A program made the translations under genes and the position numbers. Below, one piece after another: positions 1 through 64,000 of a stretch of DNA of 64,000 nucleotides. Source of the DNA: Bacteroidales bacterium (GTDB lineage Bacteria > Bacteroidota > Bacteroidia > Bacteroidales > UBA932); assembly GCA_022648545.1 (NCBI GenBank), contig JALCMP010000002.1:1-64000 (forward strand). Direction: 5' to 3'. Within the stretch, counting starts at the first letter, position 1. Every line of letters starts with the position of its first letter. Below the pieces are notes generated by a model, which did no database searches, had not been told where the DNA came from, and saw nothing but the letters and a program-made list of their open reading frames with translations.

Positions 1-172
1 TGTTTCCTCCGATTCCTTTGAAAGGAGAAAAAGAAAAGATTATATATACAGTAGACTCCATGGCGTTACCCAAACGACGTAAATGTAACTTATTTTAGAT
101 TTCTGCTATAAATCTGCTACATATATCCAAAATTTTTTATGTTTTTACTAATCAATGCTTTATAATATATAT
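1..172. repeat. Direct repeat copy A (~172 bp, may begin before the window)
   Basis: This stretch recurs at 1544-1715 in the same orientation with about 11 mismatches. Both copies are AT-rich and contain the phrase CAGTAGACT followed by an ATGGCnTTACCCAAA tract that opens only a 12-codon frame in this copy and is stopped after five codons in the other. Copy A runs directly into coding sequence of a truncated gene, so the repeat appears to have been pasted onto, or recombined into, that gene. Nothing else in it is recognised. Confidence 0.9.
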
Positions 173-797
173 TACTGAGACTCCAGAATCTGTTCGTAAT
201 GAAATTGGAGTTGAAATTGAGAAAATTATTTTTGAATATATTCCTGAGAATTTAGAACAGAATGTGTCATCTCTTTCTCACGAAAAACAGTTGGAAATGA
301 TATATTCGATTATGGAATGCATAAGCAAAAAAACAGGTCATTCCATATTAGATAAAGATCAAATAGAAATACGTCTACAAACCGCAATTTGTGAAATAAC
401 AAGAAAATTCTGTTGGGTTTATAGAGATTGGCAATCTGCAATAGGAGATGAAATGTTAGTATTACTTAATAATAGTTATAGATATTTTGATGTCATAGGT
501 TTTGCTGAATTTACAAAGAAAAAAGACGGAAATAGGTGGATAAAGAGAGTAGAAAGTTTATTTTCTAATTTAGATGTTTCAATTGGTAATAGATTTGATA
601 CCAGAGTTCGGCAAATAAAGGGAATCTATATTTCGCTTATTAGTCTAATTGAGACGTTAAATTCAAGTATAAATGATTATGAAGGAATTTCAAAGAACAG
701 TTTAGAAACTTTATCTGACTATAGGGATCAATTAACCAATAGTATGGGACTAAATAACGTTAAATCCAAGCAAAGAGGTGTAAGAAAAAATATTTAA
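171..797 (+). pseudogene. 3' fragment of an unknown protein gene, fused to the repeat
   Basis: The reading frame is open from about base 99 to the stop at 795-797, but protein-like sequence begins only where the direct repeat ends (~171): residues read TETPESVRNEIGVEIEK and continue without a plausible start codon. A GTG at 264 could start a 177-aa product, but it lies inside continuous coding sequence, so I read this as a gene that lost its 5' end at the repeat junction. The remaining ~200 residues are mostly helical and hydrophilic, ending in a basic tail (KSKQRGVRKN). I recognise no family. Confidence 0.6.
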
Positions 798-855
798 CGA
801 TTCTTTTTTCACATTAAGAAATATTTCAATTAACAAGGTGCATTTCTCCAAATAA

Positions 856-900
856 TTTGTTTATTCAAACAATAGTAGTTATCTTTGACGTTAGTAACGT
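856..900 (+). promoter_or_regulatory. higBA promoter with palindromic operator
   Basis: A Bacteroidetes -7 box TATCTTTG lies at 880-887 with a TTTG at 856-859 as a plausible -33 element (20-bp spacing). Directly after the -7 box is a perfect palindrome ACGTTA-G-TAACGT at 888-900, where transcription should start. Its position, 11 bp before the toxin ATG, fits an operator for the HigA antitoxin; binding by HigA is inference. Confidence 0.7.
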
Positions 901-911
901 AAAAGAGTGGT

Positions 912-1187
912 ATGATTGTTTCATTTGGCACAAAAGATACTGAAAAGATTTGGCAAGGTGAACGGGTAAGGAGAATACCTATTATGATACAACATATTGG
1001 GCGAAGAAAATTAAGGATGATAAACAACTCCCAAACTTTATCCGATCTTAGAATACCCCCGTCGAACAGACTCGAGAAATTACAAGGTTCGGATTTTTAC
1101 AGTATCAGAATCAATAACCAGTGGAGAATAGTTTTCAGGTGGATTGATAACAATGCACACGATATTGATATAATGGATTATCATTAA
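912..1187 (+). CDS. higB: HigB-type mRNA interferase toxin
   Basis: This 91-aa protein has the RelE/HigB fold signature of the plasmid-maintenance killer family: a short N-terminal strand (MIVSFGTKDTEKIW), a central helix ending in LRIPPSNRLEKLQG, and the terminal strands YSIRINNQWRIVFRW typical of ribosome-dependent RNases that cleave mRNA. It precedes higA by 17 bp in the toxin-first order characteristic of higBA. The putative operator just upstream indicates autoregulation by the toxin-antitoxin complex. The module sits between two 172-bp direct repeats, so loss of the segment by recombination would expose the cell to free toxin. All core segments look intact. Confidence 0.9.
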   Translation: MIVSFGTKDTEKIWQGERVRRIPIMIQHIGRRKLRMINNSQTLSDLRIPPSNRLEKLQGSDFYSIRINNQWRIVFRWIDNNAHDIDIMDYH

Positions 1188-1204
1188 AAATACAGGAGGT
1201 TAAA

Positions 1205-1507
1205 ATGGCAAGATTGGCAAATATTCATCCCGGAGAAATATTACTCGAAGAGTTTCTGCATCCTCTTGGAATAACGGCATACAAACTATCAAAGGATACA
1301 AATATACCGCAGACCCGTATTTCCCAGATCATAAAAGGCAAACGCAGGATAACTGCAGATACGGCATTAAGGTTTGCTTCCTATTTCGGTACGACGGCAA
1401 AATTCTGGCTTGGTTTGCAGAATGATTTCGATATCGAAGAAGAACAGGAAAACAAGGAAGATGTTTTTATGGAGATAAAACAGAAAGCACCACAGCAGGC
1501 AATATGA
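1205..1507 (+). CDS. higA: HigA-type antitoxin, XRE-family DNA-binding protein
   Basis: This 100-aa protein begins MARLANIHPGEILLEEFL, the hallmark of HigA antitoxins, followed by an XRE helix-turn-helix (ITAYKLSKDTNIPQTRISQII, about residues 23-43) and an acidic C-terminus. It should neutralise HigB and repress the operon. An unusually good Shine-Dalgarno for this phylum, CAGGAGGT, sits 7 bp before the ATG, which may raise antitoxin translation relative to toxin; that ratio effect is inference. The gene is complete. Confidence 0.92.
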   Translation: MARLANIHPGEILLEEFLHPLGITAYKLSKDTNIPQTRISQIIKGKRRITADTALRFASYFGTTAKFWLGLQNDFDIEEEQENKEDVFMEIKQKAPQQAI

Positions 1508-1543
1508 AATTATAAAGATTAAAAACATTTCCTCCAATTCCCA

Positions 1544-1715
1544 TGTTTCCTCCGATTCCTTTGAAAGGAGAAAAAGAAAATATTATATACACAGTAGACT
1601 ATATGGCATTACCCAAATGACGTAAATGTAACTTATTTTATATTTCTGCTATAAATCTGCTATATATATCCAAAATGTTTTATATTTTTACTAATCAATA
1701 CTTTATAATATATAT
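1544..1715. repeat. Direct repeat copy B (~172 bp)
   Basis: This is the second copy of the sequence at 1-172, in the same orientation and 1543 bp downstream. The two copies bracket the gene fragment and higBA. The remaining part of 1508-1940 is AT-rich noncoding DNA holding this repeat, a short pentamer tract and a terminator hairpin. Confidence 0.9.
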
Positions 1716-1795
1716 CTATTTATTTTATATATGTATCATATTTGTACCATAAATATATAAACAAGTGATTATCAGTATAGATTATTTTTGAAGAA

Positions 1796-1815
1796 GTAAA
1801 GTAAAGTAAAGTAAA
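1796..1815. repeat. GTAAA pentamer tract (4 copies)
   Basis: Four perfect GTAAA units are followed by a degenerate TTAAA. It lies in noncoding DNA just upstream of a terminator-like hairpin, so changes in copy number would not affect a reading frame. Confidence 0.8.
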
Positions 1816-1832
1816 TTAAATAGATAGATGCT

Positions 1833-1869
1833 AACCCGCTGCAGACTTAGTGCCTGCGGCGGGTTTTTT
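1833..1869 (+). terminator. Rho-independent terminator
   Basis: AACCCGC at 1833-1839 pairs with GCGGGTT, with an inner GCAG/CTGC extension, and is followed by a run of six T. There is no gene on the + strand close upstream other than higBA 330 bp away, so it may belong to a lost gene or to read-through from higBA. Confidence 0.7.
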
Positions 1870-1940
1870 ATTAGAAGAGTCTGACGAGATTGTGGTTTAT
1901 AAAGGTAATTCTTATACCATTTGTAAAGTAGGCACAGGAC

Positions 1941-2927
1941 TCACCATGATAGTATATTTACTGTATAATCACACAAAAAAAGAGGAATATTTATAATCTC
2001 ACCATCTTTCGATAAATTTTTTATTGAATATCTTATTTTATATTTGGGATGAAATAAATCGCCATATACTTTCAAACTTTTTCCCCGGACATTCGAACCG
2101 GATTTTACTTCTATAGGAATAATATCTTCCCCATACTGCAATAAGAAATCCACTTCTGCATTTCTTTTCGACGTCCAATATCTTAAAGGGACATCAAATT
2201 GAGAAGACAGACTTTGCAACACAAAATTTTCAGCACATGCCCCCTTGAATTCAACATAATTTTCATTAGGGGACAATATCACTGATGCCGGCATCTCTGA
2301 TAAAGAGCGAAGCACCCCTATATCACACAAATAAATTTTGAAAGCATTCAAATCATCATAAGCCTTCAACGGCAATTTAGGCACTCTATTCAATGCAACG
2401 GAATAGATCAAACCGGCCTGCTTTAACCACAACAAAGCATCTTCATATTCTCTGGCTCTGGCCCCTGACCTTACCAATTGATAAATAAACTTTTTATTTT
2501 CCCGGGCAAGCTGAGAAGGCAAGGAAGTCCAAATATGAGAAAGTTTCGGAATTAATGAAGAAGCAGGATGTTTAGAAAAATCTAATCTGTAATCACTTAT
2601 TATTCCATGTAATACAAGATCTACATTACCTGAATCTTTTTCTTCCAACATTATTTTAGCCGCAGATGGCATCCCTCCGCAAATCAAATATTTTAGGAAA
2701 CTATCATAAATCCGATTAAAAAAGATATCCGGTAGAGGCTTCACTTGCTTCAATGTTTCAAGATATTCATACATATCAACATCTGCGGAACGTAAGAATT
2801 CTTTGAATGTCAAAGGATAAAGTTTCATATGATCCACCTTCCCAACCGGAAAAGAATCTCCACGAACCATACTAACCCCTAAAAGCGAACCGGCACACAC
2901 AACAGCATATTTTGTGATAAATATCAC
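1941..2927 (-). pseudogene. 5'-truncated AAA ATPase with DUF4143-type C-terminus
   Basis: The 328 residues match the C-terminal two thirds of the archaeal-type AAA ATPases that end in a DUF4143 nuclease-like domain: sensor-1-like strand (VVCAGSLLGVSM, near the start), GKVDHMKLYPLTFKEFL, and a PD-(D/E)XK-like tail (EVDFLL...PIEVKSG, about residues 259-279). The N-terminal P-loop and Walker B region, roughly 100 residues, are missing; the first in-frame start is a GTG inside what should be the ATPase core. Without the P-loop the protein cannot hydrolyse ATP, so I call it a remnant. Another family member is present as a complementary N-terminal fragment near 28.5 kb. Confidence 0.8.
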
Positions 2928-3097
2928 ACTTTACACGGGGTAATATGTGAAATATCATTTACACAAAGTTTGGATTTTCTTTGTTGTTTTATAAACCCAA
3001 TATGCCCCATATCCAATGCTATTCCCATTTCAAAATACACCCCATGATTATAATTGCATCCAAAAGCAAACGTTATAGTTAATATAAATATTCTTAA

Positions 3098-4994
3098 TTA
3101 TTCCTTTACACACCGAACAGAAAATCCGTGAGCACGACTATCATTGGAAGATGCGCCAATATCGCCACTGTAGAAAAACAGGCGATAAGAATACTTAGAA
3201 GCCATAGAAATAGATGCGGACCAATAAAGTGAATGGGAGCCAATGCGGGAAAACGCCCCCAAAATACAATCCCAATATCCGGCCGCCGGATAAAATGTTT
3301 TTCCTGTAGGATTAGTATTATCGGCTCCACCCCATAAAGCATCATTTTGGTATTGCCTGTTATCAGAAATTGTATACCAGTCATACCCTATGTTATTGCC
3401 TCTTATTCCAAAATAAAATATCATTGGATTTTTTATTGAATTCTTAAGATTTAGTATTCTGTCACTTGTAGTAGCAACAGCAGGTTTATGTTTTATTCCT
3501 GTTCCGGATGTTCCACTTTCTTCCGTAAGAACTGTTCCGTTAGCATTATATCGGTAAACTTGTATAAACATCATTTTCTGATAAATAATAATTACTTGCT
3601 CCCGGGAATGGATCTTTTCTACCCCACTGATATAGTAGCCCCATTATCGTTACAGTTGCCGGAGTCGTTGACGTTGCTCCCAAATTCCTGTCCATCCATA
3701 TATAGCTGCCGTTTGCATTTGCTATTGTGTATATGTCTCCGTTTTTTATGGGAGAGATATCAGGGTCATAATCCGTAACCCAAATATGCCAACTCCACAG
3801 AATATCGCCCGTTTGGTTCTCTCCCGAATATGCAGCAATTACGGCAGTCCCGGTTTGAGTAGCATTATACGCAGTGATTTGAACCGCCTGATTTTCACTT
3901 GTAAAACCGTTAAGCGAAATAAGATCCGGAGAAGTTTCCCATAGTATCCCGACAGATGATGCCGTATGGTTTACATCCAGTCCGGTACCTGCCTCAGCTT
4001 CTGAATTACCATTCCCCTTCACATTCACCGGAATAATCAGACTATTCCCTGGTGCGATCATGTAGCAATTAGCTGTATTCGTAACCTCAACCGCCGAGCT
4101 CTTTATGGTTACATCGAAAGTATACTGGGTACCGGCAAGCAAACCAAATGCAGAAGCATCATCAACCGTTCCGATTATATCTTCCCCGTCTATAGTAAAC
4201 GTAAACTTAAGGCTTCCGCTCAATGCCGTATTGTTCGGAACCATCAATATATATACAGGAGAAGTACTTCCCGAAGCAATACCACTGATTCCTACATCGC
4301 TTATAGTTACAGTTCCTTTATCTCCGTCCGAAGGGACGCCGACTTTCCCCGTAAACAGATTATACGTATCGGATGAAATAACACCGGGGTTTTCAATCTT
4401 TATCTTACTTATCGCACAGGCTCCGTCGTATGATACATCTCTGGTAAATCTGAATACAAACCGTGAATAAATATACTTAAGATTAAACGATACCGGCGAT
4501 CCGCCGGCAGCGGAGACGTCGTTCTTCTGACAACATAAATCTTTGTCCTCCGAGTAAAGCCGGGATGTAAGCGTAACATTACCGTCCGAACCTACCGAAC
4601 TATCATACGGATAATAAGCACGCAATTTGGCAAGACTCTTAGTCAGATATATCTGTTTCCTATTGTCCGAAGGGCTCCAGCTCGTTCCCGACGAATTACC
4701 GGAGGAATATTTTATATTGTCTGCGGTACCTGAATAACAGGAACCTGCCATACGGAACACTCCGATGCTTTTGCCGGTCCAATTCCAGTCTCCCGACTTT
4801 GTCCACGACGATGCAGAACTGCCGCCGGTCGCGACATTGAGTGAGACCTCACCAATCTGCAAGGGAACCAGTGTCTCTTCTTCAGCATTGCCGTTATCTT
4901 CCTTCTTGCATCCTGAAAAAAGAAGAATACCTACAACAAATACGAAAACCATAAAAGTTCCCGTAAATTCTTTCCGTTCTATTTCTATTTCCAT
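3098..4994 (-). pseudogene. Fimbrillin-family lipoprotein with FISUMP/lectin-like C-terminus, frameshifted
   Basis: This is a damaged paralogue of the intact gene at 51346-53397. It starts MEIEIERKEF and has a lipoprotein signal (VVGILLFSGCKK), an Mfa-like fimbrillin domain, then WMDRNLGA and QWGRKDPFPGA typical of FISUMP-type domains, and the terminal GFSVRCVKE. Two lesions are visible against the intact copy. First, 2 bp (TA) are missing in the tract coding for PIYN (near 3555), which stops the frame after SLPI; the rest continues in another frame from 3574 downwards. Second, about 43 codons are deleted in frame between NPTGKT and FYPAAGY. An upstream GTG at 5048 would add 18 residues but is less likely than the ATG at 4994. 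The first frame could still make a truncated ~480-aa lipoprotein. Confidence 0.85.
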
Positions 4995-5118
4995 TTCTTT
5001 TAATTCTTTATTTACAATATTTACCGAGCAAGACACAAAAATCCTCACCGGGGATCTCTTCCTATGTGATTTCAGACAAGAAAACCGTACCTTTACGGTC
5101 GTTTGATTTAATAAACAG

Positions 5119-5389
5119 ATATATGCGTTCCATAGGCCTGCGTAGTTTTTAAAGCTTGAAGTTTAAAACACGAAAAGAGCGTGAGAAGCGTTTATTCGTC
5201 TTAGAGGTACAACCACGCACCCACAGATACAAATAAGCACAACCCACGCTCAAGCGCAGGCGTTTCAATTGCTTATTGCTTTGTACCTGTTTTGAAAGTG
5301 GTTGTTTTCTAAGACAAAGACAATAGCTAAAAACGCTAATTTTCTATTATGTCATCAAGGGGAAATATTCTGGTTTCCACCCGATAACG
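5119..5389 (-). ncRNA. Structured leader RNA element, copy 1
   Basis: Read on the minus strand, this ~270-nt segment matches 50911-51177 and lies between a -7 box and the fimbrillin gene in both places. It folds into a long hairpin: outer arms at 5308-5315 and 5198-5205 (GTCTTAGA/TCTAAGAC), then 5298-5305 with 5209-5216, then arms around 5280-5290 and 5223-5233. Where the two copies differ in the arms, the partner base changes too, so the structure is conserved rather than the sequence. Whether it acts as a 5' UTR switch or a separate small RNA is not shown. Confidence 0.7.
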
Positions 5390-5397
5390 CAAATGTA
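5390..5397 (-). promoter_or_regulatory. -7 box TACATTTG for the structured leader/fimbrillin copy 1
   Basis: On the minus strand the box TACATTTG sits just before the leader, and the flanking sequence to about 5420 (TTTACATAA further upstream) is shared with the second copy at 50881-50910, which supports a real promoter. Confidence 0.7.
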
Positions 5398-5423
5398 TAT
5401 AAAGTTTTGATTATGTAAAACAA

Positions 5424-7169
5424 TCAACTGGCAAAATGACGATAGAAGCATGACATCACCCTGTTCACTTCCCTTGGAATGATAACCATGTTCAATGCGT
5501 TTTCTTCTACGTCCCAGCCGTAAACAAACGGATTTTTCATTAATACGGCATCATTGGCCGGAATACTGTCGCGATTCCTCAATTTTGATATTACGACATC
5601 ATATTTTGAGGTTCCTTCAACTTCCCGCGCCGCTTCAAAATATTGTAAAGCTTCGTCATACTTTTCTATTTTGAAATTACAAACGGCCAATATACGGAAC
5701 AGGGAAACCTTTGTACCGAAAACGGTATCGACATCAGGAAAATAAAGATTGTATTTAAGATAGTCTTCAGCAGTTCTTATAAACGATTTAATTTTATCGG
5801 CATCTTCAAACCAGGAGTCATCGAGAGAATATTTAAGGAAAACAGTATCTTCATTTATCAAACTCTTGCGCATCCACATCATTCCGGGAACAATAACCCA
5901 GACTGCAGGAAATTTTATTCCGGGATGCTGTACATCAATTACAATCAATTCCTCGTTTTCCTTTTTCAGCAAATCAGTAAAATAGTCTACATCATCACGG
6001 AAATCGGAATTACGCGGAAAGGATTTACGGAGATATTCAAATGACACCATCGGGGCATCACCGTCCAGAAGAAAGGATAAATCCCTGTCCGTAAGATAAC
6101 TGCGGAATTCACTATTATGAATTGAAACAGCCTTCCCATATGTCTTTTTCATATTAAGAACCCAGTGCTTCCATATTATATCGGGTCCGGAGTTTATGAA
6201 AAGCTTTTCAGGAGGATCGGGAGTTTGCCGTCTTTCGGTCAAACATCTCAGAACAGCTTCCGTAAGATTCAGAGCAGCCCCTGCGTTTACCTGGCAATAG
6301 AATATATCCTTTTTCAGCCTATTATCAGTCTTTTCCAGATTATGGTCTATAAGAATAACCCCCACAACAGGAAATTTTCCGCCAAGAGAAAAATCTTTTA
6401 TGATTACGTCTATATTGTTTTTATTGTAAAATGATATCTGATCTTTTATATCCCGACAGGATATCGTATCCGGATCGATTGTAGGAACAGAAATATGGTC
6501 ATACATTATTTTAAAATAGCAGTAACGCTCTATTACCTCCGATAGACCCTGCGTTATAGCTTCTTCCAATGTGTTTCCCGATGCCGTTCCGTTTGTCCCT
6601 CCTATTTTGGAAACGAATTTTACCGGAATCTTCACTTTTTCATTATTTGTTAAAGAATATCCGGTTACCCAGTGAAACTTTGCAATATCCGATTTCAACA
6701 AAATTTTTCTGTCTTCATCTTGACGGATATCTATTGGAATAAATTGTTCCGGATAAATCTTACGCAAGCCATCATCAATATCTTTATAACTATACCCTTT
6801 TAGAAAAGTATAATTCCTTATTTTATAAAAAAGATCTTCATCAAAATTAACATTGGAAAACAAATCCTTTCTTTTAGGCAAATGTGTTAATTTTAAAAAA
6901 AAGCCTCCCGATGAAATACGTTCTGCAGCCTCTGCATAAGCGCTGGCTTTTGATAAAACGGGGGTCGTTCCTTTGCCAAAACTGTAAAAGGGAGACCTGC
7001 TTACAATACATCTGCCGCTAAAGACGCCAAGACCCGTAATCCTTTTAAAAGGGTTATATTTGAGATCAAGTCCTATTACGGAGATTCCTTCTTCTATTCT
7101 CTTTATCGTATTTTCCGGAATATCAGATTTGTAATTATTAAAGACCTTGGGGGAATTTTTTAATATCAT
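5424..7169 (-). CDS. YcaO-domain protein (RiPP backbone-modifying enzyme)
   Basis: This 581-aa protein has the ATP-binding signatures of YcaO enzymes: GKGTTPVLSKASAYAEAAER at residues 65-84 and NGTASGNTLEEAI followed by EVIERYC at about 193-217, plus NAGAALNLTEAVLRCLTERR. YcaO proteins activate peptide amide carbonyls with ATP to make azolines, thioamides or amidines. The C-terminal third contains a TPR-like segment (FKIEKYDEALQYFEAAREVEG). No ThiF/E1-like or flavin dehydrogenase partner is nearby, so classic azoline formation is not indicated. It diverges from the 42-aa lasso-type precursor at 7258 across an 88-bp intergenic region, which suggests a shared pathway. Start: ATG at 7169, with no upstream alternative. 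Confidence 0.85.
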   Translation of the reverse strand: MILKNSPKVFNNYKSDIPENTIKRIEEGISVIGLDLKYNPFKRITGLGVFSGRCIVSRSPFYSFGKGTTPVLSKASAYAEAAERISSGGFFLKLTHLPKRKDLFSNVNFDEDLFYKIRNYTFLKGYSYKDIDDGLRKIYPEQFIPIDIRQDEDRKILLKSDIAKFHWVTGYSLTNNEKVKIPVKFVSKIGGTNGTASGNTLEEAITQGLSEVIERYCYFKIMYDHISVPTIDPDTISCRDIKDQISFYNKNNIDVIIKDFSLGGKFPVVGVILIDHNLEKTDNRLKKDIFYCQVNAGAALNLTEAVLRCLTERRQTPDPPEKLFINSGPDIIWKHWVLNMKKTYGKAVSIHNSEFRSYLTDRDLSFLLDGDAPMVSFEYLRKSFPRNSDFRDDVDYFTDLLKKENEELIVIDVQHPGIKFPAVWVIVPGMMWMRKSLINEDTVFLKYSLDDSWFEDADKIKSFIRTAEDYLKYNLYFPDVDTVFGTKVSLFRILAVCNFKIEKYDEALQYFEAAREVEGTSKYDVVISKLRNRDSIPANDAVLMKNPFVYGWDVEENALNMVIIPREVNRVMSCFYRHFAS

Positions 7170-7208
7170 AAAAAGATTTATTTTATTTCGACAAAAATAA
7201 AATATTTT

Positions 7209-7216
7209 TATCTTTG
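7209..7216 (+). promoter_or_regulatory. -7 box TATCTTTG of the precursor gene
   Basis: A consensus TAnnTTTG box lies 41 bp before the precursor ATG, in the divergent region between it and the YcaO gene. No clear -33 element is seen. Confidence 0.65.
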
Positions 7217-7257
7217 TAAAGATAAATTTCGTATTTACAATAAAAACTATTTAACCT

Positions 7258-7386
7258 ATGAAAGCAAAAGAAAACAGCACAGAGTTGTGGACAACTCCCG
7301 AGATAAAGATAATTTCCGTTGATGAAACAATGTCTGGTTCCGGTACTAAGAATATGGATGCATTTAATTCATATGAAGAAAGTTAA
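7258..7386 (+). CDS. Lasso-peptide-type precursor 1 (42 aa)
   Basis: A 42-codon gene with leader MKAKENSTELWTTPE and a predicted core SGSGTKNMDAFNSYEES. Lasso precursors carry Thr at -2 of the core and an Asp/Glu at ring position 8 or 9; here Thr(-2)-Met(-1) precedes Ser1 and Asp is residue 9, giving a possible 9-residue macrolactam ring. The core resembles the known lasso peptide paeninodin (AGPGTSTPDAF as I recall it): G2, G4, T5, D9, A10 and F11 agree. It ends in Ser, the residue phosphorylated in paeninodin. A second 42-aa precursor with the same MK.K...W.TPE leader lies at 49569. It is followed by a hairpin and then the acyltransferase genes. Exact cleavage and ring sites are inference. 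Confidence 0.85.
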   Translation: MKAKENSTELWTTPEIKIISVDETMSGSGTKNMDAFNSYEES

Positions 7387-7409
7387 TATTCACAATTAGA
7401 ATTCAATAT

Positions 7410-7440
7410 AGCACGCCTTAAAAAGACGTGCTTTTATTTT
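7410..7440 (+). terminator. Hairpin terminator after precursor 1
   Basis: AGCACG pairs with CGTGCT around an 11-nt loop and is followed by TTTTATTTT. It lies 23 bp after the precursor stop and 24 bp before the MBOAT gene, so it probably lets most transcripts end after the precursor and some continue, the usual way RiPP precursors are over-expressed relative to enzymes. Confidence 0.65.
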
Positions 7441-7463
7441 AAGACCTTCTTTCATTTTAATAT

Positions 7464-8915
7464 ATGCTTTTTAATTCCATTGACTTCGCATTTTTTTTGC
7501 CTGTCGTTTTTACTCTCTACTGGTTACTTTCAAATAAAAAATTAAAACTGCAGAATTTACTTGTAGTAATTGCAAGTTATGTTTTCTACGGATGGTGGGA
7601 CTGGCGCTTTCTTTTTTTAATGTTCTTTAGTACGATCGTCGATTATTCGGTAGGGCTCGGACTGATGAATCAGGAAAAACAGAAGAAACGCAAGCTGTTA
7701 TTATTTATCAGCATTTTAACCAATCTGGGACTTCTGGGATTTTTCAAGTATTATAATTTTTTCATAGAAAATTTCTGCACGGCATTTACTCTTTTGGGTA
7801 TGCCGATAAAAAACGTACATACTCTTAATATAGTTTTGCCGTTAGGGATAAGCTTTTATACTTTTCAAACATTAAGCTACAGCATTGACGTGTACAGGCG
7901 CAACCTCAAACCCACAAAAGATTTTATTGCTTTTGCCGGGTTCGTGAGTTTTTTCCCCCAGCTGGTAGCCGGACCTATAGAAAAAGCAAGCCATTTGCTT
8001 CCGCAGTTCTTAAAAAAACGATCTTTAGATTATTCTAAAGCATCCGACGGGATGCGGCAAATACTTTGGGGATTATTTAAGAAAGTAGTTATTGCAGATA
8101 ACTGCGCCGTATTTGTTGATAATATTTTTGCAAACAATCCAACATTTAACGGAAGCAGTTTAGCCGCAGGAGCAATTTTGTTTTCCATACAGGTATATTG
8201 CGACTTTTCCGGATATTCGGACATAGCGATAGGAACAGCACGCCTTTTCGGATTTGAATTGATGCAAAACTTCGCCTTTCCGTTTTTTTCAAGAAATATT
8301 GCGGAATTTTACCGGAGATGGCATATATCGCTTTTCAAATGGTTTAAGGATTATGTTTATATACCGCTCGGGGGGAACAGATGCAGCAAATTCAAGCACA
8401 TAAGAAATGTATTCATCGTTTTTATCATATGCGGATTATGGCACGGAGCCGGCTGGACATATCTTATGTGGGGAGTAATAAGTTCAATTTATTTTCTGCC
8501 TCTGCTGCTCGGGAGGAAAAAGAAAAAATATACAGATATAGTTGCAAAAGATAAAGTGTTCCCTTCCATCAAAGAGGTCATATCAATGTTCTCTACATTC
8601 TGTTTGTTTACGTTCTCGTGTATTTTTCTCAGGGCGGAAAACATAAATCAGGCATTCAGCTATATAAAAGGCCTTCTCTCAACATCTTTTTTCGAAAAGC
8701 CGGGATTCGGAGGCGGAGAGAAATTAAGAGAAATTATTCCTATTATTATTGTCTTTTTTATAATTGAATGGATAGGACGCAAAAATAAATATGCTATAGA
8801 AACGTTCGGATTAAAATGGCCTCGTCCGCTTAGATGGACATTTTATACAGCCATAATAATAATAAGTATGCTGCTTGCGGGGGAAGGCAAACAATTCGTT
8901 TATTTTCAGTTTTAA
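7464..8915 (+). CDS. MBOAT-family O-acyltransferase (AlgI/DltB-like)
   Basis: This 483-aa integral membrane protein has the MBOAT layout: an N-terminal membrane block (FFLPVVFTLYWLLS), the conserved FFPQLVAGPIEKA and FYRRWHISLFKWFKDYVYIPLGGNR region, and the invariant catalytic His at about residue 327 in GLWHGAGW. Such proteins pass an acyl group, usually acetyl, across the inner membrane to a partner that acylates polysaccharides or other periplasmic substrates. It is followed after 2 bp by an SGNH-like protein, the expected partner. Its place directly after a lasso-type precursor raises the possibility that the peptide or a surface polymer linked to its export is acylated, which is inference. 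Confidence 0.88.
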   Translation: MLFNSIDFAFFLPVVFTLYWLLSNKKLKLQNLLVVIASYVFYGWWDWRFLFLMFFSTIVDYSVGLGLMNQEKQKKRKLLLFISILTNLGLLGFFKYYNFFIENFCTAFTLLGMPIKNVHTLNIVLPLGISFYTFQTLSYSIDVYRRNLKPTKDFIAFAGFVSFFPQLVAGPIEKASHLLPQFLKKRSLDYSKASDGMRQILWGLFKKVVIADNCAVFVDNIFANNPTFNGSSLAAGAILFSIQVYCDFSGYSDIAIGTARLFGFELMQNFAFPFFSRNIAEFYRRWHISLFKWFKDYVYIPLGGNRCSKFKHIRNVFIVFIICGLWHGAGWTYLMWGVISSIYFLPLLLGRKKKKYTDIVAKDKVFPSIKEVISMFSTFCLFTFSCIFLRAENINQAFSYIKGLLSTSFFEKPGFGGGEKLREIIPIIIVFFIIEWIGRKNKYAIETFGLKWPRPLRWTFYTAIIIISMLLAGEGKQFVYFQF

Positions 8916-8917
8916 GC

Positions 8918-9826
8918 ATGAAAAGGTTTATTATAAACATATTTAAGTTTTCCGCTTTTTTCATATTGATTTTTTTTATATTGAATTTCATATGTAAATT
9001 ATATACGCCTGAAAAAGACAGGTTTCAGTGGAAATATGATGAATTGTTTCATCCTAAGGTAAAAGCAAAATTCGTCATATTCGGCACCTCCAAATCGGCA
9101 CGCGGCATTAATCCCAAAATACTGGAAACCGACAGCCTTTCGGTCTACAATTTTGCCTTCGATTCCTCGAATCCGGAATTCCTCTATTATTTATATACAA
9201 ATCTTTTCAGACATTATTATCCAAAACCAAAATTCATTTTAATGGACGTTACATGGATTATGCTAAATCCTACTATGCCGAGAAAGATAGAACAGGACAG
9301 CAGGTACTTTCCTTTAAAAGATTATTTGTATTTATTTTTTAATACTAAGAAAAAGCATCTGGCTTTTTTTAATCGTTACTATTTGTTTAACAGGGAAGTC
9401 AGCAAATATGGTGAAATTGATATTACTTATAACGGATTTACTCCCATAAACCATATAAAGACCCATGGCTTAACAAAACATGATCGCTCCTTTATACTAA
9501 AATTAAATGATGAAAAGCAATTGGACTATCTGAAATTGCTGCTTGAAGCATTTAAAAAGGATAGTATCAAAACCCTTCTTGTAATAATGCCCGATGATCT
9601 TGATGAGAATATGCAAAATAATCCGGTAATAACAAATGCCGTCCGCAAGCTCAAGGATGTTGCAAAAGACGAAAAGATAGAATTAATAGATTACCGGGAT
9701 TGCATTCATTCGGATTCGCTTTTTTACGACTGGAATCATTTAAACATAAACGGAGCACGAATCATGTCTGAAAAAATACGCAATGATATTGCAAAAAGGA
9801 CGACCCTGTATAAAGATAAGAATTAA
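8918..9826 (+). CDS. SGNH/AlgX-like acyltransferase partner, membrane-anchored
   Basis: This ~302-aa protein starts MKRFIINIFKF with one N-terminal membrane anchor and then shows SGNH-fold motifs: block I-like FGTSKSARG near residue 57 and block V DWNHLNINGARIM near residue 270, giving the Ser and Asp/His expected in the active site. The ATG at 8918 begins 2 bp after the MBOAT stop, much better than an upstream start at 8834 inside that gene. MBOAT plus SGNH pairs perform extracytoplasmic O-acetylation (AlgI/AlgJ/AlgX, PatA/PatB). It ends 4 bp from the convergent cyclase gene. Confidence 0.75.
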   Translation: MKRFIINIFKFSAFFILIFFILNFICKLYTPEKDRFQWKYDELFHPKVKAKFVIFGTSKSARGINPKILETDSLSVYNFAFDSSNPEFLYYLYTNLFRHYYPKPKFILMDVTWIMLNPTMPRKIEQDSRYFPLKDYLYLFFNTKKKHLAFFNRYYLFNREVSKYGEIDITYNGFTPINHIKTHGLTKHDRSFILKLNDEKQLDYLKLLLEAFKKDSIKTLLVIMPDDLDENMQNNPVITNAVRKLKDVAKDEKIELIDYRDCIHSDSLFYDWNHLNINGARIMSEKIRNDIAKRTTLYKDKN

Positions 9827-9830
9827 AAAT

Positions 9831-11705
9831 TCAAGAATTTTCCCACATAATATATGCGGCAATATGACGAATGATATGAAAGACCTTGCCAACTGGATAA
9901 TTTTCAACATCATTTTGCATTTTTTTCCATTCATTAATAATCGACACAACATCAACGTTACGGCCGAAACTCCCGGATTCCATTTCTCTTAAAATATTAT
10001 TCATTTCCTCCGGATAAGCACATAACCTTGCCGTAATGTCGGAACTTTGCTTCCCCTTCTTTTCATTCAGTCTTACAATATCAGGGAGCTTTCCTTTCAT
10101 CATGGAACGCAATATCCATTTATTCATCTTTCCTATGAACAGTTCATTAGGGATTGAAAGAGCACTTTCTATAACACGCGGATCAGCGGTAGGATCACGC
10201 AGCTCGATGCCCAATTCACATCCGGCATATGATCCGCAATGAAGTCTCAGCACGCCGAAATCCAGAATAAGAGATGAATTCTCATTGTGATTTACATAGT
10301 AACGTTTAAATGTGGGATCGAATCCGGATGCCTTCATTTTTTCAGCAAGTCCCAGCGAATCCTCAAATGATTTCATGCAATATGAGTAATTATGCCACGA
10401 TTCACGGCCACATGACATATTTTTATACATATTAGTAACCGGGTTATTTCCATACAAAAGAGGTTTTAACACTTTCTTCTTCACAAGCTTATAAACTCCG
10501 TATCGTTTTAATATCCACGAAGCCGGCATTGCATCTTCAAGACCTGTCCAGGATATAGTGGCATTACCGAATTCTCCCATTAAAAGCGTTCCGTAATTCC
10601 TCTTTGCAACAGTGTTATAGATATCAACTCCCCAATAGGCATTGCCCGCTCCATGGAAAGGTTCACCAAACAAGTCCACTCCTCTTTTTACTCCTTCTAT
10701 GGGGGATATCTCCGTGGAGGTTAAAAAATGAGGATCTATATTGCCGCTTGCTTCTACTATTGCTTTTATAAACGGACTTTCGTCGCCGAAATTATGGTTG
10801 GAGATAGACCTGGATGGAGAAAACCGCGGTACATGGCTGAATGCGGCAAGACGCTTACCCTGCCCTGCAAGATGTTCTGCGGCAAGCATGCAGACCGAAC
10901 TCGAATCCATTCCCCCGCTCAACGTTGCAGCAACAGGCTTGTAAGAACGAAGACGGCATTTTACAGCTTTATTAAAATTATCAAAAAGGTCTTCCACATA
11001 GTCTTCTAACTTTAATCCTTTACGCTCCTTAATCTCTTCATAATTCCAGTAGCGGTTCAACTTCGAATCGTTTTTTGAAACGCTTAAGGTGCGCGATGGC
11101 AAAAGACGCAATATATTTTTAAAGTACGTTTTGTCAAACTCGCCCGGCCAGATTACAAGAAGACGGGCTATCATTAATTCATCGAGCTCTTTCTTTATGA
11201 AAGGCAGAGGCTGCAGGCCTTTGTTGGAAGTGGCGAATGCAACAACCTTGTCGTTAATATAATAATCTATTGAAGTATAATCCCATTTGTCGCGGGCAAT
11301 AAAAAGTTTTTGCGAATCGGTGTGGAATGCCGCAAGCGACCATTTGCCCATGAGTCTGTCAACACAGTCCTCCCCCCATTTCCTGTATGCCAGGAATATA
11401 AGGTTACCGTCCGGAATGTTTTTTTGTTCTTCCGCGGGCACGTTAAGCGGCGCAAACAGTTCGTCCCTGTTGTCTATCCGGCCTTCTGCAACAAAAAGCA
11501 GTTTTTCATCTTCCAGCCATTTGGGCATACACTCGTTTACAGCCTCGGGAGTATTGTAGGTAAGCATATGCCCCATCCCGCAATTTCCATGGACAAGAAA
11601 GGCATGCTTTTCATGAGGGAAGTGTTTTATCCCGCCGTACATTGTTTCAAGTTCGCTGGTAACGGGCTTGCCGTCCCTGTAGAAGATTCCAAAAATTGCA
11701 CTCAT
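9831..11705 (-). CDS. Asparagine-synthetase-like lasso cyclase 1
   Basis: A 624-aa protein with an N-terminal glutamine-amidotransferase-like domain and a C-terminal synthetase domain containing the PP-loop SGGMDSSS (residues 263-270). Residue 2 is Ser where true AsnB has the catalytic Cys2, so glutaminase activity is not expected; this fits lasso cyclases (McjC type), which adenylate the ring Asp/Glu and close the macrolactam. The start is the ATG at 11705 (MSAIFGIFYR), matching its close paralogue at 47660-49540; an ORF start 9 bp upstream is less likely. It converges on the SGNH gene and has its own promoter. No B1/B2 leader-binding or peptidase gene is present nearby. Confidence 0.82.
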   Translation of the reverse strand: MSAIFGIFYRDGKPVTSELETMYGGIKHFPHEKHAFLVHGNCGMGHMLTYNTPEAVNECMPKWLEDEKLLFVAEGRIDNRDELFAPLNVPAEEQKNIPDGNLIFLAYRKWGEDCVDRLMGKWSLAAFHTDSQKLFIARDKWDYTSIDYYINDKVVAFATSNKGLQPLPFIKKELDELMIARLLVIWPGEFDKTYFKNILRLLPSRTLSVSKNDSKLNRYWNYEEIKERKGLKLEDYVEDLFDNFNKAVKCRLRSYKPVAATLSGGMDSSSVCMLAAEHLAGQGKRLAAFSHVPRFSPSRSISNHNFGDESPFIKAIVEASGNIDPHFLTSTEISPIEGVKRGVDLFGEPFHGAGNAYWGVDIYNTVAKRNYGTLLMGEFGNATISWTGLEDAMPASWILKRYGVYKLVKKKVLKPLLYGNNPVTNMYKNMSCGRESWHNYSYCMKSFEDSLGLAEKMKASGFDPTFKRYYVNHNENSSLILDFGVLRLHCGSYAGCELGIELRDPTADPRVIESALSIPNELFIGKMNKWILRSMMKGKLPDIVRLNEKKGKQSSDITARLCAYPEEMNNILREMESGSFGRNVDVVSIINEWKKMQNDVENYPVGKVFHIIRHIAAYIMWENS

Positions 11706-11721
11706 ATATAACAAATTCCGC

Positions 11722-11729
11722 CAAAGATA
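11722..11729 (-). promoter_or_regulatory. -7 box TATCTTTG of lasso cyclase 1
   Basis: On the minus strand TATCTTTG lies only 17 bp before the cyclase ATG, predicting a very short leader of about ten bases. Confidence 0.65.
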
Positions 11730-11819
11730 GGTATAAATAATCTAACAGCATGTTTGTATTAAAGGGAGACAATTAAAATCCTTTTTGCGAATTCACTTTT
11801 GAATCGTAGATTTACTATT

Positions 11820-12899
11820 ATGTACTGGGATAGAATAACGATCAAAACGGATGGAGGCGAAATGGTCCGGGCCATGGCTCCCGTTATAATTTCGGCGAGC
11901 AGGTCGACGGATATTCCGGCCTTCTATTCCGACTGGCTGATCCGTCGCATTAAATTGGGATATGTAAAATGGAAGAATCCGTTCAACGGCGCACCTTCTT
12001 ATGTTTCGTTTGAAAATGCCCGTCTTTTCGTTTTCTGGACCAAGAATCCGGAGCCCATGCTGCAATATCTTCCTTTTCTGGAAAGAAAGGGCTACGGCTA
12101 TTATTTCCAATTTACTCTTAACGATTATGACAATGAGAAGTTCGAACCAGGGGTTCCGGATGTTGGAACAAGGATTGAAACTTTTCAAAAATTGTCCGTC
12201 GGGGTGGGAAAAGAAAAAGTAATATGGCGCTTCGACCCGTTGATCTTAACCGACAGGATTGGCGTGGACGAGCTGCTTAAGAAGATGGAAAGTGTTGGTG
12301 ATCAGCTGAAAGATTACACGCATAAATTGGTATTCAGCTTCGCCGACGTTGGCATTTACAAAAAAGTGCAGAGGAATCTTTGCAATCACGCCATTGCTTA
12401 CAGGGAATTCGACGAGAAGGCAATGAACGAGTTTGCCGCGGGGCTGCAGAAGCTGAACGAAAAGTGGGATTTTGAAATAGGCACCTGCTGCGAGAAAATA
12501 AATCTGGACAGATACGGGATAATTCATAATAAATGCATTGACGACAACCTGATAGCCAGGTTATTCCCCAACGACAAACGGCTTATGGAATTTCTGGGAG
12601 TCCGTACGGAACAATCGGATCTTTTTAGTTGCGGTTCAGATTTCAACTCTGATTCTGATTACGGTTCAATTTGCAGTCTTGACTGCGCTTCCAGACAGAC
12701 CGTTTCAAAAAGGAAAAGCCTAAAAGACAAAGGCCAAAGAGCAGACTGCGGATGCATTACGAGCAAAGACATAGGCCAGTACAACACCTGCCCGCACGAA
12801 TGCGTCTACTGCTACGCAAACACCTCAACGGAAACGGTCAGGAAAAACTACGAACGGCACAAAAAGAATCCAAATAGGGATACGATAACGGGAGAATAA
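11820..12899 (+). CDS. DUF1848 family protein
   Basis: This ~359-aa protein begins MYWDRITIKT and contains the family motifs IISASRSTDIPAFYSDW, FVFWTKNPEPML, a central barrel-like region and a C-terminal cysteine cluster CGCITSKDIGQYNTCPHECVYCYAN. The CPHECVYCYAN segment resembles the CxxxCxxC cluster of radical-SAM enzymes, and DUF1848 proteins are thought to be related to that group, but no activity is established that I know of. An ATG at 11799 would add seven residues; MYWDR looks the better start. The last ~75 residues before the cluster are low-complexity and Ser/Asp-rich (FSCGSDFNSDSDYGS), possibly a local insertion. Confidence 0.75.
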   Translation: MYWDRITIKTDGGEMVRAMAPVIISASRSTDIPAFYSDWLIRRIKLGYVKWKNPFNGAPSYVSFENARLFVFWTKNPEPMLQYLPFLERKGYGYYFQFTLNDYDNEKFEPGVPDVGTRIETFQKLSVGVGKEKVIWRFDPLILTDRIGVDELLKKMESVGDQLKDYTHKLVFSFADVGIYKKVQRNLCNHAIAYREFDEKAMNEFAAGLQKLNEKWDFEIGTCCEKINLDRYGIIHNKCIDDNLIARLFPNDKRLMEFLGVRTEQSDLFSCGSDFNSDSDYGSICSLDCASRQTVSKRKSLKDKGQRADCGCITSKDIGQYNTCPHECVYCYANTSTETVRKNYERHKKNPNRDTITGE

Positions 12900-13023
12900 A
12901 GGAAGAATATTATTACTGCAATTCCCTGTTATTTGTGTAAATTTGTTATTGCGCATCAAAACCCTGACGATAGGAAACCTAAGACTCTTAAAAAATCAAA
13001 TAATTCAATGAAGGTTATCAAAT

Positions 13024-13128
13024 GAACTTTTAAACTTATGAATTACAGATCAGATTCTTAACATCATAAAGGATGAAAAAGAAGTGAGAGGAAAGGCTTT
13101 GGAAATCGTAAAAAAGAATATCGACTAA
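13024..13128 (+). pseudogene. Gene-tail fragment ending ...DQILNIIKDEKEVRGKALE
   Basis: Read in frame this gives ELLNL-stop-ITDQILNIIKDEKEVRGKALEIVKKNI. The same tail recurs at 13522-13632 as ELLTLWLADQIINIIKDEK without the internal stop (TGG there, TGA here). It is a decayed duplicate of that segment. The rest of 12900-13134 shows nothing I recognise. Confidence 0.6.
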
Positions 13129-13134
13129 AAAATA

Positions 13135-13488
13135 ATGAACCAGATAAAACCCACACGCGATAGCGATGCTTTATTTTCACATATAAAAGCTGTTCTCGAC
13201 GAAGCCTGCACAAAAATAAGCCGTTCCGTAAATTCAGCAATGGTGCAGGCATATTGGAACGTTGGCAAGTATATTGTCGAATACGAACAACAGGGGGAAC
13301 AAAGGGCAGAATACGGGAAAAATGTGATCAACGACCTTTCTGCACGTTTGGTAAAAGAATATGGCAATGGCTTTACAGCAACCAACTTACGCTATATGCG
13401 GCAGTTTTATCTTTGTTTTCCAATTTATCACGCACTGCGTGACAAATTAAGTTGGTCTCACTGTCGCACACTGGCATATACCAAATAA
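13135..13488 (+). pseudogene. N-terminal half of a DUF1016/YhcG-type PDDEXK nuclease-like gene
   Basis: The 117 residues match the helical N-terminal domain of DUF1016 (YhcG) proteins: SVNSAMVQAYWNVGKYIVEYEQQG, RAEYGKNVINDLSARLVKEYGNGF, NLRYMRQFY and LSWSHCRTL. The family continues for another ~200 residues with a PD-(D/E)XK nuclease-like domain; here the frame ends right after LSWSHCRTLAYTK. YhcG genes often sit beside type I restriction systems, as here. It may still be translated but the nuclease half is gone. Confidence 0.75.
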
Positions 13489-13521
13489 AAAAAGAATTGA
13501 AACAATTAATATAGAGGAAAA

Positions 13522-13632
13522 AACAAAGACGAACTTTTAACCCTTTGGCTTGCCGACCAAATAATCAATATCATAAAAGATGAAAAGAAATTGGCTGATA
13601 GAGCATTGGATAGGGCTAAAAAAGAAATATAA
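13522..13632 (+). pseudogene. Gene-tail fragment NKDELLTLWLADQIINIIKDEK
   Basis: An open tail of about 36 codons ending in LADRALDRAKKEI-stop, 9 bp before the nuclease gene. No start codon belongs to it, and it is in a different frame from the YhcG fragment. A decayed copy lies at 13024-13128, so the YhcG fragment is bracketed by two related tails. I do not recognise the parent family. Confidence 0.55.
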
Positions 13633-13641
13633 AACGAGAAA

Positions 13642-16600
13642 ATGAACGAAGGTAAAAAACAACATATAAATTTAACTCCATCTGATTTTTACAGGACAAT
13701 ACGCCCCGAATATTTTTCTGATTCAAAGGTCGTTTATGATGTTGTATTGCCTAAGGAACAATTAGAGTTCGAATTATCAAAAATAACGACCAATCAAAAA
13801 GAAGCCGAATTTGAAACACTTTGTAGAAGATTGATTGAAAAAACAATTGCACCAAATCTAATTCCACAAGTAGGACCAACAGGTGGTGGAGATGGGAAAA
13901 CTGATTCTGAAACATATCATGTTTCAGAGTACATATCAGAAAGGTGGTTTATACCTGAAAATGGCTGGAATAAAGATGAGAAATGGGCTTTTGCTTTTAG
14001 TGCAAAGCAAGATTGGAAACCAAAGGCAGCGGGAGATGTTGAAAAAATTTTAGACACCAATCGTGGTTATACTAAAATATTTTTTGTGACAAATCAGACA
14101 CCGTCAAGTAAACAAAAAAAAGATTTCCAAGACGAATATTTAAGAACAAAACATATAGAAGTTACAATACTTGATGGTAAATGGATTATTGAAAAAATAT
14201 ATAACGATAATCTCATTGATATTGCCATTGATTCTTTAAACCTTTCCGATGTATATAAAAACAAAAAAACTGTAATCGGCAAAAACGATATTGAAAAAAA
14301 TAAAAGGTTAGAAGAACTTGAAAAGAACATAACTAATCCTAATAGATATTTTGAGTACGATTTTCAACTTATTGAAGATGCTATTGAATCTGCAACACTT
14401 TCAAGACAATTAGAAAAACAGCGTAGTGAAGTTGAGGGTAAATTTGATAGAGCATTGCGATTCTGCAAAAAATTGAAATCAGAAAAACATTTTATCCGTA
14501 TTTATTATCAATTAGCGTGGACATATCTTTATTATTATAATGATTATAAAAACTTTATTGACAATTACGTAAAATTAAAAAGTTTGATTTCAAACCAATC
14601 TGCCATTGCTGAAATCGAATTGTATTACAATTTATTCAATTCTTTGCAAGGAATGTGTAGCGCAAATTGTAATCTGTCCGATTTTGATATTGATATAAAA
14701 CAGGAGCGACAAACTATATTGTCATTATTAGAAGATGTTTCTAAAAATAAAAATTTGCTATGTTCCGCACTGATAGCAAAAACATTTAAAGTTTTCATCT
14801 TTATTATGGATAGTTTCTCTGAAAAATCAAATCCAGATGAACACTTAAATGAGTTATCGGAACTTTTAAAACAAAGCGTTGGATATATTGACTTCCCGTT
14901 TGATTCTTTTAGGGTGTCTATTGAAAAGATAGGAGAACTTGTCCCGAACAATTCAAGTTTTGACAATTTAGTCGATACGGTTGCCCTCATAAACGAAAAA
15001 CGAACTTCTGAAATTTCTTCGGGACAAATCTTTTTGAAAAGAGGAGGACAAAAACTTATTGCAGGATACGACAAAGAAAGTATTATTTATTTTGGTAAAG
15101 CAGTTCTAAAACTTTCAAAAGAAGAGCATAAATATGAAATGGGGCTCGCAATGAGAGGACTTGGATGGGCATACGAAAAAATGGGGTTGATGTGGGCTTC
15201 AAATAATTGCTATACATCTGCTGCATCTATTGAAATTAGAAAATGGTTTCAAAATGGAGAGATAACAATTCAGTTATATGATTGCATTAAAAATTTAGTG
15301 CAAAACGAAACAATGATTGGACGAATACCACAAATTCTAACTTGGTATGAGTTGTTAAATGTTATCTATCCACAGGTAATGACACAATATAAAGACGAAG
15401 AATTTGGTTTGATTGATGGTTGCTTATCTGTAAGGTTATTAAATACAGATATTGAACAAAGTGATAAATTTTCTATTTTGCCCGATATTTTAGAAAAAAA
15501 CAGCTTGTGGCTTTCTGAAAATGCTTTGTTACATAAACTTGGTTACAGTGAACAAATTTTGCCCGATTATGCAAAAGGCAATATTAAAACCATTGAAGAC
15601 TTAAACAAGTATTTTGAATTAAATGCTCAACAACCATTTACAGAGCAAATGTTATTTGGAACTAATTTATTGGCAGATGATAATATACAGCTTCAATCTA
15701 AGATATTAGGTTGTACTTTTTTTATTTCTTTTCAAGAAGATATAGAACTTCTTTTAGCAGCAGAAACAATATTGGCATTTTTCGAAAGTTTTTTGGCTAC
15801 ATCATTGCAAAATGCTTATGCTTCATCAGAAAAAATAAAGATTCATTTAATTCGTGATGAAGACGAAAATATATTAAGTTTTGAGTACAACGATTCCATT
15901 GATGAGTATCAATTAAAAATAAATAGGCTTGATTATGCAACTGAATTTAGAGATGAATTTAAACTTAAATTTATGGAGTTAGTTGCACATATTTTGAGTA
16001 GAAATATTGTCTTAAAGGATGGTGAAAAAACATTAGAGAATCTATTTAAGAATGAAGAAGTTCACGAAAGACAATCTTTCGTCTTTGAACATAGAAATTT
16101 TACAATGAACATATTAGGCGATAAACCTAAATTATTTTTCGATGCTTGGGAAACAAACGAATGCAAACAATATCCAAATAAAAGGACAGCACCACTAATT
16201 TATAGTCTTCACCCAAACAAAATTTTTGACGAAAAACATCAACCTTCAAAATTAGATTTTAATAGTGCAAAACATTCCGATATACAGGTGGTTTCAATTA
16301 TTGATAATTCACTCTGGGATAAAGCGAAATGGAATGGATTTGGTGTTTTTTTAGATCAGTCTGATAAAAAACTCTTTGGCTTATTTATCGTTTTTCAAGA
16401 TGAAGATGCTGGAAAATCTATTTTTAATAAATGGATTCAAAAATTTGGGAAAGAAGATAAAGAAGACAGTATTAAGATTACAATTATAAAAGGTATTAAT
16501 AAAAATAATCCATTTGAATATCGTGTTCACATCACAAGTGATGTTAAACTTGATAATGTCAAACACAAAGAAAGATATTATATTGTCGCAGCAAGATTTC

Positions 16601-16893
16601 ACACAATGACACCTAATAACCCTAGAAATCTGAATATGATTGAAGCATATTTTAAACAAAACACAAGGTATTTATTGTGCCCGGCAAAAATGATTTATAT
16701 TGGAAATCAGGTAGGACAATCTGAGATTTTCCCTGAAACTTCAATTCTGAAAAATAAAATTGAAATTAAAAATGCTTGGGAAATTGGACTTTATGATATA
16801 GCAAGTAGTGGTATTTTAAAAGATGATAATCCAATAATACCTGATAATATCAAAAATGCACCCGTACTTGAAGTTTTAAAAAATAAAATGTAA
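13642..16893 (+). CDS. Large protein with N-terminal Mrr-like PD-(D/E)XK nuclease domain, unknown defence role
   Basis: This 1083-aa, AT-rich gene encodes an N-terminal restriction-endonuclease-like domain: EFETLC (E57), GGGDGKTD (81-88) and FSAKQDW (119-125, K122) match the E...D...xAK order of Mrr-type nucleases. The rest, ~900 residues, has TPR-like helical pairs (for example EMGLAMRGLGWAYEKMGLMWASNNCYTSA near residue 505-530) and a C-terminal region I do not recognise. No ATPase or HTH is visible. It directly precedes hsdM (29 bp) but is not a known R-M subunit. Base composition is visibly lower in GC than hsdM/hsdR, suggesting separate acquisition. A defence effector that senses through the TPR part is a reasonable guess, no more. 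Confidence 0.7.
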   Translation: MNEGKKQHINLTPSDFYRTIRPEYFSDSKVVYDVVLPKEQLEFELSKITTNQKEAEFETLCRRLIEKTIAPNLIPQVGPTGGGDGKTDSETYHVSEYISERWFIPENGWNKDEKWAFAFSAKQDWKPKAAGDVEKILDTNRGYTKIFFVTNQTPSSKQKKDFQDEYLRTKHIEVTILDGKWIIEKIYNDNLIDIAIDSLNLSDVYKNKKTVIGKNDIEKNKRLEELEKNITNPNRYFEYDFQLIEDAIESATLSRQLEKQRSEVEGKFDRALRFCKKLKSEKHFIRIYYQLAWTYLYYYNDYKNFIDNYVKLKSLISNQSAIAEIELYYNLFNSLQGMCSANCNLSDFDIDIKQERQTILSLLEDVSKNKNLLCSALIAKTFKVFIFIMDSFSEKSNPDEHLNELSELLKQSVGYIDFPFDSFRVSIEKIGELVPNNSSFDNLVDTVALINEKRTSEISSGQIFLKRGGQKLIAGYDKESIIYFGKAVLKLSKEEHKYEMGLAMRGLGWAYEKMGLMWASNNCYTSAASIEIRKWFQNGEITIQLYDCIKNLVQNETMIGRIPQILTWYELLNVIYPQVMTQYKDEEFGLIDGCLSVRLLNTDIEQSDKFSILPDILEKNSLWLSENALLHKLGYSEQILPDYAKGNIKTIEDLNKYFELNAQQPFTEQMLFGTNLLADDNIQLQSKILGCTFFISFQEDIELLLAAETILAFFESFLATSLQNAYASSEKIKIHLIRDEDENILSFEYNDSIDEYQLKINRLDYATEFRDEFKLKFMELVAHILSRNIVLKDGEKTLENLFKNEEVHERQSFVFEHRNFTMNILGDKPKLFFDAWETNECKQYPNKRTAPLIYSLHPNKIFDEKHQPSKLDFNSAKHSDIQVVSIIDNSLWDKAKWNGFGVFLDQSDKKLFGLFIVFQDEDAGKSIFNKWIQKFGKEDKEDSIKITIIKGINKNNPFEYRVHITSDVKLDNVKHKERYYIVAARFHTMTPNNPRNLNMIEAYFKQNTRYLLCPAKMIYIGNQVGQSEIFPETSILKNKIEIKNAWEIGLYDIASSGILKDDNPIIPDNIKNAPVLEVLKNKM

Positions 16894-16922
16894 TAACTCA
16901 AAAATATAATTAACTCACTATA

Positions 16923-18488
16923 ATGACCAAAGAACAGGAACGCGATGAGTTGCATCGCACGATTTGGCAAATTGCCAACGATTTACGGGGGAGTGTGGAT
17001 GGATGGGATTTCAAATCCTATGTATTGGGAATGCTGTTTTACAGGTTTATTTCAGAAAATATAACCAATCATCTTAACAATATAACTCGTGCTGCGCATG
17101 GCAATGAAGACTTTGACTACGCGGAAATAAGTGATCAGATGGCCGAAAATGCACGTCACAGCACTACCGTGGAAAAAGGGTTTTATATTCTGCCGTCGGA
17201 ATTGTTTGAGAATGTAAGAAAGAGAGCAAAAAACGATAAAAATCTGAACGAAACTCTGGAACGTGTTTTCAAGAATATAGAAGGCTCTGCAACAGGATAT
17301 GAAAGCGAAGGCGATTTAAAAGGTTTGTTCGACGATATTGATGTAAACAGCAACAAGCTTGGTTCTACGGTCGCCAAAAGGAACGAACTGCTTGTAAAAA
17401 TACTCAATGCGGTCGGAGATATGAAACTTGGCGAATATCAGGAAAACTCCATTGATACTTTCGGCGATGCATACGAATATCTTATGACGATGTATGCCGG
17501 CAATGCAGGAAAATCCGGAGGGGAATTCTTTACCCCTCAGGAAGTTTCCGAATTACTCGCCGAAATTACCGTAGTAGGGAAAAAGGAAGTTAACAAAGTA
17601 TATGATCCATGCTGCGGTTCAGGTTCTCTTTTGTTAAAATTTGCAAAAGTTTTGGGAAAGGAAAATGTAAGGCAGGGATTTTTCGGACAGGAAATAAATC
17701 TTACGACATATAATCTATGCCGTATAAATATGTTTTTGCACGATATAAACTATGAAAGATTTGATATAGCTCATGGTAATACACTTACGGATCCAAAACA
17801 TTGGGATGACGAGCCGTTCGATGCCATCGTTTCCAATCCGCCATATTCGATCAAATGGGAAGGAGATGCCAATCCTCTTTTAATTAACGATCCGAGGTTT
17901 GCTCCGGCAGGTGTGCTTGCACCGAAGAGTAAAGCCGACCTGGCTTTTACCATGCACATGCTTTCGTGGTTATCGCCTTCCGGAACAGCTGCCATTGTAG
18001 AATTCCCGGGTGTACTTTATCGAGGAGGAGCAGAGAAGAAAATACGTCAATATCTCATAGACAACAATTACATAGACACCGTAATCCAACTTCCGCCAAA
18101 CTTGTTCTTCGGTACAACTATTGCCACCTGCGTTATTATACTCAAAAAAAGCAAAAAGGACAATGCCACATTGTTTATCGATGCATCGAACGAGTTCGTG
18201 CATGAAGGAAATAAAAACAAGCTTTCCGAAGAAAACCGGAAGAAAATACTCAATGCTTTTATAGAACGTAAAAATGATGATTACTTCGTAAAGTTAGTTT
18301 CGAATGCCGACATCGCCAGGAATGATTATAATATAGCTGTCAGCAGTTATGTGGAGCAGAAGGATACGACTGAAAAAGTAGACATCAAAACGCTGAATGC
18401 TCAAATTGCCGATATTGTTGCAAAACAAAACCGACTTCGCTCCGATATAGACAAAATCGTGGATGATCTGGAAGGAGGTGAATTATGA
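16923..18488 (+). CDS. hsdM: Type I restriction-modification DNA methyltransferase, HsdM
   Basis: This 521-aa N6-adenine methyltransferase subunit carries an N-terminal HsdM domain (LHRTIWQIANDLRG...), the AdoMet motif DPCCGSGSL at 228-236 and the catalytic NPPY at 305-308. It forms the M2S trimer with HsdS and, with HsdR, the restriction complex. The stop overlaps the rhuM start by 4 bp (ATGA), so translation is coupled. It heads an operon hsdM-rhuM-hsdS-orf-doc-hsdR. Length and motifs are normal. Confidence 0.96.
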   Translation: MTKEQERDELHRTIWQIANDLRGSVDGWDFKSYVLGMLFYRFISENITNHLNNITRAAHGNEDFDYAEISDQMAENARHSTTVEKGFYILPSELFENVRKRAKNDKNLNETLERVFKNIEGSATGYESEGDLKGLFDDIDVNSNKLGSTVAKRNELLVKILNAVGDMKLGEYQENSIDTFGDAYEYLMTMYAGNAGKSGGEFFTPQEVSELLAEITVVGKKEVNKVYDPCCGSGSLLLKFAKVLGKENVRQGFFGQEINLTTYNLCRINMFLHDINYERFDIAHGNTLTDPKHWDDEPFDAIVSNPPYSIKWEGDANPLLINDPRFAPAGVLAPKSKADLAFTMHMLSWLSPSGTAAIVEFPGVLYRGGAEKKIRQYLIDNNYIDTVIQLPPNLFFGTTIATCVIILKKSKKDNATLFIDASNEFVHEGNKNKLSEENRKKILNAFIERKNDDYFVKLVSNADIARNDYNIAVSSYVEQKDTTEKVDIKTLNAQIADIVAKQNRLRSDIDKIVDDLEGGEL

Positions 18489-19501
18489 AAGAAGAGCAGA
18501 AAGGGGAAATCTTAATTTACCAGACAGAAGACGGTCAAACGAAAATTGACGTTCGGCTGGAAGATGAAAATGTTTGGCTATCTCAAGGGCAAATGGCCGA
18601 ACTTTATCAGTCCTCCAGAACAAATGTTGTTGAACATATTAAGCACATCTATGAAGAAAAAGAGTTGAATGAAAATTCAACTTGTCGGAAATTCCGACAG
18701 GTTCGGACAGAAGGTGACAGAAGAATAGAAAGAGAAATTTCTTTCTATAACCTGGATATGATCATTTCCCTTGGGTATAGAATCAAATCGCGAGTTGCCA
18801 CCAAATTCCGTATTTGGGCAACTGAACAGTTAAAGGAATATATCATCAAGGGCTTTACAATGGATGATGAGCGCTTGAAACAATTGGGAGGCGGAGGTTA
18901 TTGGTACGAGTTGCTTAACCGTATCCGGGATATTCGTTCATCGGAAAAAGTTTTATACCGGCAAGTCCTTGATCTGTATGCAACCAGTGTCGATTATGAT
19001 CCGCATGTACCTGAATCGATAGAGTTCTTCAAGATTATACAGAACAAACTTCATTATGCTACACATGGGCATACTGCGGCGGAAATTATATATCAACGTG
19101 CGGATAGTGACAAACCTTTTATGGGACTAACCGTTTTCCCCGGTGAACAGCCAACTTCAAAAGATATCACCGTAGCGAAAAATTATTTGAACGAAAATGA
19201 ACTGAAAGTTCTGAATAATCTTGTTTCCGGATATTTCGATTTTGCAGAGATTCAGGCAATGAAACATAAACCTATGTATATGTCCGATTATATCAGGCAA
19301 TTGGACAACATTCTTTCTGCGAGCGGTGAAAAATTATTGCCAAATGCAGGTAGTATCAGTCATAAACAAGCTCTTGAAAAAGCCAAGGCAGAATTCAAAA
19401 AATACCAGGTGAAAACTCTTTCTCCCGTTGAAAAAGCATACCTTGAAAATTTAAAAGCCGTGCAAAAGAAAATCGATAAAAAAGGGCAAAACGATGAATA
19501 A
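18485..19501 (+). CDS. rhuM: RhuM family protein
   Basis: A 338-aa protein with the RhuM family pattern: DVRLEDENVWLSQGQMAELYQSSRTNVVEHIKHIYEE (N-terminal DNA-binding-like region), EISFYNLDMIISLGYRIKSRVATKFRIWA, and the C-terminal LTVFPGEQPTSKDITVAKNYL and YMSDYIRQLD. RhuM is often found inserted in type I R-M operons; its role is not settled (originally a Salmonella virulence-associated ORF). It overlaps hsdM by 4 bp and hsdS by 8 bp, so it is an integral part of this operon. Confidence 0.9.
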   Translation: MKEEQKGEILIYQTEDGQTKIDVRLEDENVWLSQGQMAELYQSSRTNVVEHIKHIYEEKELNENSTCRKFRQVRTEGDRRIEREISFYNLDMIISLGYRIKSRVATKFRIWATEQLKEYIIKGFTMDDERLKQLGGGGYWYELLNRIRDIRSSEKVLYRQVLDLYATSVDYDPHVPESIEFFKIIQNKLHYATHGHTAAEIIYQRADSDKPFMGLTVFPGEQPTSKDITVAKNYLNENELKVLNNLVSGYFDFAEIQAMKHKPMYMSDYIRQLDNILSASGEKLLPNAGSISHKQALEKAKAEFKKYQVKTLSPVEKAYLENLKAVQKKIDKKGQNDE

Positions 19502-20666
19502 GATAGAAAAACTTGTACAACAGCTTTGCCCGAATGATGTGGAATATAAGAAATTGGGGGAAGTTGTAAATATATTAGATAATCTGAGAAACCCTGTTTC
19601 AAAATCAGCCAGAGAAAAAGGGAATATTCCATACTATGGTGCAAATGGGACACAAGATTATGTAAAAGATTACATCTTTGAAGGAGTCTTTCTTTTAATG
19701 GGAGAAGATGGAAGTGTTATGAATAAAAATAATTCTCCTGTCTTACATTGGGCCACTGGAAAGATATGGGTTAATAATCATGCTCATATTATGAGTGAAA
19801 TTAAAAATATTGCACTTCTTAGATTTATTTATTTCTATTTACAAACTGTTGATGTTACCTCAATAGTACGAGGCATGCCTCCAAAAATAAATCAACAAAA
19901 TTTACGAGGAATATATATTCCTATTCCCCCTCTCCCTATCCAGCAAGAAATAGTAACAATCCTCGATAAGTTCACTTCACTGGAAGCCGAACTGGAAGCC
20001 GAACTGGAAGCACGTAAGAAACAATATGAATATTATCGTGATATATTGTTCGATTTTGATAAAGAAATAAATAAAGTAGAAATAGGCAAATTTGCTAAAT
20101 TGTATGCAGGTGCAACGCCAAAAACAAGTATAGCTGATTATTGGGAGAATGGAAATATCCCTTGGATGAGTTCTGGTGAAGTTAATAATGGTAAAATATA
20201 TTCGACTGATAAAAAAATTACAGAATTGGGATTTAAAAAGAGTAGTACTAAATTAGTTCCTGCAAATACTGTAGTGATTGCGCTTGCCGGGCAAGGGAAA
20301 ACAAGAGGAAACGTAGCAATCACCAGAATTCCTTTATGTACGAATCAGTCTTTATGCTCAATCGTAACAAATAAAAAAGTAAATAGTAATTATTTATATT
20401 ATTTTTTGCGATCAAAGTATCAGGAATTAAGACATATATCTTCAGGAGATGGTAATCGAGGTGGATTAAATTTAAAAATGATTAGTAATTATAAGGTTCC
20501 TGTTCCTCCTTTGTCCGAACAAGAGCGTATTGTTTCCATTCTAGATAAATTCGATGCTTTGGTAAACGATATTTCTATTGGGTTACCAGCCGAAATAGAG
20601 GCTCGCCGTAAGCAGTATGAATATTATCGCAACCAATTATTAGATTTTAAACCATTATCAGCATAA
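19494..20666 (+). CDS. hsdS: Type I restriction specificity subunit, HsdS
   Basis: A 390-aa specificity subunit with two target-recognition domains (about residues 15-140 and 195-345), each followed by a conserved helical region (PIPPLPIQQEIVTILDKF and VPPLSEQERIVSILDKF). The helices separate the two half-sites of the bipartite recognition sequence. The first helix holds a repeated LEAE unit at about 163-174, see the 12-bp repeat. It is complete and not flanked by extra partial hsdS genes or recombinase, so no shuffling cassette is apparent within this window. Confidence 0.95.
   Translation: MNKIEKLVQQLCPNDVEYKKLGEVVNILDNLRNPVSKSAREKGNIPYYGANGTQDYVKDYIFEGVFLLMGEDGSVMNKNNSPVLHWATGKIWVNNHAHIMSEIKNIALLRFIYFYLQTVDVTSIVRGMPPKINQQNLRGIYIPIPPLPIQQEIVTILDKFTSLEAELEAELEARKKQYEYYRDILFDFDKEINKVEIGKFAKLYAGATPKTSIADYWENGNIPWMSSGEVNNGKIYSTDKKITELGFKKSSTKLVPANTVVIALAGQGKTRGNVAITRIPLCTNQSLCSIVTNKKVNSNYLYYFLRSKYQELRHISSGDGNRGGLNLKMISNYKVPVPPLSEQERIVSILDKFDALVNDISIGLPAEIEARRKQYEYYRNQLLDFKPLSA
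19980..20012 (+). repeat. 12-bp tandem repeat in the HsdS central helix
   Basis: CTGGAAGCCGAA occurs twice in tandem (19980-19991, 19992-20003) plus a partial third copy, encoding LEAE-LEAE-LEAR. Each 12-bp step adds four residues, about one turn of helix, without changing frame. It has the same design as the TAEL repeats of EcoR124I/EcoDXXI, where copy number sets the spacer length in the DNA target. Confidence 0.85.
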
Positions 20667-20671
20667 AAACA

Positions 20672-21691
20672 ATGGCGAACGACTTAACAAACTCGTCGGT
20701 TACCCGACAAAATATACTTAACAATACCTTAGCTGTTAAAGAGATTCAAAATGCAGTTGGGTTAAAAGGTATTCTGTTTGAAAATGAATATAAATTTCTC
20801 AAACGACAAATTGCCGATTTTTTTGAAGTTACTGAACGAACCATTGATAACTGTCTTGAAAAAAACACAAAAGAATTATCAAAAAACGGCTACGAGGTTC
20901 TCAAAGGTAAACGGTTGATTGACTTAAAGTTGGTGCTTTCAAAAGATTCTGGTAACGAAATAGATTTCGCTACCAAAACAACTATTTTAGGTATCTTTAA
21001 TTTCAGAGCCTTTCTTGATATCGCTATGCTATTGACAGACAGTGACAAAGCGCGTGGATTAAGAAGTGCAATACTAGATATTGTCATTGATACCATCAAC
21101 AAACGTACCGGAGGCAACACAAAATACATCAATCAACGTGATGAGGATTTTATCGGCAACTTATTAAGAAACGAAGATTATCGTAAAGAATTTACAGATG
21201 CACTTCGCGATTGTGTTGATATGGGGAATTTCAAATTTATGGTTTACACTGATAAAGTGTACAAGAGTATTTTTAAAGAAAATGCGGCAGAATATAGAAG
21301 TATCCTTAAATTAAAAAACAAAGAAAATGTACGTCATACAATGTACAGTGAAGTTTTGGATATTATTTCAAGTTACGAAGTCGGTTTTGCCGAAGTTCTC
21401 AGAAAAGAAATAAATAATAAAGGACGAAAATTGTCCTCTTATGAAACCGATAAATTATTTATAGAATTCGAAAACCAGAAACTATGGGAGCCATTAAGAG
21501 AAAAGGCACGCAACAAAATGGCAAGCCGCGATTTATGCTTCAGAGATGCTTTGCACAAAAATCTTGAAGAATATATTAGTTCTGTCCCGCAAGCTGATTT
21601 TGAACGCTTTTTAGGTCAGAAAAGTATGGAACTCGACAAGAGGCTTGAAGAATATAAAGAAGCATTGAAACGATTAAAAGAACGCGACTGA
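20672..21691 (+). CDS. DNA-binding-type protein, probable antitoxin partner of Doc
   Basis: A 339-aa protein with an N-terminal KilA-N/ORF6N-like or RhuM-like segment (ILFENEYKFLKRQIADFFEVTERTIDNCLEKN, residues ~35-66, reads as helix-turn-helix) and a central FRAFLDIAMLLTDSDKARGLRSAILDIVIDTI block. The doc gene starts one base after its stop codon, and this pairing is typical of Fic/Doc toxin-antitoxin modules found inside R-M operons. Antitoxin function is inferred from context. The pair is lower in GC than hsdM and hsdR. Confidence 0.65.
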   Translation: MANDLTNSSVTRQNILNNTLAVKEIQNAVGLKGILFENEYKFLKRQIADFFEVTERTIDNCLEKNTKELSKNGYEVLKGKRLIDLKLVLSKDSGNEIDFATKTTILGIFNFRAFLDIAMLLTDSDKARGLRSAILDIVIDTINKRTGGNTKYINQRDEDFIGNLLRNEDYRKEFTDALRDCVDMGNFKFMVYTDKVYKSIFKENAAEYRSILKLKNKENVRHTMYSEVLDIISSYEVGFAEVLRKEINNKGRKLSSYETDKLFIEFENQKLWEPLREKARNKMASRDLCFRDALHKNLEEYISSVPQADFERFLGQKSMELDKRLEEYKEALKRLKERD

Positions 21692-21692
21692 T

Positions 21693-22145
21693 ATGATCTT
21701 TTATATTACACCGGAACAGGCAAGACAGACGCATAGTAAAACAATCGAATACAGCGGAGGAGGTAACTATGATGTCCTGAATTTGGGCTACTTGTTAAGT
21801 GCTTTGGAACTGATTCAAAACGACGATTATTATCCTGCATTTGAGGATAAACTGGTTCATCTAATATGGTCAATCAATAAAAACCACGCTTATTCTGATG
21901 GGAATAAACGATTGTCCATTACATTAGGTGTCCAATTTTTATCACTCAATGGATATTTGTTTTGCATAGAACGATTTCTTCACGAAATGGAAAATATCAG
22001 CTATCATTTGGCTGCCGGGCATATTAATAAAGAACTCTTAGCAGAGTTAATACATTCTTTCCTGATGAATGAAGAGGATTTTTGCGAAGAACTTAAATTA
22101 AAATTATTATTAGCTATTTCTAATCAGGAAATTGGTTTCGATTAA
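21693..22145 (+). CDS. doc: Death-on-curing (Doc/Fic) family toxin
   Basis: A 150-aa protein with the Doc version of the Fic core, HAYSDGNKR at residues 65-73, and the upstream helix LVHLIWSINKNH. Doc-type enzymes phosphorylate EF-Tu, whereas canonical Fic proteins AMPylate. The final GNKR instead of GNGR supports the Doc assignment. It lies 1 bp behind a probable antitoxin gene and 14 bp before hsdR, inside the R-M operon, where it could punish loss of the operon. Confidence 0.88.
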   Translation: MIFYITPEQARQTHSKTIEYSGGGNYDVLNLGYLLSALELIQNDDYYPAFEDKLVHLIWSINKNHAYSDGNKRLSITLGVQFLSLNGYLFCIERFLHEMENISYHLAAGHINKELLAELIHSFLMNEEDFCEELKLKLLLAISNQEIGFD

Positions 22146-22159
22146 AATATTTAAACATT

Positions 22160-25100
22160 ATGTCATATTCGTTAGTTGCAGAGAATCCCGAAAGTACGGT
22201 TGTTACAGAATATGTTCCAGAATACAAAAGAAAAAAGGAATACCAGTCGGAAGCCGAACTGGAGAAGGCTTTTATCGAGTTATTGCAGCAGCAGGGCTAT
22301 GATTATCTGCAAATTAAAACAGAAAAGGATCTGATAGATAATTTGCGTTGCCAACTATCGAATCTTAATAATTATGTATTTTCCGATGCGGAATGGCATA
22401 ACTTTTTTGCCGGCTTTCTTGCAAATTCAAACGAAGGTATTGAAGAAAAGACACGCACCATTCAGGAGGATTATATCAAAAATCTGAAACGCGACAACGG
22501 TACGACGAAAAACATTTATTTGCTTGACAAGCAAAATATCCATAATAATTTTCTGCAGGTCATCAATCAATACGAGACGGATGCCGGCAGCAGGCCAAAC
22601 AGATATGATGTAACGATTCTTGTGAACGGATTGCCACTTGTACATCTAGAACTCAAAAGGCGCGGGGTGGATATAAAAGAAGCATTTAATCAAATCAACC
22701 GTTATCAGCGGGAAAGCTTTTGGGCGGGAAGCGGATTGTTCGAATATATCCAGATTTTTGTTATTTCGAACGGAACCTATACGAAATACTATTCCAATAC
22801 CACAAGGAACCAACACATAAAGGAGTCCGGCAAAGCACAACTTAAAAACAAAAAGAAGACTTCGGATTCTTTTGAATTTACTTCCTGGTGGGCCGATGCC
22901 AGCAACAAACCGATTACCGACCTGATGGATTTCGGTAAAACTTTTTTTGCCAAACACAGCCTGCTTAACGTATTGACGAAATATTGCGTCTTTACTTCCG
23001 AGAAATTGTTGCTGGTCATGCGTCCTTATCAGATTGTGGCTACCGAACGGATTCTGACAAGAATAAACGTGTCGAATAATTATAAAACTTATGGTACCAT
23101 ACATGGTGGCGGTTATATCTGGCATACGACAGGCAGCGGCAAGACGCTGACTTCTTTTAAGACAGCTCAACTGGCAAGTAAATTACCATACATAGATAAA
23201 GTATTATTTGTGGTCGATCGTAAAGATCTCGACTATCAGACAATGAAAGAGTACGATAAGTTCGAGAAAGGCGCGGCAAACAGTAATAACAGTACTTTTG
23301 TCCTTAAAAGGCAGCTTGAAGATCCCAATGCACGGATTATTATCACTACGATTCAGAAACTGTCGAGGCTTATAAAAAAAGGAAAAAATCTCCCTGCTTT
23401 CAAACAGCATGTAGTGATTATTTTCGATGAATGCCACCGTTCCCAGTTCGGCCATATGCATGAAGATATCATCAAGAATTTTAAGAAATATCATCTTTTC
23501 GGTTTTACCGGGACACCTATTTTTGCCTGTAATGCAAGTAGTTCGGGACAGCCGGATTTGAAGACTACCGAACAGGCTTTCGGGGAAAAGCTTCATACCT
23601 ATACCATAGTCGACGCCATCAACGATAAGAATGTCCTTCCGTTCCGCATCGATTATGTAAGTACAATGAAAGAGGAAGAAAATATTGCCGATGAAAAAGT
23701 ATGGGACATAGACCGTGAAAAGGCTTTGGCTTCTCCGAAACGCATCAGCAACATTGTCAAATATATTCTGGAACATTTCGACCAGAAAACAAAGCGGAAC
23801 AGCTTTTATCAATTAAAAGAAAGGAGGTTGGCCGGATTTAATTCCATTTTTGCCGTTTCATCGATTGAAGCGTCCATGAAATATTATGCCGAATTCAAAA
23901 GACAAATGGCTGGTTTGCCAAGTGACAGGCGGTTGAAAGTGGCCCTTATATACAGTTTCGGAATCAATGAAGAAGAGCACGACGAGAACGGGTTTATTGA
24001 TGATGAAAATCCTGAAGATACAAGTCGTCTGGACCAGACTTCTCGCGATTTTCTGTATGATGCCATACAGGATTACAACGGAATGTTCCAGACAAATTTC
24101 GATACTTCGAGTGAAAAGTTCCAGAATTATTATAAAGATGTTTCTCAAAAAGTTAAGGAGCGCGAAGTAGATTTGCTGATTGTCGTAAATATGTTCCTTA
24201 CCGGTTTTGATGCCACAACGTTGAACACGCTTTGGGTGGACAAGAATCTGCGTTTGCACGGCCTTTTGCAGGCATACAGCCGTACGAACCGTATTTTGAA
24301 TTCCATCAAGACTTTTGGCAACATCGTTTGTTTCCGTAATCTCGAAAAGGCCACAAATGACAGTATTGCCTTGTTCGGAGATAAAGATGCCGGCGGGATC
24401 GTGCTTTTGAGATCGTTTTCCGATTATTATTACGGCTTCACAAACAAAAATGGAAAGAAGGTCAAGGGATACGAGGAAATTATTGCCGAACTTATACAGA
24501 AATATCCGCTCGAAGAACAGATAACAGGTGAAGATAATAAAAAGGGATTTGTAAGGTTATATGGATCTGTATTGAAATTAAGGAATGTTTTGTCCTCGTT
24601 CGACGAATTTGCCGGCAATGAAATTTTATCCGAAAGGGATGTACAAGACTATCATAGTATATATATTAATCTGTATGATGAATTTAGGAAGAAAGATAAG
24701 GGTGACAGCGAAAATGTGAACGATGACATCGTCTTTGAAATGGAATTGATCAAACAAGTTGAAATAAATATAGATTATATCCTGATGTTGATTCGCAAGT
24801 ATCATGCAAGTCATTTAAAAAATAAGGAAATTGTCGTAAGCATTAATAAAGCCGTAGATTCCAGTATGGAATTGCGGAACAAGAAGGATCTTATCGATCA
24901 GTTTATAGAATCTCTTACTCCTCAGATGAATGTGGATGATGACTGGAGCGCATTTGTAAATGCAAAGAAGTCGGAAGAATTGAATCATATCATTGATGAC
25001 GAAAATTTGAATAAAAAGGAGACGGAAACCTTTGTAAGGAATGCTTTCAGAGATGGTTATATACAGGAAACCGGAACTGCAATAACGAAACTCCTGCCTC

Positions 25101-25198
25101 CTCTTGATCCGTTTTCTCCGGATAAGCAGTATGACAAGAAGAAAATCAGCGTGATTGAAAAGCTGAAATTGTTCCTCGACAGGTATTTAGGAATATAA
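22160..25198 (+). CDS. hsdR: Type I restriction endonuclease subunit R, HsdR
   Basis: A 1012-aa motor/nuclease subunit: N-terminal PD-(D/E)XK nuclease (D150, E164-L-K166 in HLELKRRG), Walker A TGSGKT within 322-329, DECH box 423-426, motif III GFTGTPIF, and a C-terminal helical region. It translocates DNA and cuts at a distance when unmethylated sites are bound. All catalytic motifs are intact, so the system should restrict. It is the last gene of the operon; 25199 onward is noncoding. Confidence 0.96.
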   Translation: MSYSLVAENPESTVVTEYVPEYKRKKEYQSEAELEKAFIELLQQQGYDYLQIKTEKDLIDNLRCQLSNLNNYVFSDAEWHNFFAGFLANSNEGIEEKTRTIQEDYIKNLKRDNGTTKNIYLLDKQNIHNNFLQVINQYETDAGSRPNRYDVTILVNGLPLVHLELKRRGVDIKEAFNQINRYQRESFWAGSGLFEYIQIFVISNGTYTKYYSNTTRNQHIKESGKAQLKNKKKTSDSFEFTSWWADASNKPITDLMDFGKTFFAKHSLLNVLTKYCVFTSEKLLLVMRPYQIVATERILTRINVSNNYKTYGTIHGGGYIWHTTGSGKTLTSFKTAQLASKLPYIDKVLFVVDRKDLDYQTMKEYDKFEKGAANSNNSTFVLKRQLEDPNARIIITTIQKLSRLIKKGKNLPAFKQHVVIIFDECHRSQFGHMHEDIIKNFKKYHLFGFTGTPIFACNASSSGQPDLKTTEQAFGEKLHTYTIVDAINDKNVLPFRIDYVSTMKEEENIADEKVWDIDREKALASPKRISNIVKYILEHFDQKTKRNSFYQLKERRLAGFNSIFAVSSIEASMKYYAEFKRQMAGLPSDRRLKVALIYSFGINEEEHDENGFIDDENPEDTSRLDQTSRDFLYDAIQDYNGMFQTNFDTSSEKFQNYYKDVSQKVKEREVDLLIVVNMFLTGFDATTLNTLWVDKNLRLHGLLQAYSRTNRILNSIKTFGNIVCFRNLEKATNDSIALFGDKDAGGIVLLRSFSDYYYGFTNKNGKKVKGYEEIIAELIQKYPLEEQITGEDNKKGFVRLYGSVLKLRNVLSSFDEFAGNEILSERDVQDYHSIYINLYDEFRKKDKGDSENVNDDIVFEMELIKQVEINIDYILMLIRKYHASHLKNKEIVVSINKAVDSSMELRNKKDLIDQFIESLTPQMNVDDDWSAFVNAKKSEELNHIIDDENLNKKETETFVRNAFRDGYIQETGTAITKLLPPLDPFSPDKQYDKKKISVIEKLKLFLDRYLGI

Positions 25199-25558
25199 AA
25201 TGTAGAGTATAAATTATATCATGGCACTTTATAAAAATAGCAATTCAATATTGGCTCAAAATGGGATCAATTGGCTCATGATGGGTTCGTAAATGGATCA
25301 AATGGCTATTAGTTATAAATGATTTTAACAATATGTATTCGTCCCTGAGCACTGATGTGTCGAAGTTTTGCCGAAATCACCAAATAATTGAAGTGATCGA
25401 ATTTTTGAAAAAAGTGAGTTAAAAGCGTATGAAACCTGTAAGAATTTCTTACAAGTTAAAAACAAAGGTTTATGCTCTAAATAGATCTTGCCGGTATCGG
25501 CAAAATTTACTATCTTTATAGCTGATATCGGTCACGAATCTTGCCGATAGATTGAATT
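25199..25558. other. Intergenic region between hsdR and fic
   Basis: About 360 bp without a convincing gene. It contains a run of near-repeats built on ATGG(G/A)TCAA and TTGGCTCA (25259-25310) and, near its right end, the fic promoter/operator region. No terminator with a clear T-run was found directly after hsdR. Confidence 0.6.
25488..25503 (+). promoter_or_regulatory. Palindromic operator upstream of fic
   Basis: TTGCCG-GTAT-CGGCAA is a perfect inverted repeat ending 55 bp before the fic start. A half-site CTTGCCGATAG recurs at 25539-25549 just before the ATG, and a TATCTTTA box (25511-25518) lies between them. The HTH at the N-terminus of the Fic protein makes autoregulation likely. Confidence 0.6.
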
Positions 25559-26446
25559 ATGAAGTTTATTTCAGTAAAACAATTCGCCGAAAAATACGGC
25601 ATTCCTGAACGCACGGCACGTAATTATTGTGCGAAAGGAAAGATCGACGGTGCATTCCTAACGGGTAAGACATGGAATATACCGGAAGATGCGGCCTTGC
25701 CTGAACAGAAGAATGCGAGAAAGAAGATCATGCCTTTGCTTATCGCTCTGCGCAAGGAAAAGGCCGTTAGAATGAAAGGCGGAATTTATCACCTGACACA
25801 AATAAACTTTACTTATAATTCCAATCACATTGAGGGGAATCGCCTGACACACGATCAGACGCGTTATATTTTTGAAACCAATACGATTGGCACTACTAAC
25901 GAAAATATTAATATAGACGATGTTATAGAGACCGTAAACCATTTCCGCTGCGTCGACTTTATTATTAATAATACGGAAGAAAAACTTACGGAAAGCTATA
26001 TAAAAGAGCTCCATTCTATGTTGAAATCCGGCACCTCCGACAGTAGAAAGGATTGGTTTGCCATAGGAGATTATAAGCACCTGCCGAATGAAGGAGGAGG
26101 AATGGAAACCTGCCCTCCCGAGAAAGTGCACAAATGCATAAAAAGCCTTCTTAACGAATACAATATTCAGAAGAAAAAGACGTTGGAAGAAATCATAGAT
26201 TTCCATCAAAAATTCGAGAAAATTCATCCGTTTCAGGATGGCAACGGTCGTGTGGGACGCCTGATCATGTTCAAGGAATGCCTGGCTAACGAACTGGTTC
26301 CGTTCATCATAACCGACAAACTAAAAATGTATTATTACCGGGGTCTTAAAGAATGGGGACACATCAACGGGTATCTTATGGATACATGCCTTACGGCTCA
26401 GGACGAATACAAGGCCTCTCTCAAATATTTCAGAATCCGGTATTGA
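25559..26446 (+). CDS. Fic family AMP-transferase with N-terminal helix-turn-helix
   Basis: A 295-aa protein combining an excisionase/MerR-like HTH (VKQFAEKYGIPERTARNYCAKGKI...GKTWNIP, residues 6-42) with a Fic domain: catalytic HPFQDGNGRVGR at 223-234 and the autoinhibitory SNHIEGN at 88-94, which places it among Fic proteins regulated by an N-terminal inhibitory helix. Such enzymes transfer AMP to hydroxyl side chains. The HTH plus nearby palindromes suggest it represses itself. It stands alone downstream of the R-M operon. Confidence 0.92.
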   Translation: MKFISVKQFAEKYGIPERTARNYCAKGKIDGAFLTGKTWNIPEDAALPEQKNARKKIMPLLIALRKEKAVRMKGGIYHLTQINFTYNSNHIEGNRLTHDQTRYIFETNTIGTTNENINIDDVIETVNHFRCVDFIINNTEEKLTESYIKELHSMLKSGTSDSRKDWFAIGDYKHLPNEGGGMETCPPEKVHKCIKSLLNEYNIQKKKTLEEIIDFHQKFEKIHPFQDGNGRVGRLIMFKECLANELVPFIITDKLKMYYYRGLKEWGHINGYLMDTCLTAQDEYKASLKYFRIRY

Positions 26447-26513
26447 TATTATAATCCGGCAAAATACAGCATGGCGGCCGGAACCTGCAGTAAACGACTA
26501 AAAACAAACAACA

Positions 26514-28379
26514 ATGATAAAAAAATTTCCATCTTTCAACATACAGGGAAAAACAGTACGTAAAATCCCGACAGAAGACTTCTTCAGGAACTCCGAAAAG
26601 ACAGGGTTCCAGCTATCGCCCGACGGCCGTCACATTTCATACATGGCCCCGTACGAAAAACGCTTAAATCTGTTCGTACAGCCGACCAACGGCACGGAAT
26701 CCATCCGAATAACTTCGGAGACGGAACGGAGCATCGCAGGATACATGTGGGCCAACTCCAACCGCCTGTTATTTCTCAAGGACAGCGGGGGCGACGAAAA
26801 TTACCAGCTCTACGGTGTAAACCTTGACGGCAGCAACCTCAAAGCCTACACTGCCATACCCGGCGTACGCACACACATAATAGACGAACTCCCCGACATA
26901 GACTCCATGGTTATAATCGGAACCAACCAGCGCAACCCGCAGATCTTTGATCCGTACCGCCTGAACCTCGAAACCGGCGAGATGACACTGCTCGCCGAAA
27001 ACCCCGGAAACATACAGGGATGGATGACCGATCATGACGGAAAACTCCGCGCAGCCACCGCCATCGTCGATGGCGTCAACACGCAGATACTTTACCGCAA
27101 TACTGAAGCAGAATCTTTCAGGGTGGTTTTAACCACCAACTTTAGGGAAGAAGTTAGTTTCGTTGATTTCACCCCCGACAACAAACAGGTATATGCCATC
27201 ACCAACCTCGGCCGCGACAAGACCGAGCTGGTGCTCATGGATCCGGCAACATGTACAGAGCTGGAGCCGCTTTACAAAAGCGATAAATACGACATTTCCG
27301 GAGTCAACTATTCAGAAGCAAAGAAGAAGCTCACGCATGCCGCATACCTTGGCCACAAGGATCTGGTACGGCACTTTTTTGATGATGACACAAAGAAGCT
27401 GTACGAAAACATCCAAAACAAAATCCCAGGCTGCTGTTTCGGCATTACATCCTGCAACAAAGCCGAAAATATGTTCATCATAACAGTTTACAGCGACCGC
27501 AATCCAGGAACTTACTATCTATACGAAGCACAGACAGACAGTCTTAAAAAGATTACAGAAACACGCCCGTGGATAAAGGAAGAAGAGATGGCAGACATGA
27601 TACCCGTAACCTATCCCACAAGGGATGGTCTGACACTCGAAGCCTATCTTACCCTCCCTGCCGGAAAGACTTTGGAAGAAGCCCGCAACATGCCTGTAAT
27701 AATCAATCCCCACGGAGGCCCGTGGGCACGCGACACATGGGGGTACAACACCGAAGCACAGTTTCTGGCCAACCGCGGCTATGCCGTATTCCAGATGAAC
27801 TTCCGCGGCTCCACCGGCTACGGCCGCAAATTTCTTGAAAGCTCATACAAGCAATGGGGCCAAAGCATGCAGGACGATATCACCGACGGTGCAAAATGGC
27901 TCATAAAACAGGGCATTGCCGATCCCGGACGTATTGCCATATACGGAGGCAGCTACGGGGGTTATGCGACTCTACAAGGCATCACCGGCACGCCGGACCT
28001 GTACTGCTGTGCTGTTGACTATGTCGGCGTATCCAATCTCTTTACTTTTATGAACACCATCCCACCCTACTGGAAACCCATGATGGAGATGATGTACGAA
28101 ATGGTAGGCGATCCCCAAAAAGACAAGGTCATGATGGAAGCCAACTCCCCGGTCTTCCATGCCGACCGCATCAGAGTGCCTCTGTTTATTGCTCAGGGAG
28201 CCAATGATCCACGCGTCAACAAGGCCGAAAGCAACCAGATGGTAGAAGCCCTCCGCAAACGCGGCATCGAGGTGGAATACATGGTCAAGGATAACGAAGG
28301 GCACGGCTTCTCCAACGAAGAAAACCGGCTCGACTTCTACCGCGCCATGGAATCCTTCTTCGCCAAAAACCTCAAATAA
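26514..28379 (+). CDS. S9 family peptidase (acylaminoacyl/oligopeptidase type)
   Basis: A 621-aa protein with an N-terminal seven-bladed propeller-like region (repeated [28 protein letters not shown] patterns) and a C-terminal alpha/beta hydrolase domain: nucleophile Ser480 in GGSYGGYA, Asp in GANDPRVNK and His in [11 protein letters not shown]. These enzymes remove or cleave short peptides. There is no signal peptide ([13 protein letters not shown]), so it should be cytoplasmic. The gene is higher in GC than its neighbours. Confidence 0.93.
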
Positions 28380-28389
28380 TGCAAACGGC

Positions 28390-28625
28390 AAGGACTTAAA
28401 TCCGCCTGCCCCTTGTTGATATCCAAAATAGATGAGCCGGTAAACACTACATGAAGACCGGCATGGACATCATAGATTTGTTTCAGTTCCCTACTCCACT
28501 CCTTATATTTATGAATCTCATCAATAAAAAAATATGGACCGCCTTCTTTTACGAATTCGTCTGCCGGAGCATCTCATCCATGTATTGATATAATACAACA
28601 TCTACCATATTTTTAGGGTTTTGTT
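28390..28625 (-). pseudogene. Fragment of an AAA ATPase (Walker B region)
   Basis: On the minus strand the frame reads QQNPKNMVDVVLYQYMDEM, shifts, then APADEFVKEGGPYFFIDEIH with Walker B FFIDEIH, continuing KEWSRELKQIYD, VVFTGSSILDI and NKGQADLS. This is the N-terminal ATPase part of the AAA/DUF4143-type ATPases. The P-loop is missing, a frameshift lies near 28565, and the gene stops at the 3' end of the peptidase gene. It is debris from a different member of the family found at 1941-2927. Confidence 0.75.
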
Positions 28626-28706
28626 GCAAAATTATACTTCAATAAGGGACGTATTATGGTAAATTATTCCCTCAATGAGGGATTTTTATCCATCAGGCAT
28701 TTTTTA

Positions 28707-28810
28707 TATCTTTGCGAGATGTTAATGTCTAAGTCGGATATTGTATTGTAAACAATCCATGCTCTAAAGTATGGATTGTATCTTCTTTTATCCCGGAAAA
28801 TCCTCCGGGA
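28707..28810 (+). promoter_or_regulatory. Promoter and two-hairpin leader of the methyltransferase gene
   Basis: A TATCTTTG box at 28707-28714 is followed by two strong hairpins in the ~130-nt leader: ACAATCCAT/ATGGATTGT (28752-28760 with 28771-28779) and TCCCGG/CCGGGA (28791-28796 with 28805-28810). Neither has a T-run, so they are not terminators. No known riboswitch was recognised. Confidence 0.6.
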
Positions 28811-28852
28811 AGAGTTTCTTATTGTGTTAAATCAAATTTTAAAATTTTTACA

Positions 28853-29629
28853 ATGAATAATAAAGAAGAACAAAATATTCACGAGTTCGACTTGAATTTA
28901 ATATTCGAATACTTTTCCAAATTAAAACGTCAGGGACCAGGAAGTCCCGAAATAACGCTGAAGGCACTGGACTTTATAAACGGCCTTAACGAAAAGTCGA
29001 AGATTGCCGACATGGGCAGCGGTACCGGCGGCCAGACAATTCTGCTTGCACAAAACACGCCGTGCCAAATTACCGCCGTGGACCTGTGCCCGGATTTCAT
29101 AAATCAATTAAACCGCAACACTCTCATTCAGAAACTCGACGGCAGAATCAAAGGCATCGTGGGATCGATGGACGACCTTCCTTTTAAAGATGAAGAATTC
29201 GATCTAATATGGTCCGAAGGTGCCATTGCCAATATCGGTTTTGAAAAGGGCCTCCGCTACTGGAAGAAATTTCTGAAAAGAGACGGATACGTAGCTGTAA
29301 CATATGAGTCGTGGTTCACCAACGAACGTCCCGCTGAAATTGAAAAATGGTGGGTCGACGCCGTTCCTGAAATCACAACCGTAGGGCAAAACGTTTCCAT
29401 AATGCAAAATTCCGGCTATGTTCCGGTAGCCGTATTTGCGATACCAGAAAGCTGCTGGACCGATAATTATTATCTCCCCCAGGAACCCCGACAGGAAGAA
29501 TTCCTCAAAGAGCACCGAGGGAACAAGGCTGCAGAAGATTTCATATCGCTTATGAGGCGCGAAGCCCACTTGTATTCAAAATACAAGCAGTACTACGGCT
29601 ACGTCTTTTACATAGGGAAGAAGATCTGA
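28853..29629 (+). CDS. Class I SAM-dependent methyltransferase
   Basis: A 258-aa protein with AdoMet motif [12 protein letters not shown] (about residues 52-62), motif II acidic AVDLCPDFI and motif IV-like [14 protein letters not shown]. The fold and length match small-molecule methyltransferases. Substrate is unknown; the C-terminal half ([14 protein letters not shown]...) does not point to one. It has its own promoter, structured leader and terminator, so it is a single-gene unit. Confidence 0.85.
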
Positions 29630-29645
29630 TAAGTATTAAGCTATT

Positions 29646-29685
29646 CCGCCAAAACATTCCATTTATTTTAGTTTTGGCGGTTTTT
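29646..29685 (+). terminator. Rho-independent terminator of the methyltransferase gene
   Basis: CCGCCAAAAC (29646-29655) pairs perfectly with GTTTTGGCGG (29671-29680), followed by TTTTT. It lies 17 bp after the stop codon. Confidence 0.9.
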
Positions 29686-29810
29686 GTATTATTTCCGAAG
29701 CAAAGAGCATCAACGAACATTCATATTTGTCATGAGATAGAAATCGGTTCCGAACCTTTATTGAAAATCAAACAATTAGTCAAATCCGTCGATTCTCCTT
29801 AATTAAGTAT

Positions 29811-30437
29811 TTAATCCGCCAGAGTCTTTATCTCCCCCTTCTTAACCATTTCGAAAAGTATTTTCAATTGGTGTTCATTAATACGGAAATGCGACAGTTC
29901 AGGCAATTTGTCCATTGAGAAAAATGCAGCATCCTCTATATCGAAAGCATGATTAAGCGGTTTTGAAAAATCGGCCCGGCAATAAAACACCATCTTATAA
30001 ACATAGAAGGCACAAACAGGATCCGGCTTTTTTTCTACATTCACATCCCAGACCGCAAGCAGACGGTCTACGGAAGCATCCAGCCCGGTTTCTTCCTCAA
30101 GCTCCTTTATGGCAACTTCAGCGGGACTGAATCCCACGTCAGACCAGCCGCCGGGAATTGACCACTTATCATCTTCGCTTTCCTTAACGAGCAAAACTTC
30201 ATCCCTGTCGTTCAGCACGAACGCACGGACATCCACCTTGGGAGTCGGATATTCCACCGGCGGCATATAAAAATTACGGATTTTCTCTATCGGGTTGTCT
30301 GTAACTTCGGCAATCATTTTAAGACAAAGATCCCTTTGCTCACTGCACCGTTCCAGTTCATAATTGTTGGAATGATATACGATACCTGTTTCCGCAAGGG
30401 CTAAAAGACGCTTAAGTTTCTCAATCATCATGAACAT
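29811..30437 (-). CDS. Nudix hydrolase with N-terminal Nudix_N domain
   Basis: A 208-aa protein with an N-terminal helical segment (IEKLKRLLALAETGIVYHSNNYELERCSEQRDLC) and a Nudix box at about 97-119: GGWSDVGFSPAEVAIKELEEET, which has Lys for the usual Arg before the first catalytic Glu. The domain pair matches ADP-ribose/ADP-sugar pyrophosphatase-like hydrolases of Bacteroidetes and Firmicutes. It follows a small HTH regulator and has an internal promoter overlapped by a palindrome. Confidence 0.88.
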   Translation of the reverse strand: MFMMIEKLKRLLALAETGIVYHSNNYELERCSEQRDLCLKMIAEVTDNPIEKIRNFYMPPVEYPTPKVDVRAFVLNDRDEVLLVKESEDDKWSIPGGWSDVGFSPAEVAIKELEEETGLDASVDRLLAVWDVNVEKKPDPVCAFYVYKMVFYCRADFSKPLNHAFDIEDAAFFSMDKLPELSHFRINEHQLKILFEMVKKGEIKTLAD

Positions 30438-30450
30438 TAATTAATATATG

Positions 30451-30472
30451 CAAAGATAGAACAAATGTTCTA
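30451..30472 (-). promoter_or_regulatory. Promoter with overlapping palindrome before the Nudix gene
   Basis: On the minus strand a TATCTTTG box (30451-30458) directly follows a perfect inverted repeat TAGAAC-4 bp-GTTCTA (30457-30472), the upstream half of the promoter. A repressor bound there would block polymerase. The HTH gene 9 bp further up is a candidate regulator. Confidence 0.6.
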
Positions 30473-30480
30473 CCTGGAGA

Positions 30481-30768
30481 TCACCCCTTGCCTATATAAC
30501 TCTTCAGCGCTTCCACATATTCCTGAAAAGCGGATACTCCTTTTTCAGTAATCCGGCACGTAGTACGAGGCACTTTCCCTCTGTAACCTTTTTCTATTGA
30601 AATATACCCCGCCTGTGAAAGTTTATCCAGCTGCACGCTTAAATTGCCGGCCGTTGCTCCGGTCTGTTTGCGGATAAAAGTGAAATCCGCACTGTCCGCA
30701 CTAATAAGTATGGACATTACGCCAAGCCTGAGTTCGCTGTGCAACAATGGATTTAATTCCTTAAACAT
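30481..30768 (-). CDS. Winged-helix transcriptional regulator (ArsR/MarR-like, HTH_34 type)
   Basis: A 95-aa protein with the small winged-helix pattern LHSELRLGVMSILISAD, TGATAGNLSVQLDKLSQAGYISIEKGYRGK and VPRTTCRITEKGVSAFQEYV. It overlaps the membrane-protein gene upstream by 8 bp, a regulator/membrane-protein pair common in Bacteroidetes where the regulator controls its own small operon. A sensor role for the membrane partner is inference. Confidence 0.88.
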   Translation of the reverse strand: MFKELNPLLHSELRLGVMSILISADSADFTFIRKQTGATAGNLSVQLDKLSQAGYISIEKGYRGKVPRTTCRITEKGVSAFQEYVEALKSYIGKG

Positions 30769-31360
30769 TGCTCCGTCCCGCTCTGTAATTCAAAATATGT
30801 CCGGGAATTATCATCATAACCACAAAGGTAAGGGCAAAAAGCAACAACGTCAACAGCCAACCGGATACAAAATAGATTCCAAAAGCCAGAATAATAGACA
30901 ATATTCCGCCCACTATACTAGGCCTGAACTTGGTTACAAGTCCGGTAAGAGTAGTTCCCATTCCCATGAGCAATAAAATCATGAATAAAACAGGTATCTT
31001 CCAGCGCCACATTACCGGGATTATAGAAATGCAGGAAATAATGAATCCCACGATTCCGAATACTATCCATATATACCCTATCACCTGATCTACGTAAGTT
31101 CGGATGCCTTTCTGATGCTTCTTCCCCAATAATGTAAACGGAATTCCTATGACCGGTATCAAAAACCACAGATAATTCCAATAAGGATTATTTGTAATTC
31201 CTATGGCAACCGCCACCGCAGCGGTTGCAAACACCGTAGCGTAACCCCATACGAGAAAAGGTTTGCCTGCATTGCGTTCCAGCTTATGCTGTGTATTCCG
31301 TATCATTCTGGTTATAATTTCCAGACTTTCTTTTTCGTTCAATACCTTATTATCTTCCAT
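30761..31360 (-). CDS. Six-helix membrane protein partnered with the HTH regulator
   Basis: About 199 aa, starting MEDNKVLNEKESLEIITRMI, followed by about six hydrophobic segments (FLVWGYATVFATAAVAVAIG; YLWFLIPVIGIPFTLLG; IWIVFGIVGFIISCISII; FMILLLMGMGTTLTGL; and two more near the end). The ATG at 31360 fits better than an upstream start at 31429, which would overlap the outer-membrane protein gene. It overlaps the regulator gene by 8 bp. No enzymatic motif is visible. Confidence 0.8.
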   Translation of the reverse strand: MEDNKVLNEKESLEIITRMIRNTQHKLERNAGKPFLVWGYATVFATAAVAVAIGITNNPYWNYLWFLIPVIGIPFTLLGKKHQKGIRTYVDQVIGYIWIVFGIVGFIISCISIIPVMWRWKIPVLFMILLLMGMGTTLTGLVTKFRPSIVGGILSIILAFGIYFVSGWLLTLLLFALTFVVMMIIPGHILNYRAGRSNV

Positions 31361-31382
31361 GACTGTAAAATATAATGTAAAT

Positions 31383-33950
31383 TTATAATTTATTTTCCGT
31401 ACCTGGCCTTTCCAGACGTTTTTTACCAATATCGGAACTGCTTTCCACCTTCCTGTTTTTAAACGATATGCCGCAACGGAAATTATATTGCAGGCCTATC
31501 TTTATAAACCGCGAACTTTCCGATTCAAGGGATCTGGTCCGCATTTTAAAACTATTCATGTTTGAAAAATAAGCCGGTCTGCTGTCGAAGACATTATTCA
31601 TTTCCAACGATGCTGTAAAACGTCTTTTGAGGAACTTCTTTTTAAGTGCGACATTAAACAAATCCCGCGGTTGGACACCCGAATTTGCAGAATATAAACG
31701 GCTCGTTCCGTTATAGGCTAACTCCAGGTAAATCCCCGAAGATAAATTAAAACCTGTGGTAAGATTAACAAAATAAAGATAATGCGACAGACGGCCGTCG
31801 GTCTCCTTGCTTTTTATTACCTGACGGACTCCGATAAGGTTCACATTCCAGTTCCACCATTCGGCTATGTTAAAAGGAGCGCTGAATGAAACATAATAAT
31901 GATTCTCGGTGCGGTGGTTCTCCGGGATTATATATGTTACGTTCGAATCACCCGGATCCGTTTTGCATACTTCGCGTATAAGATTGTGATGAAAATTGGC
32001 TCCCGCAGATATTACATAGCGGTATTTGTAAATGGCGGTAACGTTTGCCCTATTTATATAAGTCGGACGAAGCCCGGGATTCCCTATCTGATAGGAATAA
32101 TCCGAATATTGTATTCTGTTCGGATTAAGGTACCAGAAGTTCGGACGCTCTATGCTTCTGGAATACTGTCCTGTAAGCATGAACTTATGTCTGGCGTCGA
32201 ACGAATATGTAATGCTAAGGCTCGGGAACAGGTCAAAATACGATTTATGGGCATCATTGCTGCGTCGTCCCGTCGTATGAGTATATTCCCCGCGCAATCC
32301 GGCCACAAATTCCGCACGTCCCAAATTGGCCGAAAATGTACCATATGCCGCTCCTATATTTTCGCTGTAATCGAGAGAATAACAATATCCCGGCATGGGA
32401 TGCCAGTCGCCGGCCTTCACACTTTCATACCTAACCGTATCGGTCATGTCGTTTCGGGTAAATTTTGCTCCTGCCGAATATTTCAGACCGCGGCGGGTCT
32501 GATGTTCATAAGCAATGTCGACCGTATAAATTTTGTAATGCGACGAAGAATTATTTCGAAAAAGAGAATCGCACACGATCCCCGGAAACTCAAAAACGGA
32601 ATGATAACTATTATCCCCGGTTACTTTTTTGTTCGTATAATCGGCAATAACTTTAAGATCGGTTCCGCACGAATCGAACTTGTGTATATAATTCAAGGTA
32701 GCCGAAAAGTCCCTGTCTTTTTCTTTCTGCATATAATCGCTTTTCGATCCGATCGAGATTCCCTTTACGAACATGTCGGTTTTTGCCGAATAAGGAGACC
32801 TTATATTTCTAGAGGAAAGTTCTGTTTCTATTCCTATGCCGTTCTTTGCATTTATTTCATAAAACGCCCCCAGCCTGCCGAGTCCAGTATGCGGCTTGCG
32901 GTCCGACACCGCAAAAGAGTTGTAATTATCCGTCGGGGTGCCATAATAATTACGAACGGCAGTTATTTCTTCTTTTCCTTTCTGCATTATATTTCCCGAA
33001 GCAAAACCGTTTAAAGTCCATTTTCCTACCCTTGCATTAATGGAACCCGACGGTACATATCCTTTTGCATATTGCCCCTCAATACGGTCGAATTTAAGGT
33101 TACCGCCCATTCCGTTCTTCAATTGCCTGCGCAGAATGATTTTTACAACCCCGCCGCGGGAATCGGCACTGTAACGGGCACCGGCCAACGGAACGATTTC
33201 CACGCACTCTATGTCAGATGAACGGAAATTGCGCAGATAATCAGTAAGATCGGAGCCCGATAATTTTATTTCGCGGTTATTTATAAAGACCTTGGTACCG
33301 CCGGTGCCGTTTATGGAAACTCCCTTGTCATTAACCCAGACACCGGGAGCAAGACGCAAGACTTCAGCTGCATCCTTATTCATCATACGCGGCGTATTAT
33401 TTACCTGCATTAAAAAACGGTCGGATTTATGCGTTAAAGTTTGAGCCGTTAACGTTATGCCTTTCAACCCTGTTTCCTGCGCCTGCAGCTTTACGGTTTT
33501 AAAGTCAGATTTTCCGCCATTCGCAACTATTTCACTCTTATAAGGTTTGTAAGCAATATGACGGACTTCCATAACATACTTTCCGGCTGCCAGTGAAAAA
33601 TTATACCGTCCCAAAGAATCCGTAACAGCCACTGATATTGTATTATTCCCGGACTTGCCATTCTCTGTTGAATTTCCACCATAAGACAACACAACAGTTG
33701 CAAACTCAACCGGCTTCCCGAAATCATCCGTAATAATACCGCGTCGCACCGGCGGCTGCCCGTGAAATACTGTTTTCCTATTCTTCATTTGCGTCTGCAA
33801 GCTATCAGTATATACCTGCTGCTCAGCATAATGAATTTGCCATCCGGCATAATATACTTGTTTCCCGGCAGACACATTACGGGTATATCCTTCCGAGCAA
33901 AAAATTAACAGCCAAACCAGAACAAAGGCTAAAACTTTAAAGGATTTCAT
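31383..33950 (-). CDS. Outer-membrane beta-barrel protein (TonB-receptor-like, CarboxypepD_reg N-terminus)
   Basis: An 855-aa protein with signal peptide (MKSFKVLAFVLVWLLIFCSEG), a carboxypeptidase-regulatory-like domain (RRGIITDDFGKPVEFATVVLSYGG... about 70-155), a plug-like domain (MMNKDAAEVLRLAPGVWVNDKGVSING) and a long barrel ending in an aromatic strand (KIGLQYNFRC) plus a 30-residue basic tail. This matches the OMP_b-brl_3 group of TonB-dependent-receptor relatives. No TonB box or SusD partner is evident. Ligand is unknown. Confidence 0.88.
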   Translation of the reverse strand: MKSFKVLAFVLVWLLIFCSEGYTRNVSAGKQVYYAGWQIHYAEQQVYTDSLQTQMKNRKTVFHGQPPVRRGIITDDFGKPVEFATVVLSYGGNSTENGKSGNNTISVAVTDSLGRYNFSLAAGKYVMEVRHIAYKPYKSEIVANGGKSDFKTVKLQAQETGLKGITLTAQTLTHKSDRFLMQVNNTPRMMNKDAAEVLRLAPGVWVNDKGVSINGTGGTKVFINNREIKLSGSDLTDYLRNFRSSDIECVEIVPLAGARYSADSRGGVVKIILRRQLKNGMGGNLKFDRIEGQYAKGYVPSGSINARVGKWTLNGFASGNIMQKGKEEITAVRNYYGTPTDNYNSFAVSDRKPHTGLGRLGAFYEINAKNGIGIETELSSRNIRSPYSAKTDMFVKGISIGSKSDYMQKEKDRDFSATLNYIHKFDSCGTDLKVIADYTNKKVTGDNSYHSVFEFPGIVCDSLFRNNSSSHYKIYTVDIAYEHQTRRGLKYSAGAKFTRNDMTDTVRYESVKAGDWHPMPGYCYSLDYSENIGAAYGTFSANLGRAEFVAGLRGEYTHTTGRRSNDAHKSYFDLFPSLSITYSFDARHKFMLTGQYSRSIERPNFWYLNPNRIQYSDYSYQIGNPGLRPTYINRANVTAIYKYRYVISAGANFHHNLIREVCKTDPGDSNVTYIIPENHRTENHYYVSFSAPFNIAEWWNWNVNLIGVRQVIKSKETDGRLSHYLYFVNLTTGFNLSSGIYLELAYNGTSRLYSANSGVQPRDLFNVALKKKFLKRRFTASLEMNNVFDSRPAYFSNMNSFKMRTRSLESESSRFIKIGLQYNFRCGISFKNRKVESSSDIGKKRLERPGTENKL

Positions 33951-34016
33951 ATTTTTCCATTTTTAAAATTGACATCTTATAACATGTTACATGGCCTTAT
34001 TTAGCCCATCGCTCTA

Positions 34017-34024
34017 CAAAAGTA
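34017..34024 (-). promoter_or_regulatory. -7 box TACTTTTG of the outer-membrane barrel gene
   Basis: On the minus strand the box lies 66 bp before the gene's ATG in AT-rich DNA. Confidence 0.55.
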
Positions 34025-34128
34025 AAGTAGTTTATTTTATAAACCAAAAAATATATAAAATATTTTAACTTTTGATCCGTCATTATTTATATACAGTTAT
34101 AAAGAAATTAACAGATAACAAGAACATC

Positions 34129-34611
34129 ATGGAAATAATACCTTTATTTTATGAAATAAAACGTCAGCGTTTCGGACACGGAAAATATTGCGGAAACAGA
34201 CAAGCAGACGGAACACAAATACGCCGGCATCTGCACCTGCATCAGCACAACCATAAGAATACACTTAATAAGAACTTCTGTACTGAATTACGGAATTGCG
34301 GAATCAATTACGGAACGGAAAATAAGACCTGTGATCCCGCCCCGGATGCATTAATATCCCATGACTCCATAAAACACAAGACATCTCCGGAAAAATTACG
34401 GCCGGATATAAACAAAGACAAATGCATAGGATGCGGAATTTGTGTTAATGTATGTCCGGCAAATGTATTCGAACTGCAGGAAAAAGAAGAAATAACAAAA
34501 AGCGGAATTAAAAACAACAAAAAGACATCAATCGTTATCCATCCGGAAAGCTGCCGTATGTGCGGAAAATGCATACAAAAATGCCCGCAAAAAGCAATTA
34601 ACTGGAGTTAA
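34129..34611 (+). CDS. 2[4Fe-4S] ferredoxin-like protein with His-rich region
   Basis: About 160 aa. The C-terminal half has two 4Fe-4S motifs, CIGCGICVNVCP and CRMCGKCIQKCP, the bacterial ferredoxin pattern for low-potential electron transfer. The N-terminal half contains a His cluster, HLHLHQHNHK (about residues 38-47), and three more Cys residues, unusual for a ferredoxin and suggestive of metal binding. I take the ATG at 34129 (MEIIPLFYEIK); an upstream ATG at 34072 would add 19 residues. The last codons (NWS-stop) are made of one arm of a 29-bp palindrome. Confidence 0.8.
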   Translation: MEIIPLFYEIKRQRFGHGKYCGNRQADGTQIRRHLHLHQHNHKNTLNKNFCTELRNCGINYGTENKTCDPAPDALISHDSIKHKTSPEKLRPDINKDKCIGCGICVNVCPANVFELQEKEEITKSGIKNNKKTSIVIHPESCRMCGKCIQKCPQKAINWS

Positions 34612-34701
34612 CTTGAAAAGTGCGCCAATTAAAATTTAATGCCTCTGATAATTAGTGTGTTGCGTTTTGCGGTGGCGCACTTTTCAAGTTAACTCCAGTT
34701 A
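34599..34701. repeat. Long palindrome 1: perfect 29-bp inverted repeat
   Basis: The left arm 34599-34627 (TAACTGGAGTTAACTTGAAA...GCGCCA) is the exact reverse complement of the right arm 34673-34701, with a 45-bp loop. The left arm contains the stop codon of the ferredoxin gene. No T-run follows, so it is not a standard terminator. Related arms occur at 35025-35131. Confidence 0.92.
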
Positions 34702-34737
34702 GCCGCAAAAAATTGAACAACCATACGTTTTTTTTTA

Positions 34738-34745
34738 TAGATTTG
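34738..34745 (+). promoter_or_regulatory. -7 box TAGATTTG of the small basic ORF unit
   Basis: TAGATTTG with TTG at 34713-34715 (22-bp spacing) starts a unit that ends in the terminator at 34995-35020. The predicted transcript of about 270 nt has a ~140-nt leader before a 25-codon ORF. Confidence 0.6.
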
Positions 34746-34891
34746 CGCAGTTTTAAAAGCGGGCGATTATGGTGAGAAACACCCTGCATTCCATTAATGT
34801 AGTTCTTTTTTCACCCAGCATCTGTCACTGAAAAGTTGGGCAGACGGCCGAAAACCGAGCCGCAATTAAATCGGTGTAACTTTTTTTGATC

Positions 34892-34969
34892 ATGTCAAAG
34901 AAAAAAGGTACAAAACCAACCGCTCCAGCTACTTCTGGAAAAGGTGGCGCAGGAAAAGAAAGCAAATAA
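34892..34969 (+). CDS. Small Lys/Gly-rich protein (25 aa)
   Basis: ATG-to-TAA frame encoding MSKKKGTKPTAPATSGKGG followed by AGKESK. It is strongly basic and lacks hydrophobic residues, so it is likely disordered and could bind nucleic acid. Support for a real gene comes from a -7 box 147 bp upstream and a strong terminator 25 bp downstream, which leave this as the only open frame in the unit. The unit is flanked on both sides by long palindromes with related arms. I know no function; the long leader may be the main product. Confidence 0.5.
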   Translation: MSKKKGTKPTAPATSGKGGAGKESK

Positions 34970-34994
34970 TTTGTGTTAACAAATGAAAGTTAAA

Positions 34995-35020
34995 GGGGCC
35001 CTCCAGGAGGGTCCCTTTTT
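34995..35020 (+). terminator. Rho-independent terminator of the small ORF unit
   Basis: GGGGCCCT and AGGGTCCC pair (one G-T pair) around CCAGG, followed by TTTTT; AAA upstream extends the stem. Confidence 0.9.
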
Positions 35021-35024
35021 ATTT

Positions 35025-35131
35025 GCTAGCTCCAGTTAAATCGTATAATGCGCCACACAAAAAAATAACGGACTGATTATGAGGACCGTTATTTTTTAAA
35101 TGGCGCATTTTTTAAGTTAACTCGAGTTAGC
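35025..35131. repeat. Long palindrome 2: 31-bp imperfect inverted repeat with nested hairpin
   Basis: Arms 35025-35055 and 35101-35131 pair with 24 of 31 positions; they share the words AGTTAAC and TGCGCCA with palindrome 1. Inside lies a second, perfect hairpin, AAAAAATAACGG/CCGTTATTTTTT. The arrangement looks like a MITE or a selfish palindromic unit rather than a terminator. Confidence 0.85.
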
Positions 35132-35160
35132 ACGTATTTTGCATCAACAATGCCTGTCTT

Positions 35161-35490
35161 ATGAGAAATTCTCTGACAAATATAATAAGGGTAGTCCTGG
35201 CTGTTCTTTTCCTGACTCCTGCGAATTTAAAAATCGCAGACGGCCTGTTCCACCACCACGATCATTTTACATGCCATGCGGACAAGAACGAACACCATTT
35301 TCATGAATTTCACGAGAAATGTTATATTGCCATTCTTGCAATATCGTCGTTCATTGACAATACCCCCAAAATAAAATTCGCATCAAAGAATTGCGAAGAT
35401 CATTTCATTATTCCGGAAATAATCGCGCCGGCAAGATCTGCGGAAAATTATTATTTATTGCGTGCACCACCGTTTTTAAAGATTGCATAA
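35161..35490 (+). CDS. Small His-rich secreted/membrane protein
   Basis: A 109-aa protein with an N-terminal hydrophobic segment (IIRVVLAVLFLTPANLKIADG) and a His/Cys cluster: HHHDHFTCH followed by HHFHEFHEKC. Such short His-rich proteins are found just upstream of TonB-dependent receptors for metals in Bacteroidetes, and here one follows 55 bp downstream. Metal binding in the periplasm is inference from the ligands. Confidence 0.75.
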   Translation: MRNSLTNIIRVVLAVLFLTPANLKIADGLFHHHDHFTCHADKNEHHFHEFHEKCYIAILAISSFIDNTPKIKFASKNCEDHFIIPEIIAPARSAENYYLLRAPPFLKIA

Positions 35491-35545
35491 ACTACACAAA
35501 GCAATTCATTGCAAAAACATTTAAAACAACTTTAAAAACGAAAAA

Positions 35546-37966
35546 ATGAAAAGAAAATTCATAAAGGCACTCGTCATGTCGATGATTGTCGTATGCCTTT
35601 CCGGAACGGCATTCGCAAAAAATATTCCGGCGGATAATATATCCGGCAGCTGCAACACAAATCAGGAAACAAACATCGCCTGTAGCACAAATGCGCTGCA
35701 AAAAACAGAAGCAGAAGGCTTTAACACAGACAACACTTCACAAACGAACGACGTGCACATCATAGGGCATGTAAAAAACAAAAAAACAGGAAAAACGATC
35801 CCATACATAACAATTTCCATAAAGGGCACAACCATTGGTACATATACAGACAAGACCGGACATTACATGCTAAAAAACCTTCCGTCCGGAAAATACACCA
35901 TAATAGCATCGGGTATGGGATACCAGCCCATAGAGAAAAAAGTCGATCTCTCCGAAGCAAAAAGCCTCGATCTCGACTTCACCCTAAGCGAAGACGCCGT
36001 AATGCTCGAAAGCGTAGTAGTATCGGCAAACAAGAACATAACAAACCGACGCGAAGCCCCGTCGATAGTAAACATAATCAGTCCGAAAATATTCGAACGC
36101 ACAAACTCCGTATGCCTCTCCCAGGCTCTCAACTTCCAGCCCGGCCTGAGAGTAGAAACGGACTGCCAGAACTGCGGATACCAACAGGTGCGTATCAACG
36201 GACTCGAAGGTTCATACTCGCAGGTACTAATAGACAGCAGACCCATATTCAGCGCACTACAAAGCGTTTACGGAATAGAACAGATCCCCGCCAACATGAT
36301 AGAAAGAGTTGAAGTAGTACGCGGCGGCGGCTCGGCCCTTTTCGGCTCCAACGCCATAGGCGGAACAATAAACATAATAACAAAGGAACCCGACGGCAAC
36401 TCCGCCACAATAGAAAACAATACGTCGCTGATAAAAGGAAAGAGCCAGGACATAACCACATCCTTCAATGCATCCATGGTTTCCGACGACAACAAAACGG
36501 GCATTGTGCTTTTCGGCTCTACAAGAAAACGCAATCCATATGACAAGAACGGCGACGGTTTCTCCGAAATAACCAAACTCAACTCCAAAAATATAGGATT
36601 CAAAAGCTTTTATAAAACAAGCAATTACACAAAACTAACAGTAGAATACCATAACCTTTACGAATACCGCAGGGGCGGCAACGATTTCGACCTTCCCCCT
36701 CACGAAGCCGACATAGCCGAACAGGCACAGCACTACATAAATACCGGCAGCATAAACTACGACATACTGTCAAAAAACGAAAAAAGTCACCTGAATATCT
36801 TTACATCGGGACAGATAATAAACCGCAACAACTACGCCGGAGCCGGACAAGACCCCAACGCCTACGGAAAGACAAAAGACAAAACCCTCATAGCCGGAGC
36901 ACAATACACATATCACATGAACAAGCTGCTCTTCATGCCTTCGGAAGTCACCGCCGGAGTAGAATACGATATAGACAAACTTCATGACGAAATTCTCGGC
37001 TACAACCGTATAATGGACCAGTCCGTAAACACCAAAAGCGCATACCTGCAAAACGAATGGAAAAATAAAAAATACAGCATTCTAATAGGTGCTCGACTGG
37101 ACAAGCACAACATGATAAACGATCCCGTACTGAGCCCGCGTATAAATTTCAGATACAATCCCAACTCTACGCTCAGCTTCAGGGCAAGTTATTCCGCCGG
37201 CTTCCGCGCCCCGCAGGTATATGACGAAGATCTGCATGGTTCAGCCATAGGGGGAGAAACATCATTCGTAGAAAACGCCCCCGATTTAAAGACCGAAAAA
37301 TCCCACAGCATAAGCGCCTCCGCAGACATAAACAAAAACATAGGCAACGTACCGGCGGAATTACTTGTAGAAGGATTCTACACTAACCTCAAAAACGTTT
37401 TTTACTTGCAAAAAACAGGAACGGACAATCATGGAAACCTTATATTCCAACGCCGTAACGGATCAGGAGCAATAGTAAAGGGAATAAACATAGAAGGAAA
37501 GATAGTCCCATCACAAGAACTTCAATTTCAATTCGGAATGACAATCCAAAGCAGCAAATACAAAGACGCGCAGACATGGAGCGACAATTCCGCTCTTGCT
37601 CCCGGAAAAAAGATGTTCCGCTCGCCCGATGCATATGGCTATATCACAGGATACTGCAGTCCATTAAAGAACCTTGGCGTAGCCCTCAGCGGCAACTACA
37701 CCGGAAGCATGCTGGTAAAACATTCCGCCGGCTACATTACCGAAGACACACAAAAAAACACTCCGGATTTTTTCGATCTCGGTATAAAAGTTTCTTACGA
37801 CATAAAAATAAACGGTATAACTAAAATGCAAATAAACGCCGGAATCAAAAACATTTTCAACAGCTACCAAAAAGATTTCGACAAGGGAGAAGAAAGAGAC
37901 GCCGAATATATTTATGGCCCGTCGCTGCCCGAAACTGTAGAATTCGGAATAAAAGTAACAATTTAA
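35546..37966 (+). CDS. TonB-dependent receptor, probable metal or metal-chelate transporter
   Basis: An 806-aa outer-membrane receptor: signal peptide (MKRKFIKALVMSMIVVCLSGTAFA), CarboxypepD_reg domain (HIIGHVKNKKTGKTIPYITISI...), plug domain (APSIVNIISPKIFERTNS..., VEVVRGGGSALFGSNAIGGTINIIT, about 165-270) and a 22-strand barrel ending PETVEFGIKVTI. The short His-rich gene upstream and the His-rich ferredoxin suggest metal uptake. Codon use has many A-ending codons, and GC is similar to the tricorn gene that follows. Confidence 0.92.
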   Translation: MKRKFIKALVMSMIVVCLSGTAFAKNIPADNISGSCNTNQETNIACSTNALQKTEAEGFNTDNTSQTNDVHIIGHVKNKKTGKTIPYITISIKGTTIGTYTDKTGHYMLKNLPSGKYTIIASGMGYQPIEKKVDLSEAKSLDLDFTLSEDAVMLESVVVSANKNITNRREAPSIVNIISPKIFERTNSVCLSQALNFQPGLRVETDCQNCGYQQVRINGLEGSYSQVLIDSRPIFSALQSVYGIEQIPANMIERVEVVRGGGSALFGSNAIGGTINIITKEPDGNSATIENNTSLIKGKSQDITTSFNASMVSDDNKTGIVLFGSTRKRNPYDKNGDGFSEITKLNSKNIGFKSFYKTSNYTKLTVEYHNLYEYRRGGNDFDLPPHEADIAEQAQHYINTGSINYDILSKNEKSHLNIFTSGQIINRNNYAGAGQDPNAYGKTKDKTLIAGAQYTYHMNKLLFMPSEVTAGVEYDIDKLHDEILGYNRIMDQSVNTKSAYLQNEWKNKKYSILIGARLDKHNMINDPVLSPRINFRYNPNSTLSFRASYSAGFRAPQVYDEDLHGSAIGGETSFVENAPDLKTEKSHSISASADINKNIGNVPAELLVEGFYTNLKNVFYLQKTGTDNHGNLIFQRRNGSGAIVKGINIEGKIVPSQELQFQFGMTIQSSKYKDAQTWSDNSALAPGKKMFRSPDAYGYITGYCSPLKNLGVALSGNYTGSMLVKHSAGYITEDTQKNTPDFFDLGIKVSYDIKINGITKMQINAGIKNIFNSYQKDFDKGEERDAEYIYGPSLPETVEFGIKVTI

Positions 37967-38048
37967 AAGCAATGATTTTAGATATCGTTCCCCTGCGATA
38001 TTCAGCAATTTACACAAAGCAAGGTATGAAGACTCTTTAGATTTTTAC

Positions 38049-38056
38049 TACCTTTG
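38049..38056 (+). promoter_or_regulatory. -7 box TACCTTTG of the tricorn-like protease gene
   Basis: A consensus -7 box lies 33 bp before the ATG at 38089. Confidence 0.65.
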
Positions 38057-38088
38057 ATTTCGTAATTTCAAAATTTTCAATATCAATT

Positions 38089-41000
38089 ATGAAAAAACAT
38101 TTATTAACATTAATTATCTGCCTGTTTGCGGGTTCACTTTTTGCCGAACATCCAGCAAGATGGGTACGATATCCAGCCATCTCTCCGGACGGGAACACCA
38201 TTCTTTTCGGGTATATGGGAAACATTTACAAGATCAGTTCAAAAGGAGGAACGGCCGTGCCGATCACTACCGGCAACGACTACAACATGCGTCCTGTATG
38301 GAGCCATGATGGCAAAACTATCGCATACGCCGGCAACCATTCCGGAAACTTCGATGTCTATTCCATGCCTTCCACAGGTGGAATCCCAACCAGATTAACA
38401 TACAATAGTGCCAACGACTATCCATATGATTTCACAACAGACAACAAGGAAATATTATTCGGCAGCGGCCGCGAAGCTCCGGCCAAAAGCATAAGATTTC
38501 CGGAGACAGGTTACTTTCAGAATTTGTACACCATACCGGCCGAAGGCGGAAGGCCGCTGCTGGTAACGGCAGCCGGAGCTGAAGACGCACACTATAATTC
38601 TACGGGAAAGGAGATAATATTTCAGGACAAAAAAGGATACGAAGACTCCTACAGAAAACACGAAAGAGCAGCAATAACAAGGGATATTTGGATATACGAT
38701 ATTGCCGCAGACAAATACGAAAAGATCACAAACTTCAACGGAGAAGACCGCGAACCGGTTTTCGGTACAGACGACAACACGGTCTACTACCTTAACGACA
38801 AGGACGGAACCCTTAATATATATAAAAAGGACATAGCTGCGGGAACGGAAAAACAGATAACGAAATTCAGGGACTTTCCCGTACGTAATCTCAGCATCTC
38901 CGAAGACGGTACACTTGCATTCGCATGGAAAGGCGATATATACACCATAAAAGATGGCGGACAGCCGCAAAAGCTCAACGCCGAAGTTACCGACAACGCA
39001 GGATATCAGCCTGTACGGAACATTCCGATAAGCAATATGTCAGAATTCGAAGCAAGTCCCGACGGCAAGGAAATAGCATTCGTAAACAGGGGCGAAGTAT
39101 TCGTTACCGGAGTAAGCGATTCCAGGACAAAACGCATTACGAACACGCCCGAACAAGAAAGGATGATAACCTGGTCCCCCGACGGCAAATATCTGTTATA
39201 CTCGGCCGAACGCAACGGAAGCTGGAATATATACAAGGTATCTTTAAAATACCCGGACGAAAAATATTTCTATGCATCAACTATCCTTAAAACGGAACCT
39301 GTAGTAGAAAACGCATCCGACGATTATCAGCCCGAATACTCTCCCGACGGCAAAAAATTAGCCTATGTAAGCGAGAGAAACATACTTAAGGTAATGAACG
39401 TAAAGAGCGGCAAAACCGTTACGGTACTTCCGGAAGGACAGAACCACTCATACAGCGATGGAGACTGGGGCTTCAGATGGAGTCCCGACAGCAAATGGCT
39501 GTTGGTTGACGATGAAAAAGGCTACATGTTCACGCAAAACACGGCTCTCATAAAGGCCGACGGATCAGGCGAAATAAGATACCCTGTAAACGGCGGATTC
39601 GGAGAATTCGACGCACAGTGGGCCATGGGAGGAAAGATGATGACATACCTCAGCAGCCGCGACGGACTTAAATCTCTTGCCGTTCAGGGAAGTTCCGAAG
39701 ATGATATTTTTGCCGTATTCTTTGATCAGAAAGCCTACGACAAATACATGCTAAGCAAAGAAGACTACACCCTGATGAACGAAAAAGCTTCATCTGAAAA
39801 GAAAGACAAAAAGAAAGATGAAGAAAAAGATGAAGAAAAAGATAAAAAGGACGGAAAGAAGGACAAAAAAGAAAAGGTAAAGAATCTCAAACTTAACCTT
39901 GACAACATAGACAACAGAAAAATCAAGCTCACCATAAACAGTTGCCACATAAGCGATTATGTTCTCAACAAAGATGCAAGCAAAGTATACTATCTGGCAT
40001 CCGGCGAGAAGGGATATGATTTATGGGAAACAACTCCCCGTACCCATGAAACCAAAATTCTGGCAAATCTGCAGGGAAGTCCGAGCGGAATAGAATTAAG
40101 CAAGGACGGTTCATCCATATTCCTTAGCAACAGGGGAAGGCTCGTTAAAGTCAGTACGGCATCCGGACAGGTTACTCCCGTACAAATAGACGGAACGATG
40201 GAACTAAATGCCGCCGCAGAACGTCAATATATTTTCGACCACGTATGGAAACAGGTTACGAAAAAATTCTACGATCCCGGCCGACTTGGCGAAAGATGGA
40301 AAATGTATCACGACGAATATGAAAAATTCCTTCCTTATATAAACAACAATTATGACTTTCAGGTTCTGCTAAGCGAACTTCTGGGAGAATTAAATGCTTC
40401 ACATACGGGAGGAAGATTTTATCCATATAAGGCAAACGGAGACAAAACGGCATCCATCGGCGCACTTTATGATGAGAAATATTCAGGCCCCGGCATAAAA
40501 ATCAGCTGCATAATACCTGGCGGACCACTTGACAATGCAGAGAACAAAATAAAGGCCGGAGATATAATTACGGCAATCAACGGACATCAAATACAGGCCG
40601 GCGAAAACTGGAATAAATACCTGAATAACATAAACGACGTAAACACTCTTCTTTCCATAAAAGCAAAACATAAGGAATTCACCCAAACAATCCGTCCGGT
40701 TTCCATGGGCAGTGAAAAAAGACTTATGTATAAACGCTGGACAAAGACAATGTCGCACATGGTAGACTCTCTGAGCGGAGGAAAACTTGGATACGTACAT
40801 ATAGAGGGCATGGACGATTACAGCTTCAGGCATGTATTCGACAAGGTAATGGGTAAAAACATTTCCAGGGAAGCCCTTGTTGTAGACACCAGATTCAACG
40901 GAGGAGGATGGCTGCACGATGATCTTAATACTTTCCTTAGCGGAAAACTATATCTGAGATTCGCCCCTCAGGGAAATGTAGTTAAAGGAGGAGAACCTCT

Positions 41001-41346
41001 TACGAGATGGTACAAGCCAAGCATAGTACTAATAAGCGAAGGCAATTACAGCGATGCCTTCATCTTCCCGTTCATATACCAGCAGAACCATATAGGTAAA
41101 CTGGTAGGAATGCCCGTAGCCGGCACGGGGACAGCCGTTTGGTGGGAACAGCAAATCAATCCTCAGATAATTTTTGGAATACCTATGGTTGCGACAATAG
41201 GTACCGATGGAAAAGAAACCGAGAACAAGGAACTCGAACCTGACATAAAAGTTACCCTTCCATACAACGATTGTCTTAACGGCAGGGATCCGCAGCTTGA
41301 AGCTGCAGTAAAAGAACTGCTGAAGGAAGCTAAACAGAACAAATAA
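38089..41346 (+). CDS. Tricorn-like S41 peptidase (periplasmic)
   Basis: A 1085-aa protein with a signal peptide (MKKHLLTLIICLFAGSLFA), two propeller regions with WD40/PD40-type SPDGK repeats (RYPAISPDGNTILFGYMG..., EASPDGKEIAFVNRGE, TWSPDGKYLLYS), a PDZ domain (about 800-880; IIPGGPLDNAENKIKAGDIITAINGH) and an S41 catalytic domain with GNYSDAFIFP carrying the nucleophilic Ser. It is a tricorn protease homologue that degrades oligopeptides. Between the second propeller and the C1 domain is a 35-residue Lys/Glu/Asp-rich linker (KKDKKKDEEKDEEKDKK...). It is transcribed alone and followed by a strong terminator. Confidence 0.93.
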   Translation: MKKHLLTLIICLFAGSLFAEHPARWVRYPAISPDGNTILFGYMGNIYKISSKGGTAVPITTGNDYNMRPVWSHDGKTIAYAGNHSGNFDVYSMPSTGGIPTRLTYNSANDYPYDFTTDNKEILFGSGREAPAKSIRFPETGYFQNLYTIPAEGGRPLLVTAAGAEDAHYNSTGKEIIFQDKKGYEDSYRKHERAAITRDIWIYDIAADKYEKITNFNGEDREPVFGTDDNTVYYLNDKDGTLNIYKKDIAAGTEKQITKFRDFPVRNLSISEDGTLAFAWKGDIYTIKDGGQPQKLNAEVTDNAGYQPVRNIPISNMSEFEASPDGKEIAFVNRGEVFVTGVSDSRTKRITNTPEQERMITWSPDGKYLLYSAERNGSWNIYKVSLKYPDEKYFYASTILKTEPVVENASDDYQPEYSPDGKKLAYVSERNILKVMNVKSGKTVTVLPEGQNHSYSDGDWGFRWSPDSKWLLVDDEKGYMFTQNTALIKADGSGEIRYPVNGGFGEFDAQWAMGGKMMTYLSSRDGLKSLAVQGSSEDDIFAVFFDQKAYDKYMLSKEDYTLMNEKASSEKKDKKKDEEKDEEKDKKDGKKDKKEKVKNLKLNLDNIDNRKIKLTINSCHISDYVLNKDASKVYYLASGEKGYDLWETTPRTHETKILANLQGSPSGIELSKDGSSIFLSNRGRLVKVSTASGQVTPVQIDGTMELNAAAERQYIFDHVWKQVTKKFYDPGRLGERWKMYHDEYEKFLPYINNNYDFQVLLSELLGELNASHTGGRFYPYKANGDKTASIGALYDEKYSGPGIKISCIIPGGPLDNAENKIKAGDIITAINGHQIQAGENWNKYLNNINDVNTLLSIKAKHKEFTQTIRPVSMGSEKRLMYKRWTKTMSHMVDSLSGGKLGYVHIEGMDDYSFRHVFDKVMGKNISREALVVDTRFNGGGWLHDDLNTFLSGKLYLRFAPQGNVVKGGEPLTRWYKPSIVLISEGNYSDAFIFPFIYQQNHIGKLVGMPVAGTGTAVWWEQQINPQIIFGIPMVATIGTDGKETENKELEPDIKVTLPYNDCLNGRDPQLEAAVKELLKEAKQNK

Positions 41347-41380
41347 CGATAGATGCCCGTAAAAGGGTATGACGATTATA

Positions 41381-41416
41381 AAAAAAGGGACCGGATTTAT
41401 TTCCGGCCCCTTTTTT
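41381..41416. terminator. Bidirectional terminator
   Basis: AAAAAAGGGACCGGA pairs with TTTCCGGCCCCTTTTTT around a short loop. Having A-run and T-run on opposite sides, it can end both the tricorn gene and the convergent thioesterase gene. Confidence 0.9.
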
Positions 41417-41425
41417 CCATTATAT

Positions 41426-41872
41426 CTATTTCTTTTTCACTATCATGTTGAGCACCCTTACGGACGAGATCAATCTACCATCGTCATCCTTAATATCAAC
41501 ATTCCATATATGGGTACTCATGCCTTTATGTATAATTTTTGCAACTGCATGCACGTTGCCGCCACTCACCCCTCTTACATGGTTGGCGCTGACCTGCACC
41601 CCGCGCGCATCATAATTATACATATCAATCAGCAGCTGGCTTCCCACACCTGCAATAGTCTCGGCCAAAGCAATATTGGCTCCGCCGTGCATGATCCCTC
41701 CCGGCCGTCGGGTTTTCTCACATAGCGGCATGCTGGCACAAATTTCACTACCGGTCACCTTTTCTATCCTTATATTAAGGTTACTTACCAAAGTCCCTTC
41801 AAGAGACTCGTTTATCAGCTCTACAGGCGTATCCGGGCCGATATCGAAATAATTTACAGAATCATTCTTCAT
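41426..41872 (-). CDS. PaaI/hotdog-fold thioesterase
   Basis: A 148-aa protein of the hotdog family with the HGG motif in GGIMHGGANIALAETIAGVGS (about residues 57-76), the usual helix position. These enzymes hydrolyse acyl-CoA thioesters; menaquinone-pathway DHNA-CoA thioesterase is one common role in this phylum, not proven here. It lies alone between a terminator and a divergent receptor gene. Confidence 0.87.
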   Translation of the reverse strand: MKNDSVNYFDIGPDTPVELINESLEGTLVSNLNIRIEKVTGSEICASMPLCEKTRRPGGIMHGGANIALAETIAGVGSQLLIDMYNYDARGVQVSANHVRGVSGGNVHAVAKIIHKGMSTHIWNVDIKDDDGRLISSVRVLNMIVKKK

Positions 41873-41897
41873 ATGAACGTTAAATATATATTTTTAT

Positions 41898-41905
41898 ACA
41901 TTTGC
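41898..41905 (+). promoter_or_regulatory. -7 box TACATTTG of the receptor operon
   Basis: Lies 24 bp upstream of the receptor ATG at 41929. Confidence 0.65.
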
Positions 41906-41928
41906 ATCAAAATTCAGAAACCATTTAA

Positions 41929-43878
41929 ATGAGAATTTCACTAAAATCCACATTACTTTTCTTATTAGAGCTCTCCAGCACAGCAATTTACGCAGAAAGA
42001 TCCGACAGTCTTCAAAGACACAAATTAAAAGAAATAACCATAACGGCACGGCAATCCAACCCTACAAGAGGTATAATCGCACCCGTCGCGGTGTTTAAAA
42101 GAGAAAAAATAGAATCCTCAACACAGCTAACCGTAGAAAGCGCACTCAAGTCCAACACGTCGGTAGATCTTCGCGAACGCGGAAGCATGGGAATGCAGGC
42201 CGACATATTATTGTACGGGGGCACAAACAACCAAACCATGGTAATGCTTAACGGAGTAAACTTCACCGACGTAAGAACCGGACACCAGTCCCTCGGACTC
42301 CCAATAGATATAGAAGGCATATCCGAAATAAACATAATAGGAGGCGTACCCGGACTGGGAGCCTATACCGGAGCAGTAAACATAATAGCGGCTCCTGAAT
42401 ATGCAAACTACGTAAAGGCGAACATTTCTGGAGGCCAGCACGGGTATCTTTACTGCAATCTCTCCGGAGCAGCCACCAAAAATAATACTACCGCATTCAT
42501 AATGGGATCGGTGAGAAAAAGCGACGGCTACACCGATAATACCGACTTCGATAACCAGAATCTTTATACGAGAATAATATCAAACGGCGGAAAAAACGGG
42601 GTCTTCGACTTTCAGGCCGGAATACAAAAAAGATTTTTCGGAGCTAACGGCTTTTACTCCAGACTTTATCCAAATCAGGCGGAAGCAACAAAGACCTATC
42701 TATCGTCGCTAAAATGGGACAAGGGAATCGGACGATATTTAAGCACGAGAGCCATAGTAAGCTACAGAAAGAATTACGACAAATACGAACTGTTCAGGAA
42801 CGGCGTAGATACAGCTTCATGGTACGGAGGCCCCAACTACCATAATACAGACAATATTGGATTTGACTTTAGCATAAAATACAGCTGGAAACTGGGAATA
42901 ACCGGAGCAGGATTCGATTATTCTTACAACCACATTTACAGCAACGTTCTGGGCAGGGACCTTTCTTCCCGAAAATCGGTTGCCGGTGAAGAAAACGCAT
43001 ATTACACTAAATATGGCTCAAGGAACGTTTCCAACGAATGGATAAGACATACGCTCGACCTCGGCAAATGGACTTTCAACGGCTCGCTTAACCTTGCACA
43101 AAGCCCGTACGGAGGGGACTTCATGTGGAGCCTGGGAACAGAATACAAAATAGCACGGGCATTGGAAATAAACGCCTCGGCAACCAAATCAATGAGGCTA
43201 CCTACATATACCGATCTTTATTATACTACTTCCATGTATATCGGAAATACCGATCTGGTCCCTGAAAAAGCCCTCACCTACAGGGTAGGTGCAGAATTTT
43301 ACGGTTCGCAAATAAAAAATGCAGGTATAATAAAACATTTTTTCGCAAACTCATCCATATATTACAGACTGGGACACAATATTATAGACTGGGTAAAAGA
43401 ATCCGAAGAAGCAAAATGGCAATCGCTCCAGATAGAAAAGCTGAGAACTACCGGTACGGAATTTTCCGTAAATTACAGGTCCGGAGGATGGATAAAAAGC
43501 ATAACCGCAGGGTACAGCCACGTTTCAACAAACAGAAAAGCGAGCGGATTCATTTCAAAAACTGCCCTCGACTATTTGAAAGACAAGTTTTCGGCAACAG
43601 GACGGTTCCGCCTGCAAAAAAGGATAGAAGCCGACATAACAACATGCTGGAACAGCCGTACAGGTAATTATACAAATACAGAATCCGTTATGACAGGTTA
43701 TGATCCGTACTGGAAAACCGACGCCGCTATTTCCTTCGATATCTCCGGAAAATCCGGAATAACGACTTTGCTGTATGTTAAGGCCGATAATATCTTCGAT
43801 TCCGAATATTGTGATTTCGGAGGATTGATGATGCCCGGAATATGGGTTACGGCCGGAGCAAGCATTACGATAAAATAA
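41929..43878 (+). CDS. TonB-dependent receptor, BtuB-like
   Basis: A 649-aa outer-membrane receptor with signal peptide (MRISLKSTLLFLLELSSTAIYA), a TonB-box-like start after HKLKEITITARQ, a plug (SNTSVDLRERGSMGMQADILLYGGTNNQTMVMLNGV, PGLGAYTGAVNIIAAP) and a barrel ending GIWVTAGASITIK. The plug pattern 'VDLRERG..G.QADI..RG' is that of cobalamin/heme receptors, and BtuB-like function is plausible. It is followed immediately (no gap) by a cysteine-cluster gene, likely one operon. Confidence 0.85.
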   Translation: MRISLKSTLLFLLELSSTAIYAERSDSLQRHKLKEITITARQSNPTRGIIAPVAVFKREKIESSTQLTVESALKSNTSVDLRERGSMGMQADILLYGGTNNQTMVMLNGVNFTDVRTGHQSLGLPIDIEGISEINIIGGVPGLGAYTGAVNIIAAPEYANYVKANISGGQHGYLYCNLSGAATKNNTTAFIMGSVRKSDGYTDNTDFDNQNLYTRIISNGGKNGVFDFQAGIQKRFFGANGFYSRLYPNQAEATKTYLSSLKWDKGIGRYLSTRAIVSYRKNYDKYELFRNGVDTASWYGGPNYHNTDNIGFDFSIKYSWKLGITGAGFDYSYNHIYSNVLGRDLSSRKSVAGEENAYYTKYGSRNVSNEWIRHTLDLGKWTFNGSLNLAQSPYGGDFMWSLGTEYKIARALEINASATKSMRLPTYTDLYYTTSMYIGNTDLVPEKALTYRVGAEFYGSQIKNAGIIKHFFANSSIYYRLGHNIIDWVKESEEAKWQSLQIEKLRTTGTEFSVNYRSGGWIKSITAGYSHVSTNRKASGFISKTALDYLKDKFSATGRFRLQKRIEADITTCWNSRTGNYTNTESVMTGYDPYWKTDAAISFDISGKSGITTLLYVKADNIFDSEYCDFGGLMMPGIWVTAGASITIK

Positions 43879-44451
43879 ATGTTATATAATAAATTGCAAA
43901 GAGTCCGCTCTCTTCTTCGCGAAGCTTCGCGGCGGACGGAAAATTTCCGAAAAAAAGTAAGCTTGTCATGCGTCCCCGGATGCTATTCATGTTGCTTGAA
44001 AAAAGATCTGTATGCCAGTCCTCTGGAATTTTTTCCACTTGCATACGATCTTTGCAGGGAAGGTAACGGGGAAAAGGCTTATTGTAAAAGCGGCAGCATA
44101 GGAAAAACTTCACCCTGCATGTTCTTTTCGCCGTTCAACAAGCCCGGAGGATGCACACGCTATAACGACCGCGGCCTTATATGCCGGCTTTTCGGATTTT
44201 CTTCCAATGCCGATAAAAACGGATGTCCGCGACTTATCTGCTGCAGGAATATTAAAAAGACACAAGCTTTTTGCAATCTCACCGACAAGGATATCTCCGG
44301 TTCACCGGAATTTTCGGATTTTTACATACGGCTCGAATCCATAGACTTTGCACTTGCCAACGAACAGCTGCAAATCAACCTTGCAATAAACAAAGCCCTT
44401 GAAGTAATACTCAATTACGAATCGCTGCATATGCACCGAATACCGGCTTAA
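43879..44451 (+). CDS. YkgJ-type cysteine cluster protein
   Basis: A 190-aa protein with CVPGCYSCCLKK (about 33-44), CMFFSPFNKPGGCTRYNDRGLICRLFGF (about 80-107) and CPRLICC, the spacing of the YkgJ/UPF0153 Fe/Zn-binding cysteine cluster family. The start codon directly abuts the stop of the receptor gene, so translation is likely coupled. Function is unknown; a metal role alongside the receptor would make sense. Confidence 0.85.
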   Translation: MLYNKLQRVRSLLREASRRTENFRKKVSLSCVPGCYSCCLKKDLYASPLEFFPLAYDLCREGNGEKAYCKSGSIGKTSPCMFFSPFNKPGGCTRYNDRGLICRLFGFSSNADKNGCPRLICCRNIKKTQAFCNLTDKDISGSPEFSDFYIRLESIDFALANEQLQINLAINKALEVILNYESLHMHRIPA

Positions 44452-44468
44452 GGATTTTTTACGAAGAC

Positions 44469-44750
44469 TTATTGAGACTTCTTCAATACTCCGAACTTAC
44501 TGTCCTGGTAAAAGACCGTGAGTTCGTTTTCATTATTAAAAATAGCGTAAAACCCGATATACGAATCGAAAGTCACAGTTGTACCGGAAACCGAATACGG
44601 ATATGTTTCAACCTTCTTAAAAGACAAGTCACTGGATATCACGCAAAAAGTGTCCTGAAAGAAAATATATTCTACTCTGCCTTCTACACGGACCCATTGA
44701 GTTCCCGGGAGGTAATATTTACCCATTGAATTTTTAGCAGAATCTTTCAT
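44469..44750 (-). CDS. Small beta-rich protein, paralogue of the next gene
   Basis: A 93-aa protein without signal peptide: GTQWVRVEGRVEYIFFQDTFC, YPYSVSGTTVTFDSYIGFYAIF, ELTVFYQDSKFGVLKKS. It aligns along its length with the C-terminal ~90 residues of the neighbouring lipoprotein (GTYWVRVDGEVKSILFHDGFC, LILFYEDKKIGVLK). It seems to be a duplicated copy that lost its export signal. It lies 24 bp downstream of the paralogue. Confidence 0.65.
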   Translation of the reverse strand: MKDSAKNSMGKYYLPGTQWVRVEGRVEYIFFQDTFCVISSDLSFKKVETYPYSVSGTTVTFDSYIGFYAIFNNENELTVFYQDSKFGVLKKSQ

Positions 44751-44774
44751 CGTATAAAAAATTTTTACAAATAA

Positions 44775-45128
44775 TTATCTCTCGAGTTTCAATACTCCTA
44801 TCTTTTTATCTTCATAAAACAGTATAAGTTTGCATTTATTAGTTAAGATACCGTGTAAGTTTTTCTCCCCGTCAAATTTTACAATTCTATCACGTGAAAG
44901 AGAATATGGAGTAGACTCAGGCTTCTCCCTCAAAAAGGAACTGTTTATCTGACAAAATCCGTCGTGAAACAAAATAGATTTTACTTCACCGTCTACACGG
45001 ACCCAATAGGTTCCCGCGAGGTGAATCGTTTCCAGCGAAGTCTTGGTACATGCAGAAAGGCTCAGTAATAAAGAAAAAGCGACAATAAACCTTAGCAGAT
45101 AAGATTTTTGTGATATAATAACTTTCAT
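44775..45128 (-). CDS. Small lipoprotein
   Basis: A 117-aa protein with lipoprotein signal (LLRFIVAFSLLLSLSACTK, Cys about 27) followed by a compact beta-rich domain. It is the full version of the paralogue next to it. No family was recognised; it may be a lipocalin-like or small META/immunity-type lipoprotein. Translation start ATG at 45128. Confidence 0.75.
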   Translation of the reverse strand: MKVIISQKSYLLRFIVAFSLLLSLSACTKTSLETIHLAGTYWVRVDGEVKSILFHDGFCQINSSFLREKPESTPYSLSRDRIVKFDGEKNLHGILTNKCKLILFYEDKKIGVLKLER

Positions 45129-45202
45129 AATATAAAATAAGGTTTAACAAATATAGATAAAAGCAAAAGGATTTCATATATTACATATAAGTTTTATTTA
45201 AA

Positions 45203-46741
45203 ATGAGCAAGCTTTTTACGACATCACAAATTACGGAAATAGACCGCCTTACGATACTTAAAGAACCTGTTGCGGACATAGATTTAATGGAACGCGCTTC
45301 AATGAGAATGGCCGGATGGATGTACGAACATTTACCGGAAAATAAAATATTATGGTTTTTCGTCGGGCCTGGCAACAACGGGGGAGATGCACTTGCCGTT
45401 GCACGCATGATGGCCGACAGAACAATGTCCGCCGGGCGCAATTATGCATGCAGGGTTTTCCTGGCCTGTTCTCCCGCAAAGTTAAAAGGCTCGCCCGCCG
45501 TTAATCTCAGCCGCCTGCAAAAACAAGACAAAGTAGATCTGGAATTTATCTCTTCCGATGCTGAAATTCCGGAAAAAAGCATCGAAATACCGGATGACGT
45601 CATAGTAATAGACGGTCTGTTCGGTTCCGGCCTTAACAGAAAGGTCTCCGGCCCGTACCGGAAGATAATCGACTCCATAAACAGATCGCATGCCGCCGTC
45701 ATTTCCATAGATATTCCGAGCGGACTTTTCGGTGAGGATAACAGTAAAAATGATCTGTCGGGGATTGTAAAAGCTGATTATACCCTCACTCTTGAGTTCC
45801 CCAAAATATGCTTTTTCTTTCCGGAGCATGAAGATATTACGGGAAAGATAACCGTTTTGCCGATAGGGCTGCATCCTAAAGCCATCGATTCTATTAACAC
45901 ATCATTTTTCCACCTCGACAGAGAAACCGTACGTTCAAAAAGGATAACAAGAAAAATATTTTCAAACAAGGGAACATATGGTCATGCGCTGCTGATTGCC
46001 GGTTCCGAAGGAAAGGCCGGCGCCGCTATTTTATCCGCCGAAGCCTGCCTGAGAGGAGGCGCCGGCCTGCTGACGGTCCACCTGCCCCGCCCTCTTGTTA
46101 CACTTATGCAAAGTGCCGTTCCGGAAGCCATGTGTTCCGCCGATCCTTCCGACACCGTCTTTTCAGAAGTGCCGGATTGTTCACGCTTTTCCGCTATCGG
46201 CGCCGGCCCGGGAATCGGCAGGAATGAACGAACGGCGGAAGCCCTTAAAAATCTTCTGCAAAAGACGTCTAAGCTGGTACTTGATGCCGACGCCCTCAAT
46301 ATTATTTCGGACCATCCCGAACTTCTTAACCTTCTTCCGGAGAACACCATACTTACACCGCATCCCAAAGAGTTCGAACGCCTTGCAGGCAAATGGGAAG
46401 ATTCGTGGACAAGGCTTTGCATGCAAAGGGACCTTTCGAAAAAATACAAGGTTATAGTTGTCCTAAAAGATGCACGTACAAGCATTTCACTGCCAAACGG
46501 AGAAGTTTGGTTCAACACCACCGGCAATCCCGGAATGGCAACAGCAGGAAGCGGCGACGTGCTTACCGGCCTGATTCTCGGCCTGCTTGCGCAACAATAT
46601 TCTCCCAAAGACGCAGCACTGACGGCCGTATACCTGCACGGAAGGGCCGGCGATCTTGCCGAAAAAGAGACAGGACAGGAAGCCCTCCTTTCCGGAGACC
46701 TGCCGCATTACTTTGGAAAAGCATTTCTGGAACTGGAATAG
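45203..46741 (+). CDS. nnr: Bifunctional NAD(P)H-hydrate epimerase / dehydratase
   Basis: A 512-aa repair enzyme: N-terminal YjeF_N epimerase domain (GPGNNGGDALAVARMM near residue 55-70, IDGLFGSGLNRKVSGPY) and C-terminal ADP-dependent NAD(P)HX dehydratase domain (GAGPGIGRN, ILTPHPKEFERL, GNPGMATAGSGDVLTG near residue 435-455). It restores hydrated NAD(P)H. The kinase-like gene follows 18 bp later on the same strand, so they may be co-transcribed, although the functions are unrelated. Confidence 0.95.
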   Translation: MSKLFTTSQITEIDRLTILKEPVADIDLMERASMRMAGWMYEHLPENKILWFFVGPGNNGGDALAVARMMADRTMSAGRNYACRVFLACSPAKLKGSPAVNLSRLQKQDKVDLEFISSDAEIPEKSIEIPDDVIVIDGLFGSGLNRKVSGPYRKIIDSINRSHAAVISIDIPSGLFGEDNSKNDLSGIVKADYTLTLEFPKICFFFPEHEDITGKITVLPIGLHPKAIDSINTSFFHLDRETVRSKRITRKIFSNKGTYGHALLIAGSEGKAGAAILSAEACLRGGAGLLTVHLPRPLVTLMQSAVPEAMCSADPSDTVFSEVPDCSRFSAIGAGPGIGRNERTAEALKNLLQKTSKLVLDADALNIISDHPELLNLLPENTILTPHPKEFERLAGKWEDSWTRLCMQRDLSKKYKVIVVLKDARTSISLPNGEVWFNTTGNPGMATAGSGDVLTGLILGLLAQQYSPKDAALTAVYLHGRAGDLAEKETGQEALLSGDLPHYFGKAFLELE

Positions 46742-46759
46742 GAATAATAGAAAAGAAAT

Positions 46760-47668
46760 ATGTATAAATACTGGGGATACGGACTAAATATTGCTTCGGA
46801 GATAGAATTTCCGGAATTACTAAAATACGATTTCGACGTTCCGGATGTAGAATATACAACCGGAAAAGTACCAAATAAGATTGACGGAATATCCGTTTCC
46901 TTCAAAAAGTATTCTTACATCGTAAACGAAAAAGAACTTCTTTTTAATGTCTATGACGTTGCACGTTACTACGCTGCCGATGGTTGTAAAATCATTATAG
47001 AACCATCCGCAGCCGAAAATAATATGCGCAGCATCCGCATTCATGTTCTTGCAACCGTTATGGCAGCGATCCTGCTGCACAGGAAAATGATTGCGGTCCA
47101 CGCTTCCGCCATAAAACATGACGGCAAACTCATTCTTATAACAGGACAAAGCCATGCCGGCAAATCAACTGTACTGGCGGAATTGTTGAAAAAAGGATAT
47201 CCCGTTTTCAGCGACGATATAATAGTAATGCATAAGGATGGAACAAATGCCCCTATACTGGCGGCAGCATCCTATCCTATGATAAAATTGTGGGACGATA
47301 CGATAGAAAAATTAAACGATCCGTCATTCGAAGACCATTCGTTCAGAATTCAAAAAGACATAGACAAATACGGCTTTTTCTTCCATGATGATTTCGACAA
47401 AAAGCAATATCCCATAAAAAAGATATTCATTCTTAACGTAGAAAATATTCCGCACCTCATATCAAGGATATTGACAGGCAGAAATGCTTTCGAAGCATTG
47501 GTAAAACAAGTATACCGTCCAATGCTGATTCAAAGCAATAAGGAACAATTCTTATGTTTTACCCTTATAACCGATCTTGTAAAACATTGTGATGTAATTG
47601 AGATCCGTCGTCCTGCCGAATACGATACTACCGGCATATTGGCCGATTTTATGGAATCCTTATTGTAA
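46760..47668 (+). CDS. HPr-kinase-like lasso-peptide tail kinase
   Basis: A 302-aa protein with an HPr kinase/phosphorylase-like C-terminal domain: AVHASAIKHDGKLILITGQSH, Walker A GQSHAGKST (129-137), and FSDDI (150-154). The N-terminal 90 residues are a small domain without recognised motif. Proteins of this kind in lasso clusters (paeninodin type) phosphorylate the side chain of the C-terminal Ser of the precursor. Both precursors in this window end in Ser. The gene's 3' end overlaps that of the convergent cyclase by 9 bp. A general HprK role is unlikely because of the length and context. Confidence 0.78.
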   Translation: MYKYWGYGLNIASEIEFPELLKYDFDVPDVEYTTGKVPNKIDGISVSFKKYSYIVNEKELLFNVYDVARYYAADGCKIIIEPSAAENNMRSIRIHVLATVMAAILLHRKMIAVHASAIKHDGKLILITGQSHAGKSTVLAELLKKGYPVFSDDIIVMHKDGTNAPILAAASYPMIKLWDDTIEKLNDPSFEDHSFRIQKDIDKYGFFFHDDFDKKQYPIKKIFILNVENIPHLISRILTGRNAFEALVKQVYRPMLIQSNKEQFLCFTLITDLVKHCDVIEIRRPAEYDTTGILADFMESLL

Positions 47669-49540
47669 ACACCTTCTCCACATCATATATACGGCAACAG
47701 GCCTGAGAACATGAAAAACATTATTCAAAGGATAATTTGTACTGTCTGATTGCATTTTCTGCCATTCCGCACGAATACGTTTCATATCGGCAATTCTGCC
47801 GAAATCAGAATTATCCATTTCACTCAAAATATTGTTCATTTCATCGGGATAAGCACATAATCTAGCTGTAAGATCAGAGCTTTGCTTTCCTTTCTTCGTA
47901 TTTAGCCGTACTACGTCGGGCAATTTGTCTTTCATCATGGTACGCAACACCCATTTATTCATCTCGCCCAGATACATTTCGTTTGGAATTGAAAGTGCAC
48001 TTTCGATCACCCGGGGATCCCCCGTCGGATCACGCAATTCCAATCCAGTCTCACATCCAAGATACGCCCCGTAAAGAAGCCGTAACGCATTTAACTCTAA
48101 CATCAGAACTGCCTTACAGTTAGGATCCTTAAAATATCGTTTGAAGGTTGGGTCGAACCCCGATCGTTTTATTTTTTCTGCAAGACCCAGCGATTTTTCA
48201 AATGCTTCCGAACTATATGCAATTTCTCTCCACGGCTGGCTTCCAAATGCTATCCGTTTATAAATATCTGCAACAAAGGTATTACCATACAAGAGAGGTT
48301 TCAATATCCTCTTTTTTATTAAGCTTTTCATTCCGTAACGCCGGAGTAGCTCTCTGGCCGGAAGAGCCTCTTCAATCCCGGTCCTTGAAATTGTTGCATT
48401 GCCGAATTCCCCTATAAGCATGGATCCGTAACCTTCTAGAACTGCCGTTTTATATATATCCACCAGCCAGTAAGCATTCCCGGCTGCATGAGATGGTTCT
48501 CCGAATAAACGGATAAATTCTTTTATCCCCTCTATTGGCGATATTTTTGCCGAATCGAGAAATATGGGATCGATATTACCACTAGATTTCACTATCGCAT
48601 CTATAAAAGGCTTTTCATTACCAATTATATTATTCAACAGAGAATTTGATGGCAGAAACTCAGGAATATGGCTATACGTTCTCAGATGTTTCCCTTCATT
48701 TTTCAAGTAATCGGCTGCAAGTACACACACGGTACTAGAATCCATACCCCCGCTTAGCGTTGCAGCAACAGGCTTATAGGAACGCAGTCTGCTTTTCACA
48801 GCTTTATTCAGGTTTTCAAAAAGATCTTCCACATAATCTTCAAGCTTCAACCCTTCACGAACCTTGATATTCGCATAATTCCAATAACGGTATAATCCGG
48901 AATGTTCACGCGTAACCCGTAATGCATGAGATGGCAAAAGACGTTTAATACCCTTGAAAAATGTTTTATCCGCCCCCCCCGGCCATACGACCAACATACG
49001 GGCGATCATCAATTCATCTATTTCTTTCTTGATAAACGGTAATTGAAAAAGTCCTTTAGAAGAGGTGGAGAACGCAAATACTTTATCGTCAATATAATAG
49101 TCAATTGATGTATAATCCCATTTGTCTCGTGTAATAAATAATTTTTGGATATCAGTATGAAAAGCGGACAAAGACCATTTACCAACGAGTTTATCAATAC
49201 ATTTCTCCCCCCATTTCCGATAAGCTTTAAGAATGAGATCTCCATCCGGAATTTTTGCTTGTTCGCTTGCAGGGACATCAAGTAACCCGAATAGTTCGTC
49301 ACGATTATCGATACGTCCTTCGGCAACAAAAAGGAGCTTTTCCTTTTCGATCCATTTGGGCATAGTCTCATAGACAGCCTCCGGTGTATTGTAGGTAAGC
49401 ATGTGTCCTAACCCGCAATTTCCATGTATTGCAAAAGCATACTTTTCATGAGGGAAATGCATCATCCCCCTATACATGAATTCCAATTCGTCGGAAACAG
49501 GTTTACCCTCTCTGTAAAAAAGGCCGAAGATAACGCTCAT
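47660..49540 (-). CDS. Asparagine-synthetase-like lasso cyclase 2
   Basis: A 626-aa paralogue of cyclase 1 with high similarity over its whole length, starting MSVIFGLFYREGKPV and carrying the PP-loop SGGMDSSTVC (about 263-272). Again residue 2 is Ser, not Cys, so no glutaminase activity is expected. It is 28 bp downstream of precursor 2 on the same strand, a classic A-C gene order, and should form the macrolactam ring. The tail kinase is convergent at its 3' end. Codon use is similar in both cyclases, fitting an internal duplication. Confidence 0.85.
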   Translation of the reverse strand: MSVIFGLFYREGKPVSDELEFMYRGMMHFPHEKYAFAIHGNCGLGHMLTYNTPEAVYETMPKWIEKEKLLFVAEGRIDNRDELFGLLDVPASEQAKIPDGDLILKAYRKWGEKCIDKLVGKWSLSAFHTDIQKLFITRDKWDYTSIDYYIDDKVFAFSTSSKGLFQLPFIKKEIDELMIARMLVVWPGGADKTFFKGIKRLLPSHALRVTREHSGLYRYWNYANIKVREGLKLEDYVEDLFENLNKAVKSRLRSYKPVAATLSGGMDSSTVCVLAADYLKNEGKHLRTYSHIPEFLPSNSLLNNIIGNEKPFIDAIVKSSGNIDPIFLDSAKISPIEGIKEFIRLFGEPSHAAGNAYWLVDIYKTAVLEGYGSMLIGEFGNATISRTGIEEALPARELLRRYGMKSLIKKRILKPLLYGNTFVADIYKRIAFGSQPWREIAYSSEAFEKSLGLAEKIKRSGFDPTFKRYFKDPNCKAVLMLELNALRLLYGAYLGCETGLELRDPTGDPRVIESALSIPNEMYLGEMNKWVLRTMMKDKLPDVVRLNTKKGKQSSDLTARLCAYPDEMNNILSEMDNSDFGRIADMKRIRAEWQKMQSDSTNYPLNNVFHVLRPVAVYMMWRRCLQ

Positions 49541-49568
49541 TTTTATAGATTAAGAGCGGGCTTTTTTA

Positions 49569-49697
49569 CTAAGAGTAAAGATCTCCATCAAAGGTCTCAC
49601 CAGTAAGCTCCATATTCGTTTGATAGTTTATTCTCAAAACATTAGCCTCAGGAGTTTCCCAAATTTCTTTGAATTTATTTTCCCCTTTTGTTTTCAT
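49569..49697 (-). CDS. Lasso-peptide-type precursor 2 (42 aa)
   Basis: A 42-codon gene on the minus strand: leader MKTKGENKFKEIWETPEAN, then VLRINYQTN, and a proposed core MELTGETFDGDLYS with Thr at -2, Asp at position 9 and a terminal Ser. Length, MK.K start, W.TPE motif and Ser end match precursor 1. Met1 would be an unusual first ring residue, so cleavage elsewhere (for example before Gly of TGETFDGDLYS) remains possible. Cyclase 2 follows after 28 bp. Confidence 0.75.
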   Translation of the reverse strand: MKTKGENKFKEIWETPEANVLRINYQTNMELTGETFDGDLYS

Positions 49698-49731
49698 AAC
49701 GTTAATAAGGATTATTACTAAGGTTCTATTA

Positions 49732-49763
49732 TAAAGATATATAAAAAGAATTTAATATACAAA
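49732..49763 (-). promoter_or_regulatory. Promoter of precursor 2
   Basis: On the minus strand TTTG (49760-49763) and TATCTTTA (49732-49739) are spaced by 20 bp, a near-consensus Bacteroidetes promoter, 34 bp before the precursor ATG. Confidence 0.6.
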
Positions 49764-49813
49764 TATTTTCCCTCAGTAAAGAGCCATCTGAAAAGCGACG
49801 GCTTTTTCCGGCC

Positions 49814-50767
49814 TTAGTCGCCATCGCACAAGCCATAAATATAAACCCATGAAGAAAGGACGCCGTAAGAAAAACTGTCGAGATTCTTAGATATTGATTT
49901 GATGGATTTTTCTTCATCGGAAGTTTCCATAAATTCGAACCAATACTTTCCACGATCGGATTCCGGAAGGTTATCATTCGATAAGGTATGGAAAATCGTA
50001 ACGGCAGCCTTATTACCGCCGATTGCCGGGACAGAGACATTACAGCTATCCGAATATAAATGCAGTCCATGTTCCACAACCTCTTTTTTTGTTAGAGATT
50101 TCCCGGTTGCAAGAAAGAAGGCGGAAGGGATATTATCAATTCCTACGGTTAAACGGTAACCCTCTTTGTCAGGAACCTTATAAGCATCATAAAACTCAAA
50201 TATAAGATCGGCGCTTATTTTCTTTAGAATCATAGTTACCGGCATATTAACCCCATCATTTTCAAAAACTTCAAATTCAGACGTCGCATAATGGACGTCA
50301 TCATTGGGAATCTGCATTGCCGCATCTTCGTAATCCAGCGACAAAGATTTAACAATTGTCAGGGAATCGGGATCTCCGGCTTTAACCTTAAAGTTTTTAA
50401 ATGCAACGAATGTTATATAATAAATACCTTTCGGCAATGAGACATTTACCTTTGCTATATTTTCCGATGTAATATTTTTCAGAGAGGTTGAATCAATCAT
50501 CCCCATTTTTACATAATGTCCGTCACTCTTCCGATGTATAACATAAAGCAGGGTATTCATATCGGCAGTACCATAATCATCGTTGATCAGCACTTGTCCC
50601 GTTTTAGTGTTCGTCAACTTATAATTATATTGCAACGACACATTAAAAGTTGTCTCATAAGATGAAGGCGTAACGGGTTCCTCCACTCTATTGTCTTTAC
50701 TACATGAAGCTAATCCAAATATAAGAAGAGACAAAATCATCGTCCTCCATAAATTTATTCTTTGCAT
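49814..50767 (-). CDS. FimB/Mfa2-like fimbrial lipoprotein
   Basis: A 317-aa protein with lipoprotein signal (LSLLIFGLASCSK, Cys about 22) and two beta-rich halves typical of FimB/Mfa2-family fimbrial anchors: an N-terminal Ig-like half (YETTFNVSLQYNYKLTNTKTGQVLI..., LPKGIYYITFVAFKNF) and a C-terminal half (MPVTMILKKISADLIFEFYDAY, GKYWFEFMETSD). It is divergent from the fimbrillin gene with shared intergenic DNA containing the leader element. It likely anchors or caps a fimbria in the outer membrane. Confidence 0.7.
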   Translation of the reverse strand: MQRINLWRTMILSLLIFGLASCSKDNRVEEPVTPSSYETTFNVSLQYNYKLTNTKTGQVLINDDYGTADMNTLLYVIHRKSDGHYVKMGMIDSTSLKNITSENIAKVNVSLPKGIYYITFVAFKNFKVKAGDPDSLTIVKSLSLDYEDAAMQIPNDDVHYATSEFEVFENDGVNMPVTMILKKISADLIFEFYDAYKVPDKEGYRLTVGIDNIPSAFFLATGKSLTKKEVVEHGLHLYSDSCNVSVPAIGGNKAAVTIFHTLSNDNLPESDRGKYWFEFMETSDEEKSIKSISKNLDSFSYGVLSSWVYIYGLCDGD

Positions 50768-50902
50768 GTCTTATTGTGAATTACGGTAATACACAAATAT
50801 AACATTAATATCATCAGACTGTTTCATAAAATCCCGACAGATGATAGAACTATCGGAAACAAAGAAATATCCTGATATTTTTTACATAAACAAAACTTTA
50901 TT

Positions 50903-50910
50903 TACATTTG
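50903..50910 (+). promoter_or_regulatory. -7 box TACATTTG for the structured leader/fimbrillin copy 2
   Basis: Same box and flanks as in copy 1 (5390-5397), conserved with TTTACATAA upstream. Confidence 0.7.
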
Positions 50911-51177
50911 CGTTATCGGGTGGAAACCAGAATATTTCTGCCCGATGACATATTAAAATTAGCGTTTTTAGCTATTGTCTTTGATTCTGAAAACCACCAT
51001 TTTTTAGCAACACAAAGCAATAAGCAACGGAAACGCCTGCGCTTGAGCGTGGGTTGTGCTTATTTGTGTTGCGGGTGCGTGGTGGTACCTCAGAATCAAA
51101 TAAATGCTTCTCACGCTCTTTTTGTGTTTTAAACTTTAAGCTTTAAAAACTACGCAGGCCCATGAAACGCATATATC
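50911..51177 (+). ncRNA. Structured leader RNA element, copy 2
   Basis: A ~267-nt element starting GTTATCGGGTGGAAACCAG. It folds into a small 5' hairpin (ATCGGG.../CCCGAT with CAGAA/TTCTG) and a long hairpin with arms 50983-50990/51090-51097, 50993-50999/51080-51086 and 51007-51016/51063-51072. The apical part GCCTGCG (51035-51041) and GAGCGTG (51045-51051) is complementary to the 3' tail CGCAGGC (51153-51159) and CACGCTC (51112-51118), in nested antiparallel order, so loop and tail can pair. Homology with copy 1 stops at 51177, 169 bp before the gene. Confidence 0.72.
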
Positions 51178-51345
51178 CCTTTCAATATCACTTATTTCTG
51201 ACGGTATAGCACCCTAACGGTCTTTTGTTCGTTCCCATAAACAGGAAAGATTGGGGTGATCCCATAGACATAGAGCATGCAACAATTTAAAACATTTGAA
51301 TAACAGGCAGCTAAAAGAACACATATCCAAATAAGAAAATAAGAA

Positions 51346-53397
51346 ATGAAAGCAATTAGAGAAAAAGAGATGAAAAGAAAAAAGCATAATTATTCGGGAA
51401 CCTTTATGGTTCTGTTATTTGTTGTAGGTATTCTTCTTTTTTCAGGATGCAAAAAGGAAGATAACGGCAATGCTGAAGAAGAGACACTGGTTCCCTTGCA
51501 GATCGGTGGTGTTTCTCTGAATATAGATGAGGGTAAGGGGGGCTCCTCCTCATGGACGAAGTCGGGAGATTGGGACTGGAGCGGTAAAAGCATTGGAGTG
51601 TTTCGACGCAACAGCAGTGGCTATTCGGGAACGGCTGATAACATAAAATATTCTGCCGGTAATTCGGAAGGATCAAGTTGGGACCCCTCGGATAATAAGA
51701 AGCAAATATATCTGACTCACAGTCAGGCGAAGCTTCGCGCATATTATCCGTATGATAGTTCGGTAGGTTCGGACGGTAATGTTACGCTTACATCCCAGCT
51801 TTACTCGGAAGACAAGGATTTGTGCTGCCAGAAGAGCGACATCTCTGCTGCGGGAGGATCGCCGGTATCGTTTACGATGGGGCATGTTTATTCACGATTT
51901 ATATTCAATTTTACCAGAGATGCGTCGTATAACGGAACATGTACTATAAGTAAGGTGACGATGGAAAACCCCGATATTATTTCATCCGATACTTATAATC
52001 TGTTTACGGGAAAGACCGGTATTCCTTCAGGCGGAAATAAAGGAGAGGTAACTATAAGCGATGTTGGAATCAATAGTATTGCCTCCGGGAGTACTTCTAC
52101 AGTATATGTATTGATGGTTCCGAGCGAAACTGCATTGAGCGGAAGCTTTAAGTTTACGTTTACTGTAGATGGGAAAGATGTAATGGGAACTGTTGAAGAT
52201 GCTTCTACCTTTGGTTTACTTGCCGGTACTCAATATACATTTGATATAACCATAAAGAGGTTGGCAGTTGAGGTTACTAATACCGCCAATTGCTATATGA
52301 TCGCTCCCGGGTACAGTCTTATTATTCCGATAGATGTAAAAGGCAACGGCGACGCTAATGCAGTAGCAGGGACAGGTCTTGATGTACATCATACGGCGGC
52401 ATCTGTCGGGATACTATGGGAAACTTCTCCGGATCTTATTTCGCTTAATGGATTTACAACAGTCAATCAGAAAACTGAGATTACGGCAAATGATGCTACC
52501 CAAACCGGTAATGCAGTAATCGCCGCTTACAGCGGTGCTAATCAAACCGGAGATATTCTTTGGAGTTGGCATATATGGGTGACGGATTATAATCCCGATT
52601 CAACGCCTGTCGAGAACGGCGATGTATACACAATAGCAAATACAAACGGTTCCTATACATGGATGGACAGGAATCTTGGAGCAACTACCGCAAGTCCGGC
52701 AATAACCACAACAATGGGATTACTTTATCAATGGGGACGAAAAGACCCTTTCCCTGGAGCAGGTAATTATACCGGGATTTCTAATAAAACTTATACAAGT
52801 CTGCCGATATATAATGAAAACGGAACAGTTCTTACGGAAGAAAGTGGAACATCGGGAACAGGGATCAAACATGAACAAGCCTTAGAAACCACAAGTGATA
52901 AAACGCTAAATCTTAAGAACTCGATAAAAAATCCAATGATGTTTTATTATAGTTCTTACGTAAGTAATATAGGATACGATTGGTATACAACTACAAATGA
53001 CAGACAATATCAGAATGATGCGTTATGGGGAGGAGCCAGTAATACTAATTCAACTGATAAAACAATATTTGATCCCTGTCCTCCGGGATGGAGGGTTCCT
53101 GCATGGAACGGAGATACACCATGGAGTGCCTTTAATAGCACAAGTACATTTACATGGACGGCATCAAATTACGGTAGAACATACAATGGAAAAACATTAT
53201 ATCCGGCGGCCGGTTATCGGTATTGCGGTTCCGGGGCGTTGCGCAACGTCGGCTCCAGCGGGTACGATTGGTCTGCGTTTATTTCCACCAGTACGCCGCA
53301 GTACTCTTACCACCTGTACTTCGGCAGTGGTGGCATTAGCGTGTCAAACAGCAACGATCGCGCTAACGGGTTTTCTGTCCGTTGCGTAAAAGAATGA
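51346..53397 (+). CDS. Fimbrillin-family lipoprotein with FISUMP/C-type-lectin-like C-terminus (DGR-type target)
   Basis: A 683-aa lipoprotein (FSGCKKE, Cys about 35) with an Mfa-like fimbrillin domain (about 45-305), a second beta domain (NTANCYMIAPGYSLIIPIDVKGNG..., about 320-410), and a C-terminal FISUMP domain (WMDRNLGATTASPA, QWGRKDPFPGA, DPCPPGWRVPAWNG, GKTLYPAAGYRYC) ending GFSVRCVKE. The terminal ~60 residues are in a codon context like that of DGR variable regions. It is the intact counterpart of the broken gene at 3098-4994. It should be a surface adhesin or pilin-like protein whose lectin fold binds a ligand. The start could be ATG 51346 or 51370. Confidence 0.85.
   Translation: MKAIREKEMKRKKHNYSGTFMVLLFVVGILLFSGCKKEDNGNAEEETLVPLQIGGVSLNIDEGKGGSSSWTKSGDWDWSGKSIGVFRRNSSGYSGTADNIKYSAGNSEGSSWDPSDNKKQIYLTHSQAKLRAYYPYDSSVGSDGNVTLTSQLYSEDKDLCCQKSDISAAGGSPVSFTMGHVYSRFIFNFTRDASYNGTCTISKVTMENPDIISSDTYNLFTGKTGIPSGGNKGEVTISDVGINSIASGSTSTVYVLMVPSETALSGSFKFTFTVDGKDVMGTVEDASTFGLLAGTQYTFDITIKRLAVEVTNTANCYMIAPGYSLIIPIDVKGNGDANAVAGTGLDVHHTAASVGILWETSPDLISLNGFTTVNQKTEITANDATQTGNAVIAAYSGANQTGDILWSWHIWVTDYNPDSTPVENGDVYTIANTNGSYTWMDRNLGATTASPAITTTMGLLYQWGRKDPFPGAGNYTGISNKTYTSLPIYNENGTVLTEESGTSGTGIKHEQALETTSDKTLNLKNSIKNPMMFYYSSYVSNIGYDWYTTTNDRQYQNDALWGGASNTNSTDKTIFDPCPPGWRVPAWNGDTPWSAFNSTSTFTWTASNYGRTYNGKTLYPAAGYRYCGSGALRNVGSSGYDWSAFISTSTPQYSYHLYFGSGGISVSNSNDRANGFSVRCVKE
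53210..53397 (+). other. Putative DGR variable region (VR) at the 3' end of the fimbrillin gene
   Basis: The last ~63 codons (from GGTTATCGGTATTGCGG) are much richer in GC than the rest and rich in NNC/NNT codons at surface positions (TAC, TCC, GGC, AGC, GAT) around fixed words such as GATTGGTCTGCG and GCTAACGGGTTTTCTGTC. This is what adenine-directed mutagenesis of AAC/AAT codons in a template repeat makes. Fixed and variable positions match the C-type-lectin-fold of known DGR targets. No template repeat or reverse transcriptase is in this window, so both would act from elsewhere. Confidence 0.6.
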
Positions 53398-53749
53398 AAT
53401 ATGAAAGTAGTTCGAAGCCGGAAGATGAAGATTCGGGACTTTGGAAAACAGGTCAGGATGCAGATAGGCTATGTTTTGACTTCGCGGGTAATTAGTTGTA
53501 TGTGAGTGTTTTAATTAGGGAACCCGACGGGAATGTCTCTGCATCCTGATTTTACGTTTTTTCACAATGTGCCCTGCATGTACCTGTGTGGGCGATCGGC
53601 GAAAAACAGGCCGTCAGGATGTAAATGCATTTTACTTCTTTCGTTGTCATAACATACTGTTAAGCAATATTATATGCGATATATCTATAAATATATTTTT
53701 TGCATCCTGACGGTTTTTTAGAAATCCTGCATACCCCAGACAGCCCGAC
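53398..53749. other. Noncoding region with paired inverted repeats
   Basis: About 350 bp with no gene. Two inverted-repeat pairs share the word TCAGGATG: TCAGGATGCAGA (53453-53464) with TCTGCATCCTGA (53538-53549), and CCGTCAGGATG (53611-53621) with CATCCTGACGG (53703-53713); the last arm is followed by TTTTTT, so it may end transcription of the fimbrillin gene. Confidence 0.65.
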
Positions 53750-54355
53750 TCCCAAATTCCAACTGGTTCAATTAAAAGTCGGCTGCCAGTGCTTCTATTG
53801 CCAAAGATGCTTAATTTAAATTCCAACTGGTTCAATTAAAAGTTGCATTCTTTCTCTATATCTCGCAAAGAAATGCATTTAAATTCCAACTGGTTCAATT
53901 AAAAGACAGAAAGCAATAAAGCAATTATTTTAATTGCGTAATTTAAATTCCAACTGGTTCAATTAAAAGCTGACAAAGATATTTCTGCTTGCCGTTATCA
54001 AAGATTTAAATTCCAACTGGTTCAATTAAAAGCAAGGCGCTGAATAATGGCGGTGAGGATACCGGCATTTAAATTCCAACTGGTTCAATTAAAAGGTAGA
54101 CATCATACAACCTGTCCATGTCGATGTAAATTATTTAAATTCCAACTGGTTCAATTAAAAGGCGAAGATTTTTATAACATGCAATCCGAAAAAAAATATT
54201 TAAATTCCAACTGGTTCAATTAAAAGAAACCATTAGTCGTGCATTATGGGGTAAAAACTTCATTTAAATTCCAACTGGTTCAATTAAAAGGCGGTAATTC
54301 AACAGCCACTTTCCTGACTTAAGCATATTTAAATTCCAACTGGTTCAATTAAAAG
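53750..54355 (-). CRISPR. CRISPR array, ten 29-bp repeats and nine spacers
   Basis: A 29-bp repeat (ATTTAAATTCCAACTGG followed by TTCAATTAAAAG on the + strand) starts at 53750, 53814, 53877, 53941, 54004, 54067, 54133, 54198, 54262 and 54327. Spacers are 34-37 bp. The first repeat has decayed 5' bases (CTCC for ATTT), the usual mark of the leader-distal end. Together with the promoter at 54414-54421 this gives minus-strand transcription from the cas side, so crRNA repeats read CTTTTAATTGAACCAGTTGG then AATTTAAAT. No spacer was seen to match the window by eye. Confidence 0.97.
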
Positions 54356-54421
54356 GGATAAAACACGTAGCGTTAAGTGGCATTTCAAGAGACTCTGTGC
54401 TATGTTTGCTATACAAATATA
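54356..54421 (-). promoter_or_regulatory. CRISPR leader and array promoter
   Basis: On the minus strand a TATATTTG -7 box (54414-54421) precedes the array by 58 bp, next to an A-run. The position and orientation, between the array and cas genes, match a leader. The rest to 54645 is AT-rich with no gene. Confidence 0.7.
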
Positions 54422-54645
54422 CTTTTTTTTCGTGATTGTTTTCTGTCAATGTGCAATTGTATGAAAAGGCCCGGGGATCGACAGACTAAAGTAATCCTTA
54501 GTAATATATTTCTATATGATTATAAATAAATTATCAGCATAACATCAGGTGATAAATTCTTATTATTTCAGAAAATTTCCAGTTAAAATAGAGACTAAGT
54601 TCTATATTGTTATTTTATAGCAACGTTGGAATCAGTCCTGTGTCT

Positions 54646-56616
54646 TTATAGAAAATTATTATTATTATATATTTCAGTAATATTCAAACGTTTTCTATCA
54701 AATGTTTTACTCAAAGATTTTACCTTGTCTATAAGTTTTACCTGACTTTTATTTATCTCAGCAACCCCACTTTTATTTTTATTCCTGATAATACTAAGAC
54801 TTTTTTCAAAGGTCCTTGGCAAATCAAATATTTCTTTTGGAGATAATAATTCATTTTCTTTAGCCCCAATGCTAGGTATTGTATTTACAACATATTGAAT
54901 ATCTTTATCCCGTTCTTTCAATTTACCAACTGTATAACGCTTAATCACGTATTTCTTACAATCAATTTCTTCAATATCAAGAATCTCTTTATATTGAAGA
55001 ATCCATTCTAAAGAATATGAAAGTTCTATATTTAATTGTTTGTCTATAATTTGAACGACAATAGAGTTATCCCTGAAACTAAGAAAGGTATCTAAATAAT
55101 TGTTCCACCATTCCGCCCAAGCTTTTGAACTTATTCCGGTAGGGAATGCTCGATTCAAAGAACAAATTAACTCATCAATCTCTGAAAACAGTTTATATCT
55201 ACTATAGGCATCTGCATTTTTGAAAAAGTCTTCTTCGTTTAATCTCTTTTTAAAGTATTTTAATGTATTATAGGCTCCTCTCTGATTTTTCAAATTTCTT
55301 TCAATACACCATACATACTCTCCTACGTAATACGGAACTTTCTCAGAATAAAATTTCTTTGATTGAATTACAAAACGAATTTTCTCTAAAAAGTCATAAT
55401 AGTCAACTTCTTCACATCCATTGAAAGCTCGTTTTAAAGAATTATACTTAACATTATCTATACTAACAACAACCTTACCTTCCAAAGCACCTCTTGCCAC
55501 TCGTCCAAATCTTTGGACAAAATTTTGATAATATTTCCCGGGCTGCATAATACAGTACTCAACATTGTAATTAACTCCGACCTCAGCTTTATTGGTTGCA
55601 ATAATAATATTGGCTTCTTTAATTCTTCTCTGTTGATTTTCTGTTTTAGGAGTATACCCAGTGCTTTGATAAATGATACTTCTCGGAAATTGATTTGCTA
55701 AATCATCCGAAAGTATTTGTACTTCATTTAACTTATCCAATACTATTAAGACTCTCTTTCCCGAATCAATAATGTTTTTAATCTCAGACTTATATTCAAT
55801 AATAGGAATCTTTTGATTCAATGTTGAACAAAACTCGACATTGATTAACCCGTGTATAGCTCTCGAATGACTTGCATCATCTACAATATTTTCAATTATT
55901 TCCTCAACTTGATATCCTTTATTGATTAACAAGTCTTTTAATGCTTTCTCCGGCGTAGCCGATACAAAAAAGAACTTGACTTTATTGTTTTCTTGTAAGA
56001 ATATATCTCGTAAATAAATCAGAGTAAGTATATTGGCTATCTGAGCTTCATCATATAAATGATATTCGTCAAAAATGATATAGCCAAAATATTCCAAAAA
56101 ATTATAGAAATTATTCCTGCCGGTATTTCGCCATGCATTTTGGTGATATCCTCCGTGCATTGCATAATTAATAATATCAGGATTTGTTATAACCAAATCC
56201 GTATCCCCTTTACAAAGTTCGATTACTTTGGCCCATCTATCAAATCCTTTTACAGCGAATTCATCTAAAGTTCGTCCTGTAATTTTCTTGATATTTAGAA
56301 ATGGATATGTCTTTGAAAAATTCTCCGATAATTCATCAATCAAAGCATTCGGTGGTAAAACAATAAGGCCTCTTATTCGTCCTTCATCAAAAGGTTTGGG
56401 ATTCTTCTTAGCATTAATAACAGGAAAGGGGAAAGCATAACTTTTCCCCGTCCCTGTAGGAGCTGTAACAATCGTAAATTCTTTAAATCCTTCAAAATCC
56501 AATTTCATGCGTTTCTGAAATTCATGTAGAAAGCAAACTTTTCCATTCGGAAAGGTTTCTGTTTCATTAGTTAGCGCAACAAATTGTGGTTTAATTTTTA
56601 CTGAGAATTTATCCAT
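54646..56616 (-). CDS. cas3: Cas3' helicase of type I-D CRISPR
   Basis: A 656-aa DExH helicase: Walker A TAPTGTGKS (51-59), DEYH box (183-186), FVSATPEKAL and motif VI QRFGRVARGA. There is no HD nuclease domain; in type I-D the HD domain sits on Cas10d instead, as it does here. It unwinds DNA during interference. It is the last gene of the cas operon on the minus strand, 4 bp after csc1, and is AT-rich like the other effector genes. Confidence 0.9.
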   Translation of the reverse strand: MDKFSVKIKPQFVALTNETETFPNGKVCFLHEFQKRMKLDFEGFKEFTIVTAPTGTGKSYAFPFPVINAKKNPKPFDEGRIRGLIVLPPNALIDELSENFSKTYPFLNIKKITGRTLDEFAVKGFDRWAKVIELCKGDTDLVITNPDIINYAMHGGYHQNAWRNTGRNNFYNFLEYFGYIIFDEYHLYDEAQIANILTLIYLRDIFLQENNKVKFFFVSATPEKALKDLLINKGYQVEEIIENIVDDASHSRAIHGLINVEFCSTLNQKIPIIEYKSEIKNIIDSGKRVLIVLDKLNEVQILSDDLANQFPRSIIYQSTGYTPKTENQQRRIKEANIIIATNKAEVGVNYNVEYCIMQPGKYYQNFVQRFGRVARGALEGKVVVSIDNVKYNSLKRAFNGCEEVDYYDFLEKIRFVIQSKKFYSEKVPYYVGEYVWCIERNLKNQRGAYNTLKYFKKRLNEEDFFKNADAYSRYKLFSEIDELICSLNRAFPTGISSKAWAEWWNNYLDTFLSFRDNSIVVQIIDKQLNIELSYSLEWILQYKEILDIEEIDCKKYVIKRYTVGKLKERDKDIQYVVNTIPSIGAKENELLSPKEIFDLPRTFEKSLSIIRNKNKSGVAEINKSQVKLIDKVKSLSKTFDRKRLNITEIYNNNNFL

Positions 56617-56620
56617 TATT

Positions 56621-57292
56621 CTAAAAGATAGGATTAAATACTTCTTTGATATTCTCTAATGAAAAATGCTTTATGATATTATAATTTTCAAGGATATAGG
56701 TAAAATTAGCCTTCTTTTCATCCATCATTACTTTTATTGCAATGTCAAGATTATTGAATACTTCTTTTAATGTAAAAGCATTCAACCAATAATCGCTATC
56801 CTTGACTCCAGAATCAATTTCTTCTACTTTTACTAAAGTCTCTTTTCCGGTTCCAACTCTAATTGTTGATGGCAACTCTATGTTTTCTTTAGATATAAAT
56901 AAGGCTATAAATTCCGTTCCTAATTTCACACCTTGCACTTGCCTGAAATTTTTAAATGGAGATTTCCCTGATTTGTCAATTCTATCTATATCAATAAAAC
57001 CATCAACATTGAATAAGGTATTACGTATATAATTTTCAGTTTTGCCAACATTTGCCTTTGCAGGTTTTGCAACAGTACAATAAAATCCGAAATCTTTGAT
57101 TTCAGTATATTCGGGTTTTAATCGAAAATTATACATCGTTTGATTTTCATTTAAACACCGATTAAAAGCATAAGTTAATGCCAAATCACCGATAAACGAA
57201 CCTGTGACAGAGGCCGAAGTTGAACCACCGGAAACCTCGGTATAATAAAACAAATGATTCAAAAGAGTCAGTTTTATTATTTTTGTTTGCAT
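56621..57292 (-). CDS. csc1: Csc1 (Cas5-group) subunit of type I-D Cascade
   Basis: A 223-aa RAMP protein with the Csc1 pattern: GSFIGDLALTYAF (about residues 31-43), PEYTEIKDFGFYCTVAKPAKA, VQGVKLGTEFIALF and LPSTIRVGTGKETLVKVE (the 'IR.G....' block). It should cap the crRNA 5' handle. It overlaps csc2 by 16 bp, so translation is coupled. Confidence 0.8.
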   Translation of the reverse strand: MQTKIIKLTLLNHLFYYTEVSGGSTSASVTGSFIGDLALTYAFNRCLNENQTMYNFRLKPEYTEIKDFGFYCTVAKPAKANVGKTENYIRNTLFNVDGFIDIDRIDKSGKSPFKNFRQVQGVKLGTEFIALFISKENIELPSTIRVGTGKETLVKVEEIDSGVKDSDYWLNAFTLKEVFNNLDIAIKVMMDEKKANFTYILENYNIIKHFSLENIKEVFNPIF

Positions 57293-58221
57293 ACGTGTAT
57301 ATCTGTCAAAAATTTAACACAATCTTCTTTTGCTTTTGTATATATCTCTTGTAATCCCTTTTTGTCATCTTTCCCCCATAATTCAGTAATTAAAGAAATG
57401 ACATCTTGCGCATCTTTGTAATTATTCTCTCCATATACAGTTTGCATTGCTCCATTAATTGCTGATTTCACATTCTCAAATGTTACTTCTTTTCCAGAAT
57501 CCCAATTTTTAGAGATGCTATAACTATTTACCGGCTGTTCAAATTTCGCCAAGCCGAATCCGAGAATATGATTCTTCATATTAGAACTTAATGTTGTACT
57601 TTGTGCTCCATAACGGTTCTCAAAAAGAATACAGGATAATAAATGGATAAACAATTCAGGAGTAATGTTTTCTACCGTAATGAAATGTGGAAATAATGTT
57701 CCAGGTTTAATGTACTGAACCTGAAACAAGGATTGCCTAAGTTTTCCTTCCTCTTCATTCCACATTGTTCCGCCTTCACTTAAAGCATTGTGTTGCAAAG
57801 TACCGGTTATTTCATCGACATCCCTAATCGAATATGCCCAATCATAGATAGCTCTGCTTGTAATGCCTACGGCATCATTACTTTCTGTTACACTGTCACC
57901 AAATAAAATAGAATTTGGATTCCCTAATTGTTCGCTTTTCTTTACCACATTATATCTAAAGTCATTATCAATGACATTGAATTCTCTACAAATCTTTAAG
58001 CCTAAAAGTTTTTCTCTGCTTTTGAGTTTTCTGGCAGGAATTTCCACAATATCTTTATTCTCTCCTGCTTTAAATGTTATCGTTTCATCAGGGTAATTAC
58101 TTCTGATAATCAAGTTACCAGTTACCTCGCGAAGAATAGCGATTTTGATTGTCCCTAATGTGTTATTTTTCAGATTATTCACAAAATAGAATTCGTTAAT
58201 ATAGTCTAATAGTTTTTCCAT
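57277..58221 (-). CDS. csc2: Csc2 (Cas7-group) backbone subunit of type I-D Cascade
   Basis: A 314-aa RAMP protein matching Csc2: TIKIAILREVTGNLIIRSN, ARKLKSREKLLGLKICREF, NSILFGDSVTESNDAVGITSRAIYDWAYSI, GTLQHNALSEGGTMWNEEEG and ILFENRYGAQSTTLSSNMKN. It polymerises along the crRNA spacer. It overlaps csc1 by 16 bp and lies 5 bp from cas10d. Confidence 0.88.
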   Translation of the reverse strand: MEKLLDYINEFYFVNNLKNNTLGTIKIAILREVTGNLIIRSNYPDETITFKAGENKDIVEIPARKLKSREKLLGLKICREFNVIDNDFRYNVVKKSEQLGNPNSILFGDSVTESNDAVGITSRAIYDWAYSIRDVDEITGTLQHNALSEGGTMWNEEEGKLRQSLFQVQYIKPGTLFPHFITVENITPELFIHLLSCILFENRYGAQSTTLSSNMKNHILGFGLAKFEQPVNSYSISKNWDSGKEVTFENVKSAINGAMQTVYGENNYKDAQDVISLITELWGKDDKKGLQEIYTKAKEDCVKFLTDIHVCKQK

Positions 58222-58226
58222 AATGA

Positions 58227-61034
58227 TTATTTATTTAGAATTAAGTTAATGTATTTGTCTGTGTATTTTTCTTTTGAATCGCCTTTTAAAGCTAATTTGA
58301 TATTCTCTTCTGTTATTTCCTTGCCTTCTTTTTTTAACTTCTCAGCAATTTTATTTGCAGAATTTTCATCGAATTTTTGAGCACATTTTTCTTTATAAAC
58401 AAATGCAAACTGATAAATCCAATCTTTTTCACGATTTAGGTTTGGAAGTGTCCCTTTCCATTCTTTTTTATAAAGTTCGTCATATACTGCTGTTGCAAAG
58501 TCTTTAATGGCTTCCATATTTACATAATCCAATCGGAGTGATTTATAAATATTTCCACTTGTCCTTTGAATTACATTATCTCTATCGTAGCCTTGTTTTA
58601 CTTCTTTTCGGACAAAATCTAATGCTGTTCGAATGAGCCAGGTCTCCTCAGAACCACTACTGTTATATCCAATGGTGGTAATTTTTGTAGCCAGTTCGGC
58701 TAAATTTTCTGTAACTGTCATACTCGTAAATAAATTAGGATTATTATTAATGAATTTTTTTAGTTTCTCATAAACTTTCTTTTTGTCATCTTCTTTAAGT
58801 AAATAATACACAGAAAAATACTTGTTTCTATTTTCAGATATTTGTAATAGATTACCCTCTAATCTATTTGAACCGAGAGTCAGAATAAGACTTATTTCTT
58901 CTAATGCTTTATCTATATTTATCAATCTTACCCTATCCCAGCCTAATTGTCGAAGAAATCGTGGAGCATTCTCATATCTGAATACCTCTTTATGTGGTTG
59001 GTATGGTGACATAACGCCAGTAATATATGAGCGAATGCCTAATGTTTTGATTAGAAGAAGGCTTTTACGAACATAGTAGAAATTTGCTTCAATACCGGAT
59101 GCTATTTTATCGAAATTTAGATTATATAGATTGTACTGGAATTTCGCATTTTTATCGAATTGAATAGGAGTATCATTAAGTACCTGTATATTTTTTGCTT
59201 TGGCACAAGCTATTAATATATTTCTATCAATGCCTAAAGTAGTTTCAAAAAAGTCATTGTAAATAATAACATTTGCATCCTTGGGATAATTCGATTGTGA
59301 TTTTCTCAATTTGTTTTCTTCTGCATATAAATCGGATATATGACTTGTAGTGTTATTTAAAGAAGTTATCGTTCTATTACTGAACCCTCTTGCTTTCATT
59401 GAAAAGGCAACGTCTTCTTTATATTCTTTTAAGCCAACGCCCCCTGTAAAAGCACACATTTTCCCTTTTTCTGGAATTATTGGATTATACTCATCAAATA
59501 CATTCATAGAGTTATTTCCTCTGTAATTAAAGTACTTATTAAAAAAATCTTTAATGACCGTGTTTTCTTGTTGCTCTCCGGTGAATGAATGAATTATTTC
59601 ATTTTCCAACTGATTGATATACTCTTCCATATCATCCTCATCCATTTCTTTTATTACGGAATAAGTTTTGACGATACCCAGATAGGTTTTTAATAAGGCA
59701 TTTGAGCTGTTTGTATGTGCTTCAATATAAGTCTTTAATTCACTTGTATTTGAAATTGATTGTGTATCATCATCTTGTTTTAGCTGTATCTCTAAGGGGA
59801 AATCCTCATTCTTGTTTAACCATTCATCAAAATCATTTTTCCACGCTTTATTCTGTTTGGCATTTAACCATTGAATTTTATTTAAACAATATATTTTGAG
59901 AGAATCACAACTCCAATCTTCATAACTTTCTTTATCAACATTTAGATACAGCTTATTATTTTGTATTCTTGTCTTAATGGGTAGTCCATATATTTCTATT
60001 AGTTTATTGTTAAACTCAACAAATAAGGAAAAATCACTTATTTTATCATTACCATTAGGAGATAATGCAAAAAAACTATCAATTTTTTCTTCAATAATTT
60101 TTTCCAAAACCTCCTGTTTAAATTCAACGGAACCGATAAAACCAAAACTACATTTCTGAGCATCAATTTTTGTCAAACCCACAGGATCAATATCTTCACT
60201 TACTTGCTCTGCTGTATGTTGAATTTTTGTTACTTCCGCTTTTGTCAAGTCTTCCCCGAAATAAATAAAGCCATTTCGTAATGCTTGGAAAACTTTTTTG
60301 CCGGAGAAAGCCATTACTTTTCTTGCTGATTGAAGAATGTTTTGACTTAGTAAGATGTAAGGGTTGGGATTAACTTCAACATAAGAAATCGGCAACCGAT
60401 TAATGCCAGATATGATTGAAAGCGATTTTGAAATTGAGTTGTAGAACTCTTCTACTGAATCAAAATTTTGATTGGAAGCAATTTTATCAGCGAATTTACA
60501 GAGTATAGCCAAAACCTCTTTCATATGTATCTCACTAAGTGAGATCTTATATTGATTAGCAAGTACACTTGTCCTGTCTTCATCAGATAAACATAAATAA
60601 TAGACATCTCCCTTGTATTTTTCAAATTCGGGAAAAAAGTTTTTTACTGACTCATTTTGCCCAATCGTTTTATCAAGTTCTTTTAATGCTTCTTGTAAAC
60701 TTTTCGCTTTTAATAATTTATTGGCATCGTGAAAAGTATAGCCAAGAATAAACGTCTTGATATAAAGTTCAGCCTCTTTATTTTCTATCCATCCCTTCTT
60801 TGCTAAATATTTTTCATAAATGAGCAAACTCGGAATCAAGCCATTTAAAATATGAATATGATAAGGCATATCATAATCATCTTTTCGGACTTTGTTATCA
60901 ATTACAAATAAACCTTTTGCTTCTGTAATTGGATATTTTACAAGCAAATCCTGTAAAATTGTATCAAAATATAGTTGTGTTATATTTTGAAAAATCTCTG
61001 TATCGAAATACTGTTCTATTAATTTATATTCCAT
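58227..61034 (-). CDS. cas10d: Cas10d large subunit with N-terminal HD nuclease domain
   Basis: A 935-aa large subunit. The first ~190 residues read as an HD nuclease: PYHIHILNGL (H59/H61), GYTFHDANKLL (H102-D103) and LAILCKFADKIA; this replaces the HD domain absent from the helicase gene. The rest is divergent but has Palm-like and helical segments (for example GKMCAFTGGVGLKEYKEDVAFS, around residue 510). Large size, HD fusion and csc1/csc2 neighbours identify it as Cas10d of type I-D. It is AT-rich. GGDD-type cyclase motif is not seen, as expected for type I. Confidence 0.85.
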   Translation of the reverse strand: MEYKLIEQYFDTEIFQNITQLYFDTILQDLLVKYPITEAKGLFVIDNKVRKDDYDMPYHIHILNGLIPSLLIYEKYLAKKGWIENKEAELYIKTFILGYTFHDANKLLKAKSLQEALKELDKTIGQNESVKNFFPEFEKYKGDVYYLCLSDEDRTSVLANQYKISLSEIHMKEVLAILCKFADKIASNQNFDSVEEFYNSISKSLSIISGINRLPISYVEVNPNPYILLSQNILQSARKVMAFSGKKVFQALRNGFIYFGEDLTKAEVTKIQHTAEQVSEDIDPVGLTKIDAQKCSFGFIGSVEFKQEVLEKIIEEKIDSFFALSPNGNDKISDFSLFVEFNNKLIEIYGLPIKTRIQNNKLYLNVDKESYEDWSCDSLKIYCLNKIQWLNAKQNKAWKNDFDEWLNKNEDFPLEIQLKQDDDTQSISNTSELKTYIEAHTNSSNALLKTYLGIVKTYSVIKEMDEDDMEEYINQLENEIIHSFTGEQQENTVIKDFFNKYFNYRGNNSMNVFDEYNPIIPEKGKMCAFTGGVGLKEYKEDVAFSMKARGFSNRTITSLNNTTSHISDLYAEENKLRKSQSNYPKDANVIIYNDFFETTLGIDRNILIACAKAKNIQVLNDTPIQFDKNAKFQYNLYNLNFDKIASGIEANFYYVRKSLLLIKTLGIRSYITGVMSPYQPHKEVFRYENAPRFLRQLGWDRVRLINIDKALEEISLILTLGSNRLEGNLLQISENRNKYFSVYYLLKEDDKKKVYEKLKKFINNNPNLFTSMTVTENLAELATKITTIGYNSSGSEETWLIRTALDFVRKEVKQGYDRDNVIQRTSGNIYKSLRLDYVNMEAIKDFATAVYDELYKKEWKGTLPNLNREKDWIYQFAFVYKEKCAQKFDENSANKIAEKLKKEGKEITEENIKLALKGDSKEKYTDKYINLILNK

Positions 61035-61088
61035 ATTTGTTACATTTTCTCAATTATTAAGCATATTATAAAATATGATTCCTTTTTC

Positions 61089-61352
61089 CTACAAAAACGT
61101 CCCGGTGCTTCCTCTTTCTTTTCCTACTATTTCTTTGTCGAGGAATTGTTCGTCGCGACTCTTGAATATTATTATGCTGTCGGTTCCTTCGTCCATAAAG
61201 TGTTTTGCATGGTACACCAGCTGTTTTAGCTTTACTTCGGAAATATCTCCTTCAAATACGGAGTTCTGCACCCAGCTCAGGTATTTCCTGCACAGTTTGA
61301 GCATCTTGCCCACGCGCTTTTCGCCAAAGTCATAAACGAGTATAACATACAT
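61089..61352 (-). CDS. cas2: Cas2 adaptation protein
   Basis: An 87-aa ferredoxin-fold protein (MYVILVYDFGEKRVGKMLKL, YLSWVQNSVFEGDISEVKL, DSIIIFKSRDEQFL), the size and strand pattern of Cas2. The ATG at 61352 overlaps the cas1 stop by one base (TGATG), so I choose it over an upstream TTG at 61358. It forms the integrase with Cas1. Confidence 0.93.
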   Translation of the reverse strand: MYVILVYDFGEKRVGKMLKLCRKYLSWVQNSVFEGDISEVKLKQLVYHAKHFMDEGTDSIIIFKSRDEQFLDKEIVGKERGSTGTFL

Positions 61353-62374
61353 CACCAATACATTTTAAAAGGTTTGTACTCTTCTATGCCGAGCAGATGC
61401 TTGGAAAGCTTGTAGCACTCCAGTCTTATGAGATACCTGTAGCTGACATTTCTTTTCAGCGAACGGTGAGAGATAGTCTCGTTCAGACGTTCTTCAATCT
61501 CCTTTACGAAAATCTTTTTCCCGGTTTCGTTCAACAAACATTTATTAAGACTGCGGTCGAAGTGCCGTTCCTGAATCATCTTTTTGTTTAGTACCTTAAA
61601 TATCACCCTGTCCACTATTACAGGCTTGAATATTTCGGATATATCAAGAGACAGGGAGTATCTCCTCTCGCCCGGCGAATGCAGATAACTTATTGTGGGA
61701 TTGAGCTGCGTCTGGTGGATAGCCCTCAGACATTGTGAATAGCACATCATGTTACCGAAGGAGATCAGGGCGTTGACTTCGTTACGGGGAGGCTGTTTTG
61801 TTCTTGCGCCCATCTGGAAATCGTTAAGAACAAGATTGAAGGCTTCATAATATAGCTGCCTGATATTCCCCTCAACTCCCATAAGTTGTTTAACATTTTT
61901 GGTATCGTATATTTGGCCGGCCAAACCGCGTATCATATCAATAAGAACTTCAAGATCCTTCCCCCTCCTGTTATAATACTGAAGATTCTTTATCATATTA
62001 AAGGAAGCTCCGTCTATGAATTTCTGGGCTATAACCAGCCTCGCCTTGTCGTTCCTGTAATATTCGGTTTGTGCGAGAAGCATGCGCCCCGACAGCAGAA
62101 AATCACGCGGCATGAAAGATCCCGTGTAATTCTCGTAATAATCGAAAAAATGTACGGCAATATCGCTCTGTCCTAAAAAGTTATAAAGGGAGCTGTTGGC
62201 TCTTAGAGAACCGAATACATAAAATTCGCTGACATTTTCCACAGGGATGTAACGGGTATCTCCTTCGGTATACGAATTTTCGTCGGCTTCGTTTTGTATA
62301 AGCGGAGTAAATTTTAGAGTATTATCCTTTCGTTCAAGAATTCCGGGATTGAACAGGTAATAAGTTTTTTTCAT
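61352..62374 (-). CDS. cas1: Cas1 integrase
   Basis: A 340-aa Cas1 with catalytic E168 (GVEGNIRQLYYE), H232 and D244 (SYLHSPGERRYSLSLDISEIF). The sequence is of the type I-B style (YYLFNPGILERKDNTLKF...). It inserts spacers at the leader-repeat junction with Cas2 and Cas4. GC is clearly higher than in cas10d and cas3. Confidence 0.95.
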   Translation of the reverse strand: MKKTYYLFNPGILERKDNTLKFTPLIQNEADENSYTEGDTRYIPVENVSEFYVFGSLRANSSLYNFLGQSDIAVHFFDYYENYTGSFMPRDFLLSGRMLLAQTEYYRNDKARLVIAQKFIDGASFNMIKNLQYYNRRGKDLEVLIDMIRGLAGQIYDTKNVKQLMGVEGNIRQLYYEAFNLVLNDFQMGARTKQPPRNEVNALISFGNMMCYSQCLRAIHQTQLNPTISYLHSPGERRYSLSLDISEIFKPVIVDRVIFKVLNKKMIQERHFDRSLNKCLLNETGKKIFVKEIEERLNETISHRSLKRNVSYRYLIRLECYKLSKHLLGIEEYKPFKMYW

Positions 62375-62393
62375 AGTTTAATATCATATCGTC

Positions 62394-62912
62394 TTAGTCG
62401 GGCTCGGTTTCTTCGGAATAGCAAAAATCATAATAACTGCACGACCGGCAAAAGCTGCGTTTTATTCTGGGCGGACAAGCATCGGAACTTATTATCCTTA
62501 CTATTTCCTTTTCCATATTCGAGATTTTAGCCCGGTCGGCGTCGGTAAGTTCTACCGGCTCGGTCTTTCTCAGCACAGGATATTCAAGAATCCCTTTTAT
62601 TCCGGATATGCCGTTCTTTTCAAACACATACATATAGTATTTGAGCTGCCATTCGTGAGCCGGTTCCATTTTGTCGGATTTCTTTATTTCGTGTATAACC
62701 TTGTTTTTGGCGTCGTAGAAATCCACCTTTACCCCGTCAAGTTCCACCTCTTCGTATTTCCCCGATCTTTGCGGATAACTTTCCTCATGTATTAGCTTGC
62801 CCTCGAACACAAGATCGGAAGTATGCTCCATTGAGATGCCGTTGGAAAAAAGCCACAACTTCCTATGGCATATCATATAATAATTAAAGTGTGTTCCGGT
62901 TATTTCCATCAC
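62394..62912 (-). CDS. cas4: Cas4 exonuclease
   Basis: A 172-aa RecB-like nuclease with the four cysteines of the Fe-S cluster: YYMICHRKLW near residue 14 and the cluster FCRSCSYYDFC near residue 155-165, plus DFYDAKNKVIHEIKKSDKM (catalytic D...ExK) and HEWQLKYYMYVFEKNG. It trims protospacers and defines PAM choice. Located 19 bp upstream of cas1. Confidence 0.93.
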   Translation of the reverse strand: MMEITGTHFNYYMICHRKLWLFSNGISMEHTSDLVFEGKLIHEESYPQRSGKYEEVELDGVKVDFYDAKNKVIHEIKKSDKMEPAHEWQLKYYMYVFEKNGISGIKGILEYPVLRKTEPVELTDADRAKISNMEKEIVRIISSDACPPRIKRSFCRSCSYYDFCYSEETEPD

Positions 62913-62919
62913 TATTTAA

Positions 62920-63696
62920 TTAAACAGGTTCCACACATCCGAATCCCTGACTTCCCTGCTCTCCCACTCCGCAGTCGTAAGCTATTTTCATAAGTTCGGC
63001 AGGTGCCTTAATTTTGAAACGGCACAAGTAGCCGCGCACCCTGGTCTCCATGGGCGTTCCGGCTTTTATGGTTATAAGTTTGCTTTTCGGCCTATCCAAT
63101 ACTTCAAAACCGCATTGTGATTCGTCGTCAATATCTTTTCCGTAAAACGAGCGATACCTCCTTTTCAAATCGGAGATAACTGCGGGACACGCACGGGAAT
63201 CATCGGGAGAAAGATATACGGTAGTATCCGTATCAGGCTTGTATTTTATGCATATCGGAGACAGCGACCTAAATGTCATTTCATTCGTAAAGACAGGCGG
63301 TTCCATTGCCGTTATATTCCTCACAAGAAACCTGACGGAAGAATATCTGTCTCCTATTTCGAAAGACTGATTTGCAAAAATACCCTTTATGAATTCGCGA
63401 GTAGATATTTCGGGAAGAAAAGAAATCTGCCACCGTACCACGTCGGAAAAGATCCGCAGGCGTCCCGATTGTTTTAAAACACGATAGCTGTCCACCCCCA
63501 GTTGCGAAAAGGTAAAAAGCTTGAATTTCCGTCCCGTTTCCGTACCATAACCGTTATCGTGAAGCCATTCCGAAAAATCCCCACCTGCACGTGAAAGGAT
63601 CTTGTAGATTACGGCACTTTGTTCGTATTGATAATTTATAGGCAATATGTCTCCCGAGGCATTTTTGTCAAGTTGCAGATTCAATTGAAATCTCAT
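62920..63696 (-). CDS. cas6: Cas6 crRNA-processing endoribonuclease
   Basis: A 258-aa RAMP protein with the N-terminal ferredoxin-like fold (MRFQLNLQLDKNASGDILPINYQYEQSAVIYKILSRA) and the C-terminal Gly-rich loop GVGEQGSQGFGCVE. It cleaves pre-crRNA in the AT-rich repeat. It is the first gene of the cas cluster, 7 bp before cas4, and resembles the Cas6 of type I-B systems. Confidence 0.92.
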   Translation of the reverse strand: MRFQLNLQLDKNASGDILPINYQYEQSAVIYKILSRAGGDFSEWLHDNGYGTETGRKFKLFTFSQLGVDSYRVLKQSGRLRIFSDVVRWQISFLPEISTREFIKGIFANQSFEIGDRYSSVRFLVRNITAMEPPVFTNEMTFRSLSPICIKYKPDTDTTVYLSPDDSRACPAVISDLKRRYRSFYGKDIDDESQCGFEVLDRPKSKLITIKAGTPMETRVRGYLCRFKIKAPAELMKIAYDCGVGEQGSQGFGCVEPV

Positions 63697-63720
63697 GTTC
63701 CGTCCTATATAAAAATCATA

Positions 63721-64000
63721 TCACACCAGAACGGGCACTCCGTTGACTATCGCCCTTATTACAACTATATAGAGCATGAAAAGTGACATCAGGGCCACTA
63801 TTATCTGGAATATTATTTCGTTTACCAGTCTCACATGCAACACACGTAATGAACTTCCGTCGGGGTGCTCTTCCTGTGCCTGCTCTTTTTGCGCTTCCTT
63901 GTATGCGGATGTATATTTTCTGTTCTGTACTATTGAAAACAGCGACAGCATTATGCAGAACGTAACGAACGTTGCGTTTATCCAGAATCTGTTGGGCCCC
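63721..64000 (-). CDS. Two-helix membrane protein, N-terminus beyond the window
   Basis: The frame is open to the window edge (63721-64000, first codons at the right end not in view); an ATG at 63951 gives 76 aa, but the upstream residues GPNRFWINATFVTFCI complete a membrane helix, so the real start is probably outside. A second helix is EIIFQIIVALMSLFMLYIVVI; the linker is Glu/Lys-rich. It lies 24 bp upstream of cas6 on the same strand. No link to CRISPR is known to me. Confidence 0.6.
   Translation of the reverse strand, partial: GPNRFWINATFVTFCIMLSLFSIVQNRKYTSAYKEAQKEQAQEEHPDGSSLRVLHVRLVNEIIFQIIVALMSLFMLYIVVIRAIVNGVPVLV

What the first reader, a model, noticed from the sequence alone, without database searches (positions are those of the whole stretch)
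5424..11729. Lasso locus combined with YcaO and MBOAT/SGNH enzymes
A lasso-type precursor lies divergent from a standalone YcaO and is followed by an O-acyltransferase pair and a lasso cyclase. YcaO enzymes and acyl transfer are not part of known paeninodin-type pathways, so the product may be a thioamide- or amidine-bearing, acylated lasso peptide. This is the best candidate for an undescribed system here.
Basis: inference. Interest (0 to 1): 0.85.

Follow-up and report, generated by a model that had tools for sequence, protein, structure and literature searches.

The report
Lasso-peptide locus carrying a YcaO enzyme
A bacterium of the Bacteroidales type carries a small gene set for a knotted 'lasso' peptide next to a YcaO peptide-backbone enzyme, and one relative pairs a related YcaO with a different lasso machinery, which hints at a chemically altered lasso peptide that has not been isolated.

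Summary
Precursor and cyclase are lasso-like: paeninodin-type WxxP leader, Thr at -2, acceptor D9, C-terminal Ser, cyclase without the glutaminase Cys.

The YcaO link gained one outside case. This YcaO subfamily is very rare (2 of 398 family genomes, this one included). The other copy (57% identical, genome G260) overlaps a lasso cyclase gene by 4 bp in a complete lasso cluster, although those cyclases are only 22% identical to this one. No YcaO lies in 15 other Bacteroidota lasso-cyclase neighbourhoods, so it is a rare accessory.

The acyl-transfer part is not supported: MBOAT homologues occur in 72 of 169 family genomes, and 0 of 13 neighbourhoods fetched hold a lasso cyclase, B1, B2 or YcaO.

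The locus lacks B1 and B2. It looks like one of two satellite precursor-cyclase loci (the second, with a kinase, at 46760-49697) that would depend on a fuller cluster on contig C51.

Best reading: a tailored lasso pathway whose YcaO modifies the peptide backbone; the chemistry is undetermined. Two cases only; no product known.

The parts
5424..7169 (-). YcaO-domain protein, 581 aa, with a weak TPR match in its C-terminal region; ATP/Mg residues kept (E80, E83, E203, E211, E214, R215)
   Evidence: PF02624 180.4 bits; TPR_1 18.2 bits, below cut-off; alignment to E. coli YcaO 4q84; residues read; only YcaO in the genome
7170..7257 (.). 88-nt divergent intergenic region between YcaO and precursor; TATCTTTG on + and TATTTTTG on - resemble the Bacteroidota -7 box TAnnTTTG (motif recalled, no tool tested it)
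   Evidence: sequence
7258..7386 (+). lasso-type precursor A1, MKAKENSTELWTTPEIKIISVDETM/SGSGTKNMDAFNSYEES; predicted ring S1-D9, C-terminal Ser
   Evidence: NF033524 E 5.5e-5, 22.8 bits, below cut-off 27; motif rule
7410..7440 (+). hairpin followed by a T-rich tract between precursor and MBOAT, possible attenuator/terminator
   Evidence: 80-nt fold z -2.43, 3 of 200 shuffles as good; not listed by the consensus terminator scan
7464..8915 (+). MBOAT O-acyltransferase (DltB-like); probably a bystander
   Evidence: PF03062 90.7 bits; common in the family without lasso genes
8918..9826 (+). SGNH/DltD-like partner of the MBOAT; probably a bystander
   Evidence: TIGR04092 E 2e-4, 20.7 bits against cut-off 150; PF04914 E 0.02
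9831..11705 (-). lasso-type macrolactam cyclase C1; SGGMDS motif at 263, no Cys2
   Evidence: NF033535 E 1.7e-87, 294.6 bits against cut-off 525; PF00733
46760..47668 (+). second locus: HPr-kinase-like protein (lasso kinase type)
   Evidence: PF07475 E 4e-6, 26.8 bits against cut-off 33.3; TIGR04352 E 3e-7, below cut-off
47660..49540 (-). second locus: cyclase C2, 67% identical to C1
49569..49697 (-). second locus: precursor A2, MKTKGENKFKEIWETPEANVLRINYQTN/MELTGETFDGDLYS
   Evidence: ORF list; motif rule; no family match

Best explanation
This is a satellite lasso-peptide locus with an added YcaO tailoring enzyme. Steps: precursor A1 is made (inferred). A PqqD-type B1 protein, supplied in trans from the fuller cluster on contig C51, binds the WxxP leader (inferred). 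YcaO uses ATP to activate a backbone amide of A1 and converts it to a thioamide, amidine or oxazoline (inferred; class chemistry). A B2 peptidase, not found in this 85%-complete assembly, removes the leader (inferred). C1 joins Ser1 to Asp9 (inferred from homology and motif). An HprK-type kinase may phosphorylate the final Ser (inferred). MBOAT/SGNH is most likely a neighbouring acyl-transfer module, not part of the pathway. Shown here: gene content, motifs, and recurrence of YcaO beside a different lasso cyclase.
For: The YcaO subfamily is rare: 2 of 398 family genomes at >=57% identity, 1 of 393 in the order sample, 1 of 39 in the genus, 1 of 101 in G260's genus; each count includes this genome or G260. 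Both copies found sit in lasso loci. In G260 it starts 4 bp before the end of a cyclase gene (8665 against 8668), 1.9 kb from precursor Ab, in a cluster with B1 (NF033536 72.8 bits, cut-off 80; PF05402 69.6, cut-off 23.4), B2 (NF033537 73.6 bits, cut-off 33), HprK-like kinase, NTP transferase and ABC transporter (transporter by BLAST to C51). The G260 cyclases are only 22% identical to C1, so this is not simple shared synteny. The 13.5-kb G260 cluster is about 0.6% of its 2.4-Mb genome (rough, post hoc). ATP/Mg residues kept in both copies. Satellite model: G560, 99% complete, has a C1-type precursor-cyclase pair (64%) without B1/B2 nearby, and its only PqqD match lies in a cluster with B2 (NF033537 57.2 bits, over cut-off) on another contig.
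Against: Only two cases. Of 15 other Bacteroidota lasso-cyclase neighbourhoods, and the C51 and G560-main clusters, none has YcaO. In the window YcaO is divergent from A1, not in one operon with it. The G260 copy ends about 127 residues short, and a second YcaO remnant lies nearby, so decay is possible. B2 was not found in this genome. C51 is a separate contig of a MAG and its membership is assumed. TfuA was sought and not found; no other YcaO partner was sought.
Confidence: 0.5

Rival explanations
1. YcaO is a neighbour that acts on something else (for example a ribosomal protein, as E. coli YcaO does, or another RiPP), and the lasso precursor beside it is coincidence.
For: The best NCBIfam match is YcaO_for_S12, 94.5 bits against a cut-off of 700, and 4q84 is the best PDB hit. 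17 other lasso loci (15 of the phylum sample, C51, G560 main cluster) lack it, as does locus 2 of the window. It is transcribed away from A1.
Against: It is absent from nearly all relatives sampled, so it is not housekeeping. The only other copy found overlaps a lasso cyclase gene. The 6 more distant YcaO loci of the family sample have no lasso cyclase, RRE or B2 match (one, L020, has an ABC-transporter match).
Confidence: 0.25
2. One reading: YcaO and MBOAT/SGNH both tailor the lasso peptide, giving a backbone-modified, O-acylated product.
For: MBOAT follows the precursor on the same strand, 77 nt downstream, and lies between precursor and cyclase. YcaO, A1, MBOAT and SGNH share low GC, 33-37%, against 43% for C1. 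The core carries Ser/Thr.
Against: MBOAT homologues are common without lasso genes (72 of 169 genomes; 0 of 13 fetched neighbourhoods with lasso cyclase, B1, B2 or YcaO; one has a weak HprK-like ORF). The other lasso loci examined have no MBOAT match. A possible terminator separates it from A1. DltD/SGNH partners act outside the cytoplasm (recalled).
Confidence: 0.1
3. The locus is a decaying or silent remnant: precursor and cyclase stranded without B1/B2, with unrelated genes moved in between.
For: No B1/B2 nearby; B2 not found in the genome. Cyclase and precursor lie on opposite strands, unlike locus 2 and G560. An arm of a 2-kb inverted repeat ends at 5420, next to the YcaO stop. G560's satellite carries a kinase match of short length.
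Against: YcaO, MBOAT, SGNH and C1 are all open. C1 keeps its SGGMDS motif and 67% identity to C2. A1 keeps leader, ring and C-terminal motifs.
Confidence: 0.15

Closest known systems
Paeninodin-type lasso peptides (paeninodin, pseudomycoidin)
   Same: WxxP leader, D/E ring acceptor, C-terminal Ser, HprK-like kinase and NTP transferase in the same genome; NF033524 and NF033535 matches (below their cut-offs)
   Different: Bacteroidota host; B1/B2 not at the locus; YcaO beside the precursor
YcaO-TfuA thioamitides
   Same: ATP-binding YcaO next to a RiPP precursor; one TfuA cluster with an albusnodin-like precursor is in print (PMC8120280, passages seen)
   Different: no TfuA found; here a lasso-type cyclase
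ItfB-type amidine-forming YcaO of Bacteroidales
   Same: Bacteroidales YcaO in a RiPP setting (PMC10352776, passages seen)
   Different: those clusters pair YcaO with radical SAM; the about 30% identical YcaO copies in this family have no lasso cyclase beside them
E. coli YcaO (RimO accessory)
   Same: closest NCBIfam and PDB match; TPR-like C-terminus (of E. coli YcaO: recalled)
   Different: 94.5 bits against a cut-off of 700; sporadic; sits in lasso loci
DltB/DltD acyl-transfer modules
   Same: MBOAT plus SGNH-like pair
   Different: both below the Dlt cut-offs; homologues are scattered in the family

Membership tests
Lasso peptide (paeninodin type) | precursor with [Y/W]xxP leader, T at -2, D/E at core 7-9, C-terminal Ser | tested here: met
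   leader motif as in PMC13381572 (sections 6 and 9 read); T(-2) and ring rule recalled
Lasso peptide (paeninodin type) | NF033524 over curated cut-off | tested here: not met
   22.8 bits against 27
Lasso peptide (paeninodin type) | Asn-synthetase-like cyclase without glutaminase Cys2 | tested here: met
   NF033535 E 1.7e-87 and PF00733 over cut-off; N-terminus and SGGMDS
Lasso peptide (paeninodin type) | cyclase over the NF033535 cut-off | tested here: not met
   294.6 against 525 bits; the cyclases of G260 and G560, in clusters with B1 and B2, also score only 170-256
Lasso peptide (paeninodin type) | B1 (RRE) available | tested here: met
   not at the locus; on C51 NF033536 70.0 bits (cut-off 80) and PF05402 55.0 bits, over cut-off
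Lasso peptide (paeninodin type) | B2 leader peptidase available | tested here: inconclusive
   PF13471: one 20.9-bit match, a 497-aa protein that is not a lasso B2 by size and context, in an 85%-complete assembly
Lasso peptide (paeninodin type) | threaded macrolactam product | not testable with these tools
   needs expression and MS/NMR
YcaO superfamily | YcaO domain with ATP/Mg residues | tested here: met
YcaO-TfuA thioamidation system | TfuA partner in the genome | tested here: not met
   0 of 3 genomes at E<=1; own assembly incomplete
TOMM azoline cyclodehydratase | C-terminal PxPxP (recalled) and TIGR03604 over cut-off | tested here: not met
   ends ...VMSCFYRHFAS; 66.4 against 219.25 bits
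TOMM azoline cyclodehydratase | E1-like/ocin-ThiF partner | not tested
   no search run
RimO accessory YcaO | NF040716 over cut-off | tested here: not met
   94.5 against 700 bits
DltB/DltD | TIGR04091/TIGR04092 over cut-off | tested here: not met
   138.4 against 375 and 20.7 against 150 bits

The most novel reading that the evidence does not exclude
A backbone-modified lasso peptide class: a stand-alone YcaO, without TfuA, converts an amide in the linear precursor before a paeninodin-type cyclase ties the knot, in satellite loci that borrow B1/B2 from a main cluster.
Probability: 0.4. Interest if true: 0.75.

Novelty: new variant of a known kind. Interest (0 to 1): 0.52.

Why it matters
Tailoring named in the passages I saw of two lasso reviews (PMC9266682, PMC8498205) includes phosphorylation, glycosylation, methylation, arginine deimination and D-amino acids; the word YcaO has 0 occurrences in the main text of either. 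A thioamide, amidine or oxazoline in the ring or tail of a lasso would be new chemistry on this scaffold as far as those texts go, and would show whether a YcaO can act on a lasso precursor delivered by a discrete B1. The satellite arrangement (cyclase plus precursor, helpers in trans) would change how lasso clusters are counted.

Tried and rejected
Structure prediction of YcaO from a two-sequence alignment gave pLDDT 37.4 and pTM 0.26, so it was not used and no fold search was run. The genome-contig scan with the YcaO alignment used only two short patterns and found one locus, JALCMW010000001.1, which matches G260 contig 1 in length and position; its sensitivity is low. Plasmids and viral contigs: no match. 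Rfam over the window at gathering thresholds: nothing. PF13471 in the own genome hit a larger transglutaminase-like protein on C7. PqqD matches on G000:C1 and G260:C2: no lasso cyclase match beside them. Idea dropped: a core Lys as the YcaO nucleophile. Both YcaO-linked cores have Lys, but so do 2 of 5 unlinked ones. Reading YcaO as housekeeping was set aside because of its rarity. A cyclase search of the family at 1e-60 found only this genome; G260's cyclases are too distant for that threshold, so it says nothing about how common lasso loci are in the family. The precursor rule does not carry over to distant loci: 1 of 4 further candidates fits.
Full report
What is there. The window is G000:C2:1-64000 of a 2.37-Mb, 85%-complete genome in 56 contigs. 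Its nearest relative by YcaO is titled a Bacteroidales MAG. The finding's genes are real: YcaO 5424-7169(-), precursor A1 7258-7386(+), MBOAT 7464-8915(+), SGNH-like 8918-9826(+), cyclase C1 9831-11705(-).

Is it lasso? A1 reads MKAKENSTELWTTPEIKIISVDETM/SGSGTKNMDAFNSYEES. It has the WxxPx[L/V/I/F/A] motif of paeninodin-type leaders (PMC13381572, sections 6 and 9 read), Thr at -2, Asp at core position 9 and a final Ser. It matches the paeninodin family at E 5.5e-5 but under the curated cut-off. C1 matches the lasso cyclase model at E 1.7e-87, again below the cut-off, lacks the N-terminal glutaminase Cys and keeps SGGMDS. Six further precursors from this genome, G260 and G560 fit the same rule; shuffled tails do so 5-17% of the time each. 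The spacing was fixed after seeing these, and only 1 of 4 candidates from more distant loci fits it, so I use it as support within this group, not as a general test.

A second locus and a main cluster. The window has a second precursor-cyclase pair with an HprK-like kinase at 46760-49697; C2 is 67% identical to C1. Contig C51 (9994 bases) carries the start of a kinase (40% over 65 residues to the window's), B1, NTP transferase, ABC transporter, three collar-type proteins (one tested by Pfam, two by eye), a formyltransferase-like protein, a precursor and two cyclases, one cut by the contig end. G560 (99% complete) shows the same split: a C1-type pair (64%) on contig 2, with only a kinase match beside it, and a cluster with B1, B2, sulfotransferase, kinase and cyclase on contig 3 that holds the only PqqD match of that genome. 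I read the window loci as satellites that would use B1/B2 in trans. That is inference; B2 was not found in this assembly.

Is YcaO part of it? The subfamily is rare: at >=57% identity it is in 2 of 398 family genomes, this one included. The other 6 hits of that search are 29-32% identical, and their neighbourhoods hold no lasso cyclase, RRE or B2 match; one has an ABC-transporter match. It is in 1 of 393 genomes of the order sample, 1 of 39 of the genus (this genome both times), and 1 of 101 of G260's genus (G260 itself). The copy in G260 starts 4 bp before the end of a lasso cyclase gene, in a cluster with precursors, B1, B2, kinase, sulfotransferase, NTP transferase and ABC transporter. G260's cyclases are only 22% identical to C1, so YcaO has met two unlike lasso systems. 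A chance placement inside a 13.5-kb cluster of a 2.4-Mb genome is about 0.6%, a rough figure made after the fact. Against: 15 of 15 other Bacteroidota lasso-cyclase neighbourhoods of the phylum sample (395 genomes), and the C51 and G560 main clusters, have no YcaO. It is an accessory, with two cases.

Chemistry. The residues that align with E. coli E75, E78, E191, E199, E202 and R203 (ATP/Mg role recalled) are kept. The enzyme passes the general models (TIGR00702, 84.4 against 75.65; PF02624) and fails the cut-offs for S12-, McrA- and SagD-type. No TfuA match in three genomes, no PxPxP at the C-terminus, and A1 and Ab have no Cys. So thiazoline is excluded for these precursors, TfuA-type thioamidation is disfavoured, and amidine, oxazoline or TfuA-free thioamide remain. 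An E1-like partner was not sought.

MBOAT/SGNH. Homologues at E<=1e-60 are in 72 of 169 family genomes. Of 13 neighbourhoods fetched, 0 have a lasso cyclase, B1, B2 or YcaO. One, L094, has an HprK-like ORF (25% to the window kinase; PF07475 E 0.007). Two lie among glycosyltransferase/sugar genes by eye (L094, L095), the others among assorted genes. No other lasso locus examined has an MBOAT match. A hairpin with a T-rich tail separates A1 from MBOAT (z -2.43), although the consensus terminator scan did not list it. I judge the pair a bystander.

What is in print. Listings seen (titles and starts of abstracts): 'lasso peptide' with YcaO (50 papers, 30 listed), thioamide (37, 15 listed), azoline (38, 15 listed), sulfotransferase (15, 12 listed), acyltransferase and kinase (23, 15 listed), Bacteroidetes (66, 15 listed), in trans with lasso cyclase (6, 5 listed), two narrower YcaO combinations (5 and 11 papers, 4 and 10 listed) and paeninodin (105, 25 listed). 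None of what I saw reports a characterised YcaO-modified lasso peptide; the unlisted papers were not seen. PMC8120280 (passages) reports a TfuA cluster with an albusnodin-like precursor. PMC10352776 (passages) lists one lasso-cyclase area among 1,340 areas in Bacteroidales. Passages only of PMC6511847, PMC12338566, PMC12710340, PMC7470986 and PMC7533575, and the abstract and outline of PMC13060819, added no case. The library lacks most subscription papers.

Noticed in passing
window 46760-49697: Second lasso locus: HprK-like kinase, cyclase C2 (67% to C1) and precursor A2 with an unusual predicted Met1 core.
   Followed up: yes
L008 1-9994 (contig C51): Fuller lasso cluster with two cyclases, B1, NTP transferase, ABC transporter, collar-domain proteins and a formyltransferase-like protein.
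   Followed up: partly
L018 2470-15955; L104 4458-17612; L044 2405-17518: Bacteroidota lasso clusters with a sulfotransferase (PF00685 in G260 and G560; 37% BLAST match in G938); in G260 and G560 also an APS-kinase-type gene, and in G560 and G938 collar-type proteins (by eye) and a formyltransferase match. May mean sulfated or formylated lasso peptides; a sulfotransferase gene in Firmicutes lasso clusters is mentioned in PMC8498205.
   Followed up: partly
[quoted passage not shown] This resembles the Linear Polyphosphorylated Peptide clusters of PMC13381572, described mainly from Bacillota; no precursor identified and no kinase match seen.
   Followed up: partly
window 3412-5420 and 50880-52948: About 2 kb inverted repeat (pieces 80-96% identical) with a surface-protein-like gene (no Pfam match), flanking 45 kb that holds both lasso loci; one arm ends at 5420, next to the YcaO stop at 5424.
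   Followed up: no
window 53741-54362 and 54646-62912: CRISPR-like array (10 repeats) followed by cas genes (Cas1 and Cas4 by Pfam, a helicase with a weak Cas3 match, a 935-aa protein with no Pfam match).
   Followed up: partly
window 16923-25198: Type I restriction-modification genes (HsdM 16923-18488 and HsdR 22160-25198 by Pfam).
   Followed up: no
window 1-1715: 172-nt direct repeats (94%) at 1-172 and 1544-1715 around a HigB-like toxin and HTH protein pair (912-1507).
   Followed up: no
L018 11793-12023: Remnant of a second YcaO gene (47% over residues 31-107) behind a hipBA-like pair (by eye) in G260.
   Followed up: no
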